From positions 1-64,000 of the forward strand of contig MTLY02000002.1 in the NCBI GenBank assembly GCA_002011035.2: a stretch of DNA of 64,000 nucleotides. The letters run 5' to 3'. The position numbers and the translations under genes were made by a program. The notes under the pieces are model-generated. The model was not told the origin of the DNA and made no database searches. It worked only from the letters and a program-made list of their open reading frames with translations. Below, in pieces: positions 1-64,000 of the stretch (its first letter is position 1; the number at the start of each line of letters is the position of its first letter). The DNA is from Candidatus Hecatella orcuttiae (GTDB lineage: Archaea; Thermoproteota; Bathyarchaeia; Hecatellales; Hecatellaceae).

Positions 1-1447
1 CCCCGCCATCCTCCAACTCAAACTCGGCACAGACCCCAACGGCCACTTCACAGCCCTAGAGGCCAACGTAACCCTGAACACGGGGGGGTATGCCGTGGAA
101 GGCTCTGGAGTGATTGGAGCCTGCTACTCCTTCATTTTCGGCCTTTACAGGTTTCCCGCCTACAGGTTCGAGGGCAACGTCGTCTACACCAACCGCCCTC
201 CCAGCTACGGCTTCAGAGGCTACGGCAACCCCCAGGCCCAGTGGGCTTTGGAGCAGCTTGTGGACATGGCTGCAGAGGAACTAGGCCTAGACCCCCTGGA
301 GATACGGAGGAGAAACCATGTGAGAATCGGAGACCGCATGGTCTTCGCCCCCAAGGTCACCATTGAAACCTGCGGCTTGGAGGAGTGTATGGACCGGGGG
401 GCTGAGCTCATCGGCTGGAAGCGGAGATACGACCCCGCCTACCGGGGAAAAGGCGCCAAAAGAAAAGGCATAGGCATGGCCGCCATGGCTGGGAACAGTG
501 GATTGGGCGCAGCCGCAGCGTCTGTACCTCCGGAAGTCTCCAATGCATTGCTGGTGTTGAACGACGACGGCACATTCAACCTGCTGATGGCTCTGCATGA
601 AATGGGGCAGGGAATCAAGACGGTGATACTTCAGATGGCCGCGGAGGAGTTAGGCGTACCTCTGGAGGCCATCAAGCTGAGCGCTGAGGTGGACACGGAG
701 TTTCACCCCTTCGACCACGGCTCCTATGCAACCCGCGCCACCTACGTGTGCGGCGCAGCGGTGAGACTTGCGGCCGCTGATGCTCGAAGGCAAATTCTCC
801 AACGGGCAGCGCGAAGGTTAGATGTCAAACCGGAGCGCCTCGAGATGGCTGATGGAAAAATCTACGTTAAAGACGACCCAGAGACGGCGATAACTCTTCA
901 AGACCTAGCTGAATACATCCGGTTCCACGAACAGGAAGACGCAGGGACTATCGTCGGCCGCGGGTCCTATACGGCTAACATCAACTCCCTCCCCTTCGGA
1001 GCTCAGTTTGCCGAGGTGGAGGTGGACATGGAAACGGGGGAGGTGCAACTCCTCCGCTTCGCAGCAGTTCACGACATGGGCACGGCTGTCAACCCTCAGA
1101 TGGTGGAGGGACAGATTGAAGGCGGTGTGACCCAAGGCCTAGGCTACGCCCTCACCGAAGACACCGTGGTTGATCCCCAGACGGGAGCAATTCTCACCAC
1201 CAGTTTCCTCGACTACAAAATCCCTTCCTCCCTAGATATTCCTCCTCTTCACGTGGTTTTAGTCCAGCCTTCTGATCCCCACGGACCTTTTGGGGCGAAG
1301 GGCATAGGGGAGCCGCCTATTGTTCCCACAGCGCCAGCTGTCGCCAACGCTGTGTACAATGCTGTGGGCGTCCGAATTAAGGACCTGCCCATCACTCCTG
1401 AGAAGATTCTAAAGGCATTAAGAGAGAAGAAATCAGCGAGGACCTGA
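1..1447 (+). CDS. Molybdenum hydroxylase large subunit (xanthine/aldehyde oxidoreductase family), 5' truncated
   Basis: The reading frame is open to the left edge, so this is the C-terminal ~480 residues of a protein that is normally ~750-800 aa. It matches the molybdopterin-binding domains of the XdhA/CoxL family: a glycine-rich cofactor-binding stretch (HEMGQGIK) near the middle and the C-terminal GAKGIGEPP motif, whose Glu is the catalytic base in the family. The family oxidises purines, aldehydes or CO at a Mo centre; the substrate cannot be read from this fragment. FAD and 2Fe-2S subunits are not visible downstream. A YqeB/EF2563-like accessory protein lies at 10.3 kb and a molybdate-type transporter at 22.8-25.6 kb. 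Confidence 0.88.
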   Translation, partial: PAILQLKLGTDPNGHFTALEANVTLNTGGYAVEGSGVIGACYSFIFGLYRFPAYRFEGNVVYTNRPPSYGFRGYGNPQAQWALEQLVDMAAEELGLDPLEIRRRNHVRIGDRMVFAPKVTIETCGLEECMDRGAELIGWKRRYDPAYRGKGAKRKGIGMAAMAGNSGLGAAAASVPPEVSNALLVLNDDGTFNLLMALHEMGQGIKTVILQMAAEELGVPLEAIKLSAEVDTEFHPFDHGSYATRATYVCGAAVRLAAADARRQILQRAARRLDVKPERLEMADGKIYVKDDPETAITLQDLAEYIRFHEQEDAGTIVGRGSYTANINSLPFGAQFAEVEVDMETGEVQLLRFAAVHDMGTAVNPQMVEGQIEGGVTQGLGYALTEDTVVDPQTGAILTTSFLDYKIPSSLDIPPLHVVLVQPSDPHGPFGAKGIGEPPIVPTAPAVANAVYNAVGVRIKDLPITPEKILKALREKKSART

Positions 1448-1475
1448 AAAGAGCTGAGAGGGGGACGAAGCCACA

Positions 1476-2162
1476 TTAAGCCTTAGGCTTCGCTACGATG
1501 AAACTGTGGTCTTTGTCGTAGGGCTCCAAGCTTATCTTCTCCAGTACGGTCATTCCCCAGCCTTCTAAGACTTGAACTTCTTTTCGGAAAACCTCTGAGG
1601 GTTCTTTGGTGACGTCGATGCTTCGGGCTTTAACCGCCAGCATGGTTCTGCCTCCTGGTTTAAGAAACATCTCAGCGTTGTCCACCAACACTCTCGCCTG
1701 CTCCGGCTGGGCGATGTCACAGTAGATAGCGTCCACCTTCTCCACAGACCATCGATAGGTTTCCGGCTTTCTAGCGTCAGCCATCAGAGGTATCATGTTT
1801 TTCCTGTAGGCGCAAACATTGCTGACGAGCTCCCGTATCACTCTCTGAGCAAACTCCACGCAGTAGATTTTACCCTCGGAGCCTATGATGTCCGAAACAT
1901 GGCTGGCTGTGGTGCCTGTGGCAGCCCCTAAATAGAGAACACGGCTGGAAGGCTGGAAGGGAAAGGTCTTCAACCCCTTCCAAAGGGCGGCGGCCAGCTT
2001 GCTTCGGTAGGGGTCCCAAAGCCTGAACTCCAGTCCTCCCACCCTCACCAGCTTCTCTCCGTAAACTCCCCTACCGGGGGTCAGGTTTTGGGTAGCCAGT
2101 TTTCGCGTTCCTTCTAAGCCGTAGACCCAGTAGACTCCTTGAAAATTTTCATGGGGCTTTAT
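1476..2162 (-). CDS. flpA: Fibrillarin, C/D-box RNP 2'-O-methyltransferase
   Basis: This is the SAM-dependent subunit that 2'-O-methylates rRNA and tRNA in C/D-box RNPs. It has the class I methyltransferase fold with the SAM loop LYLGAATGTTASHVSD, an acidic Asp after IYC (DIAQPEQA), and the conserved end KARSIDVTKEP...YDKDHSFIV. The first ATG/GTG/TTG is GTG at 2048, but clear fibrillarin N-terminal homology (GVYWVYG...LATQNLTPG) continues in frame upstream to about 2160. There only ATA (2162) or CTG (2168) could start it. I place the start at 2162, overlapping or touching the stop of nop5, its RNP partner, in one leftward operon. Confidence 0.9.
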   Translation of the reverse strand: MKPHENFQGVYWVYGLEGTRKLATQNLTPGRGVYGEKLVRVGGLEFRLWDPYRSKLAAALWKGLKTFPFQPSSRVLYLGAATGTTASHVSDIIGSEGKIYCVEFAQRVIRELVSNVCAYRKNMIPLMADARKPETYRWSVEKVDAIYCDIAQPEQARVLVDNAEMFLKPGGRTMLAVKARSIDVTKEPSEVFRKEVQVLEGWGMTVLEKISLEPYDKDHSFIVAKPKA

Positions 2163-2164
2163 TC

Positions 2165-3379
2165 TCAGCGCCGTCGACCTGACCTCCCCTTGCCTTTCTT
2201 AGGTTTCTTGGCCTTGGGAGGCTTAACGGGAGGCTTCTTGTATTTCTCCCTAATCTCCTTTACTCTCCGCTCCAGCTCAGCCTTCAACCTAGCTCCCACA
2301 TCCGACCCTGTTAGAGCGTCCACCCGGCTGGCGATGGCGATCTTCCCAGCCAACGCCCTCGCCATCTTTCCTCGCTGCCATCTCGGCGCTTGATGGACAA
2401 GAGGATGCTGGAAAAGGACTCCGTGCTTCGGAGGTCTAGCACCTGTTTTAAGAGACCTGAAAAGAGCTTTTTCCGCCCCTAAAACTTGAAGCTTGCTTGC
2501 AGGCATCATGGCCATCTTCTCCAATCCGCCGCTGAGGGCCAGCATCCGGGAGCCTAGGCTGGCGCCCACCAAGGCCTTCAGGTTTGGAGCAACCTCCTCC
2601 ATGAGGCTTTCAGCTTTTTCCGCAAGTAGTTTTCGGGTTTTCCAAGTTTCGGAGTAAAGCTTGCAGAGGAGTTGGAGGCTTTTCAGGTCTTCTTCTAGAA
2701 GAGGGGCTCCCACAGAGTTTTGAGCCAAGGCTTCCAGCTTCTTGGATTTTGACTCGGGAAGGCCGAGTTTAATCAGGTTTTGAGCGTTAAAATTTTCCCT
2801 CAGCCCCAAGGTCTCCACCAGTCTGGCGTAGGTTTCATGGGACTCCACCGCCCTGTCCAGCTCTGGAAAATGGAGACCGTACCATTCTCGAAGCCTTCCC
2901 GCTAAGATGTTCAGAGCCTTATCCAGCTCGTCCACAGCGTTTATGGCTTGGATAATTATTTTATCCCTCTTCCCCGCCGCCCTCCGGATTTTAACCCTTG
3001 TCACCGCTGTAGAAACTTCCCGGAGGACGTCGTAGACTTCCTCCTCCCTCTCCGCATAGCCCACTTGGACAGCTACGTAGGCGAGGTTTGACCGCAAAAA
3101 TTCTCCGGCGCCAGTAGACTTTTCCACGGCAACCTCTACGCCTAGCTGCTCGCGAAGGCCTGAGGCTAGGTTGCTGTTTTCAACAATGAAACCTTCGCAG
3201 CTACCTTTGAGCCTTTGAACCATCCCCCGAACTGCATCATCCACTTTCCCCTCTAAGGAGAGAATGCGCTCTGCCGCCTTTTCAGGGTCTTTAGGAAAAA
3301 GGACTTTATCTACAACCTTGCCGGCTTCGTCGAAAGCTAAAACCCCAATCACCGAATCAACTAGGTACACTTTTCCCAT
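2165..3379 (-). CDS. nop5: Nop5 (Nop56/58-like), C/D-box sRNP scaffold
   Basis: A 404-aa protein of the Nop5/Nop56/58 family, the scaffold joining fibrillarin to L7Ae and guide RNA. The N-terminal domain is followed by a coiled-coil middle (about 120-240) and the NOP domain, with GASLGSRMLALSGGLEKMAMMPASKLQVLGAEKALF broken here as GASLGSRML, MPASKLQVLGAEKALF and KHGVLFQHPLV. The tail is Lys/Arg-rich (KKPKKGKGRSGRRR), as in many archaeal Nop5 proteins. ATG at 3379 lies ~35 nt downstream of a TATA-like box. It is the first gene of the nop5-flpA operon. Confidence 0.95.
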   Translation of the reverse strand: MGKVYLVDSVIGVLAFDEAGKVVDKVLFPKDPEKAAERILSLEGKVDDAVRGMVQRLKGSCEGFIVENSNLASGLREQLGVEVAVEKSTGAGEFLRSNLAYVAVQVGYAEREEEVYDVLREVSTAVTRVKIRRAAGKRDKIIIQAINAVDELDKALNILAGRLREWYGLHFPELDRAVESHETYARLVETLGLRENFNAQNLIKLGLPESKSKKLEALAQNSVGAPLLEEDLKSLQLLCKLYSETWKTRKLLAEKAESLMEEVAPNLKALVGASLGSRMLALSGGLEKMAMMPASKLQVLGAEKALFRSLKTGARPPKHGVLFQHPLVHQAPRWQRGKMARALAGKIAIASRVDALTGSDVGARLKAELERRVKEIREKYKKPPVKPPKAKKPKKGKGRSGRRR

Positions 3380-3410
3380 AGTCGTAGCCTCAGAAAGTTC
3401 CGCTACTCCA

Positions 3411-3422
3411 TCATATAATAAA
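3411..3422 (-). promoter_or_regulatory. TATA-like box of nop5-flpA
   Basis: Read leftward, the sequence is TTTATTATATGA, about 32-43 nt before the nop5 ATG. That is consistent with a transcript having a very short leader. Inference from spacing only. Confidence 0.4.
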
Positions 3423-3512
3423 GGCTCTTATAAAGCTGTCAGGAAAAACTTTGCTCCTTCAGAAAGGAAGCTTGAATAAGCTGGAAAGCGAAAAGTTAAA
3501 GGGGTCTCACGT

Positions 3513-4439
3513 GTGAGGACGCCTCGCGAAGCTCCCTGCCTCACCGTAGAATTAGCCAGCGTTAGACTTAAGAATCCCCTAATGAACGCGGCTGGCATTT
3601 TAGGGTTGACCGCCTACTCCCTGAAGAGGTTGGCAGACGCAGGATTAGGAGCTGTGGTAACTAAGTCCTACGGCTTGAAGCCTAGAGCGGGTCATGCCAA
3701 CCCCACCATCGTCCAAGTGGAAGGCGGGCTTCTGAATTCAATGGGCTTGCCCAACCCAGGAGTCGAAGCCGCTGCCTCGGAATTGAAAGAAGCCGTAGCC
3801 ATGACAGACACGCCCATCGTCGCCAGCATCTTCGGGTTTAAACCTGAAGATTTTGAAGTGGTAGCCAAACGGCTTGACAGCCTCAAAGTCGCTGCCTTTG
3901 AAGTCAACGTTTCATGCCCCCACGTCAAGGAGGTGGGTGTGGAAATAGGGCAGAAAAAAGAAGCCTTAGCCGAAGTTGTGAAGCAAGTGAGGCGTGCCAC
4001 AAAGAAGCCCATAATCGTCAAGCTAAGCCCTAATGTGGCTCAGATAACCGAGATGGCCAAGGCTGCCCAAGACTCGGGGGCAGAGGCTGTTACCGCCATC
4101 AACACTCTCAAAGCCATGGCCATCGACATCGAAACGGGGGCCCCCATTTTGGCAGGTGTTTTCGGCGGCCTTTCAGGGCCGGCTATAAAGCCGATAGCTG
4201 TTCGATGTGTTTACGAGCTTTTCAAGGAGATTCAGATTCCCATCATAGGCTGCGGAGGCATCAGCAACTGGGAGGATGCTGTGGAATTTATGATGGCCGG
4301 CGCCTCCTTTCTTCAAGTGGGAACAGCTGTCATGTTCAAAGACCTCGCCGTCTTCGGGGAAATCCTCCACGGTCTTCGAGATTACCTGAAAAAGAAAGGA
4401 CTTCGCAGTGTAGAAGAGTTAGTGGGGCGGGCTCATTAA
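3513..4439 (+). CDS. pyrD: Dihydroorotate dehydrogenase, class 1B catalytic subunit
   Basis: FMN enzyme oxidising dihydroorotate to orotate in pyrimidine synthesis. The 308-aa TIM barrel has the family signatures: LKNPLMNAAGI at the N-terminus, active-site Cys in EVNVSCPH (class 1 uses Cys as base), KLSPNV, AINTLKAM, and GGLSGPAIKP with IIGCGGI for FMN phosphate binding. The GTG start is supported by GGGG-rich sequence just upstream. pyrK begins 18 bp downstream; this pairing marks the NAD-linked 1B heterotetramer. Confidence 0.95.
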   Translation: MRTPREAPCLTVELASVRLKNPLMNAAGILGLTAYSLKRLADAGLGAVVTKSYGLKPRAGHANPTIVQVEGGLLNSMGLPNPGVEAAASELKEAVAMTDTPIVASIFGFKPEDFEVVAKRLDSLKVAAFEVNVSCPHVKEVGVEIGQKKEALAEVVKQVRRATKKPIIVKLSPNVAQITEMAKAAQDSGAEAVTAINTLKAMAIDIETGAPILAGVFGGLSGPAIKPIAVRCVYELFKEIQIPIIGCGGISNWEDAVEFMMAGASFLQVGTAVMFKDLAVFGEILHGLRDYLKKKGLRSVEELVGRAH

Positions 4440-4457
4440 ACGCGAAGGAAGTAGGTC

Positions 4458-5291
4458 ATGAGCAAAAATATTCAGCTCGCTGCAAGGCCTCGAATGGTGA
4501 AGGTTCAAGCCGTCAGAGAGGAAACTCCCTCCATTAAATCCATTTTCTTCCGCGACAAACCCTGCTCCCAAGCTGAACCCGGGCAGTTTATCATGGTTTG
4601 GATTCCGGGTGTAGACGAAGTTCCCATGAGCCTCTCTAAAATTGGAAAAATAAACGGCGTGGAAATTTCAGGTATAGCCGTCAAAAAAATAGGCGAAGCT
4701 ACGGAGGCCCTTCACAGATTAGAGAAAGGCAACCTTATCGGGGTTAGGGGACCCTACGGCGTCGGCTTCAAAATGGTGGAAGGCAGGGTTCTGGTGGTTG
4801 GCGGAGGAGTGGGCATTGCCCCTCTTCTTCCCTTGGTGGAAACGCTGAAACGGAGGAAAGGCGCTTTAACCGTGGTATTAGGCGCCGCTACCGGAAAGGA
4901 GCTTCTCGGTGCAACCGAAGCTTCCAAGGTTCTCCGAAAGGGAAAAGACAAACTTTTCATGGTGACGGAGGATGGAAGCCGGGGAATTAAAGGAATAGCC
5001 TCCCAAACGGTCGAACGTCTGTTAGAGGAGGAAGAATTCAGACAAATTTACGCCTGCGGCCCTGAAGCCATGCTTAAGAAAATTTTAGATGCTTCACTTA
5101 AGCACAATGTTCCAGCCCAGATGAGCTTGGTCCGCTACATCAAATGCGGTGTCGGCCTATGCGGAACCTGCATGCTGGGTAAACACCGCGTCTGCCGAGA
5201 AGGCCCTGTTTTTTCAGGGAAAACCTTGGCTCAGATTAGAGAATTCGGTAAAACTGTTAGGGATTCTTCAGGGCGGCTGACGCCTCTTTGA
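4458..5291 (+). CDS. pyrK: Dihydroorotate dehydrogenase electron-transfer subunit
   Basis: A 277-aa FAD/2Fe-2S subunit that passes electrons from PyrD to NAD+. A ferredoxin-reductase-type FAD domain (PGQFIMVWIPGVDEVPMS) is followed by a nucleotide-binding domain (VVGGGVGIAPLLPL; YACGPEAML). The C-terminal 2Fe-2S site is CGVGLCGTCMLGKHRVC, with four Cys. Order and spacing behind pyrD support a two-gene operon. The ATG at 4458 follows GGAAGTAGGTC, an acceptable ribosome binding site. Confidence 0.94.
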   Translation: MSKNIQLAARPRMVKVQAVREETPSIKSIFFRDKPCSQAEPGQFIMVWIPGVDEVPMSLSKIGKINGVEISGIAVKKIGEATEALHRLEKGNLIGVRGPYGVGFKMVEGRVLVVGGGVGIAPLLPLVETLKRRKGALTVVLGAATGKELLGATEASKVLRKGKDKLFMVTEDGSRGIKGIASQTVERLLEEEEFRQIYACGPEAMLKKILDASLKHNVPAQMSLVRYIKCGVGLCGTCMLGKHRVCREGPVFSGKTLAQIREFGKTVRDSSGRLTPL

Positions 5292-5390
5292 CTCGGTTTT
5301 CGCCATTCAAAAAATAAATATAGTAAATTTTTCGAGTATTTTTTATTGTCATATATATAATTAGGGAGAAAAAAATAAAAACCATTGACT

Positions 5391-5400
5391 ATATTTATAT
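5391..5400 (+). promoter_or_regulatory. TATA-like box of the winged-helix regulator gene
   Basis: ATATTTATAT is centred ~34 nt before the ATG at 5430, inside an AT-rich 140-bp gap after pyrK. The spacing suggests a near-leaderless transcript and supports ATG 5430 over the upstream ATG at 5385, which lies before the box. Confidence 0.45.
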
Positions 5401-5429
5401 TAACGTGTCTAAATTTGTCTCTCGAGAAA

Positions 5430-6140
5430 ATGGATGTAAAAGAGACGGAAGTGCACAGGGCTCTTTCCGTTGAGCCGAGAAGACAGGTTTTAGGTCTTCT
5501 CGCCAGCTACGGGCCATTAAGTCTGGAGGACCTTTCGCGAAAAACTGGTTTGAAGACGATAACCCTCCGCCATCATATGAGGATACTGGAAAACACAGGC
5601 TTGGTGGAATCCTTTTTGAAGGGACGGGATGGCCCTGGGAGGCCTACGCAGCTTTACACAATTGTGAGCCGATACGTGAACCTCAGTTTTCCTAAACGCC
5701 AATATGAAATGCTTACTCAACACTTGCTAGAGTTTCTTCTCAAAAAGAAAGGTGAGAAATATACCGTTTCCATCTTAAGGGAAATCGGGGCAAAACTGGG
5801 AGAACAGTTGATGAAGAATCTCAGCTTTCAATATGGAATTCAACGCTGGGATGAAGACAAATTCAGCGAATACGTGCTCCCCGAGATCGCTAAGATGGGC
5901 TCATATCCTTCCTTGACCAAGAGGGCTGATGGGAGTTTAGAAATAAGAATATCCAACTGCATTTTTTACGAAGTCGCTAAGGCTAACCCAAAAATCGTGT
6001 GCGAAGGGCACAAAGCCTTCTTCCAGACTATAGCCAATTATTTAGGGAAATACGAGGCTGTAAACGAATACTGCATCGCGGAAGGAAATAGACACTGTAT
6101 AACCATCCTCAAAAACCTTGAAGCCGCGCGCAAAGTTTAA
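5430..6140 (+). CDS. Winged-helix transcriptional regulator
   Basis: A 236-aa protein from ATG 5430. The N-terminal 70 residues form an ArsR/MarR-like winged helix: EPRRQVLGLLASYGPLSLEDLSRKTGL, with recognition helix KTITLRHHMRILENTGLV. A wing follows (GPGRPTQLYTI), where GRP is typical of COG2345-like archaeal regulators. The C-terminal part has three Cys (NCIFYE, IVCEGH, EYCIAEGNRHC makes four), which could hold a metal or cluster; this is not demonstrated. It stands alone between pyrK and S30e, so its target is unknown. Confidence 0.75.
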   Translation: MDVKETEVHRALSVEPRRQVLGLLASYGPLSLEDLSRKTGLKTITLRHHMRILENTGLVESFLKGRDGPGRPTQLYTIVSRYVNLSFPKRQYEMLTQHLLEFLLKKKGEKYTVSILREIGAKLGEQLMKNLSFQYGIQRWDEDKFSEYVLPEIAKMGSYPSLTKRADGSLEIRISNCIFYEVAKANPKIVCEGHKAFFQTIANYLGKYEAVNEYCIAEGNRHCITILKNLEAARKV

Positions 6141-6176
6141 TTATGCATCCAAACTTCCAAACATAGGTGAAGCGCC

Positions 6177-6362
6177 ATGCCGACCCACGGATCCCTTACC
6201 AAAGCCGGGAAAGTCCGCTCCCAAACGCCTAAAATCCCAGCTAAGGAACGACATTCCCCCATTCCTAGGTTTAGAGTTAAAAGAAACTATGAAAAAAGGG
6301 TCCTTTTGAAGAGGGAAGTAGGCCAAAACTGGATGAGGCCTAGGGGAAGAAGGTTTAGGTAA
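6177..6362 (+). CDS. rps30e: Ribosomal protein S30e
   Basis: A 61-aa, very basic protein. Its N-terminus [20 protein letters not shown] is the conserved S30e signature (HGSL..AGKV..QTPK), and the end RPRGRRFR fits the Arg-rich tail. S30e occurs in eukaryotes and in TACK/Asgard archaea, and is generally missing from euryarchaea, so it is a useful lineage marker. The start ATG follows AGGTGAAGCGCC, a good ribosome binding site. Confidence 0.9.
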
Positions 6363-6386
6363 TATCTCTTCAGCGAAAAAGTCTCC

Positions 6387-7490
6387 CTAGGAATAAAGGC
6401 TCCCCAGCCTTTTTAAAGCATCCAACTTGTCTTTTCTCCCTAATTCCGCTGCCTCCACAGCCTGTTTAAGATACTCAGCCGCCTTCTCCATGGCCCTCTT
6501 CCTAACTGGAAAGGGAACACCGTCCTTTCCGCCGAAGGCAAAGGAAAATCTGAGAGGGTCCTTCCAACTGGGTTTGGCTCCGTAGATGAGCTGGGAAACC
6601 AAGGCCAGACCCCTCACCGTCGCGGGGCCTATTCCCTTCACGGCTAAAACTTCTTGGAAGTCCTTAGGCTTAACCTCATAAGCTTCCCGGAGGGCTTGCC
6701 AGTTGACTTTTCCAGAATATACCCTGTAAAACTTCGCAGCAGCTACTGAACTAAGCCAGCCTTCTAAGGTCTGCTGGCTTGGGGGCGCAACCACCAAATA
6801 GGGCCGGAGGGTCTTGTCCGGATTGTCGACCACTAGGTCTCTGCAGGTTTTCCGGCATTCTCCGCTTTCTTGAGCCGTCATGTCTAAGACTTGCTTGTGA
6901 ACTTTTTCACCCCATATGCCGCTGTGAGGCTCCTCTACGAAGCTTTTCAAGTTTCGGCTCTGCCAATGATATCTTCGAGCTGTTCTGGTGGCCGGGTTCA
7001 ATCCCTGCTGAACGACCACCCAACTACCTCCCTCTGCCATGAAGAGGGTGTGATGGTAGATCTGATATCCAGCTTGGATGGCGGCGCTGTCCACCTTAGC
7101 TGTCATGCGGCTGGCGTATTTCAGCTCTTCCACCCGGCTGGTGGAGAGCCCCAGCGGCTCGCTGAGTGTTTCAATTTCTTCAAGGGTTTTCTTGGAGGCC
7201 TCTCCCTTCCCTCCCGCAGCCTTAATCCCCAAGTCCTCCTCCCTGAAGACGTCTTTCAGCACTCCGCATGTCACCGTGGTGGAGCCGCTACTGTCCCAGT
7301 CGAATCCTAAGACATTGGAGCAGGCTTGAAAGAATAAGGGGTCGGACAGTCTGACCAGAAGTTCTTCAACCCCAAGCTCGTCGACCATAACTCTGAAGAT
7401 GACCTTAGCTAGCCTCACCATCCTTGAAACAAGCCATTGGGGGGCGGTGCCGTAGTGTAGCTTTAGCTCTAGTACTCCGGAACGCCGCAA
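6387..7490 (-). CDS. DUF763 family protein
   Basis: A 367-aa protein of the DUF763 family (COG1415), conserved in archaea and thermophilic bacteria. Signatures are LHYGTAPQWLVSRMVRLA near the N-terminus, SAAIQAGYQIYHHTLF, and the central WVVVQQGLNPATRTARRYHW. The C-terminal half has a helix-hairpin-helix-like motif (VKGIGPATVRGLALVSQLIYG) that suggests nucleic-acid binding. No catalytic role is established. It starts with TTG preceded by GGTGGG. Confidence 0.85.
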   Translation of the reverse strand: MRRSGVLELKLHYGTAPQWLVSRMVRLAKVIFRVMVDELGVEELLVRLSDPLFFQACSNVLGFDWDSSGSTTVTCGVLKDVFREEDLGIKAAGGKGEASKKTLEEIETLSEPLGLSTSRVEELKYASRMTAKVDSAAIQAGYQIYHHTLFMAEGGSWVVVQQGLNPATRTARRYHWQSRNLKSFVEEPHSGIWGEKVHKQVLDMTAQESGECRKTCRDLVVDNPDKTLRPYLVVAPPSQQTLEGWLSSVAAAKFYRVYSGKVNWQALREAYEVKPKDFQEVLAVKGIGPATVRGLALVSQLIYGAKPSWKDPLRFSFAFGGKDGVPFPVRKRAMEKAAEYLKQAVEAAELGRKDKLDALKRLGSLYS

Positions 7491-7607
7491 GGAATCCCAC
7501 CTAGGCGAGCTGAATTCCTGTCTTCCAGTGTTTTTAGGATAGGTTTAAACTGGAGCAAGTTTGAAAATACCCCTAGGTTGGGTTGAGCCTGATATCAGTC
7601 GTGTTTA

Positions 7608-8141
7608 CTATATATATTGGGTTATGGTGTGGGGATACTTTTCGTAGAGAAGCCTCTCCAACTGTCTCCTAAGCTCCGAGTCTAACTTTCTATGGCCTTC
7701 GGAAAGAATGCCTAAAGGCTTCTCAGCATGCAAAATTGGGCCTTGCATGACGATGGGGCTGTTCAGCTGGCGGAGGGAAGTAGGCTGGGTGGCGAAAAGG
7801 CTTTGAACGACTTTCTGAAGGTTATCCCCGGTCCGGAAGACTTCAGCCAACTGGGCTGTTTGATGGCGGGTTAGAGGCCTGAATCCGTAGGGAAACTCGG
7901 CGGAAAGGCCGGGAGGCAGCTTGCGGTCTTCCAGTATTCCATGGACACCGAAACCTACGGTTTCATAGGGGTTGAGGCTTTGCTCTTTGATATGCCAGAA
8001 TTCAGAGTTGTGGATGACTAAGATGTCATGGTAGCCTTTGACATCCCTTCCAACCAGCATATGCCAGCCTTTAGGGTCCTCCTCGTAGATTCTGGCAATC
8101 GTCCTCTTTACCTTGTCGGTTGGCAGAATTCTGCTCATCAA
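7608..8141 (-). CDS. Hypothetical protein (177 aa)
   Basis: I do not recognise this protein. It is soluble, with no signal peptide or membrane segment. The N-terminal half looks like alpha/beta (GWHMLVGRDVKGYHDILVIHN) and the C-terminal half is helical and charged (RKLDSELRRQLERLLYEKYP). Codon use resembles the neighbours and there is no overlapping alternative, so it is probably real. It stands alone on the minus strand between the DUF763 gene and a divergent membrane-protein gene. Confidence 0.65.
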   Translation of the reverse strand: MMSRILPTDKVKRTIARIYEEDPKGWHMLVGRDVKGYHDILVIHNSEFWHIKEQSLNPYETVGFGVHGILEDRKLPPGLSAEFPYGFRPLTRHQTAQLAEVFRTGDNLQKVVQSLFATQPTSLRQLNSPIVMQGPILHAEKPLGILSEGHRKLDSELRRQLERLLYEKYPHTITQYI

Positions 8142-8256
8142 ATAAAAGTTTTTCTGGGCGACTTTTAAACCTATTCCGAGGGCTGGAAGGCTCCGGGGGA
8201 ATCACCCAAGATTTTAAATAGTTCGAGAAGGCAAGAAATGTTTCTAATGAGGGGTT

Positions 8257-9588
8257 TTGACAAAGAAAACCATCGCCGTCCTCTTGGCGATAAGCTTCCT
8301 CTTGCTACCGGCGGCCAACGTTCACTCTGAGGAAATAGCGGCGCCTCTTACCGCAGCTATGGCTTTCTCATCCAGTCAAGTCTACCCCGGAGAGTCCGTG
8401 GTCGCTGTTATCGTTTTGGAGAATATAGGCGTAGAAGAGATAAAACAGCTACGGGTAGAACTGGTTCTGAGCAGCGGCTTAACAGCCTCCCACGAGGCTT
8501 GGAATATTCCCTCCCTTCCTCCCGGAGGGTTGGAAACGTTGACTTTCGACGTGACAGCGGAAGAAGGCGCTCATGAACGGGGAGAAGTTAAGGCTAGGAT
8601 CACCTACGATTCTGAGTCGTTTTACTTGGCCAAGGAGTTAGCTGTTAAAAAGGTGCCGCTGAAATTTGAAGTGGATGAACCTCTCCCCAGTAGCATAAAG
8701 TTGGGTGAAGTGAAAGAGATCAGCATTCCTTTCCGCCTTAAAAATGTAGGAGAAGAAAAACTAAGCAATGTCGTGGTCTCGGTGGAAGTAGACAGGGCTG
8801 CCTTCGAAGTTTTAGGAACCAAAGTTTACGAAACCATGGATAAAGGGGACGAGCATAGGGAAAACCTCAAAATAAGGTCCTTGGAAACTACCGAAGCCAA
8901 AGAATACAGCTTAAAGGTAAAAGTGGAGTTCACGGACTCCACGGGAAGACACGTCCTTACCGAAACAGAGAAAATCAACGTGGAAGAGGATAAGGAATGC
9001 ATCATCGCCACCGCCACCTTCGGCTCCCGGCTTTCCTCGGAGGTTCAATTTCTAAGAAACTTCAGAGACCAGATCGTCTATTCAACCTTCGCCGGAGGAA
9101 GGTTTATGGTGCTTTTCGATCGGTTCTACTACTCTTTCAGCCCCCAGGTAGCCGGCTTCATCGCCGACCACGGTGCCGCTCGAACCGTGGCTAAAGGCTT
9201 TTTGTATCCGCTACTGGCCATTCTTCACGTTTCAGCCTTGGCCTACAACTTCTTCAACTTCGAAGAAGAATTCGGTATAGTCGTAGCCGGCTTAACCGCC
9301 AGCGCCCTCATCGGCTTGGTGTACTTAGCGCCTCCCTTAACCTTATGTTTCACCCTCTGCCGACGCCTAAAGAAGACGTTTACAATCTTCAACCGCTGGT
9401 GGCTTAGAGGCCTCTTTTTATTATGGGCGGGCTCAGGTGCTTTAATGGCCGCCAGTTCCCAATTCTTTCTGTCTGAAGTCATGATGGCTTCCTCAGGAGC
9501 CTTGGTCATTGCCACGATGAGTCTATCTGCCTGGTTGGCGGCCGGTTGGGCTCTAAACGGATTCCCTCTTAGAAGAGGAAGCCGCTGA
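8257..9588 (+). CDS. Secreted/membrane protein with Ig-like domains, CFI-box and C-terminal membrane helices
   Basis: A 443-aa protein from TTG 8257, which follows GAGGGG. Domains in order: signal peptide (~1-25, LLAISFLLLPAAN), two beta-rich CARDB/NEW3-like repeats (~30-135 and 140-250), then a CFI-box (~252-310: CIIATATFGSRLSSEVQFLR and FDRFYYSFSPQVAGFIADH), then five or so predicted membrane helices. CFI-boxes occur in many secreted bacterial and archaeal proteins, usually near the C-terminus. Here one links an extracellular stalk to a multi-helix membrane anchor. Function unknown. Confidence 0.8.
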   Translation: MTKKTIAVLLAISFLLLPAANVHSEEIAAPLTAAMAFSSSQVYPGESVVAVIVLENIGVEEIKQLRVELVLSSGLTASHEAWNIPSLPPGGLETLTFDVTAEEGAHERGEVKARITYDSESFYLAKELAVKKVPLKFEVDEPLPSSIKLGEVKEISIPFRLKNVGEEKLSNVVVSVEVDRAAFEVLGTKVYETMDKGDEHRENLKIRSLETTEAKEYSLKVKVEFTDSTGRHVLTETEKINVEEDKECIIATATFGSRLSSEVQFLRNFRDQIVYSTFAGGRFMVLFDRFYYSFSPQVAGFIADHGAARTVAKGFLYPLLAILHVSALAYNFFNFEEEFGIVVAGLTASALIGLVYLAPPLTLCFTLCRRLKKTFTIFNRWWLRGLFLLWAGSGALMAASSQFFLSEVMMASSGALVIATMSLSAWLAAGWALNGFPLRRGSR

Positions 9589-9702
9589 TCCGTCTGTCTC
9601 CCTCTTGCTATGTTTCTTTTCTTCATGTTTTCAGCGATTTTTCGGCTTCCGGTAATACATAAATAGGCGCGAAGGCTTGAAATGAATCGTGGTATCAGGC
9701 AG

Positions 9703-10218
9703 ATGAATGTACTGGATGCAATAAAGACTAGGAGAAGCATCAGAAAGTACACGTCGGAAAAAGTCGACCCTTCGCTGCTGGAAAAAGTCCTCGAAGCCGG
9801 TAGGCTGGCGCCTTCCGCCCACAACAAACAGCCTTGGCATTTCGTCGTCGCCACGACCCCTCAAGCTGTGGAGAAGGTGAAAAACGCCTATGTGGGAAGA
9901 ACCGAAATCAACGCCCCAGTCTTCATCGTGGTCTGCGCCGACCCCAAAGAGGCTTGGGTCAGGGAAGTGGATGGGGAGGAGTTCTGGAAAATCGACGCCT
10001 CCATCGCTATGCAGAACATGATCCTCGCCGCTACCGAACTGGGGCTTGGAACATGCTGGATAGGGGCCTTCAAAGAAAAGGCCTTGAAAAGGGCTTTGAA
10101 GATACCCCGCCGCATTCGCATCGTGGCTATAACCCCTCTGGGCTATCCGGCTGTTAAGAAGGGGGAAGTTGTCGACAGAAAGCCTCTGAGCCAGATTGTT
10201 CACTACGAACACTGGTAA
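9703..10218 (+). CDS. Nitroreductase family FMN oxidoreductase
   Basis: A 171-aa flavoprotein of the nitroreductase superfamily. FMN-binding signatures are RRSIRKYTSEKV at the N-terminus, APSAHNKQPWHFVV, SIAMQNMILAATELGLGTCWIGAF, and PLGYPA near the C-terminus. I prefer ATG 9703 (MNVLDAIKTRRSIR, the usual family start) over ATG 9682. Members reduce nitro compounds, quinones or flavins, or dehalogenate; the substrate is not inferable. Monocistronic. Confidence 0.88.
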   Translation: MNVLDAIKTRRSIRKYTSEKVDPSLLEKVLEAGRLAPSAHNKQPWHFVVATTPQAVEKVKNAYVGRTEINAPVFIVVCADPKEAWVREVDGEEFWKIDASIAMQNMILAATELGLGTCWIGAFKEKALKRALKIPRRIRIVAITPLGYPAVKKGEVVDRKPLSQIVHYEHW

Positions 10219-10327
10219 CTTGTGTGCGGAATCACATGTTCTACTCGCCTTCCGCCAATTTGGACGAGGTTAAAAGTATTTAGAAATGAAGATAAGTCTC
10301 CTCTAGGGAGACGGGGAGGGAAGTGGC

Positions 10328-11128
10328 TTGCTGGTTGTGGTGAAAGGCGGCGGAGATGTGGGCAGTGGTGTAGCCCACAGGCTGGTTAAAGCCGGAATGC
10401 ATGTGGTCATCACTGAAATTGAAAGACCCACGGTGGTTAGGCGGGCGGTATCGTTCGCTGGAGCCGTGTATGAGGGGGAAGTTGAAGTGGAAGGAGTGAA
10501 GGCTAAACGCGCCGAAAACCTCGACCAAGCTCTCATCCTCCTGAATGAAGGTTGGATCCCTGTCGTCGTGGACAGCAGAGCTGAAACCGTAAAGACCATG
10601 CGCCCCGACGTGGTCGTGGATGCTCTCATGGCGAAGAAAAACCTAGGGACAAAAATGACGGACGCCCCCATCGTGGTCGGTCTAGGACCCGGCTTCACGG
10701 CCGGCCTAGACGTTCACGCTGTGGTGGAAACGAAGAGAGGCCATTACTTGGGAAAAGTCATCTACGAAGGGAAGGCTGAAAAAGACACAGCAACCCCGGG
10801 GCCTATAGAAGGCTACACGGTGGAAAGAGTGCTGAGAGCTCCGGCGGACGGGCTGTTTCGTTCCATAAAAAAAATCGGCGACAAAGTAGCTAAGGGGGAG
10901 CAGGTTGCCTCCGTGGAAGGGCATCCCATCTTCAGCCAAATTCCCGGAGTGATCAGAGGGCTGCTGCGAGACGGTCTTCAAGTGGTGAAAGGACAGAAAG
11001 TTGGCGATGTGGACCCTAGGGGCATTGTTGAGTACTGTTTCACTATTTCCGACAGAGCTAGGGCGATAGGCGGAGGCGTCTTGGAGGCCATCCTCAACCT
11101 GCAAAGAAAGGCTCGCAAACAGAGTTAA
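10328..11128 (+). CDS. yqeB: YqeB/EF2563-like molybdenum-hydroxylase accessory protein
   Basis: A 266-aa protein resembling the EF2563 family, linked in bacteria with selenium-dependent molybdenum hydroxylases. A Rossmann-like N-terminus (VVVKGGGDVGSGVAHRL) is followed by VVDALMAKKNLGTKMTDAP and VVGLGPGFTAGLDVHAVVET, all characteristic. It probably acts in maturation of the hydroxylase cofactor; the biochemical role is not established. It fits with the molybdenum hydroxylase at the left edge. TTG 10328 follows GGGAGGGAAG. A HisA-like gene starts 16 bp downstream, a likely operon. Confidence 0.82.
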   Translation: MLVVVKGGGDVGSGVAHRLVKAGMHVVITEIERPTVVRRAVSFAGAVYEGEVEVEGVKAKRAENLDQALILLNEGWIPVVVDSRAETVKTMRPDVVVDALMAKKNLGTKMTDAPIVVGLGPGFTAGLDVHAVVETKRGHYLGKVIYEGKAEKDTATPGPIEGYTVERVLRAPADGLFRSIKKIGDKVAKGEQVASVEGHPIFSQIPGVIRGLLRDGLQVVKGQKVGDVDPRGIVEYCFTISDRARAIGGGVLEAILNLQRKARKQS

Positions 11129-11144
11129 AAACAGGGTTTAAACT

Positions 11145-11882
11145 GTGCAAGTAATCCCTGTTCTAGACGTTAAAAAAGGCAAAGCTGTGCAGGCTGTGGC
11201 GGGTAGGAGAGAACGTTACCGTCCTCTCAGAAGCTGGCTTTGCTCAGATAGTGATCCACTTCAAGCAGCTCTAAATTTCAAAAACGTATTTGGCTTCAGA
11301 GAATTGTATATCGCAGACTTGGAAGCCATTGCCGGGAAGAAGCCGGATCTCCCCCTCATTGGGGAATTGGCTCGCTGCACAGGTCTAAAGCTTCTGGTGG
11401 ACGTGGGAGTCAGAAAGGTTGCCGACGCATTGGCTGCTGTGAACTCAGGAGCATCGGAAGCGGTCATCGGAACAGAAACCTTACCTGAAATAAAACTTGT
11501 GGAAAACTGCGTAAACCGGCTGGGAGCTGAGAAGGTTACTGTCAGCCTTGATATAGTAGGGGGTAAAATCCTCAGCCCTTCGCCCTCCATCCGTTCGTCG
11601 AGTCCGTCAAATCTGGCTGAGGCTTTGGAAGCCTTAGGAGTTCCACGCATTATCCTTCTTGATCTCTCCAAAGTTGGAACTGGGAAAGGTGTAAACCTCG
11701 AACTCCTCAGAGGTGTTCTAGCTCGAGTTAGCGTGAAGATCTTGGTAGGCGGTGGGGTGAGAAACATCAGCGACCTAAAGCTTCTGAGAGGTTTGGGGGT
11801 TGAGGGAGTCTTGGTGGCTTCAGCCTTCCACAGCCATGAGCTCACTCGGGAGGTTCTTGAGGCGGAAGGCCTCCTTCCCTAG
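11145..11882 (+). CDS. HisA-like TIM-barrel protein
   Basis: A 245-aa beta/alpha barrel related to HisA (COG1411-type). It has IPVLDVKKGKAVQAVAG at the first strand, YIADLEAI (Asp) and LDLSKVGTGKG, and the phosphate-binding motif VGGGVRN followed by LGVEGVLVASAFH. True HisA contains two phosphate sites and sits among his genes; no his genes occur here, so a different sugar-phosphate isomerase reaction is more likely. GTG start, 16 bp after the YqeB-like gene. Confidence 0.8.
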   Translation: MQVIPVLDVKKGKAVQAVAGRRERYRPLRSWLCSDSDPLQAALNFKNVFGFRELYIADLEAIAGKKPDLPLIGELARCTGLKLLVDVGVRKVADALAAVNSGASEAVIGTETLPEIKLVENCVNRLGAEKVTVSLDIVGGKILSPSPSIRSSSPSNLAEALEALGVPRIILLDLSKVGTGKGVNLELLRGVLARVSVKILVGGGVRNISDLKLLRGLGVEGVLVASAFHSHELTREVLEAEGLLP

Positions 11883-11911
11883 GCAGTTGGATTGGCACTC
11901 TTAACCAGCCT

Positions 11912-12532
11912 TCACACGGCTTGGATGAAGCCTAGGATCCCCGTTCTGATGAAGCTTATGGCTATGGCGCCTATGATGAGGCCCATGATTCTGGAGATCA
12001 CCAAGGACCCTTGGCGGCCTAGATACTTATGAATGTAGGCTCCCGGGCGAAGGATCAACCAAGCTAAGAGAACGTTTAAGACTATAACTGCGAACACCGT
12101 CAGAGGCCCGAAGGGAGGGCTCCTCATCAACATCACCACGCTGATGCTTCCCGGTCCTGCCAGCAGAGGTGTAGCCAGGGGGAAGATGGCCACCTCCTCC
12201 GGCCTAGCTGACTTGTAATGTTTTTCACCCCTCCCTAGCACGTATTCCACGGCGAAGATGAGCAAGATGAGTCCGCTGACGATTCTGAAGTCGTCGAGGG
12301 TTATGTTGAGAAGCTGGAAGAGGTAGATGCCTCCGTAGGCGAAGACCATGAGAATTCCGAAGGCGACGAGGCATGACTTAGCTACAACCCTCCTCCGCTC
12401 CCACTCAGCCATCCCCTCGGTGATGGACAGAAATATGGGAATGTTTCCCACAGGGTCGAAGATGGCGAAGAGGGTGATGAAGCCTTGGAGGAAGATCATC
12501 CACTCCATCTGGAGGAGGGCGTCTTGGACCAT
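11912..12532 (-). CDS. MarC family membrane protein
   Basis: A 206-aa integral membrane protein with about six helices, matching MarC/UPF0056 (COG2095). Signatures are FITLFAIFDPVGNIPIFLSIT at the N-terminus and the central PLATPLLAGPGSISVVML. The biochemical role is unknown; early links to multiple-antibiotic resistance were not upheld. Single gene on the minus strand, convergent with the HisA-like gene. Confidence 0.9.
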   Translation of the reverse strand: MVQDALLQMEWMIFLQGFITLFAIFDPVGNIPIFLSITEGMAEWERRRVVAKSCLVAFGILMVFAYGGIYLFQLLNITLDDFRIVSGLILLIFAVEYVLGRGEKHYKSARPEEVAIFPLATPLLAGPGSISVVMLMRSPPFGPLTVFAVIVLNVLLAWLILRPGAYIHKYLGRQGSLVISRIMGLIIGAIAISFIRTGILGFIQAV

Positions 12533-12607
12533 GGTTCAACCCCACAATAATTCACCACCCTAGCCATATAACAGTTTTAAAAGAAGAAGCCATTAGGAAA
12601 CATAGCA

Positions 12608-14371
12608 ATGGAACGGTTGAGAGGGGCAGATTTGAGCCAATCTGATAAATGCCAGAAAATCATGGAACTGGCCAAGAGAAGAGGCTTTTTCTGGCCTTCC
12701 TACGAGCTCTACGGCGGGGAAAGCGGCTTCATCGACTACGGCCCCCTAGGAGCCATCCTCAAACGGAAGATAGAAGAAAAATGGATTAACCAGTTTGTGG
12801 TGAAAGAAGGCCTCATGCTCATCGACACGCCGGTCATAGGCCCCAGCGCGGTCTTTGAGGCTTCAGGCCACACCGCCCACTTTACAGATCCCATAGCCTC
12901 CTGTAGCCGATGTGGAAGAAAATGGCGGGCAGACCATTTGCTGGAAGACCAGGCGGGGATTTCAGCGGAAGGCCTAGCATTAGTCGAGTTGGACGCTGCC
13001 TTGAAAGAGCATGAAGTCCACTGTCCCGAGTGCGGAGGAAACTTGGAGGCTCCTCAGGTTTTCAACGAGCTTTTCAAGACCACCATAGGCCCTTACAGTG
13101 AGCACGTAGGCTACGGGCGGCCTGAGACGGCGCAGGGGATCTTCGTCAACTTCAAACGGCTTCACGAACTGGCCAGAAACAGGCTTCCCTTCGGTGTGGC
13201 TCAGGTGGGGAAGTGTATGAGAAACGAGATTTCCCCTCGCCAAGGCCCTATTAGGCTTAGAGAGTTAACCATCATGGAGTTGGAGTTTTTCTTCGACCCC
13301 GAAAATCCCCACTGCTCCAAGCTTAAGGAGGTGGAAGAAGAGAAACTCAGACTCTTACATGAAGAATTGATCAGGGAAGGAAAAAATGAGCCTGTGGAGC
13401 TTTCAGTGAGAGAAGCTTTAGAGCGCAACCACATTAAGGCGGAATGGAACGCCTACTTCATGGTTAAGGCTAAAAGATTCCTCAACGAGTTAGGAATTTC
13501 GGACGGTGACCAGTTTTTCAAGGAGAAACTCGTAGGTGAGAGAGCCCACTATTCAGCTCAGACCTACGACCAGGTGGTGAGGCTTTCCCGGTGGGGTTTC
13601 GTCGAGGTTTCAGGCCATGCGTGGCGGACAGACTACGACCTCAAGATGCACATGGCCTCCAGCGGCGTAGACCTGAGGGCTTATGTTCAGTTTGAAAAAC
13701 CCCGTAGAGTTAAAAAATTCACCCTCAAAGCCCATCATAAACAGTTGGCTCAAGTCTTTGGGAAGGATTCGGGCCGCGTAACTAGGCTGCTGGAGTTGAC
13801 TCCGCCTGAGGAGGTGGCTGAAGCCTTGAAGGCGGATGGGCGCTACTTGCTCAGGGGAAACGGTCAAACGTACACCATCCTCCCCGAGCATGTGACCTTA
13901 AAGGAGGAGGAAGTGGAGGAAAAAGGGAGGAGAATTCTGCCCAGTGTAGTAGAGCCCTCCTTCGGCCTTGACAGGCTCACCTACGCAACCTTGGAATATG
14001 CGTACAGTGAAAAAAATGACAGAGTCGTCTTGAAGCTTCCCCGGGATGTAGCCCCCATCCAAGTTGCAGTGCTGCCTTTGGTTTCTAAGAACGGTCTTCC
14101 TGAAAAAGCTGAACAGATTCACAGCCTTCTAAAAGGTGAAGGATTCGCCGTCGAGTACGATGACGCTGGCAGTATAGGGCGTCGATATGCTCGCATGGAT
14201 GAAGCAGGAACCCCCATAGCCGTCACCATCGATTACCAAACCTTAGAAGACGGAACCGTGACCGTCCGCGACAGGAACAGCTGGAAACAGGTGAGAGTCT
14301 CTGCCACGAAGCTGCCGGCTTTTTTGAGAGAGTTTTTCCAAGGCCGCGACGTATTCGCGGTCTCAAGCTGA
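12608..14371 (+). CDS. glyS: Glycyl-tRNA synthetase, archaeal/eukaryotic class II type
   Basis: A 587-aa enzyme charging tRNA-Gly with glycine. Class II core: GFFWPSYELYGGESGFIDYGPLG at the N-terminus (broken here: GFFWPSYELYGG, GFIDYGPLG), motif 2 region MRNEISPRQG, RETAQGIF-like PETAQGIFVNF, and motif 3 EPSFGLDRL. A Cys pair at 99/102 and a second pair CPECGG about 40 residues later form a zinc-type insert typical of archaeal GlyRS. The C-terminal anticodon-binding domain ends YDDAGSIGRRYARMDEAGTP. A TATA-like TTTTAAAAG lies about 30 nt before ATG. Full length. Confidence 0.95.
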   Translation: MERLRGADLSQSDKCQKIMELAKRRGFFWPSYELYGGESGFIDYGPLGAILKRKIEEKWINQFVVKEGLMLIDTPVIGPSAVFEASGHTAHFTDPIASCSRCGRKWRADHLLEDQAGISAEGLALVELDAALKEHEVHCPECGGNLEAPQVFNELFKTTIGPYSEHVGYGRPETAQGIFVNFKRLHELARNRLPFGVAQVGKCMRNEISPRQGPIRLRELTIMELEFFFDPENPHCSKLKEVEEEKLRLLHEELIREGKNEPVELSVREALERNHIKAEWNAYFMVKAKRFLNELGISDGDQFFKEKLVGERAHYSAQTYDQVVRLSRWGFVEVSGHAWRTDYDLKMHMASSGVDLRAYVQFEKPRRVKKFTLKAHHKQLAQVFGKDSGRVTRLLELTPPEEVAEALKADGRYLLRGNGQTYTILPEHVTLKEEEVEEKGRRILPSVVEPSFGLDRLTYATLEYAYSEKNDRVVLKLPRDVAPIQVAVLPLVSKNGLPEKAEQIHSLLKGEGFAVEYDDAGSIGRRYARMDEAGTPIAVTIDYQTLEDGTVTVRDRNSWKQVRVSATKLPAFLREFFQGRDVFAVSS

Positions 14372-14373
14372 AC

Positions 14374-14784
14374 TTATTCTCCCAGGACTTCCACCGTCAC
14401 CCGGCGGCTTCTCGGCCCATCTAAGTCTAGGAGGAAGATGCTCTGCCAAACCCCTCTCGCTATTTTCGAGTTCCTTAAAGGGAATACTTGGGAGAAGCCT
14501 AAGAAGACCGAGGCAAGATGAGCGTGGGCGTTGTCGTCGACAAGGTCATGGCGGTATCCTGCGCCAGGGGAAAAGAAGCCTTCCACCTTGTTTAAGATGT
14601 CCTGAATTAAGCCCGCCTCGTTTTCGTTGGCAATGAGAGCGGCTGTAGAGTGGGGAACGTAAACCAGGCATAAGCCGTTCCTCACCCCTGAAGCCTCCGC
14701 AGCCTCCTCAACACGTCGGGTGATGTTCACCAGTTCGACTTTTTTGGTGGTTGAAACTGTAAATTCGGTGAAAACCGTTTTCAA
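14374..14784 (-). CDS. yjbQ: YjbQ/UPF0047 family protein
   Basis: A 136-aa protein of the UPF0047 family (secondary thiamine-phosphate synthase-like fold). Motifs: CLVYVPHSTAALIANENE, DDNAHAHLASVFLG with the paired His, and GVWQSIFLLDLDGPRSRRV at the end. Some members show weak thiamine-phosphate synthase activity in vitro; the physiological role is unclear. Convergent with glyS; the two stop codons lie almost back to back. Confidence 0.92.
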   Translation of the reverse strand: MKTVFTEFTVSTTKKVELVNITRRVEEAAEASGVRNGLCLVYVPHSTAALIANENEAGLIQDILNKVEGFFSPGAGYRHDLVDDNAHAHLASVFLGFSQVFPLRNSKIARGVWQSIFLLDLDGPRSRRVTVEVLGE

Positions 14785-14897
14785 CGAGGATCCTCTCCTG
14801 TATAAACTGGGGCTTCCTCAAAAGTTTAGGTTTCAGTTATTCTTTTAAGCATCTCCCAGCTATAAAATCTTGGATTAGAATAGGTTGGTGCGGAAAG

Positions 14898-15557
14898 GTG
14901 GCTTTACCTCGGGAAGCAGCGGAGCAATTGAGGCGGCGGATTCTGGAAACCTGTCAAGAACACATAAGGAAAGCTTTGGACTCTCTTCGGGAGGTCTGCC
15001 TCATGATCGCCGCCTATCAAAGCGGCGATGAAAACCAAGTCTTCCAGCACCACATAAACGTGGTCAGTAACAACGAGAAATCCTCCCAAATTCGGGACAC
15101 CATCATGAATGAGGTGGCGGACGTGGGAGCCGTCCTCCTCAGCCGGGAGGATTTCATCCGTCTGACTTCCGAGGTTGAAGCCATATCCGACATTTGCATG
15201 GGGATATCCTACAGAATTTCAGAGATGACCAAACGAAAATGGAAAGCTGACTTGGAGGTCATGAAGGAGGTGGGAAGCTTAGCTGAAGCTTCCCTAAACT
15301 GTTTGGTCAGGCTGCGGGAGACGATCTTAGCCCTCAGCTACGGAACCTCCAAGGTTTTGGAGGCAGCGAGGAACGTGGAAGCAGCGGAGAAGACCGTGGA
15401 CAACATCCACCGGAAAGTGGATTTGAAGATCATATCCAGCGGCATGAAGGTGAACATGATATTCCTCGTCAGGGAGATCGCCGAGTTTCTGGAAGAAGTG
15501 GCAGATGTCTCAGAGAACATAGCTCAAACTTCCAAAATCCTCGCCCTCATAACCTAA
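14898..15557 (+). CDS. DUF47/PhoU-like helical protein
   Basis: A 219-aa all-helical protein of the PhoU-like DUF47 family. Such proteins usually accompany Pit-type phosphate transporters, but none is visible here. Helices alternate acidic and basic faces (NEVADVGAVLLSRED, EAISDICMGISYRISEMTKRKW, REIAEFLEEVADVSENIAQT). Starts with GTG after GGAAAG. endA begins 12 bp downstream, so the two are likely co-transcribed, without a known functional link. Confidence 0.75.
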   Translation: MALPREAAEQLRRRILETCQEHIRKALDSLREVCLMIAAYQSGDENQVFQHHINVVSNNEKSSQIRDTIMNEVADVGAVLLSREDFIRLTSEVEAISDICMGISYRISEMTKRKWKADLEVMKEVGSLAEASLNCLVRLRETILALSYGTSKVLEAARNVEAAEKTVDNIHRKVDLKIISSGMKVNMIFLVREIAEFLEEVADVSENIAQTSKILALIT

Positions 15558-15569
15558 CCCTCCAGAACC

Positions 15570-16124
15570 ATGCCTGGGAAAAAGATCACAGCTCAGCTGA
15601 TTGAAAACAGGCTTATCGTTTGGGAGCCCGGCTTAGGAAGCCAGCTTTACAAACTAGGCTACTATGGGAAGCCTTTGGGAATCGCCAAACCCAAAACCTT
15701 TGAGTTTCAGGTTCCCCTTCTCCTAGACCTCATGGAGGGCCTCTACCTCCAAGAAAAAGGCCTCATCCAAGTCTTTGAGAATGGGAAACGGATAAATCGA
15801 AGAGAACTGGCTAGGATGGCTGGGGAAACTCACAGGGACTTCCAGCTTAAATACATGGTCTACCGTGACCTAAGGGAAAACGGCCTCATCGTTCAGCCCG
15901 GCATCAAGTTCGGCTGCGACTTCGCTGTCTACCAGCAGGGTCCCGGCATAGACCACGCGCCTTTCCTGATCCAAGTTAAAAAGCCTCAGGAAGACATCGA
16001 CGCCGTGGAGATCGTCAGGGCTGGAAGGCTGGCTACCACTGTTAGGAAGCGTTTCATCATTGCCGTCCCCAATCTTAAGACTAAAACCATCCGGTACCTC
16101 ATGTTCAAATGGTGGAAAGCATAG
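15570..16124 (+). CDS. endA: tRNA-splicing endonuclease
   Basis: A 184-aa enzyme cutting bulge-helix-bulge introns from tRNA and rRNA precursors. The catalytic triad is visible: Tyr121 (FAVYQQGP), His129 (GIDHAPFLIQV) and Lys160 (TTVRKRFIIAV). Length fits the homotetrameric (alpha4) form or the catalytic subunit of an alpha2beta2 enzyme. The window holds three tRNA genes with apparent introns, two of them at non-37/38 sites, which in other archaea goes with broad-specificity enzymes. A second subunit is not in this window. Confidence 0.94.
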   Translation: MPGKKITAQLIENRLIVWEPGLGSQLYKLGYYGKPLGIAKPKTFEFQVPLLLDLMEGLYLQEKGLIQVFENGKRINRRELARMAGETHRDFQLKYMVYRDLRENGLIVQPGIKFGCDFAVYQQGPGIDHAPFLIQVKKPQEDIDAVEIVRAGRLATTVRKRFIIAVPNLKTKTIRYLMFKWWKA

Positions 16125-16174
16125 CGCTGGAAAGACGGAGGGATAACCCGCTAGGGGTTTTCTAGGACTTTAAA

Positions 16175-17449
16175 CTAGAGCTCGAAGATTTCTCCCGGTT
16201 TAGGAGCATAGGCTTTGAAGCCTAACTCTTCTTCTACCCACCGGGCTAGGGCTTGGCAGCTTTCATCTTCCCCGTGGACAGTGTAAACCACCGGGTTTCC
16301 TTGAAGAGTTTTCAAGAGGGTTTTCAACTCTTTGCTGCCTGAGTGAGAGGAGAAGCTGAATTTTTCAACCTCCGCCTCCACAGGTTTAAGCTTACCGTTA
16401 GAGTAAATTTTTCTCTGCTCCAGCAGGACTCTCCCCGGTGTTCCTGGAATCTGATAGCTCACTAAAAAGATGGCGTTCCGCTTTTCTTTAGCCACTTTTT
16501 CCACGTAGAAAGCAGCTGCTCCACCTTTAAGCATTCCCGCCGGGGACACGATGACGCAAGGCTGCCGAACGGCTTCCCTCCGCTCCCTCCACTGGGTGAT
16601 CCATCTAGCCTTCTCCAGAGCCCTGCGGAGAAGAGCATAATCCCTGAAATAGAGGGGATGCTGGAGCATGATTTCGTTGACCTCCAAGGCCATACCGTCC
16701 ATGAAGACGGAGTACTCGAAACCGTGCGCTTCTAGGACGCAGAGAACCTCCTGAGATCTCCCCACCGAAAAAGCGGGAACCAAGACTGTTCCTCCCGCTT
16801 CCACAACCTCCCTGACTCTGCCGACGAAAAGTTTCTCCATTTCCAAACGGTCGGGGTGGTCTTCCACAGCGTAGGTGGATTCTAGGATGATGGCGGAGAT
16901 TTCCCCGTAGTCTAGGTCGGCTCCCTTCAGAAGCCTAGTCTCCAGAACATTGAGGTCGCTGGTGTAGACTATCTTCTTTCCGTCTACTTCAACCAGAAGC
17001 TGGGCGCTCCCGGGAATGTGCCCTGCCTCCAAAAACTTCACCCTAAATTTGCCCACTTGAAACGTTTCCCCATATTCGACGAAGATTCCATTATCAACCA
17101 TAGCCTCTAACTCTGGATGTTCGTAGGGTAAATAGTAACCAGCCAGTTTTAGGAAGTCGTTTATCAGAATTTTAGAGAGCCTGAGAGTAAGCTCGGTGCT
17201 ATAAAGAGGAAGCTTGCTGCGGAAGTAAAAAATAGGTATCCCACCACTGTGGTCTAAGTGGGCATGGGTGAGGATTATTCCATCTAAATCTTTGGGAGGA
17301 ATATGAAGGGGAAAATCCGGATCCCGGTCTACCTGAACTCCGTAATCAAGTAGAACACCAGAATGTTCACTGTTTAAAACGACAGCGGACCTACCTACCT
17401 CTCTAACTCCGCCTAGAAATCTTATCTTTATCGATTCCAGTTTTCCCAT
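16175..17449 (-). CDS. aCPSF2-like beta-CASP RNase (no KH domains)
   Basis: A 424-aa metallo-beta-lactamase/beta-CASP nuclease. Metal ligands: THAHLDHSGG (HxHxDH), the GHIPGSAQ His, and YTSDL Asp. The beta-CASP domain has VPAFSVGRSQE and SPAGMLKGGAA, then the late His in SFSSHSGS and VHGEDES. KH domains of aCPSF1 are absent and the length fits aCPSF2. The family processes or degrades RNA 3' ends. Monocistronic, minus strand. Confidence 0.9.
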   Translation of the reverse strand: MGKLESIKIRFLGGVREVGRSAVVLNSEHSGVLLDYGVQVDRDPDFPLHIPPKDLDGIILTHAHLDHSGGIPIFYFRSKLPLYSTELTLRLSKILINDFLKLAGYYLPYEHPELEAMVDNGIFVEYGETFQVGKFRVKFLEAGHIPGSAQLLVEVDGKKIVYTSDLNVLETRLLKGADLDYGEISAIILESTYAVEDHPDRLEMEKLFVGRVREVVEAGGTVLVPAFSVGRSQEVLCVLEAHGFEYSVFMDGMALEVNEIMLQHPLYFRDYALLRRALEKARWITQWRERREAVRQPCVIVSPAGMLKGGAAAFYVEKVAKEKRNAIFLVSYQIPGTPGRVLLEQRKIYSNGKLKPVEAEVEKFSFSSHSGSKELKTLLKTLQGNPVVYTVHGEDESCQALARWVEEELGFKAYAPKPGEIFEL

Positions 17450-17608
17450 ACACCTACAGCTACGATGATGCCTAAACCTACGGACAGCCGGTTTTAACTT
17501 TAAGAAGAGCTGGAAGGATAAAAGGTTTCCATTCTCTACAAAACACAGTAAAAGTCTCCTAATGGGTTGCTGCTGAAAAGAAGCCAGCGATAGGCCGCAG
17601 AGAGACTG

Positions 17609-18241
17609 TTAGGCTTGTTCCCCTTGCTCAGCTACGCATTCTTCACAGACAAAGCTTCCGTTGGCTTCTGTGAGCATGTCAGACCATTGGCCGCAACTGT
17701 CACAATATCCGGCTAGAGGTAGTCCGCCTCTTACAGGGGTAATTACGCCAGCTTTCGCTTTTTCTTGGATTATCTCCAACAGCGTCGGTGTAACCTGAAT
17801 AATTTCTTTACTTGAAACAATGCCCACCATCTTGCCTTTGTCCATGACTAAGAGTCTTCGAACGTTTAGCTTATTCATTATCTTCGCCGCTTCATCGAGG
17901 GAATATTCCGGCGGCACGGTGGCTAGGGGAGAGCTCATGATGTCTTTAGCCTTAACCAGAGAGGGCACAGTGTTGTGAACGACAACCCTCCTAACGATGT
18001 CTCTTTCCGTAATGATCCCCACAGGGTTCTTATCCTCATCCACCACAACGATGCTACCTATCTCTTGGTCGCACATGATTTTAGCCGCTCTATCGATATG
18101 CTCGTCTTCTTCTATGGTATAGACAGGAGTCCGCATCACGTCTTTGATTTTAACGGTAGCGCTTGGACTCGCAGAACTGACTTGGTTTGAATCTTTTGGA
18201 AGCCGAGTTTGAGCCATATTGTAAACACCGGTTAGGGTCAC
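17609..18241 (-). CDS. Tandem CBS-domain protein with C-terminal zinc ribbon
   Basis: A 210-aa protein with two CBS domains (about 28-85 and 95-150: MRTPVYTIEEDEHIDRAAKI, MSSPLATVPPEYSLDEAAKI). The C-terminal CDSCGQW...CEECVAEQ pairs form a zinc ribbon. CBS pairs bind adenosine nucleotides; the ribbon could contact nucleic acid or a partner. TTTATAGTTTAC about 40 nt upstream may be its TATA element. Start could be GTG 18241 or ATG 18217. Target unknown. Confidence 0.85.
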   Translation of the reverse strand: MTLTGVYNMAQTRLPKDSNQVSSASPSATVKIKDVMRTPVYTIEEDEHIDRAAKIMCDQEIGSIVVVDEDKNPVGIITERDIVRRVVVHNTVPSLVKAKDIMSSPLATVPPEYSLDEAAKIMNKLNVRRLLVMDKGKMVGIVSSKEIIQVTPTLLEIIQEKAKAGVITPVRGGLPLAGYCDSCGQWSDMLTEANGSFVCEECVAEQGEQA

Positions 18242-18371
18242 GGATCACTTCATCCTCAAAGAGAGGAAATTCAGTAAACTATAAATGTCTTACTACTAAA
18301 ACAGGCTAAACGCAAAAAAGTGGAAAAGCTATGATAAAACTTTCACCACTGAAATAAAGATATTGAAGACC

Positions 18372-18522
18372 ATGATGGAGCTCCGCGAACTAGATGAACA
18401 AGTTAACAGGTTTCTGCGAGGAAATAACGTAAAAAAAAGTCATATCAGTAAGCGATACCTGCACTTCAGGAGAAAAGGGAATGACCATAGGCCTCATTCG
18501 AGTAGTTGCCTACGAAGCCTAA
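18372..18522 (+). pseudogene. Small ORF split at an A8 run (candidate frameshifted gene)
   Basis: The 391-bp gap between the CBS gene and ubiX contains an ORF starting MMELRELDEQVNRFLRGNNVKK. At A8 (18431-18438) a one-base shift connects it to an equally protein-like frame, VISVSDTCTSGEKG then MTIGLIRVVAYEA, stop at 18522. Joined, this is a ~50-aa protein with an amphipathic N-terminal helix. It may be a real small gene broken by an indel, a sequencing error in the homopolymer, or slippage. The rest of the gap shows nothing I recognise. Confidence 0.35.
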
Positions 18523-18632
18523 GTTCCCAGCTTCCGCCCAATGAAACATCCGACAAGCAGGAGCTTAGTTGTCTCCCTTTTTGGGAGAACTTATAAGCAT
18601 GCCGTCCCATATATCTGGAAAAGTGGTCCTTT

Positions 18633-19235
18633 TTGGCTCCTCATCTGATAGTAGGCATTTCAGGGGCAAGCGGAGCCGTCTATGGCATAAAACTGCTGGA
18701 AACACTTCGGAAAAACCACAATGTGAAAACGCATCTGGTAGTAACCAAGGCAGCTTGGACTACCATAAAACTGGAGACAGGCCTAAGTAAGGATGATGTG
18801 AAGAAACTCGCCAGCTTCTACCATAAAATAGACGACCTGTCCGCCGTCATCTCCAGCGGAAGCTTCAAAACTCAAGGGATGGCGGTGGTACCTTGTAGCA
18901 TGAAAACCCTAGCCGGGATAGCTCACGGTTACGCAGACAACTTGCTCCTAAGAGCTGCCGATGTTACTCTGAAGGAAAGAAGACCCTTAGTCCTAGTTCC
19001 GAGAGAGACCCCCCTGAACATCATCCACCTTGAAAACATGCTGAAAGCAGCCCACGCAGGGGCTGTGATATTACCCCCCGCACCTGGCTTCTACCATAAA
19101 CCTAAAACAGTCACCGACATGGTAAACTACGTCGTAGGTAGGATTTTAGACTGCTTCCAGATCGAACACGGTCTATACCGAAGGTGGGAAGGCGTTAAGC
19201 CGGGGAAACCGTTGAAGTCTCCAAGGCTTTCGTAG
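18633..19235 (+). CDS. ubiX: Flavin prenyltransferase, UbiX/Pad1 family
   Basis: A 200-aa flavoprotein making prenylated FMN, cofactor of UbiD-type decarboxylases. Signatures: VGISGASGAVYGIKLLETL (FMN binding), VVTKAAW, SGSFKTQGMAVVPCSMKTLAGIA (broken: SGSFKTQGM, VVPCSMKTLAGIA), and RRPLVLVPRETPLN. Starts with TTG 18633. No UbiD is present in the window, so its client enzyme lies elsewhere. Confidence 0.94.
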   Translation: MAPHLIVGISGASGAVYGIKLLETLRKNHNVKTHLVVTKAAWTTIKLETGLSKDDVKKLASFYHKIDDLSAVISSGSFKTQGMAVVPCSMKTLAGIAHGYADNLLLRAADVTLKERRPLVLVPRETPLNIIHLENMLKAAHAGAVILPPAPGFYHKPKTVTDMVNYVVGRILDCFQIEHGLYRRWEGVKPGKPLKSPRLS

Positions 19236-19309
19236 TCTTGGCAGAATTTTTATAAAGATACTGCCATTCTAACCTTTCGCTGCCGGAGGCAGAGCTGGGA
19301 AGCTGAACC

Positions 19310-20389
19310 ATGCTCAAAGTCCTCTGCATAGCTCACCGAGGAGCCAGCGCCTACGAGCCTGAGAACACTTTAGCCGCTGTGGAGGCGGCTATTGCTTTGA
19401 AAGCGGACATGGTGGAGGTGGACCTTCGGCTGAGCAAGGACGGTTTTCCCGTGGTCGTCCATGACAGAACCGTGGACAGAACCACCGACGGCTCAGGTCC
19501 TGTCGGAAACCTAACCTTAGACCAGTTGAAAAAGCTGGACGCTGGAGGAGGAGCCCGCATACCCACCCTAGAAGAAGTTGTCTCAGCCGTGAAAGACAAA
19601 GCAGGCTTGGTCGTTGAACTGAAGGAGAAAGGCTTAGAGAAAAAAGTCTTAGAATCTTTAAAACCCCTCCGCAGCCGGGTGATGGTTACATCTTTTTTTC
19701 ACACGGCTTTGAAGAAAGTTAAAGAGCTCGATCCCCAAGTCGAAACGGGGATCATCATCAAAAGCGAACCCCTACAGATCTCCCAGCTTATCCTCCAAGC
19801 CAAGGCGAACGCTGTTTTCCCAGACTACAGGTATGTAACAGCGACCATGGTGAAGGAAGCCCACCGCAATGGCTTCGCCATCATACCTTGGACGGTGGAT
19901 GAAATCGGAGAAGCCCAAAGGCTTGTTCGCATGGGAGTCGACGGCATCGTTACCAACAGGCCCAATCTTTTCTCCGCTGATCCTTCTAAGCTTCACAGAG
20001 CCTGGAGAGTCTTTCTTGCAGGGCCTATTCAGGGAATGGAAGCAGACCAAGGCTACAGGGAGACTCTAAAGCGGATTCTGAGGGAGAAATCTTTCGAAGT
20101 TGTAGACCCTTGGGAGAGGGAGAAATTCTATTATCCCCAAAGCCAAGAGGGGGTCAAAGGTCTCATCCGAAGAGACCTGATGGACATCGACCGGTGCGAA
20201 TTTTTTCTAGCCTTTCTTCCCCGACTGTCTATGGGAGTGGCTATGGAGCTTTTCCACGCCAAGAAAAAGGGTAAGGAAACCTTTGTCCTAACCTCCCTGA
20301 AGGAGCTGAGCCCATGGGTCGCCGCCCACGCCGACCGGGTCTTTCGAACGTTTGATGAGCTGGAAACCTATCTGGCAGAGTTAAGGTGA
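19310..20389 (+). CDS. Glycerophosphodiesterase fused to a nucleoside 2-deoxyribosyltransferase-like domain
   Basis: A 359-aa two-domain protein. Residues 1-~225 are a GDPD TIM barrel with His9-Arg10 (AHRGASAYEPENT), Glu36, Asp38 and His51 (EVDLRLSKDG, VVHDRTVDRT), the metal/catalytic set of glycerophosphodiester phosphodiesterases. Residues ~233-359 are a Rossmann-like NDT/DUF4406-type domain: RVFLAGPIQGME, DLMDIDRCEFFLAF, GVAMELFHAKKKGKETF, where Glu is the candidate nucleophile. The join lies inside a continuous frame with no stop. I know of no standard pairing of these domains. It may process a nucleotide-linked or phosphodiester metabolite, which is inference. Confidence 0.82.
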   Translation: MLKVLCIAHRGASAYEPENTLAAVEAAIALKADMVEVDLRLSKDGFPVVVHDRTVDRTTDGSGPVGNLTLDQLKKLDAGGGARIPTLEEVVSAVKDKAGLVVELKEKGLEKKVLESLKPLRSRVMVTSFFHTALKKVKELDPQVETGIIIKSEPLQISQLILQAKANAVFPDYRYVTATMVKEAHRNGFAIIPWTVDEIGEAQRLVRMGVDGIVTNRPNLFSADPSKLHRAWRVFLAGPIQGMEADQGYRETLKRILREKSFEVVDPWEREKFYYPQSQEGVKGLIRRDLMDIDRCEFFLAFLPRLSMGVAMELFHAKKKGKETFVLTSLKELSPWVAAHADRVFRTFDELETYLAELR

Positions 20390-20401
20390 ACAGCCGCCAG
20401 C

Positions 20402-21754
20402 CTATTTCTGCATGTTTTTGACGAGAGTTTGAAGGCCCTCCGCTATCTTTGCTATTTGTTCTTCCACTCTTCTATCCAGAACCATGAACCTTCGCGGATA
20501 AGGAATCTCAATCCCGTTGGCGTCGAACTCCTTCTTGATCTGGTAGAGCAAGTCCCGAGCCATCATGAAGGCGGTAGGCTGGTCTTTGGCTCTGGAAAGC
20601 AGCCGGAGGGATATCCCGGATTCAGCGTACTCCATCACCACCACGTTGGGAAGGTTGCCGATGGGCATGCAGTCAGGGTGCTTCTTGGCTACCTCCACCA
20701 TGATTTTCATCGCCTTGTCGAGGTCGGATTCGTAGCTTATCTGGACGAACACCGGAACTAGCATCGTTGGGTCTCCGATGCTGTAGTTTATGATAACCTC
20801 CGACTGGAAGACAGAGTTAGGAACCATCAGCCGCCTGTTATCCCAAGTGCGGAGGATGGTGTGCACCAGTTTGATATCCTCCACGAAGCAAAAATCGTTT
20901 TTGAACACCACAGCCTCCCCTATTCTGAAAGGCTGGGAAATAGCCACCAACATCCCAGATATAATGTTGGACAGACTGGACTGGGCGGCTAAACCTATCA
21001 CAATGGAGGCGAAACCTGCTGCTACAAATATGGAGGCTATGACTCCCCCCGCTGTGGGAAAAGTGCTGAGGGTTACGGCTGCAACGCCTATGAAACTTAC
21101 AACCATCAGCATCAGCCTCCTCAGGAAAAAATACGTGGTCATCAGCTTGGGCTCCTTGACGACTAGGCCGTGAATATACCTGCTGGTAACGACGTTTAGA
21201 ACGTAGACCAGCATGAAGACAGCGGCAACTCCGGCGATGAAGTACAAGGCTGAAGACACTGTCCTCGTGCCGATGGCCGGAGTCAAAGGTGAAGCGATGA
21301 AAATGTATATCACAGCGATGAGGCTGACAAGGTAGAGGCTGTAGACGATCATCCTGCGGAGAATATTGAGAGAAGCAGTCACCTCAGGCCTCTGTTTGGA
21401 GAGCCTTTCGCTTCGCGCGATGAGGAAGCCGTTGAGGACTACACCCACAATCCTGACAGCGAGGATGACGACCAGTATTTCGGCGACAATCGCCAAGTAG
21501 CTTGTTTCCACCCACCCGGGGAGCAGTCCGGGAAGTCTTGAGTTAAGGTATCCAGTAGCTGAGATGACGCCTGTGGCGACTATGAGCAGCGATATAGGTC
21601 CCTTCACCGTTGCCAAAGCGTACCTCTGCATCCCCCTTCTCCGCCCGAACAGCTTCACAGCGTATTTTTTGGTCAGGAAAAAAAGGCTGGCTGCCATCAA
21701 AACCGAGGCAGCTACCATCACCCCGGCGACGGCTAGGTTGATGAACAGAGACAA
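20402..21754 (-). CDS. mscS: Small-conductance mechanosensitive channel, MscS family
   Basis: A 450-aa membrane protein with about five N-terminal helices before the MscS core. The pore helix is Gly/Ala-rich (GGVIASIFVAAGFASIVIGLAAQSSLS, in pieces GGVIASIFVAAGF and IGLAAQSSLSNIISG). The beta domain follows (QPFRIGEAVVF, EDIKLVHTILRTWDNRRLMVPNS), then the cytoplasmic vestibule. It releases osmolytes under membrane tension. Convergent with the GDPD fusion. Confidence 0.92.
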   Translation of the reverse strand: MSLFINLAVAGVMVAASVLMAASLFFLTKKYAVKLFGRRRGMQRYALATVKGPISLLIVATGVISATGYLNSRLPGLLPGWVETSYLAIVAEILVVILAVRIVGVVLNGFLIARSERLSKQRPEVTASLNILRRMIVYSLYLVSLIAVIYIFIASPLTPAIGTRTVSSALYFIAGVAAVFMLVYVLNVVTSRYIHGLVVKEPKLMTTYFFLRRLMLMVVSFIGVAAVTLSTFPTAGGVIASIFVAAGFASIVIGLAAQSSLSNIISGMLVAISQPFRIGEAVVFKNDFCFVEDIKLVHTILRTWDNRRLMVPNSVFQSEVIINYSIGDPTMLVPVFVQISYESDLDKAMKIMVEVAKKHPDCMPIGNLPNVVVMEYAESGISLRLLSRAKDQPTAFMMARDLLYQIKKEFDANGIEIPYPRRFMVLDRRVEEQIAKIAEGLQTLVKNMQK

Positions 21755-21904
21755 GTCCTGTTTCCCCCATTCTCCATGTTTCCTGAATTACCATACCAGC
21801 CCGGCTATTTAAATCACCAGCTCCAACCGGTTCTCCTCCAGTTTTGAAATAAACTTTTTCTACCGTCAAAACAGGCAATCATACCGGGAAGAACCTCGGA
21901 AAAC

Positions 21905-22816
21905 TTGGTGGGAGCAAATGTGCCAACCCAAACCACGCTTCACGGCCCGGCTGAAAAGCCTGTGTTCAGAAGACGGAAACGTCAATCCCCCTTCATCCGT
22001 CTTTTCAACAAAGCCCCTGCCGGCATTCTCTGCCCAAATTTTTGGCTTCTAGCCTGGGCGGACGGCTGCCCATACCAGTGCACCTACTGTTTTCTTCAGG
22101 GGACGTTTCGCGGGCAGGTGGAGCCGGTGGTCTTCATCAACCTCAACGATCTCTTTCGAGAGTTGGATTCATGGCTTAAAGCGGACGGGGCGCCGAGGCT
22201 TCTGAACGCGGGGGAACTCACTGACTCCCTAGCTATCACCACTTATGTTGCTGAGAAACTCGTAGAACGTTTCGGAAAGCAGAGCCGACATAAACTCCTC
22301 CTGCTGACCAAATCGGATGGAGTGAACGCTCTCCTGTCGCTGCCTCATCGAGGGCAGACAATCCTCAGCTTTTCTCTAAACCCTCCAACCGTAGCGAAAC
22401 GCTTTGAGCTGGGAGCCCCCCCTCCTTGGCATCGTTTAGACGCAGCCACGGCAGCGAAAAAGGCTGGCTATCCGGTGCGGATAAGGGTGGACCCCATGAT
22501 CCCTGTGGAAGGCTGGAGGGAAGCCTACACAGAATTAGCCGACAGAATTAGCAGATTGAGGCCTGAAAGGGTGACCTTGGGCAGCTTGAGGTTCTTCCCC
22601 ATCGTTCCAGCCCACAGCCGGAGGGATAAATCTGTGTTCAGCTACGGGGGCGAGCGGAGTGGGGACGGTCGAATACGGGTTCCCCGGGATACGCGGATGG
22701 AAATGTATCGGCTGATGGTTGAGAGACTTGAAGATGTGCCGGTGGGTCTATGTAAGGAGACTGTGGATGTAGTCAAGGCTCTAGGGTTGCCCAATAAATG
22801 CAATTGCGTACTCTGA
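21905..22816 (+). CDS. Radical SAM protein, spore photoproduct lyase-like (COG1533)
   Basis: A 303-aa radical SAM protein. The cluster motif is CPYQCTYCFLQG (CX3CX2C) near residue 56, followed by NAGELTDSLA. The fold and length resemble SplB/COG1533 proteins. It ends CNCVL, with two further Cys. Archaea do not sporulate, so DNA photoproduct repair is only one possibility and the substrate is open. Start is TTG 21905 or GTG 21908. Confidence 0.82.
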   Translation: MVGANVPTQTTLHGPAEKPVFRRRKRQSPFIRLFNKAPAGILCPNFWLLAWADGCPYQCTYCFLQGTFRGQVEPVVFINLNDLFRELDSWLKADGAPRLLNAGELTDSLAITTYVAEKLVERFGKQSRHKLLLLTKSDGVNALLSLPHRGQTILSFSLNPPTVAKRFELGAPPPWHRLDAATAAKKAGYPVRIRVDPMIPVEGWREAYTELADRISRLRPERVTLGSLRFFPIVPAHSRRDKSVFSYGGERSGDGRIRVPRDTRMEMYRLMVERLEDVPVGLCKETVDVVKALGLPNKCNCVL

Positions 22817-22833
22817 AGTTGGAGAGGGTTTCC

Positions 22834-23919
22834 TCAGGTTGCAGGGGACAGACTTACAGATTTTGCTTTAAACTGGACAAAAACCCGGCTTCCGATTTGA
22901 AGGCTTAATTCCTCCAAGTAGCCTAAGCCCATTTCGGAGGTCAACTGCACTCCGGCATCCACGGTTATTCTGGCATGGGAATTCATGGTGATGATATCGA
23001 CGACGGTTCCGGGGAGTATATTGCATCGGCAGCTACACCACCGAGGGTTCTGGATTTTTTCTTCGGGAGAGAGAATGATATTTTGAGGCGCCACTACTGC
23101 TAGGACAAGCACACCTTCTCGGGCGGTTTGGTCTTCCGCCAGAATGCTCACTTCGCCTACTCTGACTTGGACGATGCTCCCTGAAACCTTGTAGACGCGG
23201 CCTTCGAGAACGTTTAATCCGAGAAATTCGGCGACAAACTTGGAGTTAGGTCTGCTGAGGATTTCTTCCCTGCTCCCCACCTGTTTGACTTCTCCGCTGT
23301 TGAGGACGGCGATGGTGTCTCCCAGTACGAAGGCCTCCGTCAAGTCGTGGGTTACGTAGATGGAGGTTATTTCCAGTTGGCGGGGTATTTCCTTGTACAT
23401 CCTCTTCAATTCCCTTCGAAGCCGCTCCCGGGTCAGCATGTCTAAAGCTGAAAGAGGCTCGTCTAGGAGGAGAAGTTTAGGCTGGATCACTAACGCCCTC
23501 GCCAAGGCAACCCTCTGCTTTTCCCCCCCGCTCAAGGTTTTAATACTGCGATCTTTCAGGTTAGAAATGCCTAGTAGGTCCATGATTTCAGCTGTTTTCC
23601 TCCTTTTCCCCTCAGAATCCTTGCCTTTCAAACCGAAGGCTACGTTTTCTTCCACGGTTAGGTGAGGAAAGAGGACGTAGTCTTGGGGAACATAGCCTAT
23701 CTGGCGGCTTTCCGGAGGGAGACGGGTGACGTTTCTTCCCTCAATCCATATTTCTCCTGCTTGAGGCTGCCGGAGACCTGCGATGCACTCCAATAGGAGG
23801 GTTTTTCCACTTCCCGTGGGACCTACTACAACGAAGCATCCTCCCTTCTCGACATGGAAATCTATGTTGGAGAGGGAGAAGCTTCCCAAGCTTAGGGATA
23901 ATCCTTTCACGTCGATCAA
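22834..23919 (-). CDS. modC: Molybdate/tungstate ABC transporter ATP-binding protein
   Basis: A 361-aa ATPase energising oxyanion uptake. Walker A GPTGSGKT, Q-loop YVPQDYVLFPHL, signature LSGGEKQR, Walker B LLLLDEPLSALD, and switch His (VTHDLTEA). The C-terminal ~110 residues form a MOP/TOBE-like regulatory domain with a CSCRC cluster near residue 290, which is unusual. The TTG start overlaps the TGA stop of the permease, implying translational coupling. ModABC and WtpABC cannot be separated by sequence alone. Confidence 0.92.
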   Translation of the reverse strand: MIDVKGLSLSLGSFSLSNIDFHVEKGGCFVVVGPTGSGKTLLLECIAGLRQPQAGEIWIEGRNVTRLPPESRQIGYVPQDYVLFPHLTVEENVAFGLKGKDSEGKRRKTAEIMDLLGISNLKDRSIKTLSGGEKQRVALARALVIQPKLLLLDEPLSALDMLTRERLRRELKRMYKEIPRQLEITSIYVTHDLTEAFVLGDTIAVLNSGEVKQVGSREEILSRPNSKFVAEFLGLNVLEGRVYKVSGSIVQVRVGEVSILAEDQTAREGVLVLAVVAPQNIILSPEEKIQNPRWCSCRCNILPGTVVDIITMNSHARITVDAGVQLTSEMGLGYLEELSLQIGSRVFVQFKAKSVSLSPAT

Positions 23920-24701
23920 AGGACGACACCTCTTCCAGAAATTTTCTGAAAAGCTAAAAGAGTCACAACAGCCAGTCCGATGAGTATGAAAATCACGGCC
24001 GCCGCCTTCTCCACGCTGGCTGTGGCGAGGCTGAGGTAGATGGCTATGGGCAGAGTTTCCGTCTTCATCCTCGTTGCTCCCGCCAGCATGACGGTGGCTC
24101 CGAACTCGCCCATGGCCCTAGTCCACGCTAGAATGGCTGCGGCTATAATGCCTCCCCTAGCTATGGGCAGAGTTACTTTGAAGAAGGCTTGAAACTTGTT
24201 GTAGCCCAAGGTTCTGGCGACGTTTTCATATCGGGGGTCGATGTTGTCGAAGGTGGCCTTCATCAGGCGGATGGCTAAGGCTGTGATGACGGTGAACTGC
24301 GCCAGCACGATTCCCGCCACTTGGAAGACGAACACATCCCTGACTCCGACTCCTAGGGGTGTGTTCATGAATATCAGCAGGGCGGCTCCCAAGGCCACGG
24401 GCGGCGTGACTATGGGAATGTTCAATATCACGTCTACGAAGTTTTTCCCGAAAAATTCTGTGCGGGAGAGCGTGTAGGCGGCTGGAAGAGCCACCGTCAA
24501 GCAGGCGGCGGTTGCAGCTGTGGCGGTAACCATGCTTAGTCGAATTGAAAAGAGAACTTCCCCTGAGAACAGGGCGGAAAACAAGGCCTGAGGGTCCGTA
24601 TAGAGGGCTAGGGAGGCGATTATCAGGAGTAGGAAGATGAAGAAGGCGAAAAGAAAGCTACCTGTGGTCAGCTTGAACACTTTCTCTCTACCTAAATCCA
24701 T
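23916..24701 (-). CDS. modB: Molybdate/tungstate ABC transporter permease
   Basis: A 261-aa permease with about six membrane helices. The EAA-like coupling motif is ARTLGYNKFQAFFKVTLPIARGG (here ARTLGYNKFQ, VTLPIARGG), followed by AWTRAMGEFGATVMLAG, typical of ModB/WtpB. It lies between modA and modC in the same leftward operon, 11 bp after modA. Confidence 0.93.
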   Translation of the reverse strand: MDLGREKVFKLTTGSFLFAFFIFLLLIIASLALYTDPQALFSALFSGEVLFSIRLSMVTATAATAACLTVALPAAYTLSRTEFFGKNFVDVILNIPIVTPPVALGAALLIFMNTPLGVGVRDVFVFQVAGIVLAQFTVITALAIRLMKATFDNIDPRYENVARTLGYNKFQAFFKVTLPIARGGIIAAAILAWTRAMGEFGATVMLAGATRMKTETLPIAIYLSLATASVEKAAAVIFILIGLAVVTLLAFQKISGRGVVL

Positions 24702-24712
24702 GATTCTCCCCT

Positions 24713-25561
24713 TCAGAGAGGCGGCACTTCCGCTGTGGGGGCGTAGGCTTTAGCTTCTTCAAGACTGGTGATGTAGCCGTGGCTTCTGTAGATCTCTTGA
24801 CCTTGGGGGGAGGTGAGAAATTCTAAGAATTTTTCCGCTGTTCCTTTTTTGTCGGAGAAGCTGGTAACTGCTCCAGAGATGTAGGATAGCTTTCGAAGTT
24901 TATGGGGCTCTATGGTTAAGGCGTCGACCTTATCAGGGTGCCAGCTTTCAAAGACCCGCCAGCCGATCATGGCGTCCACCTGTCCCAAGGTGAGGTAGGA
25001 TACGGCCTCCAAGTAGCTTCCGGCGTAGGTGACCACGTTTCCCTCAACTTCCTCCCAGAGGCCATTGGAGGCGAGAATGTCGACGGCGTACGCTCCGATG
25101 GCAACAGCGCCAGGGTCTGCGAGGCCTAAGCGTACTTCTGGTTTAGACAAGTCTTCTAGGGAGCGGATTTGCTGGGGATTTCCTTCCGGGACGAGGATGG
25201 CTGGGATGAGGTAGGCCAGTATCCGGACGGTTTCAGGTTCAACTAAACCGGCCTCTACCGCTTGCTGCATGTAGTCGTGGGAGCTGGGGATATAGAGGTC
25301 TCCAGATTGAGAGATCTTCATCTGAGAGAGCATGGTCCCGGAGCCGCCGAAGTGGAGTTCTACCTTTATCCCTGTTTCTTTTTCGAAGACTTTGGCAGCT
25401 TCTTCTAGAACCGGTGTGCTGACGCTGCCGCTGAACACTACAAGGGTCTCCGGCTGAGTTTCCGCTTGAAAATTTGCTCCTTTGAGGGCGCCGGCTATGG
25501 CGAGGGTTAAAACTGCAGCTAGGAGGAGAGTTAGGGTCTTTGTTGAAGCCGTTTCGCCCAC
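24713..25561 (-). CDS. modA: Molybdate/tungstate-binding extracellular protein
   Basis: A 282-aa type II periplasmic-type binding protein with an N-terminal hydrophobic signal or anchor (TLLLAAVLTLAIAGALK) and no lipobox Cys. FSGSVSTPVLEEAAKVFEKETG and GGSGTMLSQMKISQSGDLYIP are typical of ModA/WtpA oxyanion binding. It captures molybdate or tungstate for ModBC. GTG start at 25561. First gene of modABC; an inverted repeat sits about 45 bp upstream. Confidence 0.92.
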   Translation of the reverse strand: MGETASTKTLTLLLAAVLTLAIAGALKGANFQAETQPETLVVFSGSVSTPVLEEAAKVFEKETGIKVELHFGGSGTMLSQMKISQSGDLYIPSSHDYMQQAVEAGLVEPETVRILAYLIPAILVPEGNPQQIRSLEDLSKPEVRLGLADPGAVAIGAYAVDILASNGLWEEVEGNVVTYAGSYLEAVSYLTLGQVDAMIGWRVFESWHPDKVDALTIEPHKLRKLSYISGAVTSFSDKKGTAEKFLEFLTSPQGQEIYRSHGYITSLEEAKAYAPTAEVPPL

Positions 25562-25603
25562 CCTTTCTTCTAGGGTGATGATCTGTCAGATTTAACTCAT
25601 ATA

Positions 25604-25627
25604 GTTTACTGATTAGGATAAGTAAAC
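25604..25627. promoter_or_regulatory. Inverted repeat, candidate operator of modABC
   Basis: GTTTACT (25604-25610) and AGTAAAC (25621-25627) form a perfect 7-bp inverted repeat with a 10-bp spacer. On the leftward strand it lies just downstream of a TATA-like TTATAAAC (about 25635-25642) and upstream of modA, the place for a repressor. The divergent gene encodes a Tfx-type regulator, the natural candidate ligand; this is inference. Confidence 0.45.
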
Positions 25628-25732
25628 AAAATAGTTTATAATAGGCCTTTCAAAGTCTCAGGTTCGCCTTACTTCGCGTCTCCTGCGTAACGTTATTAGG
25701 GAAATACCGCCATTGATCACCTTAGATAAGGC

Positions 25733-26146
25733 ATGGCCAAGACTCCTCAAGCCCTTCTCACAAGCCGGCAAATCGAAATCCTCCGGCTGAGAAGGCAGGG
25801 GTTAACCCAGAAGGAAGTAGCGGAGAGGCTGAACACCACTCGAGAAAACGTCAACATACTGGAAAACAGAGCCTACAGAAACATCAGGCGGGCGACCGCC
25901 ACCTTGGAGCTGCTGAACAGCCTCCAACTCTCAACCCGGTTCACCATCCCGGCTAAGACCCCTATCTTGGAGATCCCCCGAATGGTGTTGGACAAGGCGG
26001 ATGAGGCTAAGCTGAGGGTGAAAAGCGACTGCATAGAAATCTTAGAGAGGATTAAATCTAAGGCGCGAAACAAGATCAGACATAAGCACTTGGTTAAGCC
26101 GCTAACCATCACCCTTCTGCTGGACGGGGAATACACCGTAGAATAA
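25733..26146 (+). CDS. tfx: Tfx family DNA-binding regulator
   Basis: A 137-aa protein with an N-terminal sigma-like helix-turn-helix (LLTSRQIEILRLRRQGLTQKEVAERLNTT, where QKEVAERLNTTRENVNILE holds the HTH) and the Tfx C-terminal domain ending ITLLLDGEYTVE. Tfx from Methanothermobacter binds the molybdenum formylmethanofuran dehydrogenase promoter. Here it is divergent from modABC with 171 bp between starts, which supports a molybdenum-responsive role. Confidence 0.85.
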   Translation: MAKTPQALLTSRQIEILRLRRQGLTQKEVAERLNTTRENVNILENRAYRNIRRATATLELLNSLQLSTRFTIPAKTPILEIPRMVLDKADEAKLRVKSDCIEILERIKSKARNKIRHKHLVKPLTITLLLDGEYTVE

Positions 26147-26221
26147 GGGCGAGGAGTCACCGTAGGCTTGGGGAAGACGAGGCAGATAAAAGAGCGTTTT
26201 GAGTAGCTCTAACCGAAGCTC

Positions 26222-27376
26222 TTACATCTCCACGGTCTTTACTGCTCTGAGGATTTCCTCTGCCACATCTGGGAGGTTGAGTTCCTTTTCAACCCGGGCT
26301 ACTTCCCCTTTGTCCAAATCCGCCCAGCCTTTCCCTCCTCTCGTGGGCTTGAAACTTAAACCCAGCCTTTCACAGATTTTTTCCACCTCAATCCTTTCTA
26401 AGGCTATGAGCGGATGGAAAAGAGGCCGGTCGGAAACCTCTGTGAGGAGGGAAAGCAAGGCAACTGCATCGGAGGGATCAGAGTCTAAGGTTAGACCTAA
26501 AACCACCCCCATGCCGCCTCTCTCCGCGGCGAGGCCGCAAGCAATTCGGACCGTCGTCCTTTGCACCAAGGCTTCTTGGAGGTTTTCTTTCAAGTTTTCT
26601 CCTAGCAGCCTATGGAGGTTTTGGAGGGGTGCAACATAGGCCTTAAAAATGGGGAGTGGAATATAGGGCCTCAAAGCTTCGACTGGACGTGTTTTTTCCT
26701 GTAGGTTTTCCCAATCCGCGGAAGAAGCCGCCAAGACCAAGGGAAGAATATGGACTCCCCGTTTCATCATCAACCATGCGGCCGCTGTGAAGGTGGGAGA
26801 GCCGTTTAGAATGGCTACAACTCTTCCCTGGCTTCCAAAAGGCAGACCGCCCAGCCCTCTGTGAACTTCAGTATAAAGGTAAGCGTCCCCCTCCCTCGCC
26901 TCCACGTGGAGAGTTAATTCGGGATGCTTCAGGTTCACCTTTAATTTCTTCGTTCCTCCGCAGCGTTTCAGGATGGCAGCCCCTATCTCAACCTCAAGGT
27001 CCCGGCTGGTATAGGGGTGCTCTCCCGCCCTCCTAGCCTTCACAGCGAAGCTACGTTTGCCTTTCAACCTTGACTCTGCAAACTCTACAGCGTCTTGAAC
27101 CAAGGTTTGAAAGTCAGTTGAAGTCTTTAAGGCTGGGGCTGTGTATTCGACCCCGAAAACCTTGGAGGCCACCTGTTCGGCTGCACGCTCGGGCTCCTGA
27201 GCTGTCACATAGATTCTCCCTCTTTTTCTTCCTATTCGCTGGAAAGCGACACCTTCCCTCTTCAAGACATACCGAATGTGGCTGAGAAGCATAGTTTCCA
27301 ATCTCCGTCTCACAGGCTCACTTTTCAGGCCTATTTCCGAGTAGGCAACTAAGACGACGTTAGGATTTTTCCCCAA
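26222..27376 (-). CDS. ThiI-like protein with degenerate PP-loop
   Basis: A 384-aa relative of the tRNA 4-thiouridine synthase ThiI. The ferredoxin-like and THUMP regions (about 1-170: FAVKARRAGEHPYTSRDLEVEIG in pieces FAVKARRAGEHPYTS) and LPFGSQGRVVAIL are well kept. Where ThiI has the ATP-pyrophosphatase loop SGGxDSP, this protein has NGSPTFT (191-197). The later TGESLGQVASQT-type segment reads LGLTLDSDPSDA. No rhodanese domain. Thiouridylation by the usual ATP chemistry seems unlikely. It may retain tRNA binding through THUMP. Confidence 0.8.
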   Translation of the reverse strand: MGKNPNVVLVAYSEIGLKSEPVRRRLETMLLSHIRYVLKREGVAFQRIGRKRGRIYVTAQEPERAAEQVASKVFGVEYTAPALKTSTDFQTLVQDAVEFAESRLKGKRSFAVKARRAGEHPYTSRDLEVEIGAAILKRCGGTKKLKVNLKHPELTLHVEAREGDAYLYTEVHRGLGGLPFGSQGRVVAILNGSPTFTAAAWLMMKRGVHILPLVLAASSADWENLQEKTRPVEALRPYIPLPIFKAYVAPLQNLHRLLGENLKENLQEALVQRTTVRIACGLAAERGGMGVVLGLTLDSDPSDAVALLSLLTEVSDRPLFHPLIALERIEVEKICERLGLSFKPTRGGKGWADLDKGEVARVEKELNLPDVAEEILRAVKTVEM

Positions 27377-27513
27377 GGATGAGACCCCTTGAAGCTAAGG
27401 AGACCGTATCCAAAAAGGTTAACGGAGACTGGAAATGCTTAAGGCGATAGGCTAATGAGGGCTGGCGGCTAAACTTATCCCATGGACTCCTCGGGCTGGG
27501 ATGAAGCTTCACC

Positions 27514-28077
27514 ATGACTAAGACTTCGGAGGAAAAGGAGGAATTAAAAAGACTCTTGGAGAGTAAAAAGAAGATCGAAAAGAGAATATCTCGGCATCAA
27601 AACGAAATAGAGCACCTGAAAACTGTCTTAGGTTTGCTGGACAAACTTATCTTAGAGCGAAGCTATAAGGTGGCTGCGGAATTACCTCGGAAAGAAACGC
27701 CGCCTTCGCCTCCGGAAGCGGCCAAGGAGGTTTTTTCCCTAACGGCCAGAGACGGAACTTTGCTTGCCAACGTCTATCTCGCCGAAAATTTTCTCAAGGC
27801 GGTTCCAGAGGAAAACTTGAAACTCAACGTGAACACTCCCCCCTTTCAGCAGTTTTTGGTCAGGAAGGTGCTCAATGGGATGGCGGCGCAAGATAGGGAA
27901 GCAGTTTCCGCGGGGAAGATAGACCCCGGAGAGGCTTTAAGCTTCCGTGTCAAGGATGAGGGTGGACTGATAAAAGAAATAACAGTGGAAAACTACCGAG
28001 ACCAAAAAAGGCTTGCAACCTTGAAGAACGCTCTCCGCTGGACCTTGGAAAAAATGTATGAAAAAACAAAAATCTAA
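27514..28077 (+). CDS. Hypothetical protein with N-terminal coiled coil
   Basis: A 187-aa soluble protein. Residues 1-55 are a predicted coiled coil (EEKEELKRLLESKKKIEKRI). A Pro-rich linker (RKETPPSPPEAAKE) leads to a globular alpha/beta domain (~75-187) with ENLKLNVNTPPFQQFLVRKV and FRVKDEGGLIKEITVENY. I do not recognise the family. Starts with ATG after an A-rich leader; a small membrane-protein gene follows. Confidence 0.65.
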   Translation: MTKTSEEKEELKRLLESKKKIEKRISRHQNEIEHLKTVLGLLDKLILERSYKVAAELPRKETPPSPPEAAKEVFSLTARDGTLLANVYLAENFLKAVPEENLKLNVNTPPFQQFLVRKVLNGMAAQDREAVSAGKIDPGEALSFRVKDEGGLIKEITVENYRDQKRLATLKNALRWTLEKMYEKTKI

Positions 28078-28145
28078 GTCTTCTGCCCACAATCATTATT
28101 TTATTAAGACCAAGCCTCTTCCTCTACGAGAGGGGGCGTTCTCCG

Positions 28146-28307
28146 GTGAGACTCGGACAGATAGGCCGCGGCCTTGTAGGCTTGGGAATTATCACCCTTC
28201 TAGTATGGGTCTTGTTAAAATTTCTATGGATTCTCGGAGTGCTCTTGATACTCGCTGGAACGCTAGCTTATGCGGTGGGGCTGGTGAAGAAGCACAGCCG
28301 CAGGTAA
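28146..28307 (+). CDS. Small membrane protein (53 aa)
   Basis: GTG start preceded by GAGAGGGGGCG. The 53-aa product begins basic (VRLGQIGRG), has an uninterrupted hydrophobic stretch long enough for a helical hairpin (LVGLGIITLLVWVLL, WILGVLLILAGTLAYAVGL) and ends KKHSRR. That topology is typical of genuine small archaeal membrane proteins. It lies 68 bp after the coiled-coil gene and may share its transcript. No family recognised. Confidence 0.5.
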   Translation: MRLGQIGRGLVGLGIITLLVWVLLKFLWILGVLLILAGTLAYAVGLVKKHSRR

Positions 28308-28407
28308 GGCCTCCCGTCTTTTGCAGGGGGATATGCTGGCGGCAGGGTTCTATTTAAAGGATGGCTGAAAAATAGCTGGGGGGTTTTGTATCTTTTTATC
28401 AAAAAAT

Positions 28408-28415
28408 TTTAAATA
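28408..28415 (+). promoter_or_regulatory. TATA box of the phosphoribosyltransferase gene
   Basis: TTTAAATA is centred 28 nt before the ATG at 28440, spacing expected for a leaderless archaeal mRNA. No Shine-Dalgarno sequence precedes that ATG, which agrees. Confidence 0.55.
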
Positions 28416-28439
28416 TGCTACGGAAAATATATTTTATCT

Positions 28440-28904
28440 ATGAGAATCTCATGGGCTGAAATTGAGCAGGCCTGCCGGTATCTGTACGAAAGAATTTCCA
28501 AAGAGTTTTATCCAAGCCAGATAGTGGGCATAGGCCACGGAGGCTGGGTTCCCTCCGTCATCTTGGCCCAAAAATTCGACTGCAACATTTTCGCCTTCAA
28601 CGTGAAATCTTACGCGTATGAGAAGAGGGAGAGGAGAAACCTCCGGCTTGTTTCTGTGCCCTCCATGGAAAACTTTCGAAATGAAAAAACCTTGATAGTA
28701 GACGACATCTGCGACAGCGGGGCAACTTTAAAATTCATGGTGGAACATCCTCTGCTCAGAAACGTGCCCTTTAAAACCGCTGTGATCTTTAAACGCGCAG
28801 GATCCACCTACACGCCTGACTTCTACTGGAAGGAACTCATGACCAAGGAGTGGGTGGAGTTCCCCTGGGACATGGTCCTAGAATGCTACGCACCCGAACG
28901 CTGA
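28440..28904 (+). CDS. Type I phosphoribosyltransferase
   Basis: A 154-aa PRTase. The PRPP-binding motif is TLIVDDICDSGAT (83-95) and the pyrophosphate loop is GIGHGGWVP near residue 31. Related archaeal enzymes act on hypoxanthine/guanine or xanthine, or are annotated only as PRT-domain proteins. The hood region that would fix the base is not diagnostic by eye. Leaderless start. Confidence 0.85.
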   Translation: MRISWAEIEQACRYLYERISKEFYPSQIVGIGHGGWVPSVILAQKFDCNIFAFNVKSYAYEKRERRNLRLVSVPSMENFRNEKTLIVDDICDSGATLKFMVEHPLLRNVPFKTAVIFKRAGSTYTPDFYWKELMTKEWVEFPWDMVLECYAPER

Positions 28905-29214
28905 GGGCTCTGTGCTAAAAGAGAAAGGCTAATTAGCCAGCCGACTGAATTTTTCTTTAGACAACCGGCCCTCGCTAGGCCGGTAAAAGAAGGGGCCGAT
29001 GAAGAAACCTGACAAGATCGACTTGCCCATGAGAGATCAGAGTTAAGCTGAGGCACCTACATTAACCCTTTCTGAACCTATTCCAGCAGTTTAGGCATGA
29101 GTTTACACTTTAATGACTTCTTTCAGATAACCGAGTTTTTCAACACGTCCGGTTAAATTGGGTGATTTCCTAAAAATTCCCTTAGAAATCGAATAAATTA
29201 CACCCGTGAGTCTA
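28905..29214. other. Non-coding gap before tRNA-Leu
   Basis: About 310 bp between the phosphoribosyltransferase gene and tRNA-Leu without a convincing ORF. It contains a GC-rich inverted element (CCGGCC...GGCCGG around 28964-28982) shortly after the upstream stop that could fold as a hairpin, and otherwise AT-rich sequence. Nothing else recognised. Confidence 0.3.
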
Positions 29215-29302
29215 TGGTGCGGGGGGAGGGATTTGAACCCTCGAACCCCTTCGGGACAGGATCCTCATTCCTGCGCCTTTGACCATGCTTGGCGACCCCC
29301 GC
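29215..29302 (-). tRNA. tRNA-Leu (anticodon GAG), CCA encoded
   Basis: Leftward tRNA with acceptor GCGGGGG/CCCCCGC and a five-pair anticodon stem CAGGA/TCCTG. The loop ATGAGGA gives GAG. It has a long class II variable arm and T arm GAGGG-TTCAAAT-CCCTC, then discriminator A and genomic CCA. No intron. A 54-nt identical core reappears inverted at 33.48 kb. Confidence 0.93.
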
Positions 29303-29392
29303 GGCTGCATTCATTACGTAGTATTTTCTCAGTTAAGTTTCTTTCTTCACCGCCGGCTTTTACATCAACTGCTCTTTTAAGTGGGCGTTCAT

Positions 29393-30049
29393 TTATTTCT
29401 TGATTTTTCCGTGGATATTGACATAGACACTATAGGTCATCAGTCCCAGCAGGTACATGAGAATGAAGGCTAAGGCTAAGATGACGAAGGGGCTTATGTA
29501 GAAGGGCGGGATCTTTTCCCCAGCTGTTTCAGCTAGACTGAGCAGCAGGGTTTTATCTTCGCTGAATAAGGCGGAATAGGTGTCCCCCTTGATGAATTCG
29601 ATGGCATAGGCTTTTGCTACGGCCCCATTCTCTATTTTTGTGAGAGTGTACATTCGAGCTTCAAAGCCGATGTTGGGAGGGGGCAGTTCCTCCACCTGCC
29701 ACTCGGCCAACCTGATGGGAAAGCCTAGAACCTTCGTTATGTTCTCCTTTGGGTAGATGGAGATATCTTGCTGAACTACCAAGCGGCTGTCTTCCAGAAA
29801 AACTATGCGGTAACCTTGCTTCCACCCCAACTCTAAGCTTTCCGCTGAAATGTCCGAAGGGCTCCTCGGAGACGATATGACGATGTAGCTGCCCAGCGGT
29901 AAGTCTGACTCGTCCAGCGCCACCTTATCCAGCGACCTGCCTGCCTGTATGCTCATCGGAAACGCTGCCATGCTTATCGCTGCCATGACCAAGATTATGG
30001 CGCATACGGCTGAGCCTAAGATGAGCGGGATCCTGTTTTCTTTCATCAT
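29393..30049 (-). CDS. Hypothetical membrane protein with two terminal helices
   Basis: About 218 aa from ATG 30049; an in-frame upstream start at 30100 is less likely because a TATA-like element (GATATAATTAATAA) precedes it only closely. One N-terminal helix (LILGSAVCAIILVMAAIS), an extracellular beta-rich domain of ~150 residues, then a C-terminal helix (PFVILALAFILMYLLGLMT) with a short basic tail. No family recognised. Adjacent to tRNA-Leu. Confidence 0.65.
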   Translation of the reverse strand: MMKENRIPLILGSAVCAIILVMAAISMAAFPMSIQAGRSLDKVALDESDLPLGSYIVISSPRSPSDISAESLELGWKQGYRIVFLEDSRLVVQQDISIYPKENITKVLGFPIRLAEWQVEELPPPNIGFEARMYTLTKIENGAVAKAYAIEFIKGDTYSALFSEDKTLLLSLAETAGEKIPPFYISPFVILALAFILMYLLGLMTYSVYVNIHGKIKK

Positions 30050-30243
30050 TGTTAGCAAACCGGGTTCGACAGGTTGAGACACAACATATTCTCTGAACAA
30101 GCTTATTAATTATATCGCTCCCCCTTCATAGAGCGCACATGTACCTTGGAATCAACGGCCAGTTCAGCGTCATCCTGAAACTGTTTATGCGCCAAAAAGG
30201 GGCATCAGCGCTTGAGACAGGCAGACTGAAAGGCTTATTTCTG

Positions 30244-30412
30244 TGGTGGGCCGGGCAGGACTTGAACCTGCGACCCCCCGCGCCGCCTGGTATTCAATAT
30301 CTAATGGTGAATTCTGTCAGGCGGGGATCCTAACCGTCTAGACGAATGCCCTAACGTGGCTTTCACCTTTCGCTCAGGTTTCCACGTTTCCGGCCCGTCC
30401 GTCAACCGGCCC
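30244..30412 (-). tRNA. tRNA-Val (anticodon GAC) with two apparent introns, CCA encoded
   Basis: Ends are fixed by acceptor GGGCCGG (30406-30412) and CCGGCCC (30248-30254), then A and CCA. Anticodon stem CCCGC/GCGGG encloses loop CTGACA + C, anticodon GAC, interrupted after position 37 by a 32-nt intron (30283-30314) whose 3' end pairs with exon bases CCTG. The D arm CGTCTAG...GGTTAGGAT is separated from the acceptor by ~60 nt (about 30345-30404) that folds into AACGTGG/CCACGTT, consistent with a second intron near position 8-10. T arm GCAGG-TTCAAGT-CCTGC. Exact boundaries of the second intron are uncertain. Confidence 0.8.
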
Positions 30413-30526
30413 ACGATGGAAGGGATGGAGCTTTTTCAATTTTAGCCTTTCGCTTTAAAGGAAGCCCAAGATGCTGGGACATGTCTTTTGGAGGATAAAC
30501 TTGTAGCTGCCGGACGTCTGAATTAA

Positions 30527-30899
30527 TTAAGCCAGTAATTTCCCAGCCTCGTTTTTCTCCCGGGGGACCCATTGGACTGAAAACTTTTCAAATCTCTTCA
30601 CCAGCCGAGATACTTCTTTATGCAGTTTTCTGAGCTGCGGGTCTTTCACTCTGTATTCTCCTGCAAGCTGCCGGACTAACAGTTCACTGTCACTGTAAAC
30701 CTTTACAGTATTAACCTTCTCAGCTAAAGCTAAGTTAAGCGCCTTGAGTAGTGCCATATATTCAGCTTGGTTGTTGGTTACCGCTCCCACGTCTTCCACC
30801 AGTTTAAATCCGTTCATCACGATAGCAATGCGGCCCCTCCGCTTATCTTTAAGCTGATGCCTCTTTACTCCACCGTCTATGAAGATCCGGATCTTTCAC
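30527..30899 (-). pseudogene. rnhA: RNase HI remnant
   Basis: The translation matches archaeal/bacterial RNase HI: RIFIDGGVKRHQLKDKRRG, then DVGAVTNNQAEYMALLKAL (catalytic Glu), KVYSDSELLVRQL (catalytic Asp) and WVPREKNE. The first strand with its catalytic Asp has no in-frame start: the codon before KIRIFIDGG is TGA, and GTG 30899 is one base out of frame because of an extra A. The usual final catalytic Asp (ExAD) is replaced in NEAGKLLA. The internal GTG/ATG at 30820 would omit the first catalytic Asp. Most likely a decaying gene. Confidence 0.65.
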
Positions 30900-31081
30900 C
30901 ACACCCCAGTCCTCTCTCACAAGAATTATAAAAAGCCGACATAGTATTAGTTATCTCGCTTAAGAGCTTAACGTCAAACGCGTTGGAAACCGCTAAGCGA
31001 TTCAAAATTTAGCGGTGGTCCCCGTTGCCAATTTTCTAAATGCAGCATATAAAGCATATAAATAAAGAAGAATCGATTTCT

Positions 31082-31183
31082 TTAACTCATTTTTCTGTTA
31101 GCCATCCGCTCGAGGATTTCCGCAGCGGTTTCACCGAGGAATTCTTCTACAGTCTCCCTCCACGCCTTACATCTCTCGCACAT
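31082..31183 (-). CDS. Possible 33-aa CxxC protein
   Basis: ATG 31183 opens a short frame, MCERCKAWRETVEEF...ILERMANRKMS, directly after the response-regulator fragment. CxxC plus a charged amphipathic helix looks protein-like, but length is short and no family is recognised. It could be a remnant like its neighbour. Confidence 0.3.
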   Translation of the reverse strand: MCERCKAWRETVEEFLGETAAEILERMANRKMS

Positions 31184-31189
31184 TACGGC

Positions 31190-31384
31190 CTAGCCTTCTC
31201 TTTCCTGCTTCAACTGTTTCGCTCTTGTCTCTATAAATTCCGCGATCTTCTCTTGGGTCATCACTAAATCTTCCTGCTGCCTCCGTAATTGCCCCTTAAT
31301 AGTTTTCAACAGTTCTTGAGGGTTGAGTGGCTTCATTATGTAGGCGTCAGCGCCACGGTTCACTGCCTCCACAGCATTATCCAA
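31190..31384 (-). pseudogene. Response-regulator receiver domain, C-terminal fragment
   Basis: The 64-aa frame matches only the last third of a receiver domain: DNAVEAVNRGADAYIMKPLNPQELL, with the conserved Lys-Pro, then a charged helix. The acidic pocket and phospho-Asp half is missing. The sequence upstream (to 31589) is open in another frame but does not resemble a receiver. A truncated gene is the best reading. Confidence 0.55.
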
Positions 31385-31625
31385 CGTACTTTACAAAGTT
31401 GCGGCATTTTTGGTCGGATTCCCACTGTAGCTCCGTCTGTTTCTGTTTGTTTTTTTTTATCATAATTCTCTGAATCTTCTCCTGAAGCTTCGAATAGGAA
31501 TTCTTCATATTTAGCACAAAAATTTTATTCAATATTCCCGGGGTTTCTTCTGGATAGCGAAATTGAAAGAAATCCATATAGCCTCTCAAAGATAAAGAAC
31601 ATTCAGGCTTGAGCTGGGTATCCTG

Positions 31626-32312
31626 ATGGATTTAACAGTTCTAATCATGGCTGGGGGAAAAAGCAGCCGAATGGATTCCCCCGAAGAGAAACCCCTTATA
31701 AAAATAGCCGGCAGACCTATGATTGAGCATGTCCTCCGCGCTCTCAAAGATGTGAAAGATGTGGGCAGAATTTTTGTCGCCACCAGCCCGCATACGCCGA
31801 AAACCGCTGAAGAAATGGCGAAATATCCAATAGAGGTTGTTGAAACTCCCGGAAAAGATTATGTTTCAGACATGCAATTCGCCGTGAGGAAGTTGAAGCT
31901 AGGGGCGACCCTCATAGTCTCAGCAGACCTACCTCTCCTGACAGGTCGTCTTCTCGAGGATGTCATTAACCATTTTCACCGCTGCAAAAAACCTGCCTTG
32001 GCAGTGATGGTTCCTCAGGAAACGTTTCAGAAACTCGGTTTAAAACCGCCTGAAGGTTTGGAGGTTGAGAGCCGGCGACTGGTCCCCGCTGGAGTAAATG
32101 TGATAGAAGGGGGGAGAATAGATGAGGCTGAAATTGAACAGGAAAACCTTATTCTAGACCGGCCTGAGCTGGCGGTCAACGTCAACACTTCCTCAGATGT
32201 GAAGATGGCGGAAAAGATTCTTCAAGAAAAACTGAAGCCGAGTTTTAAATCAGTGGGAGGTCAGCCTTTTTCCGCGAAAAACCATCAAGCTTTATGTGCT
32301 GGAGATAGTTAG
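31626..32312 (+). CDS. cobY: Adenosylcobinamide-phosphate guanylyltransferase (CobY type)
   Basis: A 228-aa nucleotidyltransferase of the MobA-like fold. NTP loop MAGGKSSRMDSPEEKPL, then VSADLPLLTG (metal Asp), and ELAVNVNTSSD near the C-terminus, a CobY feature. It transfers GMP to adenosylcobinamide-phosphate in late B12 synthesis or salvage. Length is slightly above CobY's ~200 aa because of a C-terminal extension. Other cob genes are not in the window. An unknown gene starts 11 bp downstream. Confidence 0.82.
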   Translation: MDLTVLIMAGGKSSRMDSPEEKPLIKIAGRPMIEHVLRALKDVKDVGRIFVATSPHTPKTAEEMAKYPIEVVETPGKDYVSDMQFAVRKLKLGATLIVSADLPLLTGRLLEDVINHFHRCKKPALAVMVPQETFQKLGLKPPEGLEVESRRLVPAGVNVIEGGRIDEAEIEQENLILDRPELAVNVNTSSDVKMAEKILQEKLKPSFKSVGGQPFSAKNHQALCAGDS

Positions 32313-32323
32313 GTGGCGGTGAT

Positions 32324-33019
32324 ATGGTTTTAGCTGGGAAGATCTTCAGAGTCAGAGAAAAAGTGGAGCTTGACAGTTTAGCGGCCAAACTTAAAGACTT
32401 CAAAAGGGAAGAAGCCTATGTGGAGGAGAATTTTCAGCACAGATTGGTCACCGAAGTTCAACGTTTAAACAAAACCTCTCTAGGCCTTGAGGGAATTCTG
32501 TCTTTCGATAAGATCCTTCACATACCTCACCGGGGAGAGCTGGTTCCCGTGCCCAGAACCTTCCTAGCCCCCTTCCTTTTCACGGAGTATGGAGGAAAAC
32601 TTCTCCTGACCATTCTGGAGAAAAAATGGCGGGCCAACAATTTCGCCAACCTTTTGAGCGAAGCTCTCTTCACCACCGTCGGCTATGTCGTCGAGGTTAA
32701 AATTCCGGCGGAAAACCTGAGAAGCTACCATGAGGAAAACCCGGAGGGGACAAAGGTGATTTTCTTCAGCAACGTGGACATCCCCAACGTCAGGAAGCTA
32801 TCCCTCTATGGGGCCAGCTTAGCCAATGCCTCCCTTTACGGAGAGTTTCTGAGCCACGGTAACATCTGGTATGTCGTGGTCACTTCTAAAAGGTACGGCT
32901 ACGTGGTGGGGATAACCGGCAATGGCATCGTGACCATCTTCAACAGGGTTGAGCCTAAAGACTTTCTCACCTACACCACCGAGGAAGTCTTCCCCCTCAT
33001 CGAGATGCCTGAAGAATGA
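32324..33019 (+). CDS. Hypothetical protein (231 aa), downstream of cobY
   Basis: A soluble 231-aa protein preceded by GGTGGCGGTGAT, a good ribosome binding site, 11 bp after cobY. N-terminal part is charged and helical; the middle has FDKILHIPHRGELVPVPRTFL and the C-terminal half is beta-rich (SKRYGYVVGITGNGIVTIFN). No family or catalytic motif recognised. Confidence 0.65.
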   Translation: MVLAGKIFRVREKVELDSLAAKLKDFKREEAYVEENFQHRLVTEVQRLNKTSLGLEGILSFDKILHIPHRGELVPVPRTFLAPFLFTEYGGKLLLTILEKKWRANNFANLLSEALFTTVGYVVEVKIPAENLRSYHEENPEGTKVIFFSNVDIPNVRKLSLYGASLANASLYGEFLSHGNIWYVVVTSKRYGYVVGITGNGIVTIFNRVEPKDFLTYTTEEVFPLIEMPEE

Positions 33020-33105
33020 GGAGGCGGGCGGGCCTAGATAGGTTGATATGGGATGAGAGCAATTAATATTTTAAAAATCAGGGCTTCCGGGAGGCCTGAA
33101 GGGGC

Positions 33106-33426
33106 TTGAGGCTGGAGGAAGAAGCAAGGAGGTTAAAATACAACACCGCCAAATTCATCAGGATTCCTCTGATAATCCACGTCGTTTTAAAGAAAGATAA
33201 CTCTTTCAACCTGCAGGTGGAGCACTTAGAGGTGAAGAGAACCTCTATCCACATTCCACGGGACGCTATCAACCTGAAGCATCAGGAAATCGAAGACTTT
33301 ATAAAGCAGATGTACCCTGAAGCCCGGGCCTTCGTCATCCAATACGAGAAAAAAGGAGAAGAAGTTGTACCCTTCTGCGCACAGCTGTTCCTCTCTGGAC
33401 GGCCAAAAGGGCCTCAGGCTTACTGA
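33106..33426 (+). CDS. Hypothetical protein (106 aa)
   Basis: TTG start after AAGGGGC. A small soluble alpha/beta protein (TAKFIRIPLIIHVVLKKDNS, DFIKQMYPEARAFVIQYEKKG). No family recognised. It follows the two preceding genes in the same direction with an 86-bp gap. Confidence 0.55.
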   Translation: MRLEEEARRLKYNTAKFIRIPLIIHVVLKKDNSFNLQVEHLEVKRTSIHIPRDAINLKHQEIEDFIKQMYPEARAFVIQYEKKGEEVVPFCAQLFLSGRPKGPQAY

Positions 33427-33476
33427 AGCAAGACCGCCCATGGAGATGTTTTTCATCGAGGCTTAATGGAAACAGC

Positions 33477-33558
33477 TGCGGGGTCGCCAAGCATGGTCAA
33501 AGGCGCAGGAATGAGGATCCTGTCCCGAAGGGGGTTTGGGGGTTCGAATCTCCCGCAC
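33477..33558 (+). pseudogene. Degenerate tRNA-Leu (GAG) copy
   Basis: 54 nt (33480-33533), from the end of the acceptor through D arm, anticodon arm (GAG) and part of the variable arm, are identical to tRNA-Leu at 29215-29302 but in opposite orientation. The rest diverges: T arm is GGGGG-TTCGAAT-CTCCC and is followed at once by GCAC, so the 3' acceptor strand is ~4-5 nt short and cannot pair fully. Probably non-functional. Confidence 0.7.
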
Positions 33559-33624
33559 TACTAGCTTTGGTCGATTTCTAAAGGATATTTTTCGAGAAAT
33601 AATTTAACTCTTCTGAGTTGAAAA

Positions 33625-33657
33625 TTTAAATATTGAACAATTGAATAATTATTCAAT
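33625..33657 (+). promoter_or_regulatory. Promoter and palindromic operator of the ArsR-P1B ATPase module
   Basis: TTTAAATATT (33625-33634) is a TATA-like element. It is followed by the perfect 18-bp palindrome ATTGAATAATTATTCAAT (33640-33657), which covers the expected start of transcription and ends 17 bp before the ArsR ATG. TTGAA/TTCAA half-sites are typical of SmtB/ArsR repressors, so autoregulation is likely. Confidence 0.65.
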
Positions 33658-33674
33658 TATATCAGGTAATATCT

Positions 33675-34034
33675 ATGGCGAAGAACGATGAAGTTTGTGA
33701 GATAATCTATGTGGATGAGAAGAAAGTTAAGAAAGTGCAAAAAGAGATGCTTAGTGAAGAGGACACAGAAACTATATCCGGGATTTTCAAAGCTCTTGGC
33801 GACCTGACGAGATTAAAGATTCTCTATGCTCTGTCAAAAGAGGAACTTTGCGTCTGCGATCTCTCCAGTCTTCTAGGCATAACCCTATCTGCCATATCTC
33901 ACCAGTTGAGAATTCTCAGAAATCTAAAGCTTGTCAAATCGAAGCGGCGGGGGAAAATCGTTTACTACTCGTTAGCGAACGATCACGTCCTCAGCCTGTT
34001 GCATGTGGGCGTGAAACATGCAGAAGAGTCCTGA
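33675..34034 (+). CDS. ArsR/SmtB family metal-responsive repressor
   Basis: A 119-aa winged-helix repressor. HTH: LGDLTRLKILYALSKEELCVCDLSSLLG with recognition helix TLSAISHQLRILRNLKLV, wing RRGKIVYYSL. The ELCVCDL cysteines and an N-terminal Cys (EVCEII) form a CadC-like Cd/Pb/Zn site; C-terminal DHVLSLLHVGVKHAEE carries His/Asp residues of the alpha5 site. It should derepress the downstream ATPase gene on metal binding. Confidence 0.9.
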   Translation: MAKNDEVCEIIYVDEKKVKKVQKEMLSEEDTETISGIFKALGDLTRLKILYALSKEELCVCDLSSLLGITLSAISHQLRILRNLKLVKSKRRGKIVYYSLANDHVLSLLHVGVKHAEES

Positions 34035-34086
34035 TGGAGATGGAAGGATAATAAGAAAAAATACTGAAGGGCGAGCGTGAGTTAAG

Positions 34087-36015
34087 ATGGAAGAACACGT
34101 CGGTGAAAAGAGTTGTTCTATCTGTGCAGTTGGAATTATTGAGGAAAGAGAGCCTATATGGAAAAAGAGAAGCCTACACATAATACTGGCTTCGTCTGCA
34201 ACTCTTACAGTCGGATTAATCTTCGAATTCGTTCTGAACATTATTCTTCTTGCCCAGATTCTCTTCGTAGCTGTAGTTATTCTCTCAGGATTTGACATCG
34301 CAAAGAATGGTCTCCGCTCGCTGCTGAAAAAGCGTTTGGATATGAACCTGCTCATAATGGTTGCCGCCATAGGAGCGTTTCTCATAGGTCATGGCGAAGA
34401 AGGGGCAGCAATAGTTTTTCTGTTTTTCATAGCAGAATTTTTGGAAGAGCACGCTATAGAAAGAACGAGAAGGTCGGTTGGAGCGCTGATGAAGCTAGCT
34501 CCAGACATCACTACCGTAAGAAGAAACGGTAAAGAAGTGGAAGTTCATACGCATGACATCAAGGTTAATGAAGTCATTCTTGTGAAACCTGGAAATAAAG
34601 TGCCTTTGGATGGCGTTGTAGTGAAAGGTGTTTCCAGCGTGAATCAGGCTCCAATTACAGGAGAATCCATTCCGGTAACAAAGCAGCCGGGAGATGAAGT
34701 TTATGCAGGCACAATAAACTGCGAAGGTTTCTTGGAAGTTAAGGTTATGAAGAAATCGGATCAGACGATGCTCTCCAAGATTGCCAAGCTTGTGGAAGAG
34801 GCTCAGAAAAGGAAGTCTCCGACTGAGAAGTTTGTGGACAGGTTTGCCAAGTATTATACTCCAAGCGTTCTGTTCTTAGCCCTTCTAGTAGCCACAATAC
34901 CAACTCTGGTATTCAATCTGCCTTTCAACGATTGGTTTTATAAGGCACTGGTTTTGTTGGTGGTTTCTTGCCCATGCGCATTAGCGATCTCCACACCAGT
35001 GTCGATAGTCTCTGGGATAACTAGTGGAGCTAGGAATGGTGTTTTGATAAAGGGTGGCAGGTATGTCGAAGAGATAAATCAGATAGACGTTTTCGCCTTC
35101 GATAAGACTGGCACCTTGACAGAAGGAAAGCCTGAGGTAACTGACATCATAGGGTTAGGCAACCCCGACAGAGAAGTGTTAAGCATAGCCGCTTCCTTGG
35201 AGGCTATGTCAGAACACCCTATCGCCAAAGCAATAACTTATAAGGCGAGCGTAGAAGGCGTAAAAACAAAAAACGTCACTAACTTCAAGTCAATCGCTGG
35301 AAAAGGAGTCTACGGTAAAATCGGAGACCAAACCTACTATCTAGGCAGCGCAAAAATATTTAATGACATGTCCTTGACCATTCCTGAAGAAGCTGGAAAA
35401 CTTGAAGAAGAAGGCAAAACGGTGATACTCGTTGGAAATAGAAGAGGCATCGTCGGTGTAATAGCTGTCATGGACAAGATTAGAGATGGCACGGTTAGAG
35501 CTATATCTAGTATTCGAAAATCTGGAATAAGGACAGTGATGATAACAGGAGATAATAGGAGAACGGCTAAGACAATAGCGGAGAGAATAGGCATCGACGA
35601 ATTTCATGCAGAGCTGCTGCCGGAAGAAAAGGTGAAGATAATTGAGGACTTGAGAAAAAACAAGGGCAAGGTGGCTATGGTCGGTGATGGTGTGAATGAT
35701 GCCCCAGCGTTGGCTAGAGCAGACGTGGGCATAGCCATGGGAACCATAGGCAGCGATGTTGCCCTCGAAACGGCTGATGTGGCCTTGATGCAGGACGACC
35801 TCTCAAAGCTACCGTATCTGGTAAATTTAAGCAAAAAGACTGTCAAAGTAATGAAGACGAACATCTTCGCTTCAATACTAATAAAAGGATCGTTCGCCGT
35901 CCTAGCATTCCCAGGCATTGTAACATTGTGGATGGCTGTTGGCATAGGAGATATGGGGCTTTCACTTGCTGTAGTACTTAACGCAATGGCGCTCTCTATG
36001 CTAAAGCCCAAATGA
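34087..36015 (+). CDS. cadA: Heavy-metal-exporting P1B-type ATPase (Zn/Cd/Pb class)
   Basis: A 642-aa P-type ATPase. The N-terminus has CSIC but no full heavy-metal-associated domain. Actuator TGESIPV, transmembrane metal site SCPCALAISTPVS near residue 296 (class P1B-2), phosphorylation site DKTGTLTEG near 338, HP locus EHPIAKA and hinge MVGDGVNDAPALA. About eight membrane helices. It exports Zn, Cd or Pb. Codon use is more AT-rich than flanking genes, suggesting the two-gene module was acquired. Confidence 0.94.
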   Translation: MEEHVGEKSCSICAVGIIEEREPIWKKRSLHIILASSATLTVGLIFEFVLNIILLAQILFVAVVILSGFDIAKNGLRSLLKKRLDMNLLIMVAAIGAFLIGHGEEGAAIVFLFFIAEFLEEHAIERTRRSVGALMKLAPDITTVRRNGKEVEVHTHDIKVNEVILVKPGNKVPLDGVVVKGVSSVNQAPITGESIPVTKQPGDEVYAGTINCEGFLEVKVMKKSDQTMLSKIAKLVEEAQKRKSPTEKFVDRFAKYYTPSVLFLALLVATIPTLVFNLPFNDWFYKALVLLVVSCPCALAISTPVSIVSGITSGARNGVLIKGGRYVEEINQIDVFAFDKTGTLTEGKPEVTDIIGLGNPDREVLSIAASLEAMSEHPIAKAITYKASVEGVKTKNVTNFKSIAGKGVYGKIGDQTYYLGSAKIFNDMSLTIPEEAGKLEEEGKTVILVGNRRGIVGVIAVMDKIRDGTVRAISSIRKSGIRTVMITGDNRRTAKTIAERIGIDEFHAELLPEEKVKIIEDLRKNKGKVAMVGDGVNDAPALARADVGIAMGTIGSDVALETADVALMQDDLSKLPYLVNLSKKTVKVMKTNIFASILIKGSFAVLAFPGIVTLWMAVGIGDMGLSLAVVLNAMALSMLKPK

Positions 36016-36183
36016 TTAAGGTTATCAAACATTAAATGAAAGAGGATGGTCAAGCGTTTAAAAGCGAGAAATGCGTGTACAGTTATTTTAGGTAAAGATA
36101 ACATTTAATATCAAATGCAGTTATACCTGAAACATTTTTCTAAACTAGCGGTATGGAAGCCGGGGACGCAGGGATTGGACTGG

Positions 36184-36465
36184 ATGGCTCTGATAGTTCC
36201 TTTCGGCATCGTTGCCGCTGCTGAGCTGGGGGACAAAACTCAGATCGCAACCATATTGATGGCAGCCAAGTATGCTCTACCTCTCCAAGTGTTCGCAGGA
36301 GCTTTTTCAGCCGAACTGTTCATCACCATCATAGGAATCCTTTTGGGAACCAGCTTGCGGAGGGTAGTCCCGCTGCGGGTGGTGAAGAAAGCCTCTGCCG
36401 GTGTCTTCATGGTTTTCGGCTTTCTCTTTCTGGTCACTGCTCTAGGGGGGTTCAACGCAGCCTAG
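36184..36465 (+). CDS. GDT1/TMEM165 (UPF0016) family cation transporter, single repeat
   Basis: About 93 aa with three helices and the family motif AELGDKTQIATI (E-x-G-D-K-T). This is one half of the usual two-repeat GDT1 protein, so it should function as a dimer. The family moves Mn2+ or Ca2+. Start is uncertain: ATG 36184 has a good AGGGA at ~9 nt, TTG 36175 matches family N-termini, and ATG 36115 would add a non-homologous extension. Confidence 0.8.
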   Translation: MALIVPFGIVAAAELGDKTQIATILMAAKYALPLQVFAGAFSAELFITIIGILLGTSLRRVVPLRVVKKASAGVFMVFGFLFLVTALGGFNAA

Positions 36466-36490
36466 GAAGCAGGCAGGCTTCTCCCTAGGG

Positions 36491-38014
36491 TTAGGAGCCC
36501 ATGGCAGGAGTCAGCCCTGAGAGAAGCTGGGAGAGGAAGGGCGCTGCCACGTTGGTGAGGACAGTGGGATAAATGCCGAGGACGACCGCCACCACGGCCA
36601 AGACTAGGATGGGCGCCGTCATCAACCTAGGCCCTTCTTTCGCCTCCTTCAAAGGTTCAGGGGTTCCGCCGAAGAAGACCCGGCGCACCGTCCAGAGGCC
36701 GTAGCCCGCGGTCATGGCGGAGAAAACCACGGCGATGCCCGTCACCCATATACGGGTCAAGTTGGGGGCTGTCACCCCACCGAAGCCTGTTCCTGTGTAG
36801 ATGGAACCTCCGAAGGTGAAGAACTCCCCCCAGAACCCGATGAGGGGCGGGGCTCCCATGAGAGTTAGAAACCCTAGGAGGGTAGCCGTGGCCGAGTAGG
36901 GCATTCTCCCCGCCAGTCCGCCCAGTTCCCGGATGCTCCGGGTGTGGAGGGTGTGGATGAAGATGCCGGCTACCATGAAGAGGATAGCCTTTCCCAAGCC
37001 GTGGCTGACGTAGATGAGCACAGCCCCCGTGAGGCCTAGGGCTGAGAGGGAGACGACGCCGAAGAGCAAGTAGCCCATCTGGCTGATGCTGGAGTAGGCC
37101 AGAAGCCTTTTGATGTCGTCTTGAGCCAAGGCCATGTAGCCGCCGTAGATCATAGTCACCACCGCCAAGACGACCAAGGCCATGACGAACTGCCCATGCC
37201 CTAAAACCATGGGAAAGGCCGTGTAGACGATGCGGATGGCGGCGTAGCCTCCGATACCCACCATGGCCGGAGACAGCAAGGCGCTGATGGGCGTCGGCGC
37301 CTCGGCGTGGGCGTCAGGCAGCCACGTGTGGAGGGGGAAGATGGCCATCTTGACGAAGAGGCCGAGGAGTATGGCGGAGACTATAGCCACAGCTGTGCCG
37401 ACACTGACTCTCTCCATTCCCGCGGCGATGGCGAACACGTCGAAGGTCCCCGCCAAAAACCGGGCGGTCACAATGCCTGCTAGAAGGAACAAGGCTCCTG
37501 CCTCGGTGAACATGAAATATTTGAAGGCAATTTTCTCCCGGGCCCCTGTGCCCCAGACTCCTATGAGAGCCCAAGAGGGGATAAGCATCAGCTCGAAGAA
37601 GACGAAAAAGGCTGCTAGGTTGGTGACCAACACCGTGCCCATCATCCCAGCAGAGTAGAGAAGGTAGAGAGCGAAGTAGGCGTGGAGGTTGCGCTCATGC
37701 TCCATGTAGGAAATAGAGTAGATAGCGATCAAAGCAGCCAACATGGATATGACCAAAGCGAAAGGTGTGCTCAGACCGTCGGCCACCAAGGTGAAATCGC
37801 CCAAATAGCGTCCCCAAGGATAGCTGGCCACTAGGCTGCCGCCCCAACTTCGAAGCTGGAAGAGGATGAAGCCCAGAAGCCCTGTGGTGTAGGTTAGTAC
37901 GGCGAAAGCCAGCCAGCCTGCGTATTTGCCCAGCCTCCCTCCCACGGCAAGGGCTATTGCGGAGAAGGCGATGGGAACCATGACCACTTGTAGTAGCAGC
38001 TGATTGGTGTCTAT
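36491..38014 (-). CDS. nuoM: Complex I membrane subunit M (NuoM/FpoM), proton-pumping
   Basis: A ~507-aa antiporter-like subunit with ~14 helices. Key residues: Glu in FFELMLIPSWALIG, Lys in LLGLFVKMAIFPLHTWLPDAHAEAPTP (in pieces), VSHGLGKAILF. The first canonical start, GTG 37987, would cut into helix 1. The frame is open upstream and ATA at 38014 lies 9 nt after GGTGA, so it is the best start. Last gene of the leftward JJKNLM operon. Confidence 0.9.
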   Translation of the reverse strand: MDTNQLLLQVVMVPIAFSAIALAVGGRLGKYAGWLAFAVLTYTTGLLGFILFQLRSWGGSLVASYPWGRYLGDFTLVADGLSTPFALVISMLAALIAIYSISYMEHERNLHAYFALYLLYSAGMMGTVLVTNLAAFFVFFELMLIPSWALIGVWGTGAREKIAFKYFMFTEAGALFLLAGIVTARFLAGTFDVFAIAAGMERVSVGTAVAIVSAILLGLFVKMAIFPLHTWLPDAHAEAPTPISALLSPAMVGIGGYAAIRIVYTAFPMVLGHGQFVMALVVLAVVTMIYGGYMALAQDDIKRLLAYSSISQMGYLLFGVVSLSALGLTGAVLIYVSHGLGKAILFMVAGIFIHTLHTRSIRELGGLAGRMPYSATATLLGFLTLMGAPPLIGFWGEFFTFGGSIYTGTGFGGVTAPNLTRIWVTGIAVVFSAMTAGYGLWTVRRVFFGGTPEPLKEAKEGPRLMTAPILVLAVVAVVLGIYPTVLTNVAAPFLSQLLSGLTPAMGS

Positions 38015-38023
38015 CGTTTCCCT

Positions 38024-40093
38024 TCACCCCATCACTGTTAAGGCCAAGAGGAGGAAGAACACCACGAAGCCGAGGATGATCCCCTCCACATTGTGGGTGA
38101 GAATTCCAGAGTGAGTTTTTCTGAAGCTGTTGGAGAAGCCGGCTGTGGCGTTGGCTAAAACGTAGTTGAACCGGTCGATGACCCCCAGCTCTATTTTCTT
38201 CAACGCCCACATGCACCCTCCGATCATCGGGTAGACGATAGCCTTGTAGAAGAAACGGTTAATGTACCACCTGTTCAACACAAACTGCCTCAACACCGCC
38301 AGCAAACCGTAGCGTTGAAGAAACACCGAAGGCTCCAGCTTCCGCTTTACATAGAGGAAGTAGGCGGGAAGAGCTCCGGCCAGAAGCATGGCCACTGATA
38401 TGCCGGCGGTCACCCAAACAGCTAGCTCATGGGGGAACCCATGAACAGCCACAGCCTCCGAATGGCCTCCGCCTGCGGGGAGAAGCTCTCCCAGATATTC
38501 GTGGAAGACCCCTTCAAACCATCCTTTGACGAAGGGACCCATGACCCCGAAGGCTAGAGTGCCGATGACCAAGGCCAAGAAAGGAATCCACATGACCTTA
38601 GGCGCCTCGTGGACATGGTGGCCGTGGCGTTCTTGCTCCGCGAGGTGGGAGCTCTTAGGGCCGAAGAAGGTTAAACCCAGCATCCTAACGCTGTAGAAGC
38701 TGGTCACGGCCACGGTCACCGCTCCTAGGGCGAAGATCCAATACTGCCCCGCCAGCAGAGGGGCCTCCAGAACCATGTCCTTACTCCAGAAGCCGCTGAA
38801 GAGAAGGGGCACCCCCATGAGGGAAAAGGCGGCTAGGGACATGCACCAGAAGGTAATGGGCATGTACCGCCTGATGCCTCCCATGTGGGTCATAAACCGG
38901 GACTCGCAGGTGTGGATGACGGCCCCCGCGGTGAGAAAGAGGGCTGCCTTAAACATGGCATGACTCATGAGGTGGAAGACTCCGCCCACGTAGCCGACGA
39001 GAAACTCCGCAGTGGAGCCGGCTATGCCCAAGGCCAGCATCATGTAGCCCAGCTGGCTGACCGTGGAGTAGGCCAGCACCTTCTTTATCTCGCTGGAAAC
39101 CATGCCTTGGCTGCCTGCCACAAAGGCGGTGATAGCTCCAACCCAGGCGATGACGTAGAAAAAGGTGATAAGCTCGTTAGCTGCTCCCCCATGCCACACA
39201 GCGGTGTAGAACATGGGGAAAACCCGCCCTACCAAGTAGACACCGGCATTGACCATGGTCGCGGCGTGGATGAGAGCGCTGACCGTGGTAGGCCCTGCCA
39301 TGGCGTCGGGAAGCCACTCCATCAGGGGGAGCTGCGCTGACTTCCCAATAGGGCCTCCGAAGAGGAGGATGGCAGCGGGGATCAGGACGGCTAGGGGCAC
39401 TCGTAGGATGGCGCCTCCCTGAAGCTCCACGAAGTTGAGGGTGCCGGCGAAGGCTAGGAGGAGGAAGGCTCCGAGGAGGAAGAAGAGGTCGCCCATTCTC
39501 GTCGTGATGAAGGCCTTCATGCCGCAGTGGGAGGGCGGGTAGGCTTCAGGGCCTTCCCCAACCCAGCATTTAAGCCAGTCCTCCTTGGAGTCGCGGTGCC
39601 AGAACCCTATGAGGGCGTAGCTGCACAGGCCGACGCCCTCCCAGCCGAAGAGAAGCTGGATGATGTTGTCGGACATCACCAGCAGAAGCATGCTGCCGAT
39701 GAAGAAGTTCATGAAAAACCAGTAGCGAGTCAGGCTGGGGTCGCCGTGCATGTAGCCGAGGGAGTAAACCATGATGAGGAAGCCTATCACCGCGACCACG
39801 TTGGCCATGATGATGCTGAGGGGGTCGACGATGACCCCGGCCATCAGCCGGCTTAAAACCGGAGCGCCCTCCATGACCACCCAGAGAACCTGGTTGTGGA
39901 AGTACTTCCCTTCCCAAAGGTAGGGGATGAGGCTGAGGGTCATAACCATGGCGAGGAAAGAGAAAACAATCGCACCGTAGTCCCTGACTTTGGAGTGAAC
40001 CTTGGCCAACAGAGGAGTTAACACAGCTCCCAGCATGGGGAAAATCCAGCTGAGCCAAGCCGGCCAAACGAAGATTTCGGTGATGTACTCCAT
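38024..40093 (-). CDS. nuoL: Complex I membrane subunit L (NuoL/FpoL)
   Basis: A 689-aa antiporter-like subunit with ~16 helices, including the C-terminal lateral helix segment that spans the membrane arm. Signatures: FGWEGVGLCSYALIGFWHRD, GGPIGKSAQLPLMEWLPDAMAGPTTVSALIHAATMVNAG (in pieces), SHAMFKAALFLTAGA. It starts 5 bp downstream of the nuoN stop. It translocates protons in concert with M and N. Confidence 0.95.
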   Translation of the reverse strand: MEYITEIFVWPAWLSWIFPMLGAVLTPLLAKVHSKVRDYGAIVFSFLAMVMTLSLIPYLWEGKYFHNQVLWVVMEGAPVLSRLMAGVIVDPLSIIMANVVAVIGFLIMVYSLGYMHGDPSLTRYWFFMNFFIGSMLLLVMSDNIIQLLFGWEGVGLCSYALIGFWHRDSKEDWLKCWVGEGPEAYPPSHCGMKAFITTRMGDLFFLLGAFLLLAFAGTLNFVELQGGAILRVPLAVLIPAAILLFGGPIGKSAQLPLMEWLPDAMAGPTTVSALIHAATMVNAGVYLVGRVFPMFYTAVWHGGAANELITFFYVIAWVGAITAFVAGSQGMVSSEIKKVLAYSTVSQLGYMMLALGIAGSTAEFLVGYVGGVFHLMSHAMFKAALFLTAGAVIHTCESRFMTHMGGIRRYMPITFWCMSLAAFSLMGVPLLFSGFWSKDMVLEAPLLAGQYWIFALGAVTVAVTSFYSVRMLGLTFFGPKSSHLAEQERHGHHVHEAPKVMWIPFLALVIGTLAFGVMGPFVKGWFEGVFHEYLGELLPAGGGHSEAVAVHGFPHELAVWVTAGISVAMLLAGALPAYFLYVKRKLEPSVFLQRYGLLAVLRQFVLNRWYINRFFYKAIVYPMIGGCMWALKKIELGVIDRFNYVLANATAGFSNSFRKTHSGILTHNVEGIILGFVVFFLLLALTVMG

Positions 40094-40097
40094 ACCT

Positions 40098-41645
40098 TCA
40101 CCCTCCTATCAAAGCATGGGCGGCGCTGTCCGCCAGCTGAATTACAAGGTCAGGCCATATGCCCACCACCACGCAGGCAGCCGCCAGCAGCACGATGGGT
40201 AAAACCATGGTTCCCGGGGCTTCCCTAGCGCCCTCCGCCCTCGTCTTGGGCTTCCGAAACATCACCCTCTGCATGACCCAAAGGTAATAGGCTGCTGCGA
40301 AGACGCTGTTAACCACCACGGCGATGGTCACCCCCACCATGAAAGGGTCCTTGGCCATGTTGAAGCCTGCGAGGATGATGAACAGCTTACTCCAGAAGCC
40401 GCTGAGGGGAGGAACCCCCGCCAAAGTCAGAAGCCCAACGGAGAAAGACGCCCCAGTCCAAGGCATCTTTTTCCCTATCCCCTCCAACTCCGCTAGGTCC
40501 CTGGTCTTGGCTTCGTGGATGAAGCAACCGGAGCAGAGGAAGAGGAGGCCCTTTCCCACAGCGTGGTTGAACACGTGGAACAGCGCCCCCATGATGGCTA
40601 GGCCTGCCACCACCAAGGCGATTTCAGGGGCTGTGGAATAATAATGGGTGAGGGCGTAGGCTCCGATGCCGGCTCCGGTGAGGATGTAGCCGATGTTGAC
40701 GATGCTGGAGTAGGCCAGCAGCCTCTTGATGTCCCTCTGCAGCAGAGCCATGATGTTGGCCACGGTCATGGTGAGGATGCCGAAGAGCATCAGCACCGTT
40801 CCGAAATCGAAGACCAAAGGTGTAAAGGCCACGAACAAAACTCTGTAGATGGCGTAAACACCTACCTTGATGACTACCCCCGACAGCATGGCGCTGATGG
40901 AAGCCGGAGCAGCTGGGTGAGCGTCTGGAAGCCATGTGTGGAAGGGAACCACCGAAGCCGTCACTCCGAAGCCGCAGACGATCATAGTGACCAAAAAGAA
41001 CATGGTGAGAGTGGAAGGACCTGCTTCCTGAAGACCTTGGGCTAGGGCCTCGAAGTTGAGGGTGCCTGTTATGCCGTAGAGAAAGGACATGGCGTAGAGG
41101 AAGAGGAGGGAGCCGAAGGTGCTCATCACCAAGTATTTGAAGCTGGCTTCTATGGGCTCCCACCGGTGCTTCCGGAAGGCTACGAGGACGTAGGCGGAGA
41201 GGGACATAGTCTCCCAGAAGATGAAAAGGTTGAAGAAATCACCCGCGAAAGCCACTCCGATCATGCCAGCCACCATGGCCAAGAGCAAAGCGTAGTACTT
41301 GTCCAAGCCTGAATCCTTCTCCATGTATCGCAGAGAGTAAACAGCCACCATCAGACCCACCCCCACGTAGACGTAAGCCATGTACACGCTTAGAGAATCC
41401 ACAAAGTAGGTGACCCCGAAAGGCGGCCCGTAGGCTTCTAGGTGGTAGACAGCGAAGCCTTCCTCTGAAGCCTTGACCAAAAGGTCCAGCTTAAAAACAT
41501 AGTACAGGGTGGCGGCGAAGGCTCCTATGGAGAAAAGGTCCCTTGCCTTCTCAAACCCGACGGCTTTCCCCAACGCTGTAACAAGCGGCGTTAGAATAGC
41601 TGCGAAGAGAAGAGTCAACACAGGCATCAAGACGAGTAAAGACAC
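40098..41645 (-). CDS. nuoN: Complex I membrane subunit N (NuoN/FpoN-like)
   Basis: A 515-aa antiporter-like subunit: FIFWETMSLSAYVLVAF (Glu in helix 5), VVPFHTWLPDAHPAAPASISAMLSG (in pieces VVPFHTWLPDAHPAAP), FNHAVGKGLLFLCSG, and PLSGFWSKLFI. By position (K-N-L-M) it fills the N slot. Sequence also resembles Mrp-type subunits, so N versus M is assigned by order. Starts 4 bp after nuoK. Confidence 0.88.
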   Translation of the reverse strand: MSLLVLMPVLTLLFAAILTPLVTALGKAVGFEKARDLFSIGAFAATLYYVFKLDLLVKASEEGFAVYHLEAYGPPFGVTYFVDSLSVYMAYVYVGVGLMVAVYSLRYMEKDSGLDKYYALLLAMVAGMIGVAFAGDFFNLFIFWETMSLSAYVLVAFRKHRWEPIEASFKYLVMSTFGSLLFLYAMSFLYGITGTLNFEALAQGLQEAGPSTLTMFFLVTMIVCGFGVTASVVPFHTWLPDAHPAAPASISAMLSGVVIKVGVYAIYRVLFVAFTPLVFDFGTVLMLFGILTMTVANIMALLQRDIKRLLAYSSIVNIGYILTGAGIGAYALTHYYSTAPEIALVVAGLAIMGALFHVFNHAVGKGLLFLCSGCFIHEAKTRDLAELEGIGKKMPWTGASFSVGLLTLAGVPPLSGFWSKLFIILAGFNMAKDPFMVGVTIAVVVNSVFAAAYYLWVMQRVMFRKPKTRAEGAREAPGTMVLPIVLLAAACVVVGIWPDLVIQLADSAAHALIGG

Positions 41646-41648
41646 AGC

Positions 41649-41969
41649 TTACCACCTCAGCCTCCTCAGTCTTCTGACATCCAAGGTTGCATAATGGCGG
41701 TGGGCGTTGATGACCAGCAGCAGGGCTAAGGTAGCTATGGCCGCCGCAATGACGATGGAGACGATGACCACGCTCTGGGCTAAAGCCTCCACGGCCAGGG
41801 TGGGAGAAAGCTCCGAGCCCAAAGCCACAAAGTTCAGGTGAACAGCTGAGGTTAGAATTTCCACTCCGATGACGATTTTGATCATGTTCCTTTTCACAGC
41901 GATGCAGTAGGCTCCGAGGATGAAAAGGATGGCAGCCGCGGCCAAGTACCAACTCGTTTCTAGGCTCAT
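41649..41969 (-). CDS. nuoK: Complex I subunit K
   Basis: A 106-aa, three-helix subunit. Glu in VIGVEILTSAVHLNFVALG (helix 2) and the GAYCIAVKRNMIKI segment match NuoK. The conserved second Glu region is AQSVVIVSIVIAAAIATLAL. Forms part of the E-channel with J and A. Tail is Arg-rich. Confidence 0.92.
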   Translation of the reverse strand: MSLETSWYLAAAAILFILGAYCIAVKRNMIKIVIGVEILTSAVHLNFVALGSELSPTLAVEALAQSVVIVSIVIAAAIATLALLLVINAHRHYATLDVRRLRRLRW

Positions 41970-41972
41970 AGG

Positions 41973-42272
41973 CTATTCTTCCTCCTCTTCGGAGATTTCT
42001 TCCTCCACGCCCTCCACGAAGACCTCCTCCTCCGGACCTGCCTCTTCAGTTCTGAAGAGAGCAGCGGCTCCGACGATGGTGACAAAGACCGTCAGAAACA
42101 GGAAGAGGATGTCGAACTCCCGGTAGGTCCAAAGCCAAAGTTGCTCTGGGAGGGGAGAAGGAGGTAGGGTAGGATTGGGGATGATGAAGTAGGAGCCCAT
42201 AAAACTGGCTATGATGACGGTGAAAGCAAGTAGAACGGCTAATCCCACTATCCTACCTGCAAGCGAGTTCAT
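41973..42272 (-). CDS. nuoJ2: Complex I subunit J, C-terminal half
   Basis: A 99-aa protein with two helices (GLAVLLAFTVIIASFMG, LFLFLTVFVTIVGAAALF) and an acidic tail (about 11 Glu in the last 25 residues). It matches the second half of NuoJ, whose first half is the separate gene upstream. Split J genes also occur in methanogen Fpo operons. YREFD resembles the Mrp/Mbh linker piece. The acidic tail is unusual. Confidence 0.75.
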   Translation of the reverse strand: MNSLAGRIVGLAVLLAFTVIIASFMGSYFIIPNPTLPPSPLPEQLWLWTYREFDILFLFLTVFVTIVGAAALFRTEEAGPEEEVFVEGVEEEISEEEEE

Positions 42273-42276
42273 CTTT

Positions 42277-42519
42277 TCACAACTTCTTGACGGTGTGGAA
42301 GGTTACCAGCAACAGGACGACAACGGCTCCCACGTAGATGAGAACCTGCACAGCCGCCACGTAGGGCGCGCCCAAAAGGAAGAAAGCCACAGCCAAAAGG
42401 ATGCTCATGAAAAAGAAGGAAGCAATGGCCTTGGGTATGTTTCGGAACTCAACAGCTAGAAAAGCGCAGCCGATTGTGAGGAGGATGACGGCCATTTCAA
42501 GAAGAGCCAGCGGTTCCAA
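42277..42519 (-). CDS. nuoJ1: Complex I subunit J, N-terminal half
   Basis: An 80-aa protein with three helices from TTG 42519, preceded by GGTGTAAGA. The J signature is ALLGAPYVAAVQVLIYVGAVVVLLL in pieces (LLGAPYVAAVQVLIYVGAV). The frame also extends upstream to 42627, but that part is non-homologous and overlaps the TATA-like box. First gene of the leftward complex I operon. Confidence 0.85.
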   Translation of the reverse strand: MEPLALLEMAVILLTIGCAFLAVEFRNIPKAIASFFFMSILLAVAFFLLGAPYVAAVQVLIYVGAVVVLLLVTFHTVKKL

Positions 42520-42719
42520 TCTTACACCACAAAGCCTTCGTTTGAAATGTTTTTTATCTAAAAGGAGATGAAGATATAAATTCTTCGCTCCCTTTTTCGG
42601 GAAAATGCAGGCGTATATACAGTTCAAAAGATGTTTACTTTCAAAATTAAAGGATAAACCATAAATGCGACATTAATGTACTATTTTCTCGAGAACAAAC
42701 AAAGGAAAAGGGAAGAGCA
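42520..42719. promoter_or_regulatory. Divergent promoter region of the two complex I operons
   Basis: 200 bp between nuoJ1 and nuoA. On the leftward strand TTTATATCTT (42571-42580) is a TATA-like box ~55 nt before the TTG. Rightward, AT-rich elements such as GTATATAC (~42612) and CCATAAATG (~42659) are candidates for nuoA. The shared region could coordinate both halves. Confidence 0.5.
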
Positions 42720-43082
42720 GTGGCAGACCTTCTGGGCCTAGTGGTGTACATTGTCATCATGCTCCTGTTTCCCATAGGCCTAGTGCTGTCCGGAAAGATA
42801 TTCGGCCCGTCCAATCCCAGTCCCACCAAGAACTTGGCCTTTGAATGTGGACAGGTTCCTCTTGGAGACCCTCGGATAACCTTCAACATTCGATACTATC
42901 CTTACGCCATGATCTACGCGGTCTTCGGGGCCATAGCTATCTTTCTCCTCCTCACCGCCCCTGCCATCATCAGGTTGGGAGGCGAGGTTTCAACTTTCAT
43001 TTCCATCTCTCTCGCTGTGGTGATCCTCGCCTTGGTCAGCGCTGTGACTTCTCTCCGTTCGGCTAGGAGGAGGTTGAGGTGA
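42720..43082 (+). CDS. nuoA: Complex I subunit A
   Basis: A 120-aa, three-helix subunit. NuoA signature: NPSPTKNLAFECGQVPLGDPRITFNIRYYPYAMIYAVF in pieces (FECGQVPLGDPR, NIRYYPYAMIYAVFG); the ECG Cys lies in the loop near the quinone channel. GTG start after GGGAAGAG. nuoB overlaps its end by 4 bp. Confidence 0.93.
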   Translation: MADLLGLVVYIVIMLLFPIGLVLSGKIFGPSNPSPTKNLAFECGQVPLGDPRITFNIRYYPYAMIYAVFGAIAIFLLLTAPAIIRLGGEVSTFISISLAVVILALVSAVTSLRSARRRLR

Positions 43083-43549
43083 CCCTAAGCCCTGTGGCTA
43101 AGGCTAAGGAAACATACACCCTCCTGAAGGATAAAATCCTCAACTGGGGTCGAGCTTGGTCTCTGTGGTCTGTTCACCTTTGCACAGGCTGCTGCAGCCC
43201 TGAGCTGATGGCTGTTTCGTGTTCCCGGTTCGACGCGGAAAGGTTCGGCACTCTGCCCTTCCCTTCTTTAAGGCAGTGTGACCTTCTCTTCGTGTTGGGT
43301 GTGGTTAGCGAGAAAATGGCGAAAAGGGTTAAATTGATCTACGATCAAATGCCTGACCCGAAATATGTCATAGCCTTAGGGGACTGCGCCATCTCCGGAG
43401 GCTTGTGGTGGGACTCCTACTGCGTCGTTCAGGGGATCGATAAGGTGGTCCCTGTGGACGTCTATGTGCCGGGATGCCCCCCAAGGCCGGAAGCCTTCAT
43501 CCAAGGCATTATGATGTTGCAGAAGAAGATCCAAGGGAAAGAAGTTTGA
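43079..43549 (+). CDS. nuoB: Complex I subunit B, N2 cluster
   Basis: A 156-aa subunit holding the terminal 4Fe-4S cluster N2: TGCCSPELMAV (tandem Cys), ALGDCAISGG and YVPGCPPRPEA provide the four ligands. GTG start overlaps the nuoA stop (GTGA). It passes electrons to quinone with NuoD. Confidence 0.95.
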   Translation: MTLSPVAKAKETYTLLKDKILNWGRAWSLWSVHLCTGCCSPELMAVSCSRFDAERFGTLPFPSLRQCDLLFVLGVVSEKMAKRVKLIYDQMPDPKYVIALGDCAISGGLWWDSYCVVQGIDKVVPVDVYVPGCPPRPEAFIQGIMMLQKKIQGKEV

Positions 43550-44025
43550 GCGAGGCTGCTGAAAAAGCTGAAGCCATGGTTACTGAGGATGTTAAATCTA
43601 AATTTGGTGATGCTGTTCTCCAAGCTGAAGTCCAGCGGAAAGGCAGAATAAGCATAAAAGTCAATAAAGACCGCCTAGCAGATGTCGCCAGATACCTGAA
43701 GGATAGCTACAACTTTGACCATCTGGCCTCTGTTTCCGGAACCGACTACCCTGACCGGAAGGAGTTCGAAGTCGTCTACCATGTCTGGTCCATTCCCCGG
43801 AAGATTCTGGCAGCCTTAAGAGTTTCCCTGCCCAGAGAAGACCCTCAACTGGACACGCTTATCCCTGTTTGGGAAGCTGCCAATCTTCATGAGAGGGAAA
43901 CCCATGAAATGTTGGGGATAAACTTCGCCGGTCACCCCAACCTTTCCGGGCTATTGCTTCCGGAGGACTGGAAGCAGATGCCTCCCCTGAGAAAAGACTT
44001 CAAACTACCGTCCAAGCCGAGGTAG
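43546..44025 (+). CDS. nuoC: Complex I subunit C
   Basis: A 159-aa subunit from TTG 43546, which overlaps the nuoB TGA (TTGA). 30-kDa subunit motif: WEAANLHERETHEMLGINFAGHPNLSGLLLPEDW (in pieces ANLHERETHEMLGI, FAGHPNLSGLLLPEDW). Preceded by GVSGTDY-like SGTDYPDRKEF. Hydrophilic partner of NuoD. Confidence 0.93.
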   Translation: MSEAAEKAEAMVTEDVKSKFGDAVLQAEVQRKGRISIKVNKDRLADVARYLKDSYNFDHLASVSGTDYPDRKEFEVVYHVWSIPRKILAALRVSLPREDPQLDTLIPVWEAANLHERETHEMLGINFAGHPNLSGLLLPEDWKQMPPLRKDFKLPSKPR

Positions 44026-44035
44026 GTGTGGCTCT

Positions 44036-45115
44036 ATGCCTGTCATGCGTGTGAAATTCGGTCCTCAGCACCCTATCAGCGGCCACCTTTGCCTTGCCCT
44101 TGACGTTGACGGGGATGTTGTGGTCAACATTGAGCCTGACATCGGTTACACGCATCGGGGATTGGAGAAGATAGCTGAAAACCGCAACTACGTTCAAGCG
44201 GTTCCCCCATTGGAGAGAGCTAACATCGTTGACTCGGTCCACATGGTTTTAGGCTATGTGGAGGCGGTGGAGGAGCTCATGGGGGTGGAGGTGCCGGAGA
44301 GGGCGAAGTTCATCCGGGTCATCATGGCTGAGATGAGCAGAATAGCCAGCCACCTCTACTGGCTTTGTTTGATGGCGGTGGCTGTGGGTTTGGAAACAAT
44401 GCTCATGTGGCCCATTAACGACAGGGAACTGCTCCTAGACCTCTTCGAGATGTATACGGGGGCGAGGATAACTCACTCTTTCTTCATCCCCGGAGGGGTT
44501 CGGCGGGACCTTCCTCAAGGCTTTAAAGAGCAAACCTTCAGAGCGCTGAGCTATCTGGAGCAACGGCTGGGCGATTATGACCGAATGCTTTACCAAAGCT
44601 ACACTTTCAAAATAAGGACCCAAGGAGTTGGGAAGCTTAAACCTCAAGAAGCCATAAAGCTGGGGTTGGTTGGCCCTTCTATCAGAGGGTCGGGGGTGAA
44701 GGTGGATGTGCGAAAAGATGAACCTTATGCTGCGTATGACCAGCTGGAGTTCACCGTGCCCACGGGGAAGGTGGGAGACTCCTACGACAGGTCTGTGGTG
44801 AGGCTTAGGGAAATGGAGCAGAGCATCTCCCTCATCCGCCAAGCGCTGGAGAGGCTTCCCAGCGGGCCCATTAAGGCTCCTGCCCCTTCCTCCGCTCCGA
44901 AAGGGGAAACTTATAGCAGAGTGGAGTCGGCTCGGGGGGAGTTGGGCTACTATCTGGTGGGGGACGGAACCACCCGGCCTTACCGTTTGAAGATAAGCAG
45001 TCCCTCTTTTAGAAACCTCCCTGCCATGGGTTATCTATCTAAAAATGTCCCCTTCGCGGACATACCCGTTATACTGTGGAGTCTAGACCTCTGGCCGTTG
45101 GACATGGATAGGTGA
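44036..45115 (+). CDS. nuoD: Complex I subunit D
   Basis: A 359-aa 49-kDa-type subunit related to NiFe hydrogenase large subunits but without the NiFe Cys. Motifs: FGPQHPISGH, IGYTHRGLEKIAENRNYVQ (His/Tyr of the quinone site region), MAEMSRIASHLYWL and ESARGELGYYLVGDG. The end WSLDLWPLDMDR matches the family. ATG start. Confidence 0.95.
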   Translation: MPVMRVKFGPQHPISGHLCLALDVDGDVVVNIEPDIGYTHRGLEKIAENRNYVQAVPPLERANIVDSVHMVLGYVEAVEELMGVEVPERAKFIRVIMAEMSRIASHLYWLCLMAVAVGLETMLMWPINDRELLLDLFEMYTGARITHSFFIPGGVRRDLPQGFKEQTFRALSYLEQRLGDYDRMLYQSYTFKIRTQGVGKLKPQEAIKLGLVGPSIRGSGVKVDVRKDEPYAAYDQLEFTVPTGKVGDSYDRSVVRLREMEQSISLIRQALERLPSGPIKAPAPSSAPKGETYSRVESARGELGYYLVGDGTTRPYRLKISSPSFRNLPAMGYLSKNVPFADIPVILWSLDLWPLDMDR

Positions 45116-45121
45116 AAAAGC

Positions 45122-46207
45122 TTGGTGGGGTTGGAGTCTCTGACGTTGCAGCTGTGGCAGCTCTGGCAGAGCGGCTACCTGACGGAGCTCTTCATCAAAG
45201 TCATCATCTTCCCAGGCTTAGTCCACATATCCCTTGTCGTGCTACTGGCTGTGTGGTTTGAGAGAAAAGTAAACGCGAGAATCCATCTTCGAGTAGGACC
45301 CTACCATGTAGGCCCGGTGATGGGCTTTTTCCAGCCTATCGCCGACTTCGTTAAACTGATAGGAAAGGAGCTCATCGTCCCTGAGAAAGCTCATAAGCTC
45401 CTTTACAAGACGGCGCCCATCTCCGCTCTAGCTCTTTCCACGTTGAGCTTCGCTTTCATTCCCTTCGGGGTCATCGGCTCGGAGATGAGTTTACCGTTCA
45501 TTCCCTTCCACCTAAGCCCCGGAGAATACTGGGTTGTCTACTACTCGAACATCAGCCTCCTCATCGTCATCCTGCTCTTCAGCGTGCGCCCTTTCATCAT
45601 CATAGCAGCCGGCTGGGCATGCCGGAGTAAATACTGCACCGTAGGCGCCCTTCGTACAGCTTTTCAGCTTCTCGCCTATGAAGTTCCCCTTCTAGTGGCC
45701 ATCGTCGGCGTCGTCATGGTGGCCGGGTCCTTCGACCTTGTGGCCATAATAGAAAGCCAGTCCTCCATTTGGCATGGAGTCTTTCAGCCTCTCGGCCTCG
45801 CTGTCTTCTTCGTCGCCATGATGGCGGAAGTGTCCCGGAGACCCTTCGACCTACCCCACGCTGAACAGGAATTGGTCTACGGCTGGGCTACGGAGTATCC
45901 CGGCGTCCTCTACGGATGCTTCATGATGGCGGAATACGTTGACCTGTATCTGGGGGCGGTGCTGATGACAGCTCTTTTCTTGGGAGGATGGCTAGGCCCA
46001 GCTTTCCTGCCGCCCATCGCGTGGTTTCTGCTGAAGGCTGGGATCATCGTCTGCATCGTCACCCTCCTCCGAGGAGTGTTCCCCCGGGTGAGAATAGACC
46101 AGCTTCTGGACGCAGGTTGGACGTATCTGATACCTCTGGCTCTTATCCAGGTGCTGATCATCCTAGGCCTCGCTCATGTGGCACCAGGCCTGCTGGGTTT
46201 GGCGTAA
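45122..46207 (+). CDS. nuoH: Complex I subunit H
   Basis: A 361-aa, ~8-helix subunit forming the quinone chamber base. Motifs: WFERKVNARIHLRVGPYHVGP, ADFVKLIGKE, and the acidic loop MAEVSRRPFDLPHAEQELV with EYPG. TTG 45122 follows AGGTGA within the end of nuoD; GTG 45125 is equally possible. Confidence 0.95.
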   Translation: MVGLESLTLQLWQLWQSGYLTELFIKVIIFPGLVHISLVVLLAVWFERKVNARIHLRVGPYHVGPVMGFFQPIADFVKLIGKELIVPEKAHKLLYKTAPISALALSTLSFAFIPFGVIGSEMSLPFIPFHLSPGEYWVVYYSNISLLIVILLFSVRPFIIIAAGWACRSKYCTVGALRTAFQLLAYEVPLLVAIVGVVMVAGSFDLVAIIESQSSIWHGVFQPLGLAVFFVAMMAEVSRRPFDLPHAEQELVYGWATEYPGVLYGCFMMAEYVDLYLGAVLMTALFLGGWLGPAFLPPIAWFLLKAGIIVCIVTLLRGVFPRVRIDQLLDAGWTYLIPLALIQVLIILGLAHVAPGLLGLA

Positions 46208-46233
46208 AATGGAAAAAGTAAGGTGAAAAGAAA

Positions 46234-46680
46234 ATGTCTTCCATCGTAAAGCCGTTGAAAGTTGTGCTGGAACATTTCCCAAAAAGAACCTTTACGGTCT
46301 TTCATCCCTATGAAGCTCTAAAGCTACCGGAAAGGTCTCGTGGCGGCATCCAGCTGGACATGGAAAAGTGCACTGGCTGCGGTGTATGCGCCTACATCTG
46401 CCCTAATGTAGCCATAGAACTGGTCACCAGAGGAGAGAAGAGATACCCCAAACTGGATTATGGAAGATGCTGCTTCTGCGCTCTTTGTGTGGACTACTGC
46501 CCTAGGAAGGCGCTGAAAACCACACCGGTACATGAGCTGGCGGAGTTCAGCAGAGCGGAGCTGGAATATCCCCCTGAACGCCTCGCTCAACCTCCGCAGA
46601 TAACCAAACCTAAGCCCGCCCCTCGCCGAAAAATTGTTTCCATAAAAAAGATCGACCAAAGGGGAGTTTCACACCACTAA
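46234..46680 (+). CDS. nuoI: Complex I subunit I, two 4Fe-4S clusters
   Basis: A 148-aa ferredoxin-like subunit: CTGCGVCAYICPNV and CCFCALCVDYCPRKAL carry the 8 cluster Cys (N6a/N6b). A C-terminal Pro/Lys-rich tail follows. Last gene of ABCDHI; no NuoEFG or FpoF/O-like gene follows, so the electron-input module is encoded elsewhere or is a soluble donor. Confidence 0.95.
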   Translation: MSSIVKPLKVVLEHFPKRTFTVFHPYEALKLPERSRGGIQLDMEKCTGCGVCAYICPNVAIELVTRGEKRYPKLDYGRCCFCALCVDYCPRKALKTTPVHELAEFSRAELEYPPERLAQPPQITKPKPAPRRKIVSIKKIDQRGVSHH

Positions 46681-46829
46681 GCTGGGAAAACGCCCGCGGA
46701 TACTCGGCTGCACCTTCTCGAGTTAAAGTTGATTTTTCCGTGAAAACTTAAACTATAATAACCTCTCTTTCTCTATGTCGGTAGAAAGGGAAGTTTCAGG
46801 TTGAATGCCTAAAGGAGAAGATTTTTCCC

Positions 46830-47165
46830 ATGGGCAGTATTTCCATCATCTGCAAGGTTAACGCCATCCATCCCTCCGCTGCACCTTTCGGAGGGGAGTT
46901 CGTCTGCGTGGAGTTCGCGGTGGAGGCTCAGAAGCCTCCCAGCTTCATTCAGATACCTAAGGATATTCCCCAGGAGGTTTCAGCCGTCATGCCCATTCTC
47001 ACCCAACTGCCGAAGATGCTTCCTCAAGTTAAGCCCTACAACAACAGGCTGGTTCTCTACCTGACTCCTCAAGAATGGGAAAAATTACCCAGAAAATATC
47101 AGTATGGGGATGAGGTGGAGATCAAAATTAACCCCGACGGCTCTATTCATGTCTCCCTCATATAA
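46830..47165 (+). CDS. Hypothetical small protein, possibly arcadin-1-like
   Basis: A 111-aa soluble protein. Beta-rich N-terminus (SISIICKVNAIHPS, EFVCVEFAVEAQK), a helical middle (SAVMPILTQLPKML) and C-terminal LVLYLTPQEWEKLPRKYQYGD, GDEVEIKINPDGSIHV. The last part is reminiscent of arcadin-1 proteins linked with crenactin, but I am not sure. A TATA-like ACTATAATAACC lies ~70 nt upstream. Confidence 0.6.
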   Translation: MGSISIICKVNAIHPSAAPFGGEFVCVEFAVEAQKPPSFIQIPKDIPQEVSAVMPILTQLPKMLPQVKPYNNRLVLYLTPQEWEKLPRKYQYGDEVEIKINPDGSIHVSLI

Positions 47166-47178
47166 GCAGAAGGGGCTG

Positions 47179-47646
47179 TTAAGGCTTTTTTACGACATAA
47201 AAATATATGGTGTGCTGACCTAAGGTTTCTACCTTTTCAGGCTTCCACCCTACTATTTCGTAGTCGTGGGAGACAACCCTAACCCCGTTTCCCAGCTCCT
47301 TCTCCAGTTTAGGTCTGAGGCGCTCGTTGGCGGAAGTTGTCAGAAAGAGGGTCACCACGTCGGCGTCGACTATGGGTGTCTGGTAGAGGTCTCCACGGAT
47401 CACCGTAATCCGGTCCTCTAAACCGGCTTTCTTTATTTCCTCCATGGAGTTTTTGGCTAGGTCCTCTCTAGCCTCCACTCCGACGGCTTTTTTGGCTTTA
47501 AATTCCTGAACGGCTGTTATCAGTATTCTTCCATCCCCAGAGCCTAGGTCGTAGACGACTTCCCCCTCCCGAACTTGAGCTATCTCCAACATTTTCCTGA
47601 CAACTTCGGGTGGGGAGGAAATAAAGGGAACGTAGGCCAATTCCAA
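47179..47646 (-). CDS. SAM methyltransferase resembling archaeal protein-lysine methyltransferase aKMT
   Basis: A 155-aa class I methyltransferase. SAM loop VVYDLGSGDGRILITA (about 31-46), AVGVEAREDL acidic strand end, then VVTLFLTTSANERLRPKLEKEL and GVRVVSHDYEIVGWKPEKVE in pieces. N-terminal VPFISSPPEVVRKMLEIA and the overall pattern closely recall the Sulfolobus aKMT enzymes that methylate lysines on chromatin and other proteins. The substrate here is inferred by family. Confidence 0.8.
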   Translation of the reverse strand: MELAYVPFISSPPEVVRKMLEIAQVREGEVVYDLGSGDGRILITAVQEFKAKKAVGVEAREDLAKNSMEEIKKAGLEDRITVIRGDLYQTPIVDADVVTLFLTTSANERLRPKLEKELGNGVRVVSHDYEIVGWKPEKVETLGQHTIYFYVVKKP

Positions 47647-47739
47647 GGGGCCTCCTGTTTTATTATTGATGATAAACCAGACAGGCCTCCGATATTAAGG
47701 TTTCTTGTATCCAGAACAACTCCCATCCCTGAGAGGAAT

Positions 47740-47748
47740 AGATATAAG
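47740..47748 (+). promoter_or_regulatory. TATA box of the Cys-rich protein gene
   Basis: AGATATAAG is centred ~27 nt before ATG 47771. This implies a leaderless transcript and supports that start over ATG-like codons further upstream. Confidence 0.5.
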
Positions 47749-47770
47749 TAACGGAAGCCTTTCTCGTGGT

Positions 47771-48070
47771 ATGGCTGAAAAATTCGGTCAAGTTGTTGTA
47801 CCTTACTATTGCAAGTTAGCTCTTCTGCTCTGCCAGCAGGCAAGGGAGCTCCTCTACAGCGGCTTAGACCTCCAAAGTGCCTCTAAGCTGTGCAGCTTCA
47901 TTTCCACCCTTTGCGTGAAAAACGGATGTTCTATTTGTAAGGAAGAGTCTCAGCTCTGCTCCAAAGTGTCGGAAACATGCGTATTGGAAGGCGGCGAAAG
48001 GGAAGCTAAAAACCTCTGCGATGTGGCCAGAAGACTATGCCCGAAAGGTTTCAGCATCCATGGGAGTTGA
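47771..48070 (+). CDS. Small Cys-rich helical protein
   Basis: A 99-aa protein with ten Cys spread over predicted helices: YYCKLALLLCQQ, SKLCSFISTLCVKNGCSICKE, QLCSKVSETC, NLCDVARRLC. The pairing (C-x6-C, C-x6-C-x4-C-x2-C, C-x6-C, C-x6-C) suggests a helical bundle holding metal or disulfides. No family recognised. It starts 6 bp before the PAC2 gene's neighbourhood: stop at 48070, next ATG at 48077, so the two are one operon. Confidence 0.65.
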   Translation: MAEKFGQVVVPYYCKLALLLCQQARELLYSGLDLQSASKLCSFISTLCVKNGCSICKEESQLCSKVSETCVLEGGEREAKNLCDVARRLCPKGFSIHGS

Positions 48071-48076
48071 GGACCT

Positions 48077-48847
48077 ATGCCGGCTTGGACTAGAATCTAC
48101 CTTGTGGAAGACTTGAAGTTGAAGTCCCCCATTCTAGTCCAAGGGCTGCCGGGGCTAGGCCTTGTGGGGAAGCTGGCGGTGAACTACCTCATAGATGAAT
48201 TGAAGCCTAAACTTTTCGCGGAGCTTTACTCCAGCTATCTGAATCTCCCTGATGGAAGCACAGGCATCCAGATCAAGGAGGACGGAACCTACTACATGCC
48301 GAAGATCGAACTCTACGTCCATCGACATCCTAAACATGACATCATCCTGATAACCGGAGACTCTCAGCCTACCCTCCACGGCCAATACGAGGTGGTAGAC
48401 CACATCCTAGAGCTCGCTCAAAAACAAGGCTGCGAGCGGGTCATAGCGCTAGGCGGCTTTCAGACCCCGGTGGAAAAAGAGATAGGGAAAGTTTACGGGG
48501 TTTTCAACGATGCGAAGCTGGGGGAAGACCTGAAAAATCTAGGTGTTCAGATAACCAGAAGCGGCGCCATCACAGGTGCCTGCGGCGTGATCCTGGGGCT
48601 GAGCGACCGGAGGAGCATACCTTCCATAGCTCTGCTGGGAGCTACGAGAGGCGACTACCCGGACATGCAGGCGGCTAGGGGAGTTTTAAACGTCCTGTTG
48701 AAGATCCTTGACATTTCGATCAGCTTCGAACGGATGGATAAGGAAATCGAGGACATAAAAGTTAAACTGGAAGAGTTGAGGAGGATTCAGGCGGAAACCT
48801 ATCCTCAGCTTAAAAAAGAACTGGGTAAGCGGCCCTTCTACGTGTAG
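48077..48847 (+). CDS. PAC2 family protein, proteasome-assembly chaperone-like
   Basis: A 256-aa protein of COG2047/PAC2. Motifs: ILVQGLPGLGLVGKLAVNYLI, IILITGDSQP, RVIALGGFQT, GACGVILGL and LLGATRGDYPDMQAA. The C-terminal helix (KEIEDIKVKLEELRRIQ) is a coiled coil. Archaeal PbaB binds unfolded proteins and proteasome-type partners. Close behind the Cys-rich gene. Confidence 0.9.
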   Translation: MPAWTRIYLVEDLKLKSPILVQGLPGLGLVGKLAVNYLIDELKPKLFAELYSSYLNLPDGSTGIQIKEDGTYYMPKIELYVHRHPKHDIILITGDSQPTLHGQYEVVDHILELAQKQGCERVIALGGFQTPVEKEIGKVYGVFNDAKLGEDLKNLGVQITRSGAITGACGVILGLSDRRSIPSIALLGATRGDYPDMQAARGVLNVLLKILDISISFERMDKEIEDIKVKLEELRRIQAETYPQLKKELGKRPFYV

Positions 48848-48854
48848 CCGCTGC

Positions 48855-50171
48855 CTAGCCTTCCCTCGTTTTTTTTGGCTTAACCACCAGCAGAGGGCCT
48901 TCTTTACCGATTATTTCGACTTTCTCCCCAGGCTTGATGGGGACGGCTGACTTAGCCTTCCAGTATTCGCCCTTATACCGGATGAAGCCGACCTTTTCCG
49001 GGGTAACTTCCTCCAAGGCCTCTCCTTCCTCCCCTACTATGATTCCCATCGCCGGCTTCATTCTCCTAGCCTTAAGCACCTTGTAGGCGGCGAAGATGAA
49101 GAAGACGCCTATGGCTAAGGGAGCGGAGATGAGGGCGGCGTAGAGAAGGTTAAGCCACTCCGGTGAAACAGACCACTGGCTGGGGAAAAGAAGGACAGCC
49201 CCCAGTAGCATGCAGGCGAAACCGGAGCCGCCTACGATTCCAAACCCGGGGGTGAAAAGTTCAGCCAGCAGAAGTGCTGCTCCTAAGACCATGAGGATGA
49301 GGGCGCCCACGTTTATGCCTGTGATGCCTAGGCCTATCAGGCCGAGGACCAGAAGCACCGCGCCTATAACTTCGCCTCCCGCCCCTGGAGAGGTTAGACC
49401 GAAGATGAGAGCGTACATGCCCACGGTGAAGAAAATGAAAGCCAGCATGGGCTCGGAGAGAATTTTGAACACCAGCAACCCTGGGCTGGGGGTCCATCTC
49501 ACCAATTCAGCGCCGCGGCTTCGGAGGACATACTCGCCTTTAACTGTCTCCACGGAGAAGCCGTCGATTTCAGCCAGCAGGTCTTCCAGCGCAGGGGCTA
49601 CCACTTCGACGACGCCCATTTCCATCGCCTCTTCGGCGCCTAGGTTGAGGTTTTCGGTGACGAAAAGCCGTGCTGCTGTTTCGTTTCTTCCGTGAGCTCT
49701 AGCCCTTTCAGCCATGTAGGCTTCTAGGGCGTTGAGCACCTTGGTGTCATTGATAGGCTGGGAGCCTCCGAAGGGAGAGAAGGCCACAGGCTGGGCTGAG
49801 CCTATGATGGTATGGGGCGCCATGGCGGCTATGTGGGTGGAAAGCAGAATGTAGGTCCCCGCCGACCAGGCGGTGGCCCCCGGAGGGTAGACGTAGCCTA
49901 TGATCGGAACCTCAGCCCGCTCGATGGCTGCGATGATCTTCTGGGTGGCGTCCAGGTTTCCGCCCGGCGTGTCGAGGGTGAGGACCACCGGCTGGTTTCG
50001 GGCCTCCGCGTAGGCTAAGGCCTCATTGACCAGTTCAACAGACATGGTGGTGATGGTGCCTTCCAGTCTGACTACGAGGACCTCCGGCTGCTGGGCTGCG
50101 GCTGGGGAGAGTAAAGGAGCCGATAGAGTAACGGCTACTAGGACGAGAAGGAGGAAAGAGAACCGATGCAC
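48855..50171 (-). CDS. nfeD: NfeD family membrane-bound serine protease
   Basis: A 438-aa protein: signal/anchor helix, ClpP-like protease domain (30-230) with Ser in YPPGATAWSAGTYILLST and Lys in NDTKVLNALEAYM, matching the catalytic pair of Pyrococcus 1510-N. Then ~5 membrane helices and a C-terminal OB-fold NfeD domain (GFIRYKGEYWKAKSAVPIKPGEKVE in pieces). It cleaves stomatin C-termini in Pyrococcus. Downstream of, and co-directional with, the SPFH gene. Confidence 0.93.
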   Translation of the reverse strand: MHRFSFLLLVLVAVTLSAPLLSPAAAQQPEVLVVRLEGTITTMSVELVNEALAYAEARNQPVVLTLDTPGGNLDATQKIIAAIERAEVPIIGYVYPPGATAWSAGTYILLSTHIAAMAPHTIIGSAQPVAFSPFGGSQPINDTKVLNALEAYMAERARAHGRNETAARLFVTENLNLGAEEAMEMGVVEVVAPALEDLLAEIDGFSVETVKGEYVLRSRGAELVRWTPSPGLLVFKILSEPMLAFIFFTVGMYALIFGLTSPGAGGEVIGAVLLVLGLIGLGITGINVGALILMVLGAALLLAELFTPGFGIVGGSGFACMLLGAVLLFPSQWSVSPEWLNLLYAALISAPLAIGVFFIFAAYKVLKARRMKPAMGIIVGEEGEALEEVTPEKVGFIRYKGEYWKAKSAVPIKPGEKVEIIGKEGPLLVVKPKKTREG

Positions 50172-50177
50172 AGAGGT

Positions 50178-50978
50178 TTACTCACCCGAAGTGGACCTAG
50201 TCTTCTTTTCGGCTTTCATGAGCCCTAGCATGGTGGCAAGGTCGGCGCCTCCTCCAATGGCCGCAGGTGTGACGACGACCAAGTTTCGCTCTCGGGCTAT
50301 GTCGGTGAGGGTTTGAAGCTCTCTCAACCTCATGGCCATAGGTGTCATCTGGTACATTTTAGCCGCGTCTGTCATGCGAGTTGCCGCTTGGTATTCACCC
50401 TCAGCAATAATGATCCGGGAGCGCCTTTCTCTCTCCGCTTCCGCCTGCTTGGCTATCGCCCTCTGCATGTCTTCGGGGAGGGAAACGTCTTTGATGGCCA
50501 CGTTGGACACTTTTATGCCCCAAGGATCCGTGGCTGTGTCGATGATTTCCGTCAGCCGTTTGGAGAGTTCTTCCCTCTTGGTCAACAGCTCATCCAAGTC
50601 CACTTGGCCTAGGACATCCCTCAGGGTGGTTTGGGAGAGAAGGTTGGTAGCGAAGATGAAGTTTTCCACGGCCACCACAGCCTTTTGAGGGTCGACTACG
50701 CGGTAGTAGACGGCGGCGTCCACGTCCACGGAGACATTGTCCCTAGTGATCACCCGCTGTTTGGGGACGTCGAAGGTCACCACCCTCAAGTCCACCACTC
50801 TGAAGACGTCGATGAGGGGGATCCGGAAGAAGATGCCGGGGCCTTTGGCACCTAGAAGTCTTCCAAGCCTGAAGATCACAGCCCGCTGGTATTCCTTCAC
50901 TATTTTGAGGGAGGAAGCCAGAATTATCAGCACGATGATTATCAGGAAGAAGGCAGGGGCAAAGTTAGCGGCAGCCAT
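50178..50978 (-). CDS. Stomatin/slipin SPFH-domain protein
   Basis: A 266-aa protein with one N-terminal helix (FAPAFFLIIIVLIILASSL) and an SPFH domain: VIFRLGRLLGAKGPGIFFRIPLID in pieces, then DVDAAVYYRVVDP and TLRDVLGQ, then a coiled-coil region (AIAKQAEAERERRSRI). It forms membrane-scaffold oligomers. The pair slipin-NfeD is a widely conserved operon; the gap is 6 bp. Confidence 0.93.
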   Translation of the reverse strand: MAAANFAPAFFLIIIVLIILASSLKIVKEYQRAVIFRLGRLLGAKGPGIFFRIPLIDVFRVVDLRVVTFDVPKQRVITRDNVSVDVDAAVYYRVVDPQKAVVAVENFIFATNLLSQTTLRDVLGQVDLDELLTKREELSKRLTEIIDTATDPWGIKVSNVAIKDVSLPEDMQRAIAKQAEAERERRSRIIIAEGEYQAATRMTDAAKMYQMTPMAMRLRELQTLTDIARERNLVVVTPAAIGGGADLATMLGLMKAEKKTRSTSGE

Positions 50979-51083
50979 TTATATCACCTATACATCTTTC
51001 CAAGGTACTCACATCTTCCTAAAATTTAAACCTACCTAATTGGGGATCCCTAGGTTAAACTTCGCAGCGAAAAGGGGAACATC

Positions 51084-51710
51084 TTGACAGCCTCCAGCCG
51101 ACCGGTAGTGGGCATCGACCTTGCGGGAGTGGAAACCAGACCCACAGGCTTCTGCACCTTAGACCAAAACCTCAGAGCGAAAACCCTCCTCCTCTGGAAG
51201 GATGAAGAAATAGTCAGCCATGTTGCAAAGTTGAAACCCCGCCTCGTCGCCGTGGACGCTCCCCTAGGGCTGCCCAAGGGGAGATGCTGCCTCAGGGACG
51301 ACTGCCCCTGCCGCTCCGCAGGCCATCTGAGAGAATGCGACCGGGAGCTTCTTCGAATGGGATTGAAGCTTTTCCCTCCCACCTTGGGGGCCATGAGGAA
51401 GCTGACTCTCCGAGCTGTGGCCCTCAGAAAAATCCTTGAGCGGGGACGCTTTCAGGTGGTGGAGGCTTTTCCCCACGCCGCCAAAGCCCTCTTGGGGTTT
51501 CCTGAAAAAAGGGAGGGAGCTGAAAAGTTGAGGGAGGCCCTCAAAAAATTCGGCGTGAAGGGGGAGCTTCGTAGGAAGCGAAACATAACCATCCACGAGC
51601 TGGACGCTGTGGTTTCAGCCTTGGTTGGAAGACTCTGGCTGGAGGGTGAGGCTCAAGCCGTAGGAAAACCGGAAGAAGGCTTGATAATAATTCCGAAGAA
51701 GCCCCAGTAG
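51084..51710 (+). CDS. DUF429 family protein (RNase H-like fold)
   Basis: A 208-aa protein with VVGIDLAGVETRPTG at the N-terminus (acidic first strand), VAVDAPLGLPKG and, near the C-terminus, HELDAVVSALVG with Asp; this acidic set suggests an RNase H-like nuclease fold. A CCLRDDCPCRSAGHLRECDREL Cys cluster (in pieces CCLRDDCPC, ECDREL) may bind zinc. Function unproven. TTG start after GGGGAACATC. Confidence 0.8.
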   Translation: MTASSRPVVGIDLAGVETRPTGFCTLDQNLRAKTLLLWKDEEIVSHVAKLKPRLVAVDAPLGLPKGRCCLRDDCPCRSAGHLRECDRELLRMGLKLFPPTLGAMRKLTLRAVALRKILERGRFQVVEAFPHAAKALLGFPEKREGAEKLREALKKFGVKGELRRKRNITIHELDAVVSALVGRLWLEGEAQAVGKPEEGLIIIPKKPQ

Positions 51711-51879
51711 GCTGCGGCCAAAGAGCCGCGGTTTGCAGAAGCCGTGGATCCAAGTTAATGTGCAAGGTTTTTATCAGGCAGCTTTCTTCTTCAACTTCAG
51801 GGGCTGTGAAGACTCTAGCCCAACTGAGCTGAAGCCGTGATGTGGATCTTGAGTGCAGAGCCCCTAGTTTTCAGCACTT

Positions 51880-53295
51880 TTAGGATAAGGTTCTCCGAAG
51901 GCTGTGAATGGCCCTCTTCTGGCAGTCTAAAACAGCCTCTTTGAAGGCTTCTGACAGGGTTGGGTGGGGGATCACGGTGCGGGCGACGTCTTCCACGGTA
52001 GCCTCCAAGCTGACCGCTGTTATGGCCCCTGAAATCAGCTCCGAAGCATGAGGGCCTAAGATGTGAACGCCTAAAAGCTCCCCGGACTCGGCTTCCGCAA
52101 CGACCTTAACAAAGCCCTCAGCCGCCTCTAAGGTTACGGCCCTCCCGTTGGCGGCGAAGGGAAACCTACCTACCTCCACGCGGTGCCCTCGCTCCCTCGC
52201 TTGCTCTTCCGTGAGGCCTACGGCGGCGACTTCGGGGGAGGTGAACACACACCGGGGAATTGTTTCCCTTCGAAGGATGGAATTGCCCCCCAGCGCATTC
52301 TCTGCAGCCACCAGTCCCCCTGCATAGGCTTCATGGGCGAACTGCCCTCCGGCTACGTCTCCCACCGCAAACACTCGGGGAACGTTGGTTTCCATCCTCT
52401 GATTTACAGGTATGCCTTTCCTCCCAAAGGATACCCCCGCGTTTTCAAGCCCTAAATTTTCAACGTTGGGAACCCGGCCTGTTGCGAGGAGGACCTTTTC
52501 AGCTTCCACCTCCTTCACACCCTCTTTCGACGTTAAAGCCACTTTTTTCCCTTCGGGGGAGCTGGAAATCCGCTTAACCTCCACGCCCACCGAAACCTCA
52601 ACTCCCCTACGGCGTAGCAGCTGCTCCAAGCGGGAGCCTATTTCACCGTCTTCCGCCGGTAAAAGGCGGGACATCATCTCCACAAGCCTCACCTCCGTTC
52701 CCAGCCCTGAAAACAGGGAGGCGAACTCGCATCCCACAGCGCCGCCCCCCATGATAAGCAGACTATGGGGGGCATTTTCTAATGCCAAGGCTTCATCGCT
52801 GGTTAGGACATCTTTCCAGTCGGCTCCCGGTATGGGCGGCTTCAGAGGCTTGGAGCCCGTGGCGATGATGATACTTTCAGCCTCCAACTCGAGCATCCCT
52901 TCGCCCTTTTCCACCACCCTAACCTTCCGAGGGCTGGTTAAGGCGGCGGAGCCACGGATGAGTTGGACCCCGTTTTTCTCAAGAAGATACTCCACGTAGC
53001 CTACCATCCGGTTTACAATTTCCTCTTTGCGTTTCATCAACCCCTTGAAATCCAAAGCTACACCTTGGACGGCCACGCCGAATTTATGGCAGCTTTTGAT
53101 TTCGGAAAGCAGCTCCACCGACTTCAACAAAGTTTTAGTGGGAATACATCCTACGTTCGTGCATACGCCTCCAACCCTGTCTTTTTCCACAACAGCCACC
53201 TTACCTCCCAGCTGAGAGGCCCTGATGGCCGCAGTGTAACCTCCCGGCCCGCCTCCCAAGACCAAAACATCCAACCGGCCTAAACCTGCCACCAT
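51880..53295 (-). CDS. lpdA: Dihydrolipoyl dehydrogenase
   Basis: A 471-aa pyridine-nucleotide-disulfide oxidoreductase. FAD loop LGGGPGGYTAA, redox disulfide Cys45-Cys50 (GGVCTNVGCIP), NAD loop IMGGGAVGCEFAS, FAD-ribityl VFAVGDVAGG and C-terminal catalytic VIPHPTLSE. It oxidises lipoyl domains of 2-oxoacid dehydrogenases or the glycine cleavage system; no partner is in the window. Confidence 0.95.
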   Translation of the reverse strand: MVAGLGRLDVLVLGGGPGGYTAAIRASQLGGKVAVVEKDRVGGVCTNVGCIPTKTLLKSVELLSEIKSCHKFGVAVQGVALDFKGLMKRKEEIVNRMVGYVEYLLEKNGVQLIRGSAALTSPRKVRVVEKGEGMLELEAESIIIATGSKPLKPPIPGADWKDVLTSDEALALENAPHSLLIMGGGAVGCEFASLFSGLGTEVRLVEMMSRLLPAEDGEIGSRLEQLLRRRGVEVSVGVEVKRISSSPEGKKVALTSKEGVKEVEAEKVLLATGRVPNVENLGLENAGVSFGRKGIPVNQRMETNVPRVFAVGDVAGGQFAHEAYAGGLVAAENALGGNSILRRETIPRCVFTSPEVAAVGLTEEQARERGHRVEVGRFPFAANGRAVTLEAAEGFVKVVAEAESGELLGVHILGPHASELISGAITAVSLEATVEDVARTVIPHPTLSEAFKEAVLDCQKRAIHSLRRTLS

Positions 53296-53408
53296 GAACG
53301 CTCAACCCCTGCTGTTAAAACGAAACTTTTTCTTCAACCTCTGTAAAAAATCCTTCCATCCTGCTGGGCGAGCAGCACATCAACCTTATAGGGCCTTGTT
53401 TCCGATGG

Positions 53409-54284
53409 TTGAAGTTGAGGGGCTGCAGCCTAATGGGGGAGACAGGAACCTACAAGGCTAAGCTTCAACATCTGCTTTTCCCCTTGTTAACCCTCTCCAT
53501 GGCGATGGCTTTCGCCGCCCTTCTCTCGGCTGCTTATACTTCGCCGCCTCTGAACCCTCTGCCTTTTGAAGGCGGCCTCTCCGCCTCTGCTTACAATGCT
53601 CTGTACTACGCAGCCTTGATAGCGGGGATGGGGCTGGTCTTCTACCTTCTCACCAAGGCCGGTATGAGAAAAATTTTGAAGACTCTCATCCTCGGAGTCT
53701 ACGCCCTCCTAGTTTTCGCTCTTGCCTCCATATATTCTGCTGCAGGCTTCTGGATAGCCGGTTTGAGTCCACCTTTCAGCTCCTACCTTGGGGGGTTAGG
53801 CTCGGTGGCAGTTGTTTTTCTGGCCCTCTACGCTGTTTTCGTCAGGGGCGGAGTCTGGAGGTCCATCGTCATGTTTCTGGTGGCCGCAGGTTTAGGGGCT
53901 CTCCTAGGCTTTACCATTCCAAGCCTCAGCGTCTACGCCATTCTCATCGCTCTCTCCGTCTACGATGTTTTCGCCGTGTTCAAGGGGCCTCTGGGGAGAA
54001 TGCCTTGGACGGCGGAGCCAGAGGTTTTCACAGGTCTCATTCTCACCCACGACAATTTGAAAATAGGGCTGGGGGACCTAGCCTTCTACTCTATGCTGGC
54101 ATCCCACATCTACCTTCTCCAAGGCTTTTACCCCTTCCTAGCGGCTTCCTTGGGGATACTTCTAGGCGTCTATCTTTCCCTCAAACTTTTGGAGCGGAGA
54201 AGCATGGTTCCGGGACTGCCTTTAGCCGTCGGCCTAGGGATAATCTTCACCCAGCTCCTCAACTTTCTCCAACCCCTTATTTGA
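53409..54284 (+). CDS. Presenilin/signal-peptide-peptidase-like intramembrane aspartyl protease
   Basis: A 291-aa protein with about nine helices. Catalytic motifs: YD in LSVYDVFAVFKG near residue 185, GLGD in NLKIGLGDLAFY near 220, and the PAL-type motif as VPGLPLAVG near 265. This is the archaeal PSH arrangement. It would cleave membrane peptides; substrate unknown. Likely start ATG or GTG near 53409; the first helix begins about residue 20. Confidence 0.9.
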   Translation: MKLRGCSLMGETGTYKAKLQHLLFPLLTLSMAMAFAALLSAAYTSPPLNPLPFEGGLSASAYNALYYAALIAGMGLVFYLLTKAGMRKILKTLILGVYALLVFALASIYSAAGFWIAGLSPPFSSYLGGLGSVAVVFLALYAVFVRGGVWRSIVMFLVAAGLGALLGFTIPSLSVYAILIALSVYDVFAVFKGPLGRMPWTAEPEVFTGLILTHDNLKIGLGDLAFYSMLASHIYLLQGFYPFLAASLGILLGVYLSLKLLERRSMVPGLPLAVGLGIIFTQLLNFLQPLI

Positions 54285-54403
54285 AAATCCATCAGTTTAA
54301 GGGACTGGGGGAAAAGCTTCCTGTTCCTAAGTGATATGGACGGACTGCGCTAGGCTACTAGAAAAATATCAGAATATTGATAACATGCTGCACGCATAGT
54401 AAA

Positions 54404-54416
54404 TTATAAATATATA
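54404..54416 (+). promoter_or_regulatory. TATA box of the heme-copper operon, with upstream inverted repeat
   Basis: ATAAATATATAT-like sequence (54404-54416) ends ~32 nt before ATG 54448. Upstream, TATCA...TGATA (54367-54382) forms an imperfect inverted repeat that could bind a regulator. Inference from position. Confidence 0.45.
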
Positions 54417-54447
54417 TTCCAAAATAATATAACTAGCGTGATAAATA

Positions 54448-54555
54448 ATGACCGTACATCAAATCATAGACGTAGTATATATTCTGTACGCGGTAGGCGT
54501 AGCGACATTTATGCTTCTCTATGTTCGCAAAATCACGCAGAAAGGAGGGGGGTAA
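54448..54555 (+). CDS. Small single-helix protein, candidate heme-copper oxidase subunit
   Basis: A 35-aa protein: short N-terminus (MTVHQ), one membrane helix (IIDVVYILYAVGVATFMLLYV), basic end (RKITQKGGG). It lies just 4 bp before the subunit II gene. ba3-type oxidases carry a similar tiny subunit (CbaD, ~34 aa), so this is a plausible counterpart; sequence identity cannot be judged at this length. Confidence 0.6.
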   Translation: MTVHQIIDVVYILYAVGVATFMLLYVRKITQKGGG

Positions 54556-54559
54556 AAAG

Positions 54560-54982
54560 GTGGAGAAAGCGGAAAAAAGATGGCTGGTCATCTTAGTTGC
54601 CGTAGCAGTGGTCTTTAACGCTACAACGCTTTCTCCTCTAGTCCCTTGGCAAAACTGGCTTTTCTGGTCTCCGCCTACTCCAGTGGAAGAATTCCATATA
54701 AGGATGAAAAATTACACTTTCCAACTTCCCCCGGATGGGATAACAGTCCAAGTAGGTGAGCCTGTTAGGTTTATCGTGACGTCGGAGGATGTAACCTATG
54801 GTTTCGGAGTCTTCAGAGAGGATGGGAGCATCGTCTTCCAGATGCAGGTGCTCCCCGGGTATCGCAATTCGATCCTGTGGGTGTTCGATGAACCCGGCGA
54901 CTACACCATCCGTTCCACGGAGTACTCCGGCCCATACCATCCCCACATGGTCTTACCGAATGCCATTCGCGTGGTGGAGTGA
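54560..54982 (+). CDS. Heme-copper oxidase/NO reductase subunit II lacking CuA ligands
   Basis: A 140-aa ba3-type subunit II from GTG 54560, which follows GGAGGGGGG. One N-terminal helix, then a cupredoxin domain. The CuA site is lost: the first His is Tyr80 (SEDVTYGF), and the two bridging Cys are Ser119 and Ser123 (RSTEYSGPYHPHM), while His127 and Met130 remain. Without CuA it should take electrons from quinol rather than cytochrome c or a blue-copper protein. Confidence 0.88.
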   Translation: MEKAEKRWLVILVAVAVVFNATTLSPLVPWQNWLFWSPPTPVEEFHIRMKNYTFQLPPDGITVQVGEPVRFIVTSEDVTYGFGVFREDGSIVFQMQVLPGYRNSILWVFDEPGDYTIRSTEYSGPYHPHMVLPNAIRVVE

Positions 54983-54997
54983 GGTGGAGGCTTTCCC

Positions 54998-56587
54998 ATG
55001 ACCTATGAAAGGCTTACTCTGCGTTATGCGATAATCTCAACACTGTTCCTAGGCCTAGCTGGCATTGAAGGTTTGCTGATGAGGGTGCAACTGGTGAACA
55101 TTCCGTTGTTCGACTTCGAACACTACTACGCCATGCTGACCGTTCACCCGTTTGTGGGAATCTACGGATGGGCTTACTTGGGGGTGATAGGCGCCTTTTA
55201 CTATCTCGTCCCTAAACTCCTTAACAAACCCCTCTACAGCCTCAAGCTGGCCGACGTGAACCTGTGGACCTTCGTCGCAGGAGTGCTCATCGTTTGGTCT
55301 TCCGGGCTTCTCACCAAGTTCGGCTCCCTCTACACCCTCTACTGGCCGCTGCCTGTGGAGAGGTTCCCTCCCAACAGCGTAGTCTTTTTCTCCTCAGGCC
55401 TACTGCTCATAGAACTGTCGGTGTTGCTGTTCATCTTCAACATCTTCGCCACCGTTTTCAGCAGAAAAGGGGAGAGTTCGGGGAAAACCTTCAAAAGTCT
55501 TCTCTTATCCGCCTTCGGGCTTGAGGGTTTGTCCCAACGGTTCAGCATGGCCCTCAGCAAGTTGGGAGTAAAGTCTTCCAAGCGTATGTTGAACGGAGGC
55601 AGCGGCTCCAATCCTCAACCCATGCCTGTGTTTGTTGTGGCGGTGATGCGGGGAAGCGTCGACGCTGTTCTCAACGCGCTGGTTCTAGCTGGGGCAGGAG
55701 GCTTGCTGTTGGCTTTCAGCCTGCCGGCGCTTTTAGCCGGTGTGATGCTAAACCCTCTCATCGTCGACCCACTAGTCTACAAGAACGTGTTCTGGTGGGG
55801 TTTGGATATGATTGCCGACGGCGATGTTTTGATATGGGTGGCTGGAGCCTTGTATCTTCTCGCTCCTTTACTCACAAACCGGAAACTTTACGCTGAAGAT
55901 GTGGTGAGGAAGGTTATCCTAGCAGACCTTCTCATCTCCATGGGCGTGTGGAGCCACCATCTGATGTCCGACCTTCCCCAGCCTTCGTTTATGAGGCTGA
56001 TCTCAGGGCAGTTCATAACTTGGGGTGAGTTCTTCACCATGGGGCTGACGTTTTTCGCCGTCCTGATGACCGTCTGGCTGGCTCGGCCGGTTAAGCTAAC
56101 TATGCCTCTGAAATTCATGCTGGGGGGTATTTTCGGCTTCATGCTTGGAGGAGGTTCAGGGCTGCTTCAAGCCAACTACGCTTTGAACCTAGTCATGCAC
56201 AACACCCAGTGGGTTCCCGGATTCCACATTCACCAGATGGTGCTGGTGGGGTTAGGCGGCGTCATCTTCGCTGTCATCTACGCTCTTCTGCCCATGTTGA
56301 CAGGCACTGAGTTGAAGAGTCAGAAGCTGAGCAACCTTCACTTCTGGCTTTGGATGATCGGAGGCGTAGGTATGGCCTTTTCCATGGGGCTGGCGTGGAC
56401 GCCGGGTATGCTGAGGAGAACCCTCTACCCTGACACTACCATCTACCTGCCCTATATGAGCTCAGCCATGTTCTTTGGAATACTGCTCGCCATCGGATTC
56501 CTAGCCTTCATCATAAACCTCGTCCATACCTACGGGCTGCGAACACTGGTAGGACTCTTCATACCTCAGAGGAAAACCAAACCCTAA
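54998..56587 (+). CDS. Heme-copper oxidoreductase subunit I, NO-reductase-like (His to Asp active site)
   Basis: A 529-aa catalytic subunit, ba3-related, ~13 helices. Low-spin heme ligand His50 (LTVHPFVG) and one of the His in GFHIHQM (410/412), with HNTQW around 401. Metal-B ligands: His320-His321 (VWSHHLM) are kept. At the third ligand, where oxidases read FWWTGHPIVY, this protein reads FWWGLDMIAD, so His is Asp270 and the cross-linked Tyr is Asp274. Loss of that Tyr argues against O2 reduction. An extra ~55-residue loop (155-210) follows helix 4. A NO reductase of the gNOR type is the best inference. Confidence 0.85.
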   Translation: MTYERLTLRYAIISTLFLGLAGIEGLLMRVQLVNIPLFDFEHYYAMLTVHPFVGIYGWAYLGVIGAFYYLVPKLLNKPLYSLKLADVNLWTFVAGVLIVWSSGLLTKFGSLYTLYWPLPVERFPPNSVVFFSSGLLLIELSVLLFIFNIFATVFSRKGESSGKTFKSLLLSAFGLEGLSQRFSMALSKLGVKSSKRMLNGGSGSNPQPMPVFVVAVMRGSVDAVLNALVLAGAGGLLLAFSLPALLAGVMLNPLIVDPLVYKNVFWWGLDMIADGDVLIWVAGALYLLAPLLTNRKLYAEDVVRKVILADLLISMGVWSHHLMSDLPQPSFMRLISGQFITWGEFFTMGLTFFAVLMTVWLARPVKLTMPLKFMLGGIFGFMLGGGSGLLQANYALNLVMHNTQWVPGFHIHQMVLVGLGGVIFAVIYALLPMLTGTELKSQKLSNLHFWLWMIGGVGMAFSMGLAWTPGMLRRTLYPDTTIYLPYMSSAMFFGILLAIGFLAFIINLVHTYGLRTLVGLFIPQRKTKP

Positions 56588-56708
56588 ACCGGCCGGACAT
56601 CCCTAAATAGGCGAGCTTTTTTTCATGCCGCTGAAGACTGGAGGAGAATATCTAAAAATCCGGAGAGAGTTAAATCTAAGAGCGAGTAATAGTAGAAATC
56701 TGAACGGC

Positions 56709-56783
56709 GCGGCCGTGGTCTAGCCTGGCCTAGGACAGGGGCCCCCCAAGCCCCTAACCCGGGTTCGAATCCCGGCGGCCGCA
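56709..56783 (+). tRNA. tRNA-Gly (anticodon CCC), CCA not encoded
   Basis: 75 nt. Acceptor GCGGCCG/CGGCCGC, D arm GGTC...GGAC, anticodon stem GGGGC/GCCCC with loop CCCCCAA, T arm CCGGG-TTCGAAT-CCCGG, discriminator A. The loop reads anticodon CCC but has C at position 33 instead of the near-universal U. Confidence 0.9.
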
Positions 56784-56967
56784 TTCAGCTACCCCGTTTA
56801 CGGACTTCGTCTATCCTTTTGATCCATCAGCCTTTGCAGGCTTGCAAAATGCGAGAAGGGGAAAAATGGATTTTGAGTTAATTCTTTGAGCATCTCCTGC
56901 CGGTCTTTTTGACTGCAAATACGCATAAAGCGGAAATTTTAACCAGCAACATAAGAAGGTTTATTAG

Positions 56968-57089
56968 TGCTCCGGGCGGGATTCGAACCCGCGACCTCCG
57001 GCTCGAAAGGCCGGAATACTTGACCGGGATTTACCAGCCTGGCGCAGGAAAACCCCGCACCGTTTGAGGGCTGCCTATACTACCGGAGC
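56968..57089 (-). tRNA. tRNA-Glu (anticodon TTC) with a D-loop intron
   Basis: 122 nt. Acceptor GCTCCGG/CCGGAGC, anticodon stem CCGGC/GCCGG with loop CTTTCGA (TTC), T arm GCGGG-TTCGAAT-CCCGC, discriminator A, no CCA. The D arm is split: TAGTATAG, then ~46 nt (about 57029-57074), then CCCGGTCAAGTATT. The insert folds as CAGCC/GGCTG with an inner GGTGCGGG/CCTGCGCC hairpin, consistent with an intron in the D loop. Confidence 0.88.
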
Positions 57090-57162
57090 TCCCTTGTCTG
57101 AGCGTGGCTTCGACCTTCTAGGTTTGGAAAGCTAGACGCGGGAAGGGTTTAAAAGACTTTCT

Positions 57163-57318
57163 TCAGAAAGACCTACTTCTCAGCCACCGGCAGCGGTGGC
57201 ATTGCTGGCAGTTTCCGCGGCAGGTTTTGAGGTTTGAGTTTTTAAAAACTAGACGGCCGTCTATGAGTTCCACGTTGAAATATCTCTGTAAGCTGCAGTC
57301 TTCTTTCAAGTTTCGCAT
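57163..57318 (-). CDS. Mini zinc-finger-like protein (51 aa)
   Basis: ATG 57318 to TGA 57163. The 51-aa basic product has RYFNVELIDGRLVFKNSN and then TCRGNCQQCHRCRW, a CX3CX2CX2C cluster suited to Zn or an Fe-S site. It fills the gap between tRNA-Glu and purN; TAAAATAC about 35 nt upstream could be its TATA element. The Cys spacing in so short a frame makes chance less likely. No family recognised. Confidence 0.5.
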   Translation of the reverse strand: MRNLKEDCSLQRYFNVELIDGRLVFKNSNLKTCRGNCQQCHRCRWLRSRSF

Positions 57319-57464
57319 GAATAATTCTACAAAACGGATGGGTGGCGGAGTATTTTAGGGTTCCCTTTATCGTCTTAAATTCAGATAGGGGCCCCATAAA
57401 ATATTAAAGTGAAAAGGACTAACTCTGCATCATCCTCAACGGTTAAACCTCAGGATGACCCACC

Positions 57465-58217
57465 ATGGGCGGCTGCAATCTGGCGGTTTTGGCTTCAGGC
57501 GAAGGAACAAATTTCCAAGCCATAGCCGACCATGTGGCGGCAGGGGTTCTTCGAAACGTGAACCTGAGGGTTCTGGTTTACAACCGCCCTGAGGCGAAGG
57601 TGAAGGATAGGGCGGAAAAATGCCAGGTGCCTAGCGAGTTTGTTTCCCACGCAGGTAAGGACAGGGGAGAGTTTGACGAAGAAGTCATAGACACTCTGAA
57701 CAGGTATGGCGTCGACCTCATTGCCTTAGCCGGCTGGGACAGGATACTTGGAGCGGAGTTCATTGAGAAATACCGGTGGAAGATATTGAACATCCACCCA
57801 TCCCTACTCCCTTTCGCCGGGGGTAAAGGCATGTACGGCCGAAAAGTCCACAAAGCCGTCTTAGAGTCAGGAGTGAAGGTCACAGGACCCACGGTTCACT
57901 ACGTTGACATAGCCGTAGACCGAGGGCCGATAATCGACCAGTATCCGGTACACATCGGCGACATCTACGGACTACCCATAGCTTGGGAGGACAAGATCAC
58001 CCTTCTCGCGGAAAGGGTGCTTCTCTACGAGCATAGGCTGTATTCTAGGGTGATCCAGCTGCAGGCGGATGGAAGAATAAAAATTGAAACCGAAAAAGTG
58101 GAGAGGGAAGGCATGACTTGGGAGCTGACCATCGCAGTCCCAGATTACAGCGGAAACTGGCTTAAAGAATGGAATGAGAGGCAGAGAAAGTTTCTAGCCC
58201 TTCAAAACGAAAAATAG
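57465..58217 (+). CDS. purN: Phosphoribosylglycinamide formyltransferase
   Basis: A 250-aa enzyme transferring formyl from 10-formyl-THF to GAR in purine synthesis. Motifs: VLASGEGTNFQAI, catalytic Asn-His (ILNIHPSLLPF), GPTVHYVDIAVDRGPIIDQ in pieces (Asp of the DRGPII motif). Longer than bacterial PurN (~210 aa) by a C-terminal extension of ~45 residues. folD follows 28 bp later, supplying the folate cofactor. Confidence 0.93.
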   Translation: MGGCNLAVLASGEGTNFQAIADHVAAGVLRNVNLRVLVYNRPEAKVKDRAEKCQVPSEFVSHAGKDRGEFDEEVIDTLNRYGVDLIALAGWDRILGAEFIEKYRWKILNIHPSLLPFAGGKGMYGRKVHKAVLESGVKVTGPTVHYVDIAVDRGPIIDQYPVHIGDIYGLPIAWEDKITLLAERVLLYEHRLYSRVIQLQADGRIKIETEKVEREGMTWELTIAVPDYSGNWLKEWNERQRKFLALQNEK

Positions 58218-58244
58218 GAAGGTGCTGAAGCCATCGCAGTCCTA

Positions 58245-59153
58245 ATGCACGCTGAACCGATTTTCAAGAAAATCAAGGAAGAAGTTAGAAGGGAACTGGC
58301 AGCCTTCAAAGAAGAGGGAATAACTCCCGGCTTGGCCGCCATCATAGCCACCGATAACCCTCCAGAGCTCCTCACGGCTAAAAAATACGTGGCCCTGAAA
58401 GAAGCTGACTGCAGAGAAGTTGGAATCTATTTCGAAGCCCATGAAATATGCGGGTATTCTCCTGAGGACAGGGAAAAAGCTTTGCTAGGCTTGATCGAGA
58501 AGCTCAATTTAAGAGACGACATCACCGGCATACTGGTTCAAATGCCTCTCCCAGGGTTTATCAACAGAGAGAGACTTCTTGAAAAAATAAACCCGATGAA
58601 GGACGTCGACGGGCTGACCCCCTACAACAAGGGTCGAATGCTGAGCTCCTACAGCTTGGAAGAGGATCTTCTCCCCTGCACGGCGGTGGGCATCGTGCAG
58701 CTGCTGGAGTATTACAGAATAAACCCAGCTGGGAAAGACGCTGTGATCGTGGGAAGAAGCGACCTAGTCGGACGGCCTCTGCGCATCCTACTTGAAGACA
58801 GGGATGCGACAGTAACATGCCTCCACCGGAAAACCAAAAACAAGTACGAGAAAGTAGCGGAGGGAGACCTCGTCGTTTCAGCCGTAGGGCGGCCTCCTGA
58901 ACTTTACAGGGAAGACTCCTTCAGGCTTACGGCGGAGCTGATAAAGGACGGCGCTGTCATTGTGGGAGTGGGAGGGAAAAGAGACCCCGCCACCGGCAAG
59001 ATGTACTTCGACGTGGATGTGGAAAGCGTGTCTGAAAAGGCATCGTACGTCACGCCCAACATCGGAGGCGTAGGCTTGATGACTCGGGCGAGGCTGCTGA
59101 AAAACCTGATTAGTGCAACAAGGCGGCTGGCGGAACAAGTGAAGCCCTACTGA
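58245..59153 (+). CDS. folD: Methylene-THF dehydrogenase/methenyl-THF cyclohydrolase
   Basis: A 302-aa bifunctional enzyme interconverting methylene-, methenyl- and 10-formyl-THF. Catalytic Tyr-x3-Lys as KKYVALK, GILVQMPLPG, MKDVDGLTP, PCTAVGIVQLLEYY, VIVGRSDLVGRP (NAD(P)) and GGVGLMTRARLL. It uses tetrahydrofolate-type cofactor here together with PurN, which suggests real folate use rather than only methanopterin. Confidence 0.94.
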   Translation: MHAEPIFKKIKEEVRRELAAFKEEGITPGLAAIIATDNPPELLTAKKYVALKEADCREVGIYFEAHEICGYSPEDREKALLGLIEKLNLRDDITGILVQMPLPGFINRERLLEKINPMKDVDGLTPYNKGRMLSSYSLEEDLLPCTAVGIVQLLEYYRINPAGKDAVIVGRSDLVGRPLRILLEDRDATVTCLHRKTKNKYEKVAEGDLVVSAVGRPPELYREDSFRLTAELIKDGAVIVGVGGKRDPATGKMYFDVDVESVSEKASYVTPNIGGVGLMTRARLLKNLISATRRLAEQVKPY

Positions 59154-59180
59154 ATTTCAGTCCTTTCCAAAGGGGGAAGC

Positions 59181-60224
59181 TTGGTGAAAATCAGGTTCAC
59201 GAGGATTGTTAGAAAAGCCAAGATTCTGACCGGTTCTAACAGTGTGGAGGAATACCGCCTAGAACACAGAGTCGACCCCCTAACCGGCCGCTTGTCCACC
59301 GTCTGCCCGGGAATAAAGGAAAAAAGGGGATTGTTCTTCGGAAAACCGGATTGGACCTTAGTCAAGACCTTGGCAGAAGAAAGCAAGGCCTCTTGCCCCT
59401 TCTGCCCCGAGAACCTTCAAAGCGCAACAGCGAGATTCTACAATCTGAAGAAAAAAAGGCTAAGGTTTGGGAAAGCCTGGGCTTTTCCGAACCTCTATCC
59501 TCGAGCTGAATTCGAGGCAGTGGCAGTCTTAACTCCCCGCCACTTTCTTGGCCTAAACCAGTTTACCCCTCGGGTTCTCTACGAGGGCTTGAGAGTACTC
59601 CTGGAATGCGCTTGGGAAGCTTGGGAATCTAAGCCTCGTTTAAAATACGCCTGCATTGGGGGTAACTATCTTTTTCCAGCCGGAGCCAGCCTTTTACACC
59701 CCCATTTTCAGCTTATCATGCGGGATCTTCAGTTTAACTATGTAAAGGAACTTTCCCGCTGCAGTGAAGCCTACCATAGGGAACAGGGGGAAAATTATTG
59801 GGAAGCATTGGTGAAGCAGGAGAAGTCCCGGGGAGAAAGGTTCGTTGGCTACGTGAACGGAACCTACTGGTTAACTCCTTTTGCCCCCCAAGGAATGGAT
59901 GAGGTTCAGGCGGTGGTTTTGGGGAAATCTCACCTCTTAGAGCTTGATGCCTGCATTCTGAAAGGTTTAGCCTCAGGCCTCTCAAAAGTGCTGAAATACT
60001 ACGACGAAACAGGACTCTCAAGCTTCAATATAGCTCTCTACTCGGAGGCCTTGGGTGTGAAAACAGAGCATTTCACCTGCCTTTTGAGGGTGATTTCAAG
60101 ACCCAACATGCGGGAGAACTACACCAACTTCGACGGCTGGTACGCCCAGAAGCTGCTGGATGAAACAGTACTCGTGGATTCACCGGAATCTCGAGCGGCA
60201 GATCTTCGAAAACTTTTCCCATAA
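59181..60224 (+). CDS. Galactose-1-phosphate uridylyltransferase-like HIT protein
   Basis: A 347-aa HIT-superfamily nucleotidyltransferase. Zinc pair CPFCPEN near residue 72, AFPNLYPRAEFEAVAVLTPRH in pieces, and catalytic HPHFQL near 173. Overall GalT-like (two HIT halves), though GalT's classical HPHxQ is kept with Phe in the middle. It probably transfers a nucleotide to a sugar-phosphate. 27 bp after folD. Confidence 0.85.
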   Translation: MVKIRFTRIVRKAKILTGSNSVEEYRLEHRVDPLTGRLSTVCPGIKEKRGLFFGKPDWTLVKTLAEESKASCPFCPENLQSATARFYNLKKKRLRFGKAWAFPNLYPRAEFEAVAVLTPRHFLGLNQFTPRVLYEGLRVLLECAWEAWESKPRLKYACIGGNYLFPAGASLLHPHFQLIMRDLQFNYVKELSRCSEAYHREQGENYWEALVKQEKSRGERFVGYVNGTYWLTPFAPQGMDEVQAVVLGKSHLLELDACILKGLASGLSKVLKYYDETGLSSFNIALYSEALGVKTEHFTCLLRVISRPNMRENYTNFDGWYAQKLLDETVLVDSPESRAADLRKLFP

Positions 60225-60364
60225 CCGGTTTTTACGAAGGGTCTAACCTCGTTCGTTGAAAGAAGGTCGGAGGAGGTGCCTTTACATCCTCATAAGCCCG
60301 AGGCTTCGGTTCAGGTCAGTCTCCTCATTCCAGAGGAAAAAATTCGGCAACCCTATTTAAGAAT

Positions 60365-60562
60365 TTAGCCTGAAAGTGCGCCGTGTTTTTTGATCTTGGT
60401 GATGTAACCTGCTATCTGGTCTTTGATTTTCTTCGACTCCGACCCAGTGAGTTCGTCTACTATTTTTTTGTTATGTTCAAAATCGGCTGTGAAGAGGTTG
60501 GAATACCTTTCCATCAGAGTCTTGGAAATCCTCTTGACTAGCGCTGTCTTAATGCGGCCCAA
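60365..60562 (-). CDS. rps17e: Ribosomal protein S17e
   Basis: A 65-aa basic protein. MGRIKTALVKRISKTLMERY, FTADFEHNKKIVDEL and KKIKDQIAGYITKI match S17e. TTG 60562 follows GGGAGTGAAGC. Single gene, minus strand. Confidence 0.93.
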   Translation of the reverse strand: MGRIKTALVKRISKTLMERYSNLFTADFEHNKKIVDELTGSESKKIKDQIAGYITKIKKHGALSG

Positions 60563-60779
60563 GCTTCACTCCCAGCACAGCCATAGATGGTTTCGTGAAC
60601 TTCAATAAATCATTTTGCATGAGGGCTGAAAAACTGTTTTCTCGATTTTTTCGGTAAACTCGCCTTTTTTTGAGGGAGAGTGCTTCTTCAGTTCATTTTT
60701 TAAGCTGAAAGTTAACGTTAAGCCGATGCAAAAGTTTATTATGTGATTTAGGCTAAAAATATTATTGGTGCATGGAAAA

Positions 60780-61001
60780 ATGTCCGAAAAAGAGATGTCC
60801 CTCGCCCCTCTCCACAGGCTGATAAAAAAGGCTGGCGCCTACAGGGTTAGTGAGTCAGCTGCCGATGAGTTGAGGAGATCCCTAGAGGACTTGGCGGTTA
60901 AAATAGCCAAGGAAGCCATGGATTACTGCGCTCACGCGGGAAGAAAAACCGTGAAAAGGGAAGACATCGAGCTGGCCTTGAAGAAACTTCTGAGGGAATA
61001 A
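60780..61001 (+). CDS. Archaeal histone
   Basis: A ~73-aa histone-fold protein from ATG 60780. Pattern: LAPLHRLIKKAGAYRVSESAADEL (in pieces), LAVKIAKEAMDYCAHAGRKTVKREDIELALKKL, with RKTVK-REDIELA typical of loop 2 and helix 3. TTG 60765 or GTG 60768 would add five or four residues. A TATA-like TTTATTATG lies upstream. It compacts DNA as dimers and longer polymers. Confidence 0.92.
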   Translation: MSEKEMSLAPLHRLIKKAGAYRVSESAADELRRSLEDLAVKIAKEAMDYCAHAGRKTVKREDIELALKKLLRE

Positions 61002-61192
61002 CACCATTTCAGCTCCGATGCTCGCCATCTGAAAGCTGAAGTTGCTGAGAGCTTCACTCTCACACTAATCCTTACTTTCGAAGTCTTTCTTAAACTGAAC
61101 GTAAGCTGATCCAGCTTTCTATATGGAGTTCTGAAATGGTTTGCAGGGAAGAGAAAAAAATAAGGGCAGCCATTTAATACTTCGAAGAATGT

Positions 61193-61314
61193 AGCCCGGT
61201 GGTGTAGCGGTCAAGCATAGCGGGCTTTGGCTCGCCCTTCCGCGAGAAGAAACCCGCCGACGGGAGTTCGAAAGGCGCTTTCAAGGCAGCCCGAAAGTCT
61301 CCCCCGGGCTACCA
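61193..61314 (+). tRNA. tRNA-Gln (anticodon TTG) with two introns, CCA encoded
   Basis: Acceptor AGCCCGG/CCGGGCT, then A and CCA. Anticodon stem GCGGG/CCCGC; loop CTTTGG + A gives TTG at 61227-61229. A 21-nt intron (61231-61251) after position 37 folds as CTCGC/GCGAG. T stem GGGAG/CTCCC encloses TTCGAA, ~25 extra nt (about 61273-61297) and T, so a second intron sits in the T loop. Both sites are consistent with bulge-helix-bulge processing. Confidence 0.88.
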
Positions 61315-61325
61315 TACCCGCGGTT

Positions 61326-62435
61326 TTATGTGCGGGCTTTCTCAGCCTTCCATTTTTCCAGTTCTCCGTCGACGGTTGGGATCGTTTCTTCGGGTATTGC
61401 GCATCGCATGGGGCCTCCTCGGCAGCCTCCGCTCCAGTAGCAGATTCTGTGGCTTCTGAGGGCTATGATGTCCTTGGCTTTGAGGGGTTCGCAGCCTTGC
61501 ATTCTCAGTTTGGCGGCTATATCCTCTGTCAAGGCTCCTCCACGAGCAGCGTCCCATCTGCCCTCCCGGTATAGTTGGATTAAAGCTTTCAGAAAACAGT
61601 AGACTTTTTCTCCTCTCTCGTCAAGAACTTTCCTCACCATGTCCCGGACAGAGTTCCTTCTGTCACCCAGTTCGAAGCCTCTTTTTTTATCGAAAAAATA
61701 ATGCTCCCCTACAAACCGGTCGATGTTGATCCAGACAGGCCATCCGACCTTGTTGAGGATTTCAATGAATTTCTCGTCGGAGTTCACTTGGATGATTTTT
61801 TCTAAAGCTTCCTCTCTTTCCCTGTCGGTGAAAAACTGGAGTTTAGCCGTTTTATGTTTTTCATCAAACTGGTTAAACCATTCCAGCCCTGCCTGCTTCC
61901 CCATGTTGTAGAGGTCTTTGTCGTTGTAGTAAAATCGTTTAATCAACATCCTTCTCTCTGCCAACTTATCTGCGTGTTCACCTGCAAGGCGGGGGGCTTC
62001 ATCTTCTACGTCCACTATTTCCAGCTTGAACTTTATCGCTCGCCCGGCTAGGGGATGGTTCAAGTCGAGAGTAACACTGTCCTCCCTCACCTCCACGATG
62101 GTGGCCATCTGGGTTTTCCCCTCCTCGGTTTTCAGCTGAACAATGACTCCCTCCTTAATCTGCTCAGATGGCCCTTGGAACATTTCCTTGGGAATTTCAA
62201 CTGTCAGGTTTTCTTCCCGTATACCGTGGGCTTTCTCCGGGGGGATGATGACGGTTTTCTTGACCCCTTTCTCAAGCCCCAACACAGCTTCTTCTAAGCC
62301 TAGAAGAACGCGGCCTTCCCCCACTCTAAACTCGATGGGGTCTCTGTGAAGGGTGGAATCGACCACGCGGCCGTCAACTTCGGCGATGTAATGCACCTTC
62401 ACAAGGCTTCCTTTCTCAACAACCAAAAACTTCAA
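61326..62435 (-). CDS. FKBP-type peptidyl-prolyl isomerase with a long unknown C-terminal domain
   Basis: A 369-aa protein. Residues 1-~150 are a SlyD-like FKBP with flap insert: VEKGSLVKVHYIAEVDGRVVDST, EFRVGEGRVLLGLEEAVLGL, then DLNHPLAGRAIKFKLEIVDV. Residues ~150-369 are a separate domain with LQFFTDREREEALEKI, GEHYFFDKKRGFELGD, and CYWSGGCRGGPMRC near the end, a possible metal site. I do not recognise this domain. The combination is not the usual archaeal FKBP (150-250 aa). Confidence 0.85.
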   Translation of the reverse strand: MKFLVVEKGSLVKVHYIAEVDGRVVDSTLHRDPIEFRVGEGRVLLGLEEAVLGLEKGVKKTVIIPPEKAHGIREENLTVEIPKEMFQGPSEQIKEGVIVQLKTEEGKTQMATIVEVREDSVTLDLNHPLAGRAIKFKLEIVDVEDEAPRLAGEHADKLAERRMLIKRFYYNDKDLYNMGKQAGLEWFNQFDEKHKTAKLQFFTDREREEALEKIIQVNSDEKFIEILNKVGWPVWINIDRFVGEHYFFDKKRGFELGDRRNSVRDMVRKVLDERGEKVYCFLKALIQLYREGRWDAARGGALTEDIAAKLRMQGCEPLKAKDIIALRSHRICYWSGGCRGGPMRCAIPEETIPTVDGELEKWKAEKART

Positions 62436-62569
62436 CCTCTCTGAAGATGAAAAGATAGTTCGATATAAATACTCTCCTCCATCGAAAAGGAAAGGGCAAC
62501 GCGAAACCGAAAGGAAAAATCATAAAGATGGGAAGCCCGTTAACCTATCGTCCGTGAAGGCAGAAACCC

Positions 62570-63169
62570 ATGTTGACGAAGCTGAGAATCCGCGTGGAAG
62601 AGCTGCTGTGTACACTAGCCGAAGGGCTTCTGAAAGCCGGCGTCGGCCCCAACACCATGACCGCCCTAGGTTTCATCCTAGCGGTTTCCGCAGGCTATTT
62701 TTACGCGTTTTCCCCCCAACCACGGTTTATTTGGCTGGCTGCCTCCCTACTCCTTATCTCAGGACTGTTCGATGCTTTGGACGGGGCGGCGGCTAGGCTC
62801 AGCGGCCGGGCTACGAGTTTCGGAAGCTTCTTAGACTCTCTGCTGGACAGATACAGCGACGTAGCTGTCATCTTCGGAATCACTCTCTCTTACAGGGAAG
62901 TTTCAGTCCTCGGGGTTTCCGGAATGATATGGGGAATACTGGCTCTCACCGGTTCTCTGTTGGTGAGCTACACCAGAGCGAAGGGGGAAAGCCTAGGCAT
63001 TTCCATGGGGGGAGTAGGCTTGGCGGAAAGGCCGGAGCGCATCCTCATCATATTTGCTTCCAGCATCTTCCTCCGGCCGGATTTGGGTTTGGCCGCTGTG
63101 GCCGTGTTATCCAACCTAACCGTGGCTCATAGGAGCCTTCACATTTACCGCCAATCCAAGCCCAAATAA
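62570..63169 (+). CDS. CDP-alcohol phosphatidyltransferase family, archaetidylinositol-phosphate-synthase-like
   Basis: A 199-aa membrane enzyme with ~6 helices. Catalytic CDP-OH motif: DALDGAAARLSGRATSFG then SFLDSLLDRYSD (four Asp). Archaeal members attach inositol-phosphate or glycerol-phosphate to CDP-archaeol in polar-lipid synthesis. ATG start. Confidence 0.88.
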   Translation: MLTKLRIRVEELLCTLAEGLLKAGVGPNTMTALGFILAVSAGYFYAFSPQPRFIWLAASLLLISGLFDALDGAAARLSGRATSFGSFLDSLLDRYSDVAVIFGITLSYREVSVLGVSGMIWGILALTGSLLVSYTRAKGESLGISMGGVGLAERPERILIIFASSIFLRPDLGLAAVAVLSNLTVAHRSLHIYRQSKPK

Positions 63170-63224
63170 GCTGGCTTTTAACCTCCGCTTTCGCCTTCAA
63201 AGTGACACCTGCGGTTGAAAAGAG

Positions 63225-64000
63225 CTAGGATGCTTCCAGCTGCTTGAACATCTTCAAATATTCGGTTTTGATGTCTTTCTCCCTCTCCTCGCTTCCTAAG
63301 ACTTTCACCAAAAGCTCGGAGGGATATTTCTTCAAGTCCTCCATCAGGAAGCGAGGGGAGGTGAGCAGAAAATAGGGCTTGGCAAGTTGAACCAGTTTTT
63401 CAGCTTCCCATCCTCCCCTCTGGATGGCCGCCCTGATCTCTTCAACCTCGATGCCTAAGGCTCTGGAGAAATAGTGAGCGGATAGAGACACTGCCTTTTC
63501 CAAGGTTTCTTCGAAGGAGATAGGGAGATAGAAGAGAGGCTTCCTCAGCCACCACCTCTTCTCTAGTCTCGGAGTCAGATAGAGGTAGTGCCGGATGGGT
63601 GTGCCTGCGAATTTTTCCCTAACCTCTTCGTTGACGCTTAACATTCTTTTACCTATCCCCGCGAGGAGGATGGGCATGGGGAGGGGGCTCAACTTTTCCA
63701 CCGCCTTTTCCATCGCCTCTCTCCATATCTCTAAGGGCTTCCCCCTCTTTCTTTTGAGGGGATATTTCGAAGATCCGAGAACCAAGGCTATACCGGCATG
63801 CCTCTCTCTGCCTTCCACTGTGCGGACGAATTCTTCCAGAAGCCTCTCCGAATCTTCAGCTAGAATTTGCAGAGTGTACACAGCACGGCTTCGCCCTTGT
63901 GTTTCGCAGGCTTCCAAAAACCTTTGATACGACCTCAGGGGTAGGCCTTCTTTTTCGGCGTCGAAAACATGGTACTGTGTCAGCTTGGGGGCGCTACCTA
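63225..64000 (-). CDS. Hypothetical protein, truncated by the right edge
   Basis: The frame is open leftward from the window end; a TTG at 63917 is not the real start because in-frame sequence (KLTQYHVFDAEKEGLPL, YQRFLEACETQG) continues to the edge. About 258 residues are visible. Basic patches (YPLKRKRGKP) and helices alternate; no signal or membrane segment. No family recognised, so no function is proposed. Confidence 0.6.
   Translation of the reverse strand, partial: GSAPKLTQYHVFDAEKEGLPLRSYQRFLEACETQGRSRAVYTLQILAEDSERLLEEFVRTVEGRERHAGIALVLGSSKYPLKRKRGKPLEIWREAMEKAVEKLSPLPMPILLAGIGKRMLSVNEEVREKFAGTPIRHYLYLTPRLEKRWWLRKPLFYLPISFEETLEKAVSLSAHYFSRALGIEVEEIRAAIQRGGWEAEKLVQLAKPYFLLTSPRFLMEDLKKYPSELLVKVLGSEEREKDIKTEYLKMFKQLEAS

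Follow-up and report, generated by a model that had tools for sequence, protein, structure and literature searches.

The operon and its host

The DNA analysed here, called the window throughout, is the 64,000-nt stretch at positions 1–64,000 of contig MTLY02000002.1 (GCA_002011035.2, Candidatus Hecatella orcuttiae). At 54448–56587 on the plus strand, the strand of all operon features given below, it holds an operon encoding haem-copper superfamily (HCO) subunits in the gene order II-I. The NorH-like subunit II (54521–54982, with a probable start at GTG 54560) is a cupredoxin without CuA ligands, recognized by the COX2 model PF00116 (E 7e-4) and by similarity to ba3 subunit II (E ~2e-8), as well as in alignments. 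The NorG-like subunit I (54998–56587, 529 aa) matches PF00115 with an E-value of 1.9e-62. A TATA-box-like sequence, TTATAAAT (54404–54411, plus strand), read in the sequence ~37 nt 5' of the first ATG, is a candidate archaeal promoter, a role that its position suits; a scan for bacterial-type (sigma-70) promoters and terminators returned chance numbers only.

Genes for tRNA-Gly and then tRNA-Glu follow on the 3' side. The tRNA-Gly just 3' of the operon prompted a search for a genomic island, and no direct repeats of at least 18 bases were found in 51000–60000; the codon composition of the operon is ordinary and resembles that of neighbouring genes. The 5' half of the tRNA-Glu gene (56967–57100, minus strand) seems to extend past the ARAGORN match, which suggests an intron-containing tRNA. 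Outside the operon, a complex I cluster (NuoL/M/N-like, B, C, D, H and I; 36491–46680) would be a candidate quinone reductase. NuoB, C, D, H and L/M/N are recognized by Pfam, and a NuoI-like ORF (46234–46680) by sequence; the cluster thus ends ~7.8 kb upstream, in agreement with the ~8 kb given in the earlier note.

That the host is an archaeon follows from an SSU rRNA gene on the same 481-kb contig, for which the best Rfam family is archaeal. This 16S rRNA gene (G000:C2:464353–466521) is 2169 nt long where the model has 1478 positions, which points to ~690 nt of inserted sequence or introns. Another contig begins with a further SSU gene, this one partial (C3:4–640). The genome amounts to 1.75 Mb at 97% completeness. 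Some families of the same phylum carry several oxidases per 2–3-Mb genome, as in Sulfolobales, which fits Thermoproteota as the probable phylum.

The active site of subunit I

Against Thermus thermophilus ba3 oxidase, subunit I aligns ungapped through FWW, and FWWGLDMIAD then lies over FWWTGHPIVY. This alignment agrees with the earlier reading that D270 (55805–55807) replaces the third metal-B (CuB) His, and D274 (55817–55819) the catalytic Tyr. The remaining ligands, also claimed to be retained, are all present: H50 (55145–55147), a low-spin haem ligand invariant in all aligned HCOs; H320-H321 (55955–55960), ligands of metal B; and H410 and H412 (56225–56233), ligands of the high-spin and low-spin haem, respectively, the last four placed by the ba3 and HCO alignments. 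An alternative alignment of helix 6 that would restore His and Tyr was looked for and none is possible, since residues 256–290 of subunit I are devoid of His.

An enzyme of the gNOR type is expected to have no proton channel. At the positions concerned, the ba3 alignment pairs Tyr244 with Ala282 and Tyr248 with Tyr286, and it places a new glutamate, E344 (56027–56029), in helix VIII near the K-channel residue Ser309, a Ser/Thr position. This Glu is gNOR-specific, occurring in 15/15 family members and in fewer than 3% of sequences elsewhere. An AlphaFold model of subunit I (pLDDT 81, pTM 0.86), which was built without cofactors and so speaks to the fold and not to the metal site, has the HCO subunit I fold, and its top 50 PDB matches are all HCO subunit I chains.

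In the published compilation, oxygen reductases have Y at the active-site position, cNOR and qNOR E, sNOR N, eNOR Q and CuANor (= bNOR) Asn, and the gNOR residue is D, with Sulfurimonas, Sulfurovum and Persephonella as examples (PMC8756737 Table A4). The window subunit I lacks the HPxVY motif with its cross-linked His-Tyr that marks B-type oxygen reductases, and it lacks the sNOR combination of a retained His with Asn at the Tyr position. In place of the Gln of eNOR it has D274, and in place of the Glu and three metal-B His of cNOR and qNOR it has D274 and D270.

A family with two aspartates

Two close bacterial relatives, a Myxococcales MAG (45% identity) and a Sulfurimonas MAG (L003, 42%), both read FWWGLDLIADG. 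A profile made from these two and the window sequence was run on 398 genomes of the same phylum, and the gene was found in 13 further genomes from five families: 11 of 44 in one class, and 2 of 81 in another. The nearest relative (G320) shares 62% identity in subunit I; in the sets searched, no other genome from the family or class to which the window belongs was found to have the gene, nor was any further bacterial gNOR found on viral contigs or plasmids.

Beyond the window, 14 relatives are full-length (12 archaeal, 2 bacterial), and D270 and D274 are present in 15/15 sequences including the window. Among the 90 non-gNOR sequences in the same alignment, His270 is kept in every one and position 274 is Asn in 73 and Tyr in 17, a distribution that excludes chance or sequencing error as the origin of D270/D274. 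Also specific to the family are E24, H42, R218, D222, R304 and E344, together with one extra residue in helix VI.

In a subunit I tree covering gNOR-like proteins, sNOR-type proteins (HMxxN) and oxygen reductases, with no eNOR or bNOR sequences, the 15 members form one clade (99/100) apart from the other two groups, with the window sister to L105/G320 (95/96); because some end branches are long, the tree gives no order between groups. Grouping inside the oxygen reductases, which had been named as grounds against the assignment, is therefore not what the phylogeny gives. A representative of a published gNOR genus falls in the window's clade, namely the Sulfurimonas sp. sequence (L003), which comes from a MAG and not from a named isolate.

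The earlier note linked a described His-to-Asp change with gNOR, and replacement of the third metal-B His by Asp is likewise treated here as a gNOR feature. The gNOR Asp itself stands, but the D in the published table fills the column in which oxygen reductases have Y (PMC8756737), and so corresponds most naturally to D274; D270, judged from the alignments, is an additional conserved feature beyond the published Asp. Published accounts also describe gNOR in Methylomirabilis (PMC6094997) and as norGH, quinone-oxidizing and non-electrogenic (PMC8906906), and count it as a proposed rather than a characterized NOR (PMC11388526). The two subunits and the CuA loss expected of norGH are both present in the window operon. 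With the Asp site, the shared clade with a Sulfurimonas relative and the archaeal 16S gene on the contig, the earlier proposal of a gNOR-type enzyme in an archaeon is borne out: by its sequence, the window enzyme is an archaeal member of the known, still uncharacterized gNOR family, and as such it is likely to reduce NO.

Subunit II, CuA loss and a split frame

In subunit II, a Tyr codon (54797–54799) replaces the first CuA His, and SerThrGluTyrSer (54914–54928) replaces the CuA Cys-x3-Cys, as seen in alignments with ba3 and with the relatives. The claimed loss of both Cys and the first His is accordingly confirmed: counted from ATG 54521 these are Ser132, Ser136 and Tyr93, and Ser119, Ser123 and Tyr80 in the earlier numbering are the identical residues counted from GTG 54560. 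The second CuA His and the Met are retained. The same three changes, His to Tyr and twice Cys to Ser, are common to 15/15 CuA-less members.

Subunit II is not encoded in one continuous frame. The upstream 35-aa ORF MTVHQIIDVVYILYAVGVATFMLLYVRKITQKGGG (54448–54555) corresponds to the N-terminal transmembrane helix of subunit II, matching the N-terminus of the fused protein in L105 and other relatives; it is no separate subunit there, being fused to subunit II in every intact relative. From this fusion it follows that the window has a split frame; the change of frame falls at a six-G run (54547–54552), which is also part of a GGAGG ribosome-binding-site-like sequence before GTG 54560. Given GGAGG and GTG at the break, the gene may be split yet translationally coupled; the split frame is equally consistent with a true frameshift or with an error in the length of the homopolymer.

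Neighbours and genomes of the relatives

Regulators of the HTH_10 (bacterioopsin-activator) type adjoin the gNOR genes at five archaeal loci from two classes (L119, L121, L122, L123 and L127); none adjoins the operon in the window. NarO, the haloarchaeal denitrification regulator, is of this type, as is the product of a gene within the nirK/nor cluster of H. mediterranei (PMC11218638). Of the two bacterial operons, one (L002) is close to a gene for an Rrf2 regulator, and the other (L003) has an MFS transporter upstream. These regulators and the transporter would be compatible with a nitrogen-oxide role. The HTH_10 proteins share a conserved C-x2-C pair and are possible NO- or redox-sensing regulators. 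Directly 3' of both bacterial gNOR operons lie genes (L002:6533–7174 and L003:9739–10338) whose products have no Pfam match and are 27% identical to each other.

Cytochrome b is found in most of the relatives' genomes and bd oxidase in several. Some archaeal gNOR genomes (G250, G334, G218 and G320) encode NirK-like multicopper proteins that score below the curated cut-off (L128–L131); these could be divergent nitrite reductases. One archaeal member, in G413, differs from the others: its D/D subunit I (L107, locus L121) is accompanied by a subunit II (L121:1713–2288) with all CuA ligands (VTHGFG, CTEYCGFRHSEM). L107 falls among the CuA-less members in the subunit I tree, and a tree of subunit II has too little support to separate retention of CuA from its regain; parallel loss in the 15 CuA-less members, regain or recombination are candidate histories. 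The same genome encodes a 589-aa protein (L136:820–2589, plus strand) in which a cytochrome d1 propeller (200–583), closest among solved structures to 6rtd and also to NirF and NirS, is joined to a CuA-type cupredoxin (82–179) where a c-type haem domain would be usual. This pairing suggests a cupredoxin-type donor for both the CuA gNOR and the CuA-d1 fusion of G413, and the electron donor may have changed within the gNOR family.

Electron donor and proposed mechanism

Subunit I of the window is the single HCO of its genome, and in that genome, 97% complete, no match was found to cytochrome b/bc, to cytochrome bd oxidase, or to NirS and NirK. Four UbiA-family prenyltransferases are present, compared with 2–3 in family members. 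MqnA is absent; as relatives that do have cytochrome b lack it too, it is uninformative as a marker of quinone synthesis. The quinol donor inferred in the earlier note is strengthened by the missing cytochrome b/bc, and on the other side of the balance stands the absence of MqnA. With neither a bc complex nor CuA, quinol would be the plausible donor.

In the mechanism that we propose, reduced quinone, from complex I or another quinone reductase, would pass electrons straight into the low-spin haem (H50/H412), from which they would travel to the high-spin haem (H410) and on to a non-haem metal bound by H320, H321 and D270, with D274 nearby. This metal would probably be iron and not copper, iron being favoured by a two-His/carboxylate site, and two NO would be converted at the binuclear site to N2O and water. 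With no match to NirK or NirS, no NO source of the cell's own was found, and NO would be supplied from outside. Since the cross-linked Tyr is missing and the search of the genome gave no further terminal reductase, the enzyme would serve either to detoxify NO or to use NO from outside as an acceptor of electrons. We infer, correspondingly, a chain running from complex I through quinol to gNOR, or else a role in detoxifying NO. Taken as a whole, the reading of the operon as a gNOR-type (NorGH) NO reductase of a Thermoproteota-like archaeon, fed by quinol and reducing NO to N2O for detoxification or with outside NO as acceptor, has a high probability in our estimation. A wider proposal is more tentative, and we would sooner doubt than endorse it in full: that gNOR is an established family in several Thermoproteota-like archaeal classes, with a donor switch between CuA in L107 and quinol in the rest, and that the window represents an NO-respiring archaeon without an oxygen reductase, its chain having the quinol-gNOR pair as sole terminal reductase.

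Weighing other readings

The operon might instead encode an oxygen reductase, a B-type enzyme that has diverged to an unusual metal site, takes electrons from quinol and acts on O2 or on both O2 and NO. Its fold and best solved matches are indeed those of oxygen reductases, subunit II is ba3-like, and as the single HCO of the genome, which has no bd oxidase, it could be the only sink for O2. We nevertheless consider this unlikely, with the catalytic Tyr and one metal-B His missing throughout the 15-member family, the clade separate from the oxygen reductases, and the family co-occurring in several relatives with bd and other oxidases, so that it need not be the O2 enzyme of those organisms. 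The operon might also encode an HCO processing NO toward some other main product or role, for example an NO dismutase or a membrane NO/redox sensor; a two-His/two-Asp site unlike that of any characterized NOR, and the missing NO-forming enzyme in the window genome, lend themselves to such a view. Known NO dismutases, on the other hand, are qNOR-like, and the genomes of some family members hold nitrite-reductase-like genes, which makes this reading highly improbable.

The remaining alternative concerns the window genome itself, in which the operon might be decaying, the frameshifted subunit II leaving the enzyme unmade or inactive. The split at the six-G run, at a place where every intact relative has a single frame, is what such decay would look like. 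Subunit I, however, is intact, has all the family residues and is 62% identical to its G320 counterpart; the codon composition is like that of the neighbours; re-initiation at the break would work with GGAGG and GTG there; and a homopolymer error in the assembly is the simplest alternative. In Thermus ba3, moreover, subunit IIa is naturally separate. Decay is thus quite improbable, and an NO reductase of the gNOR type remains our preferred reading.

Significance

NO reductases are a main biological source of N2O, and the product proposed here is a greenhouse gas. So far gNOR is known as a predicted enzyme, and the papers cited here name bacteria as its carriers (PMC8756737, PMC6094997, PMC8906906). 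Its presence in 14 archaeal genomes of one phylum, among them one that has no other terminal oxidase and another in which the CuA site is intact, offers candidates for a first biochemical test, as well as what may be a natural series leading from an oxygen reductase scaffold to a quinol-driven NO reductase. Annotation with COX1/COX2 models would label such genes as cytochrome c oxidase, and archaea carrying them would then wrongly be called aerobes.

Comparison with known systems

Among known systems the window operon is closest to gNOR/NorGH, with which it shares the active-site Asp, the B-type-like scaffold, a subunit II without CuA, the order II-I and a clade that includes a Sulfurimonas member; it differs in its archaeal host, its split subunit II frame and its identity of 42–46% to the bacterial members found. 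With ba3 (B-type) oxygen reductase, for example 1EHK, it has in common the fold, the haem ligands, the HH pair and a cupredoxin subunit II, but HPIVY has become DMIAD, CuA is lost, helix VI has gained one residue, Tyr244 is replaced by Ala282, and the two fall in separate clades. The sNOR-type proteins (L005–L080), NO reductase candidates from the same superfamily at 22–36% identity, have His270 and Asn274 and form a clade of their own (100/99). Both eNOR and bNOR share the kinship to B-type oxygen reductases (PMC11388526), whereas their active-site residue is Gln or Asn, respectively, and not Asp (PMC8756737 Table A4). Finally, cNOR and qNOR likewise place a carboxylate at the Tyr position beside the non-haem metal, yet theirs is Glu rather than Asp, their third His is kept, and they are related to the C-type oxygen reductases (PMC11388526).
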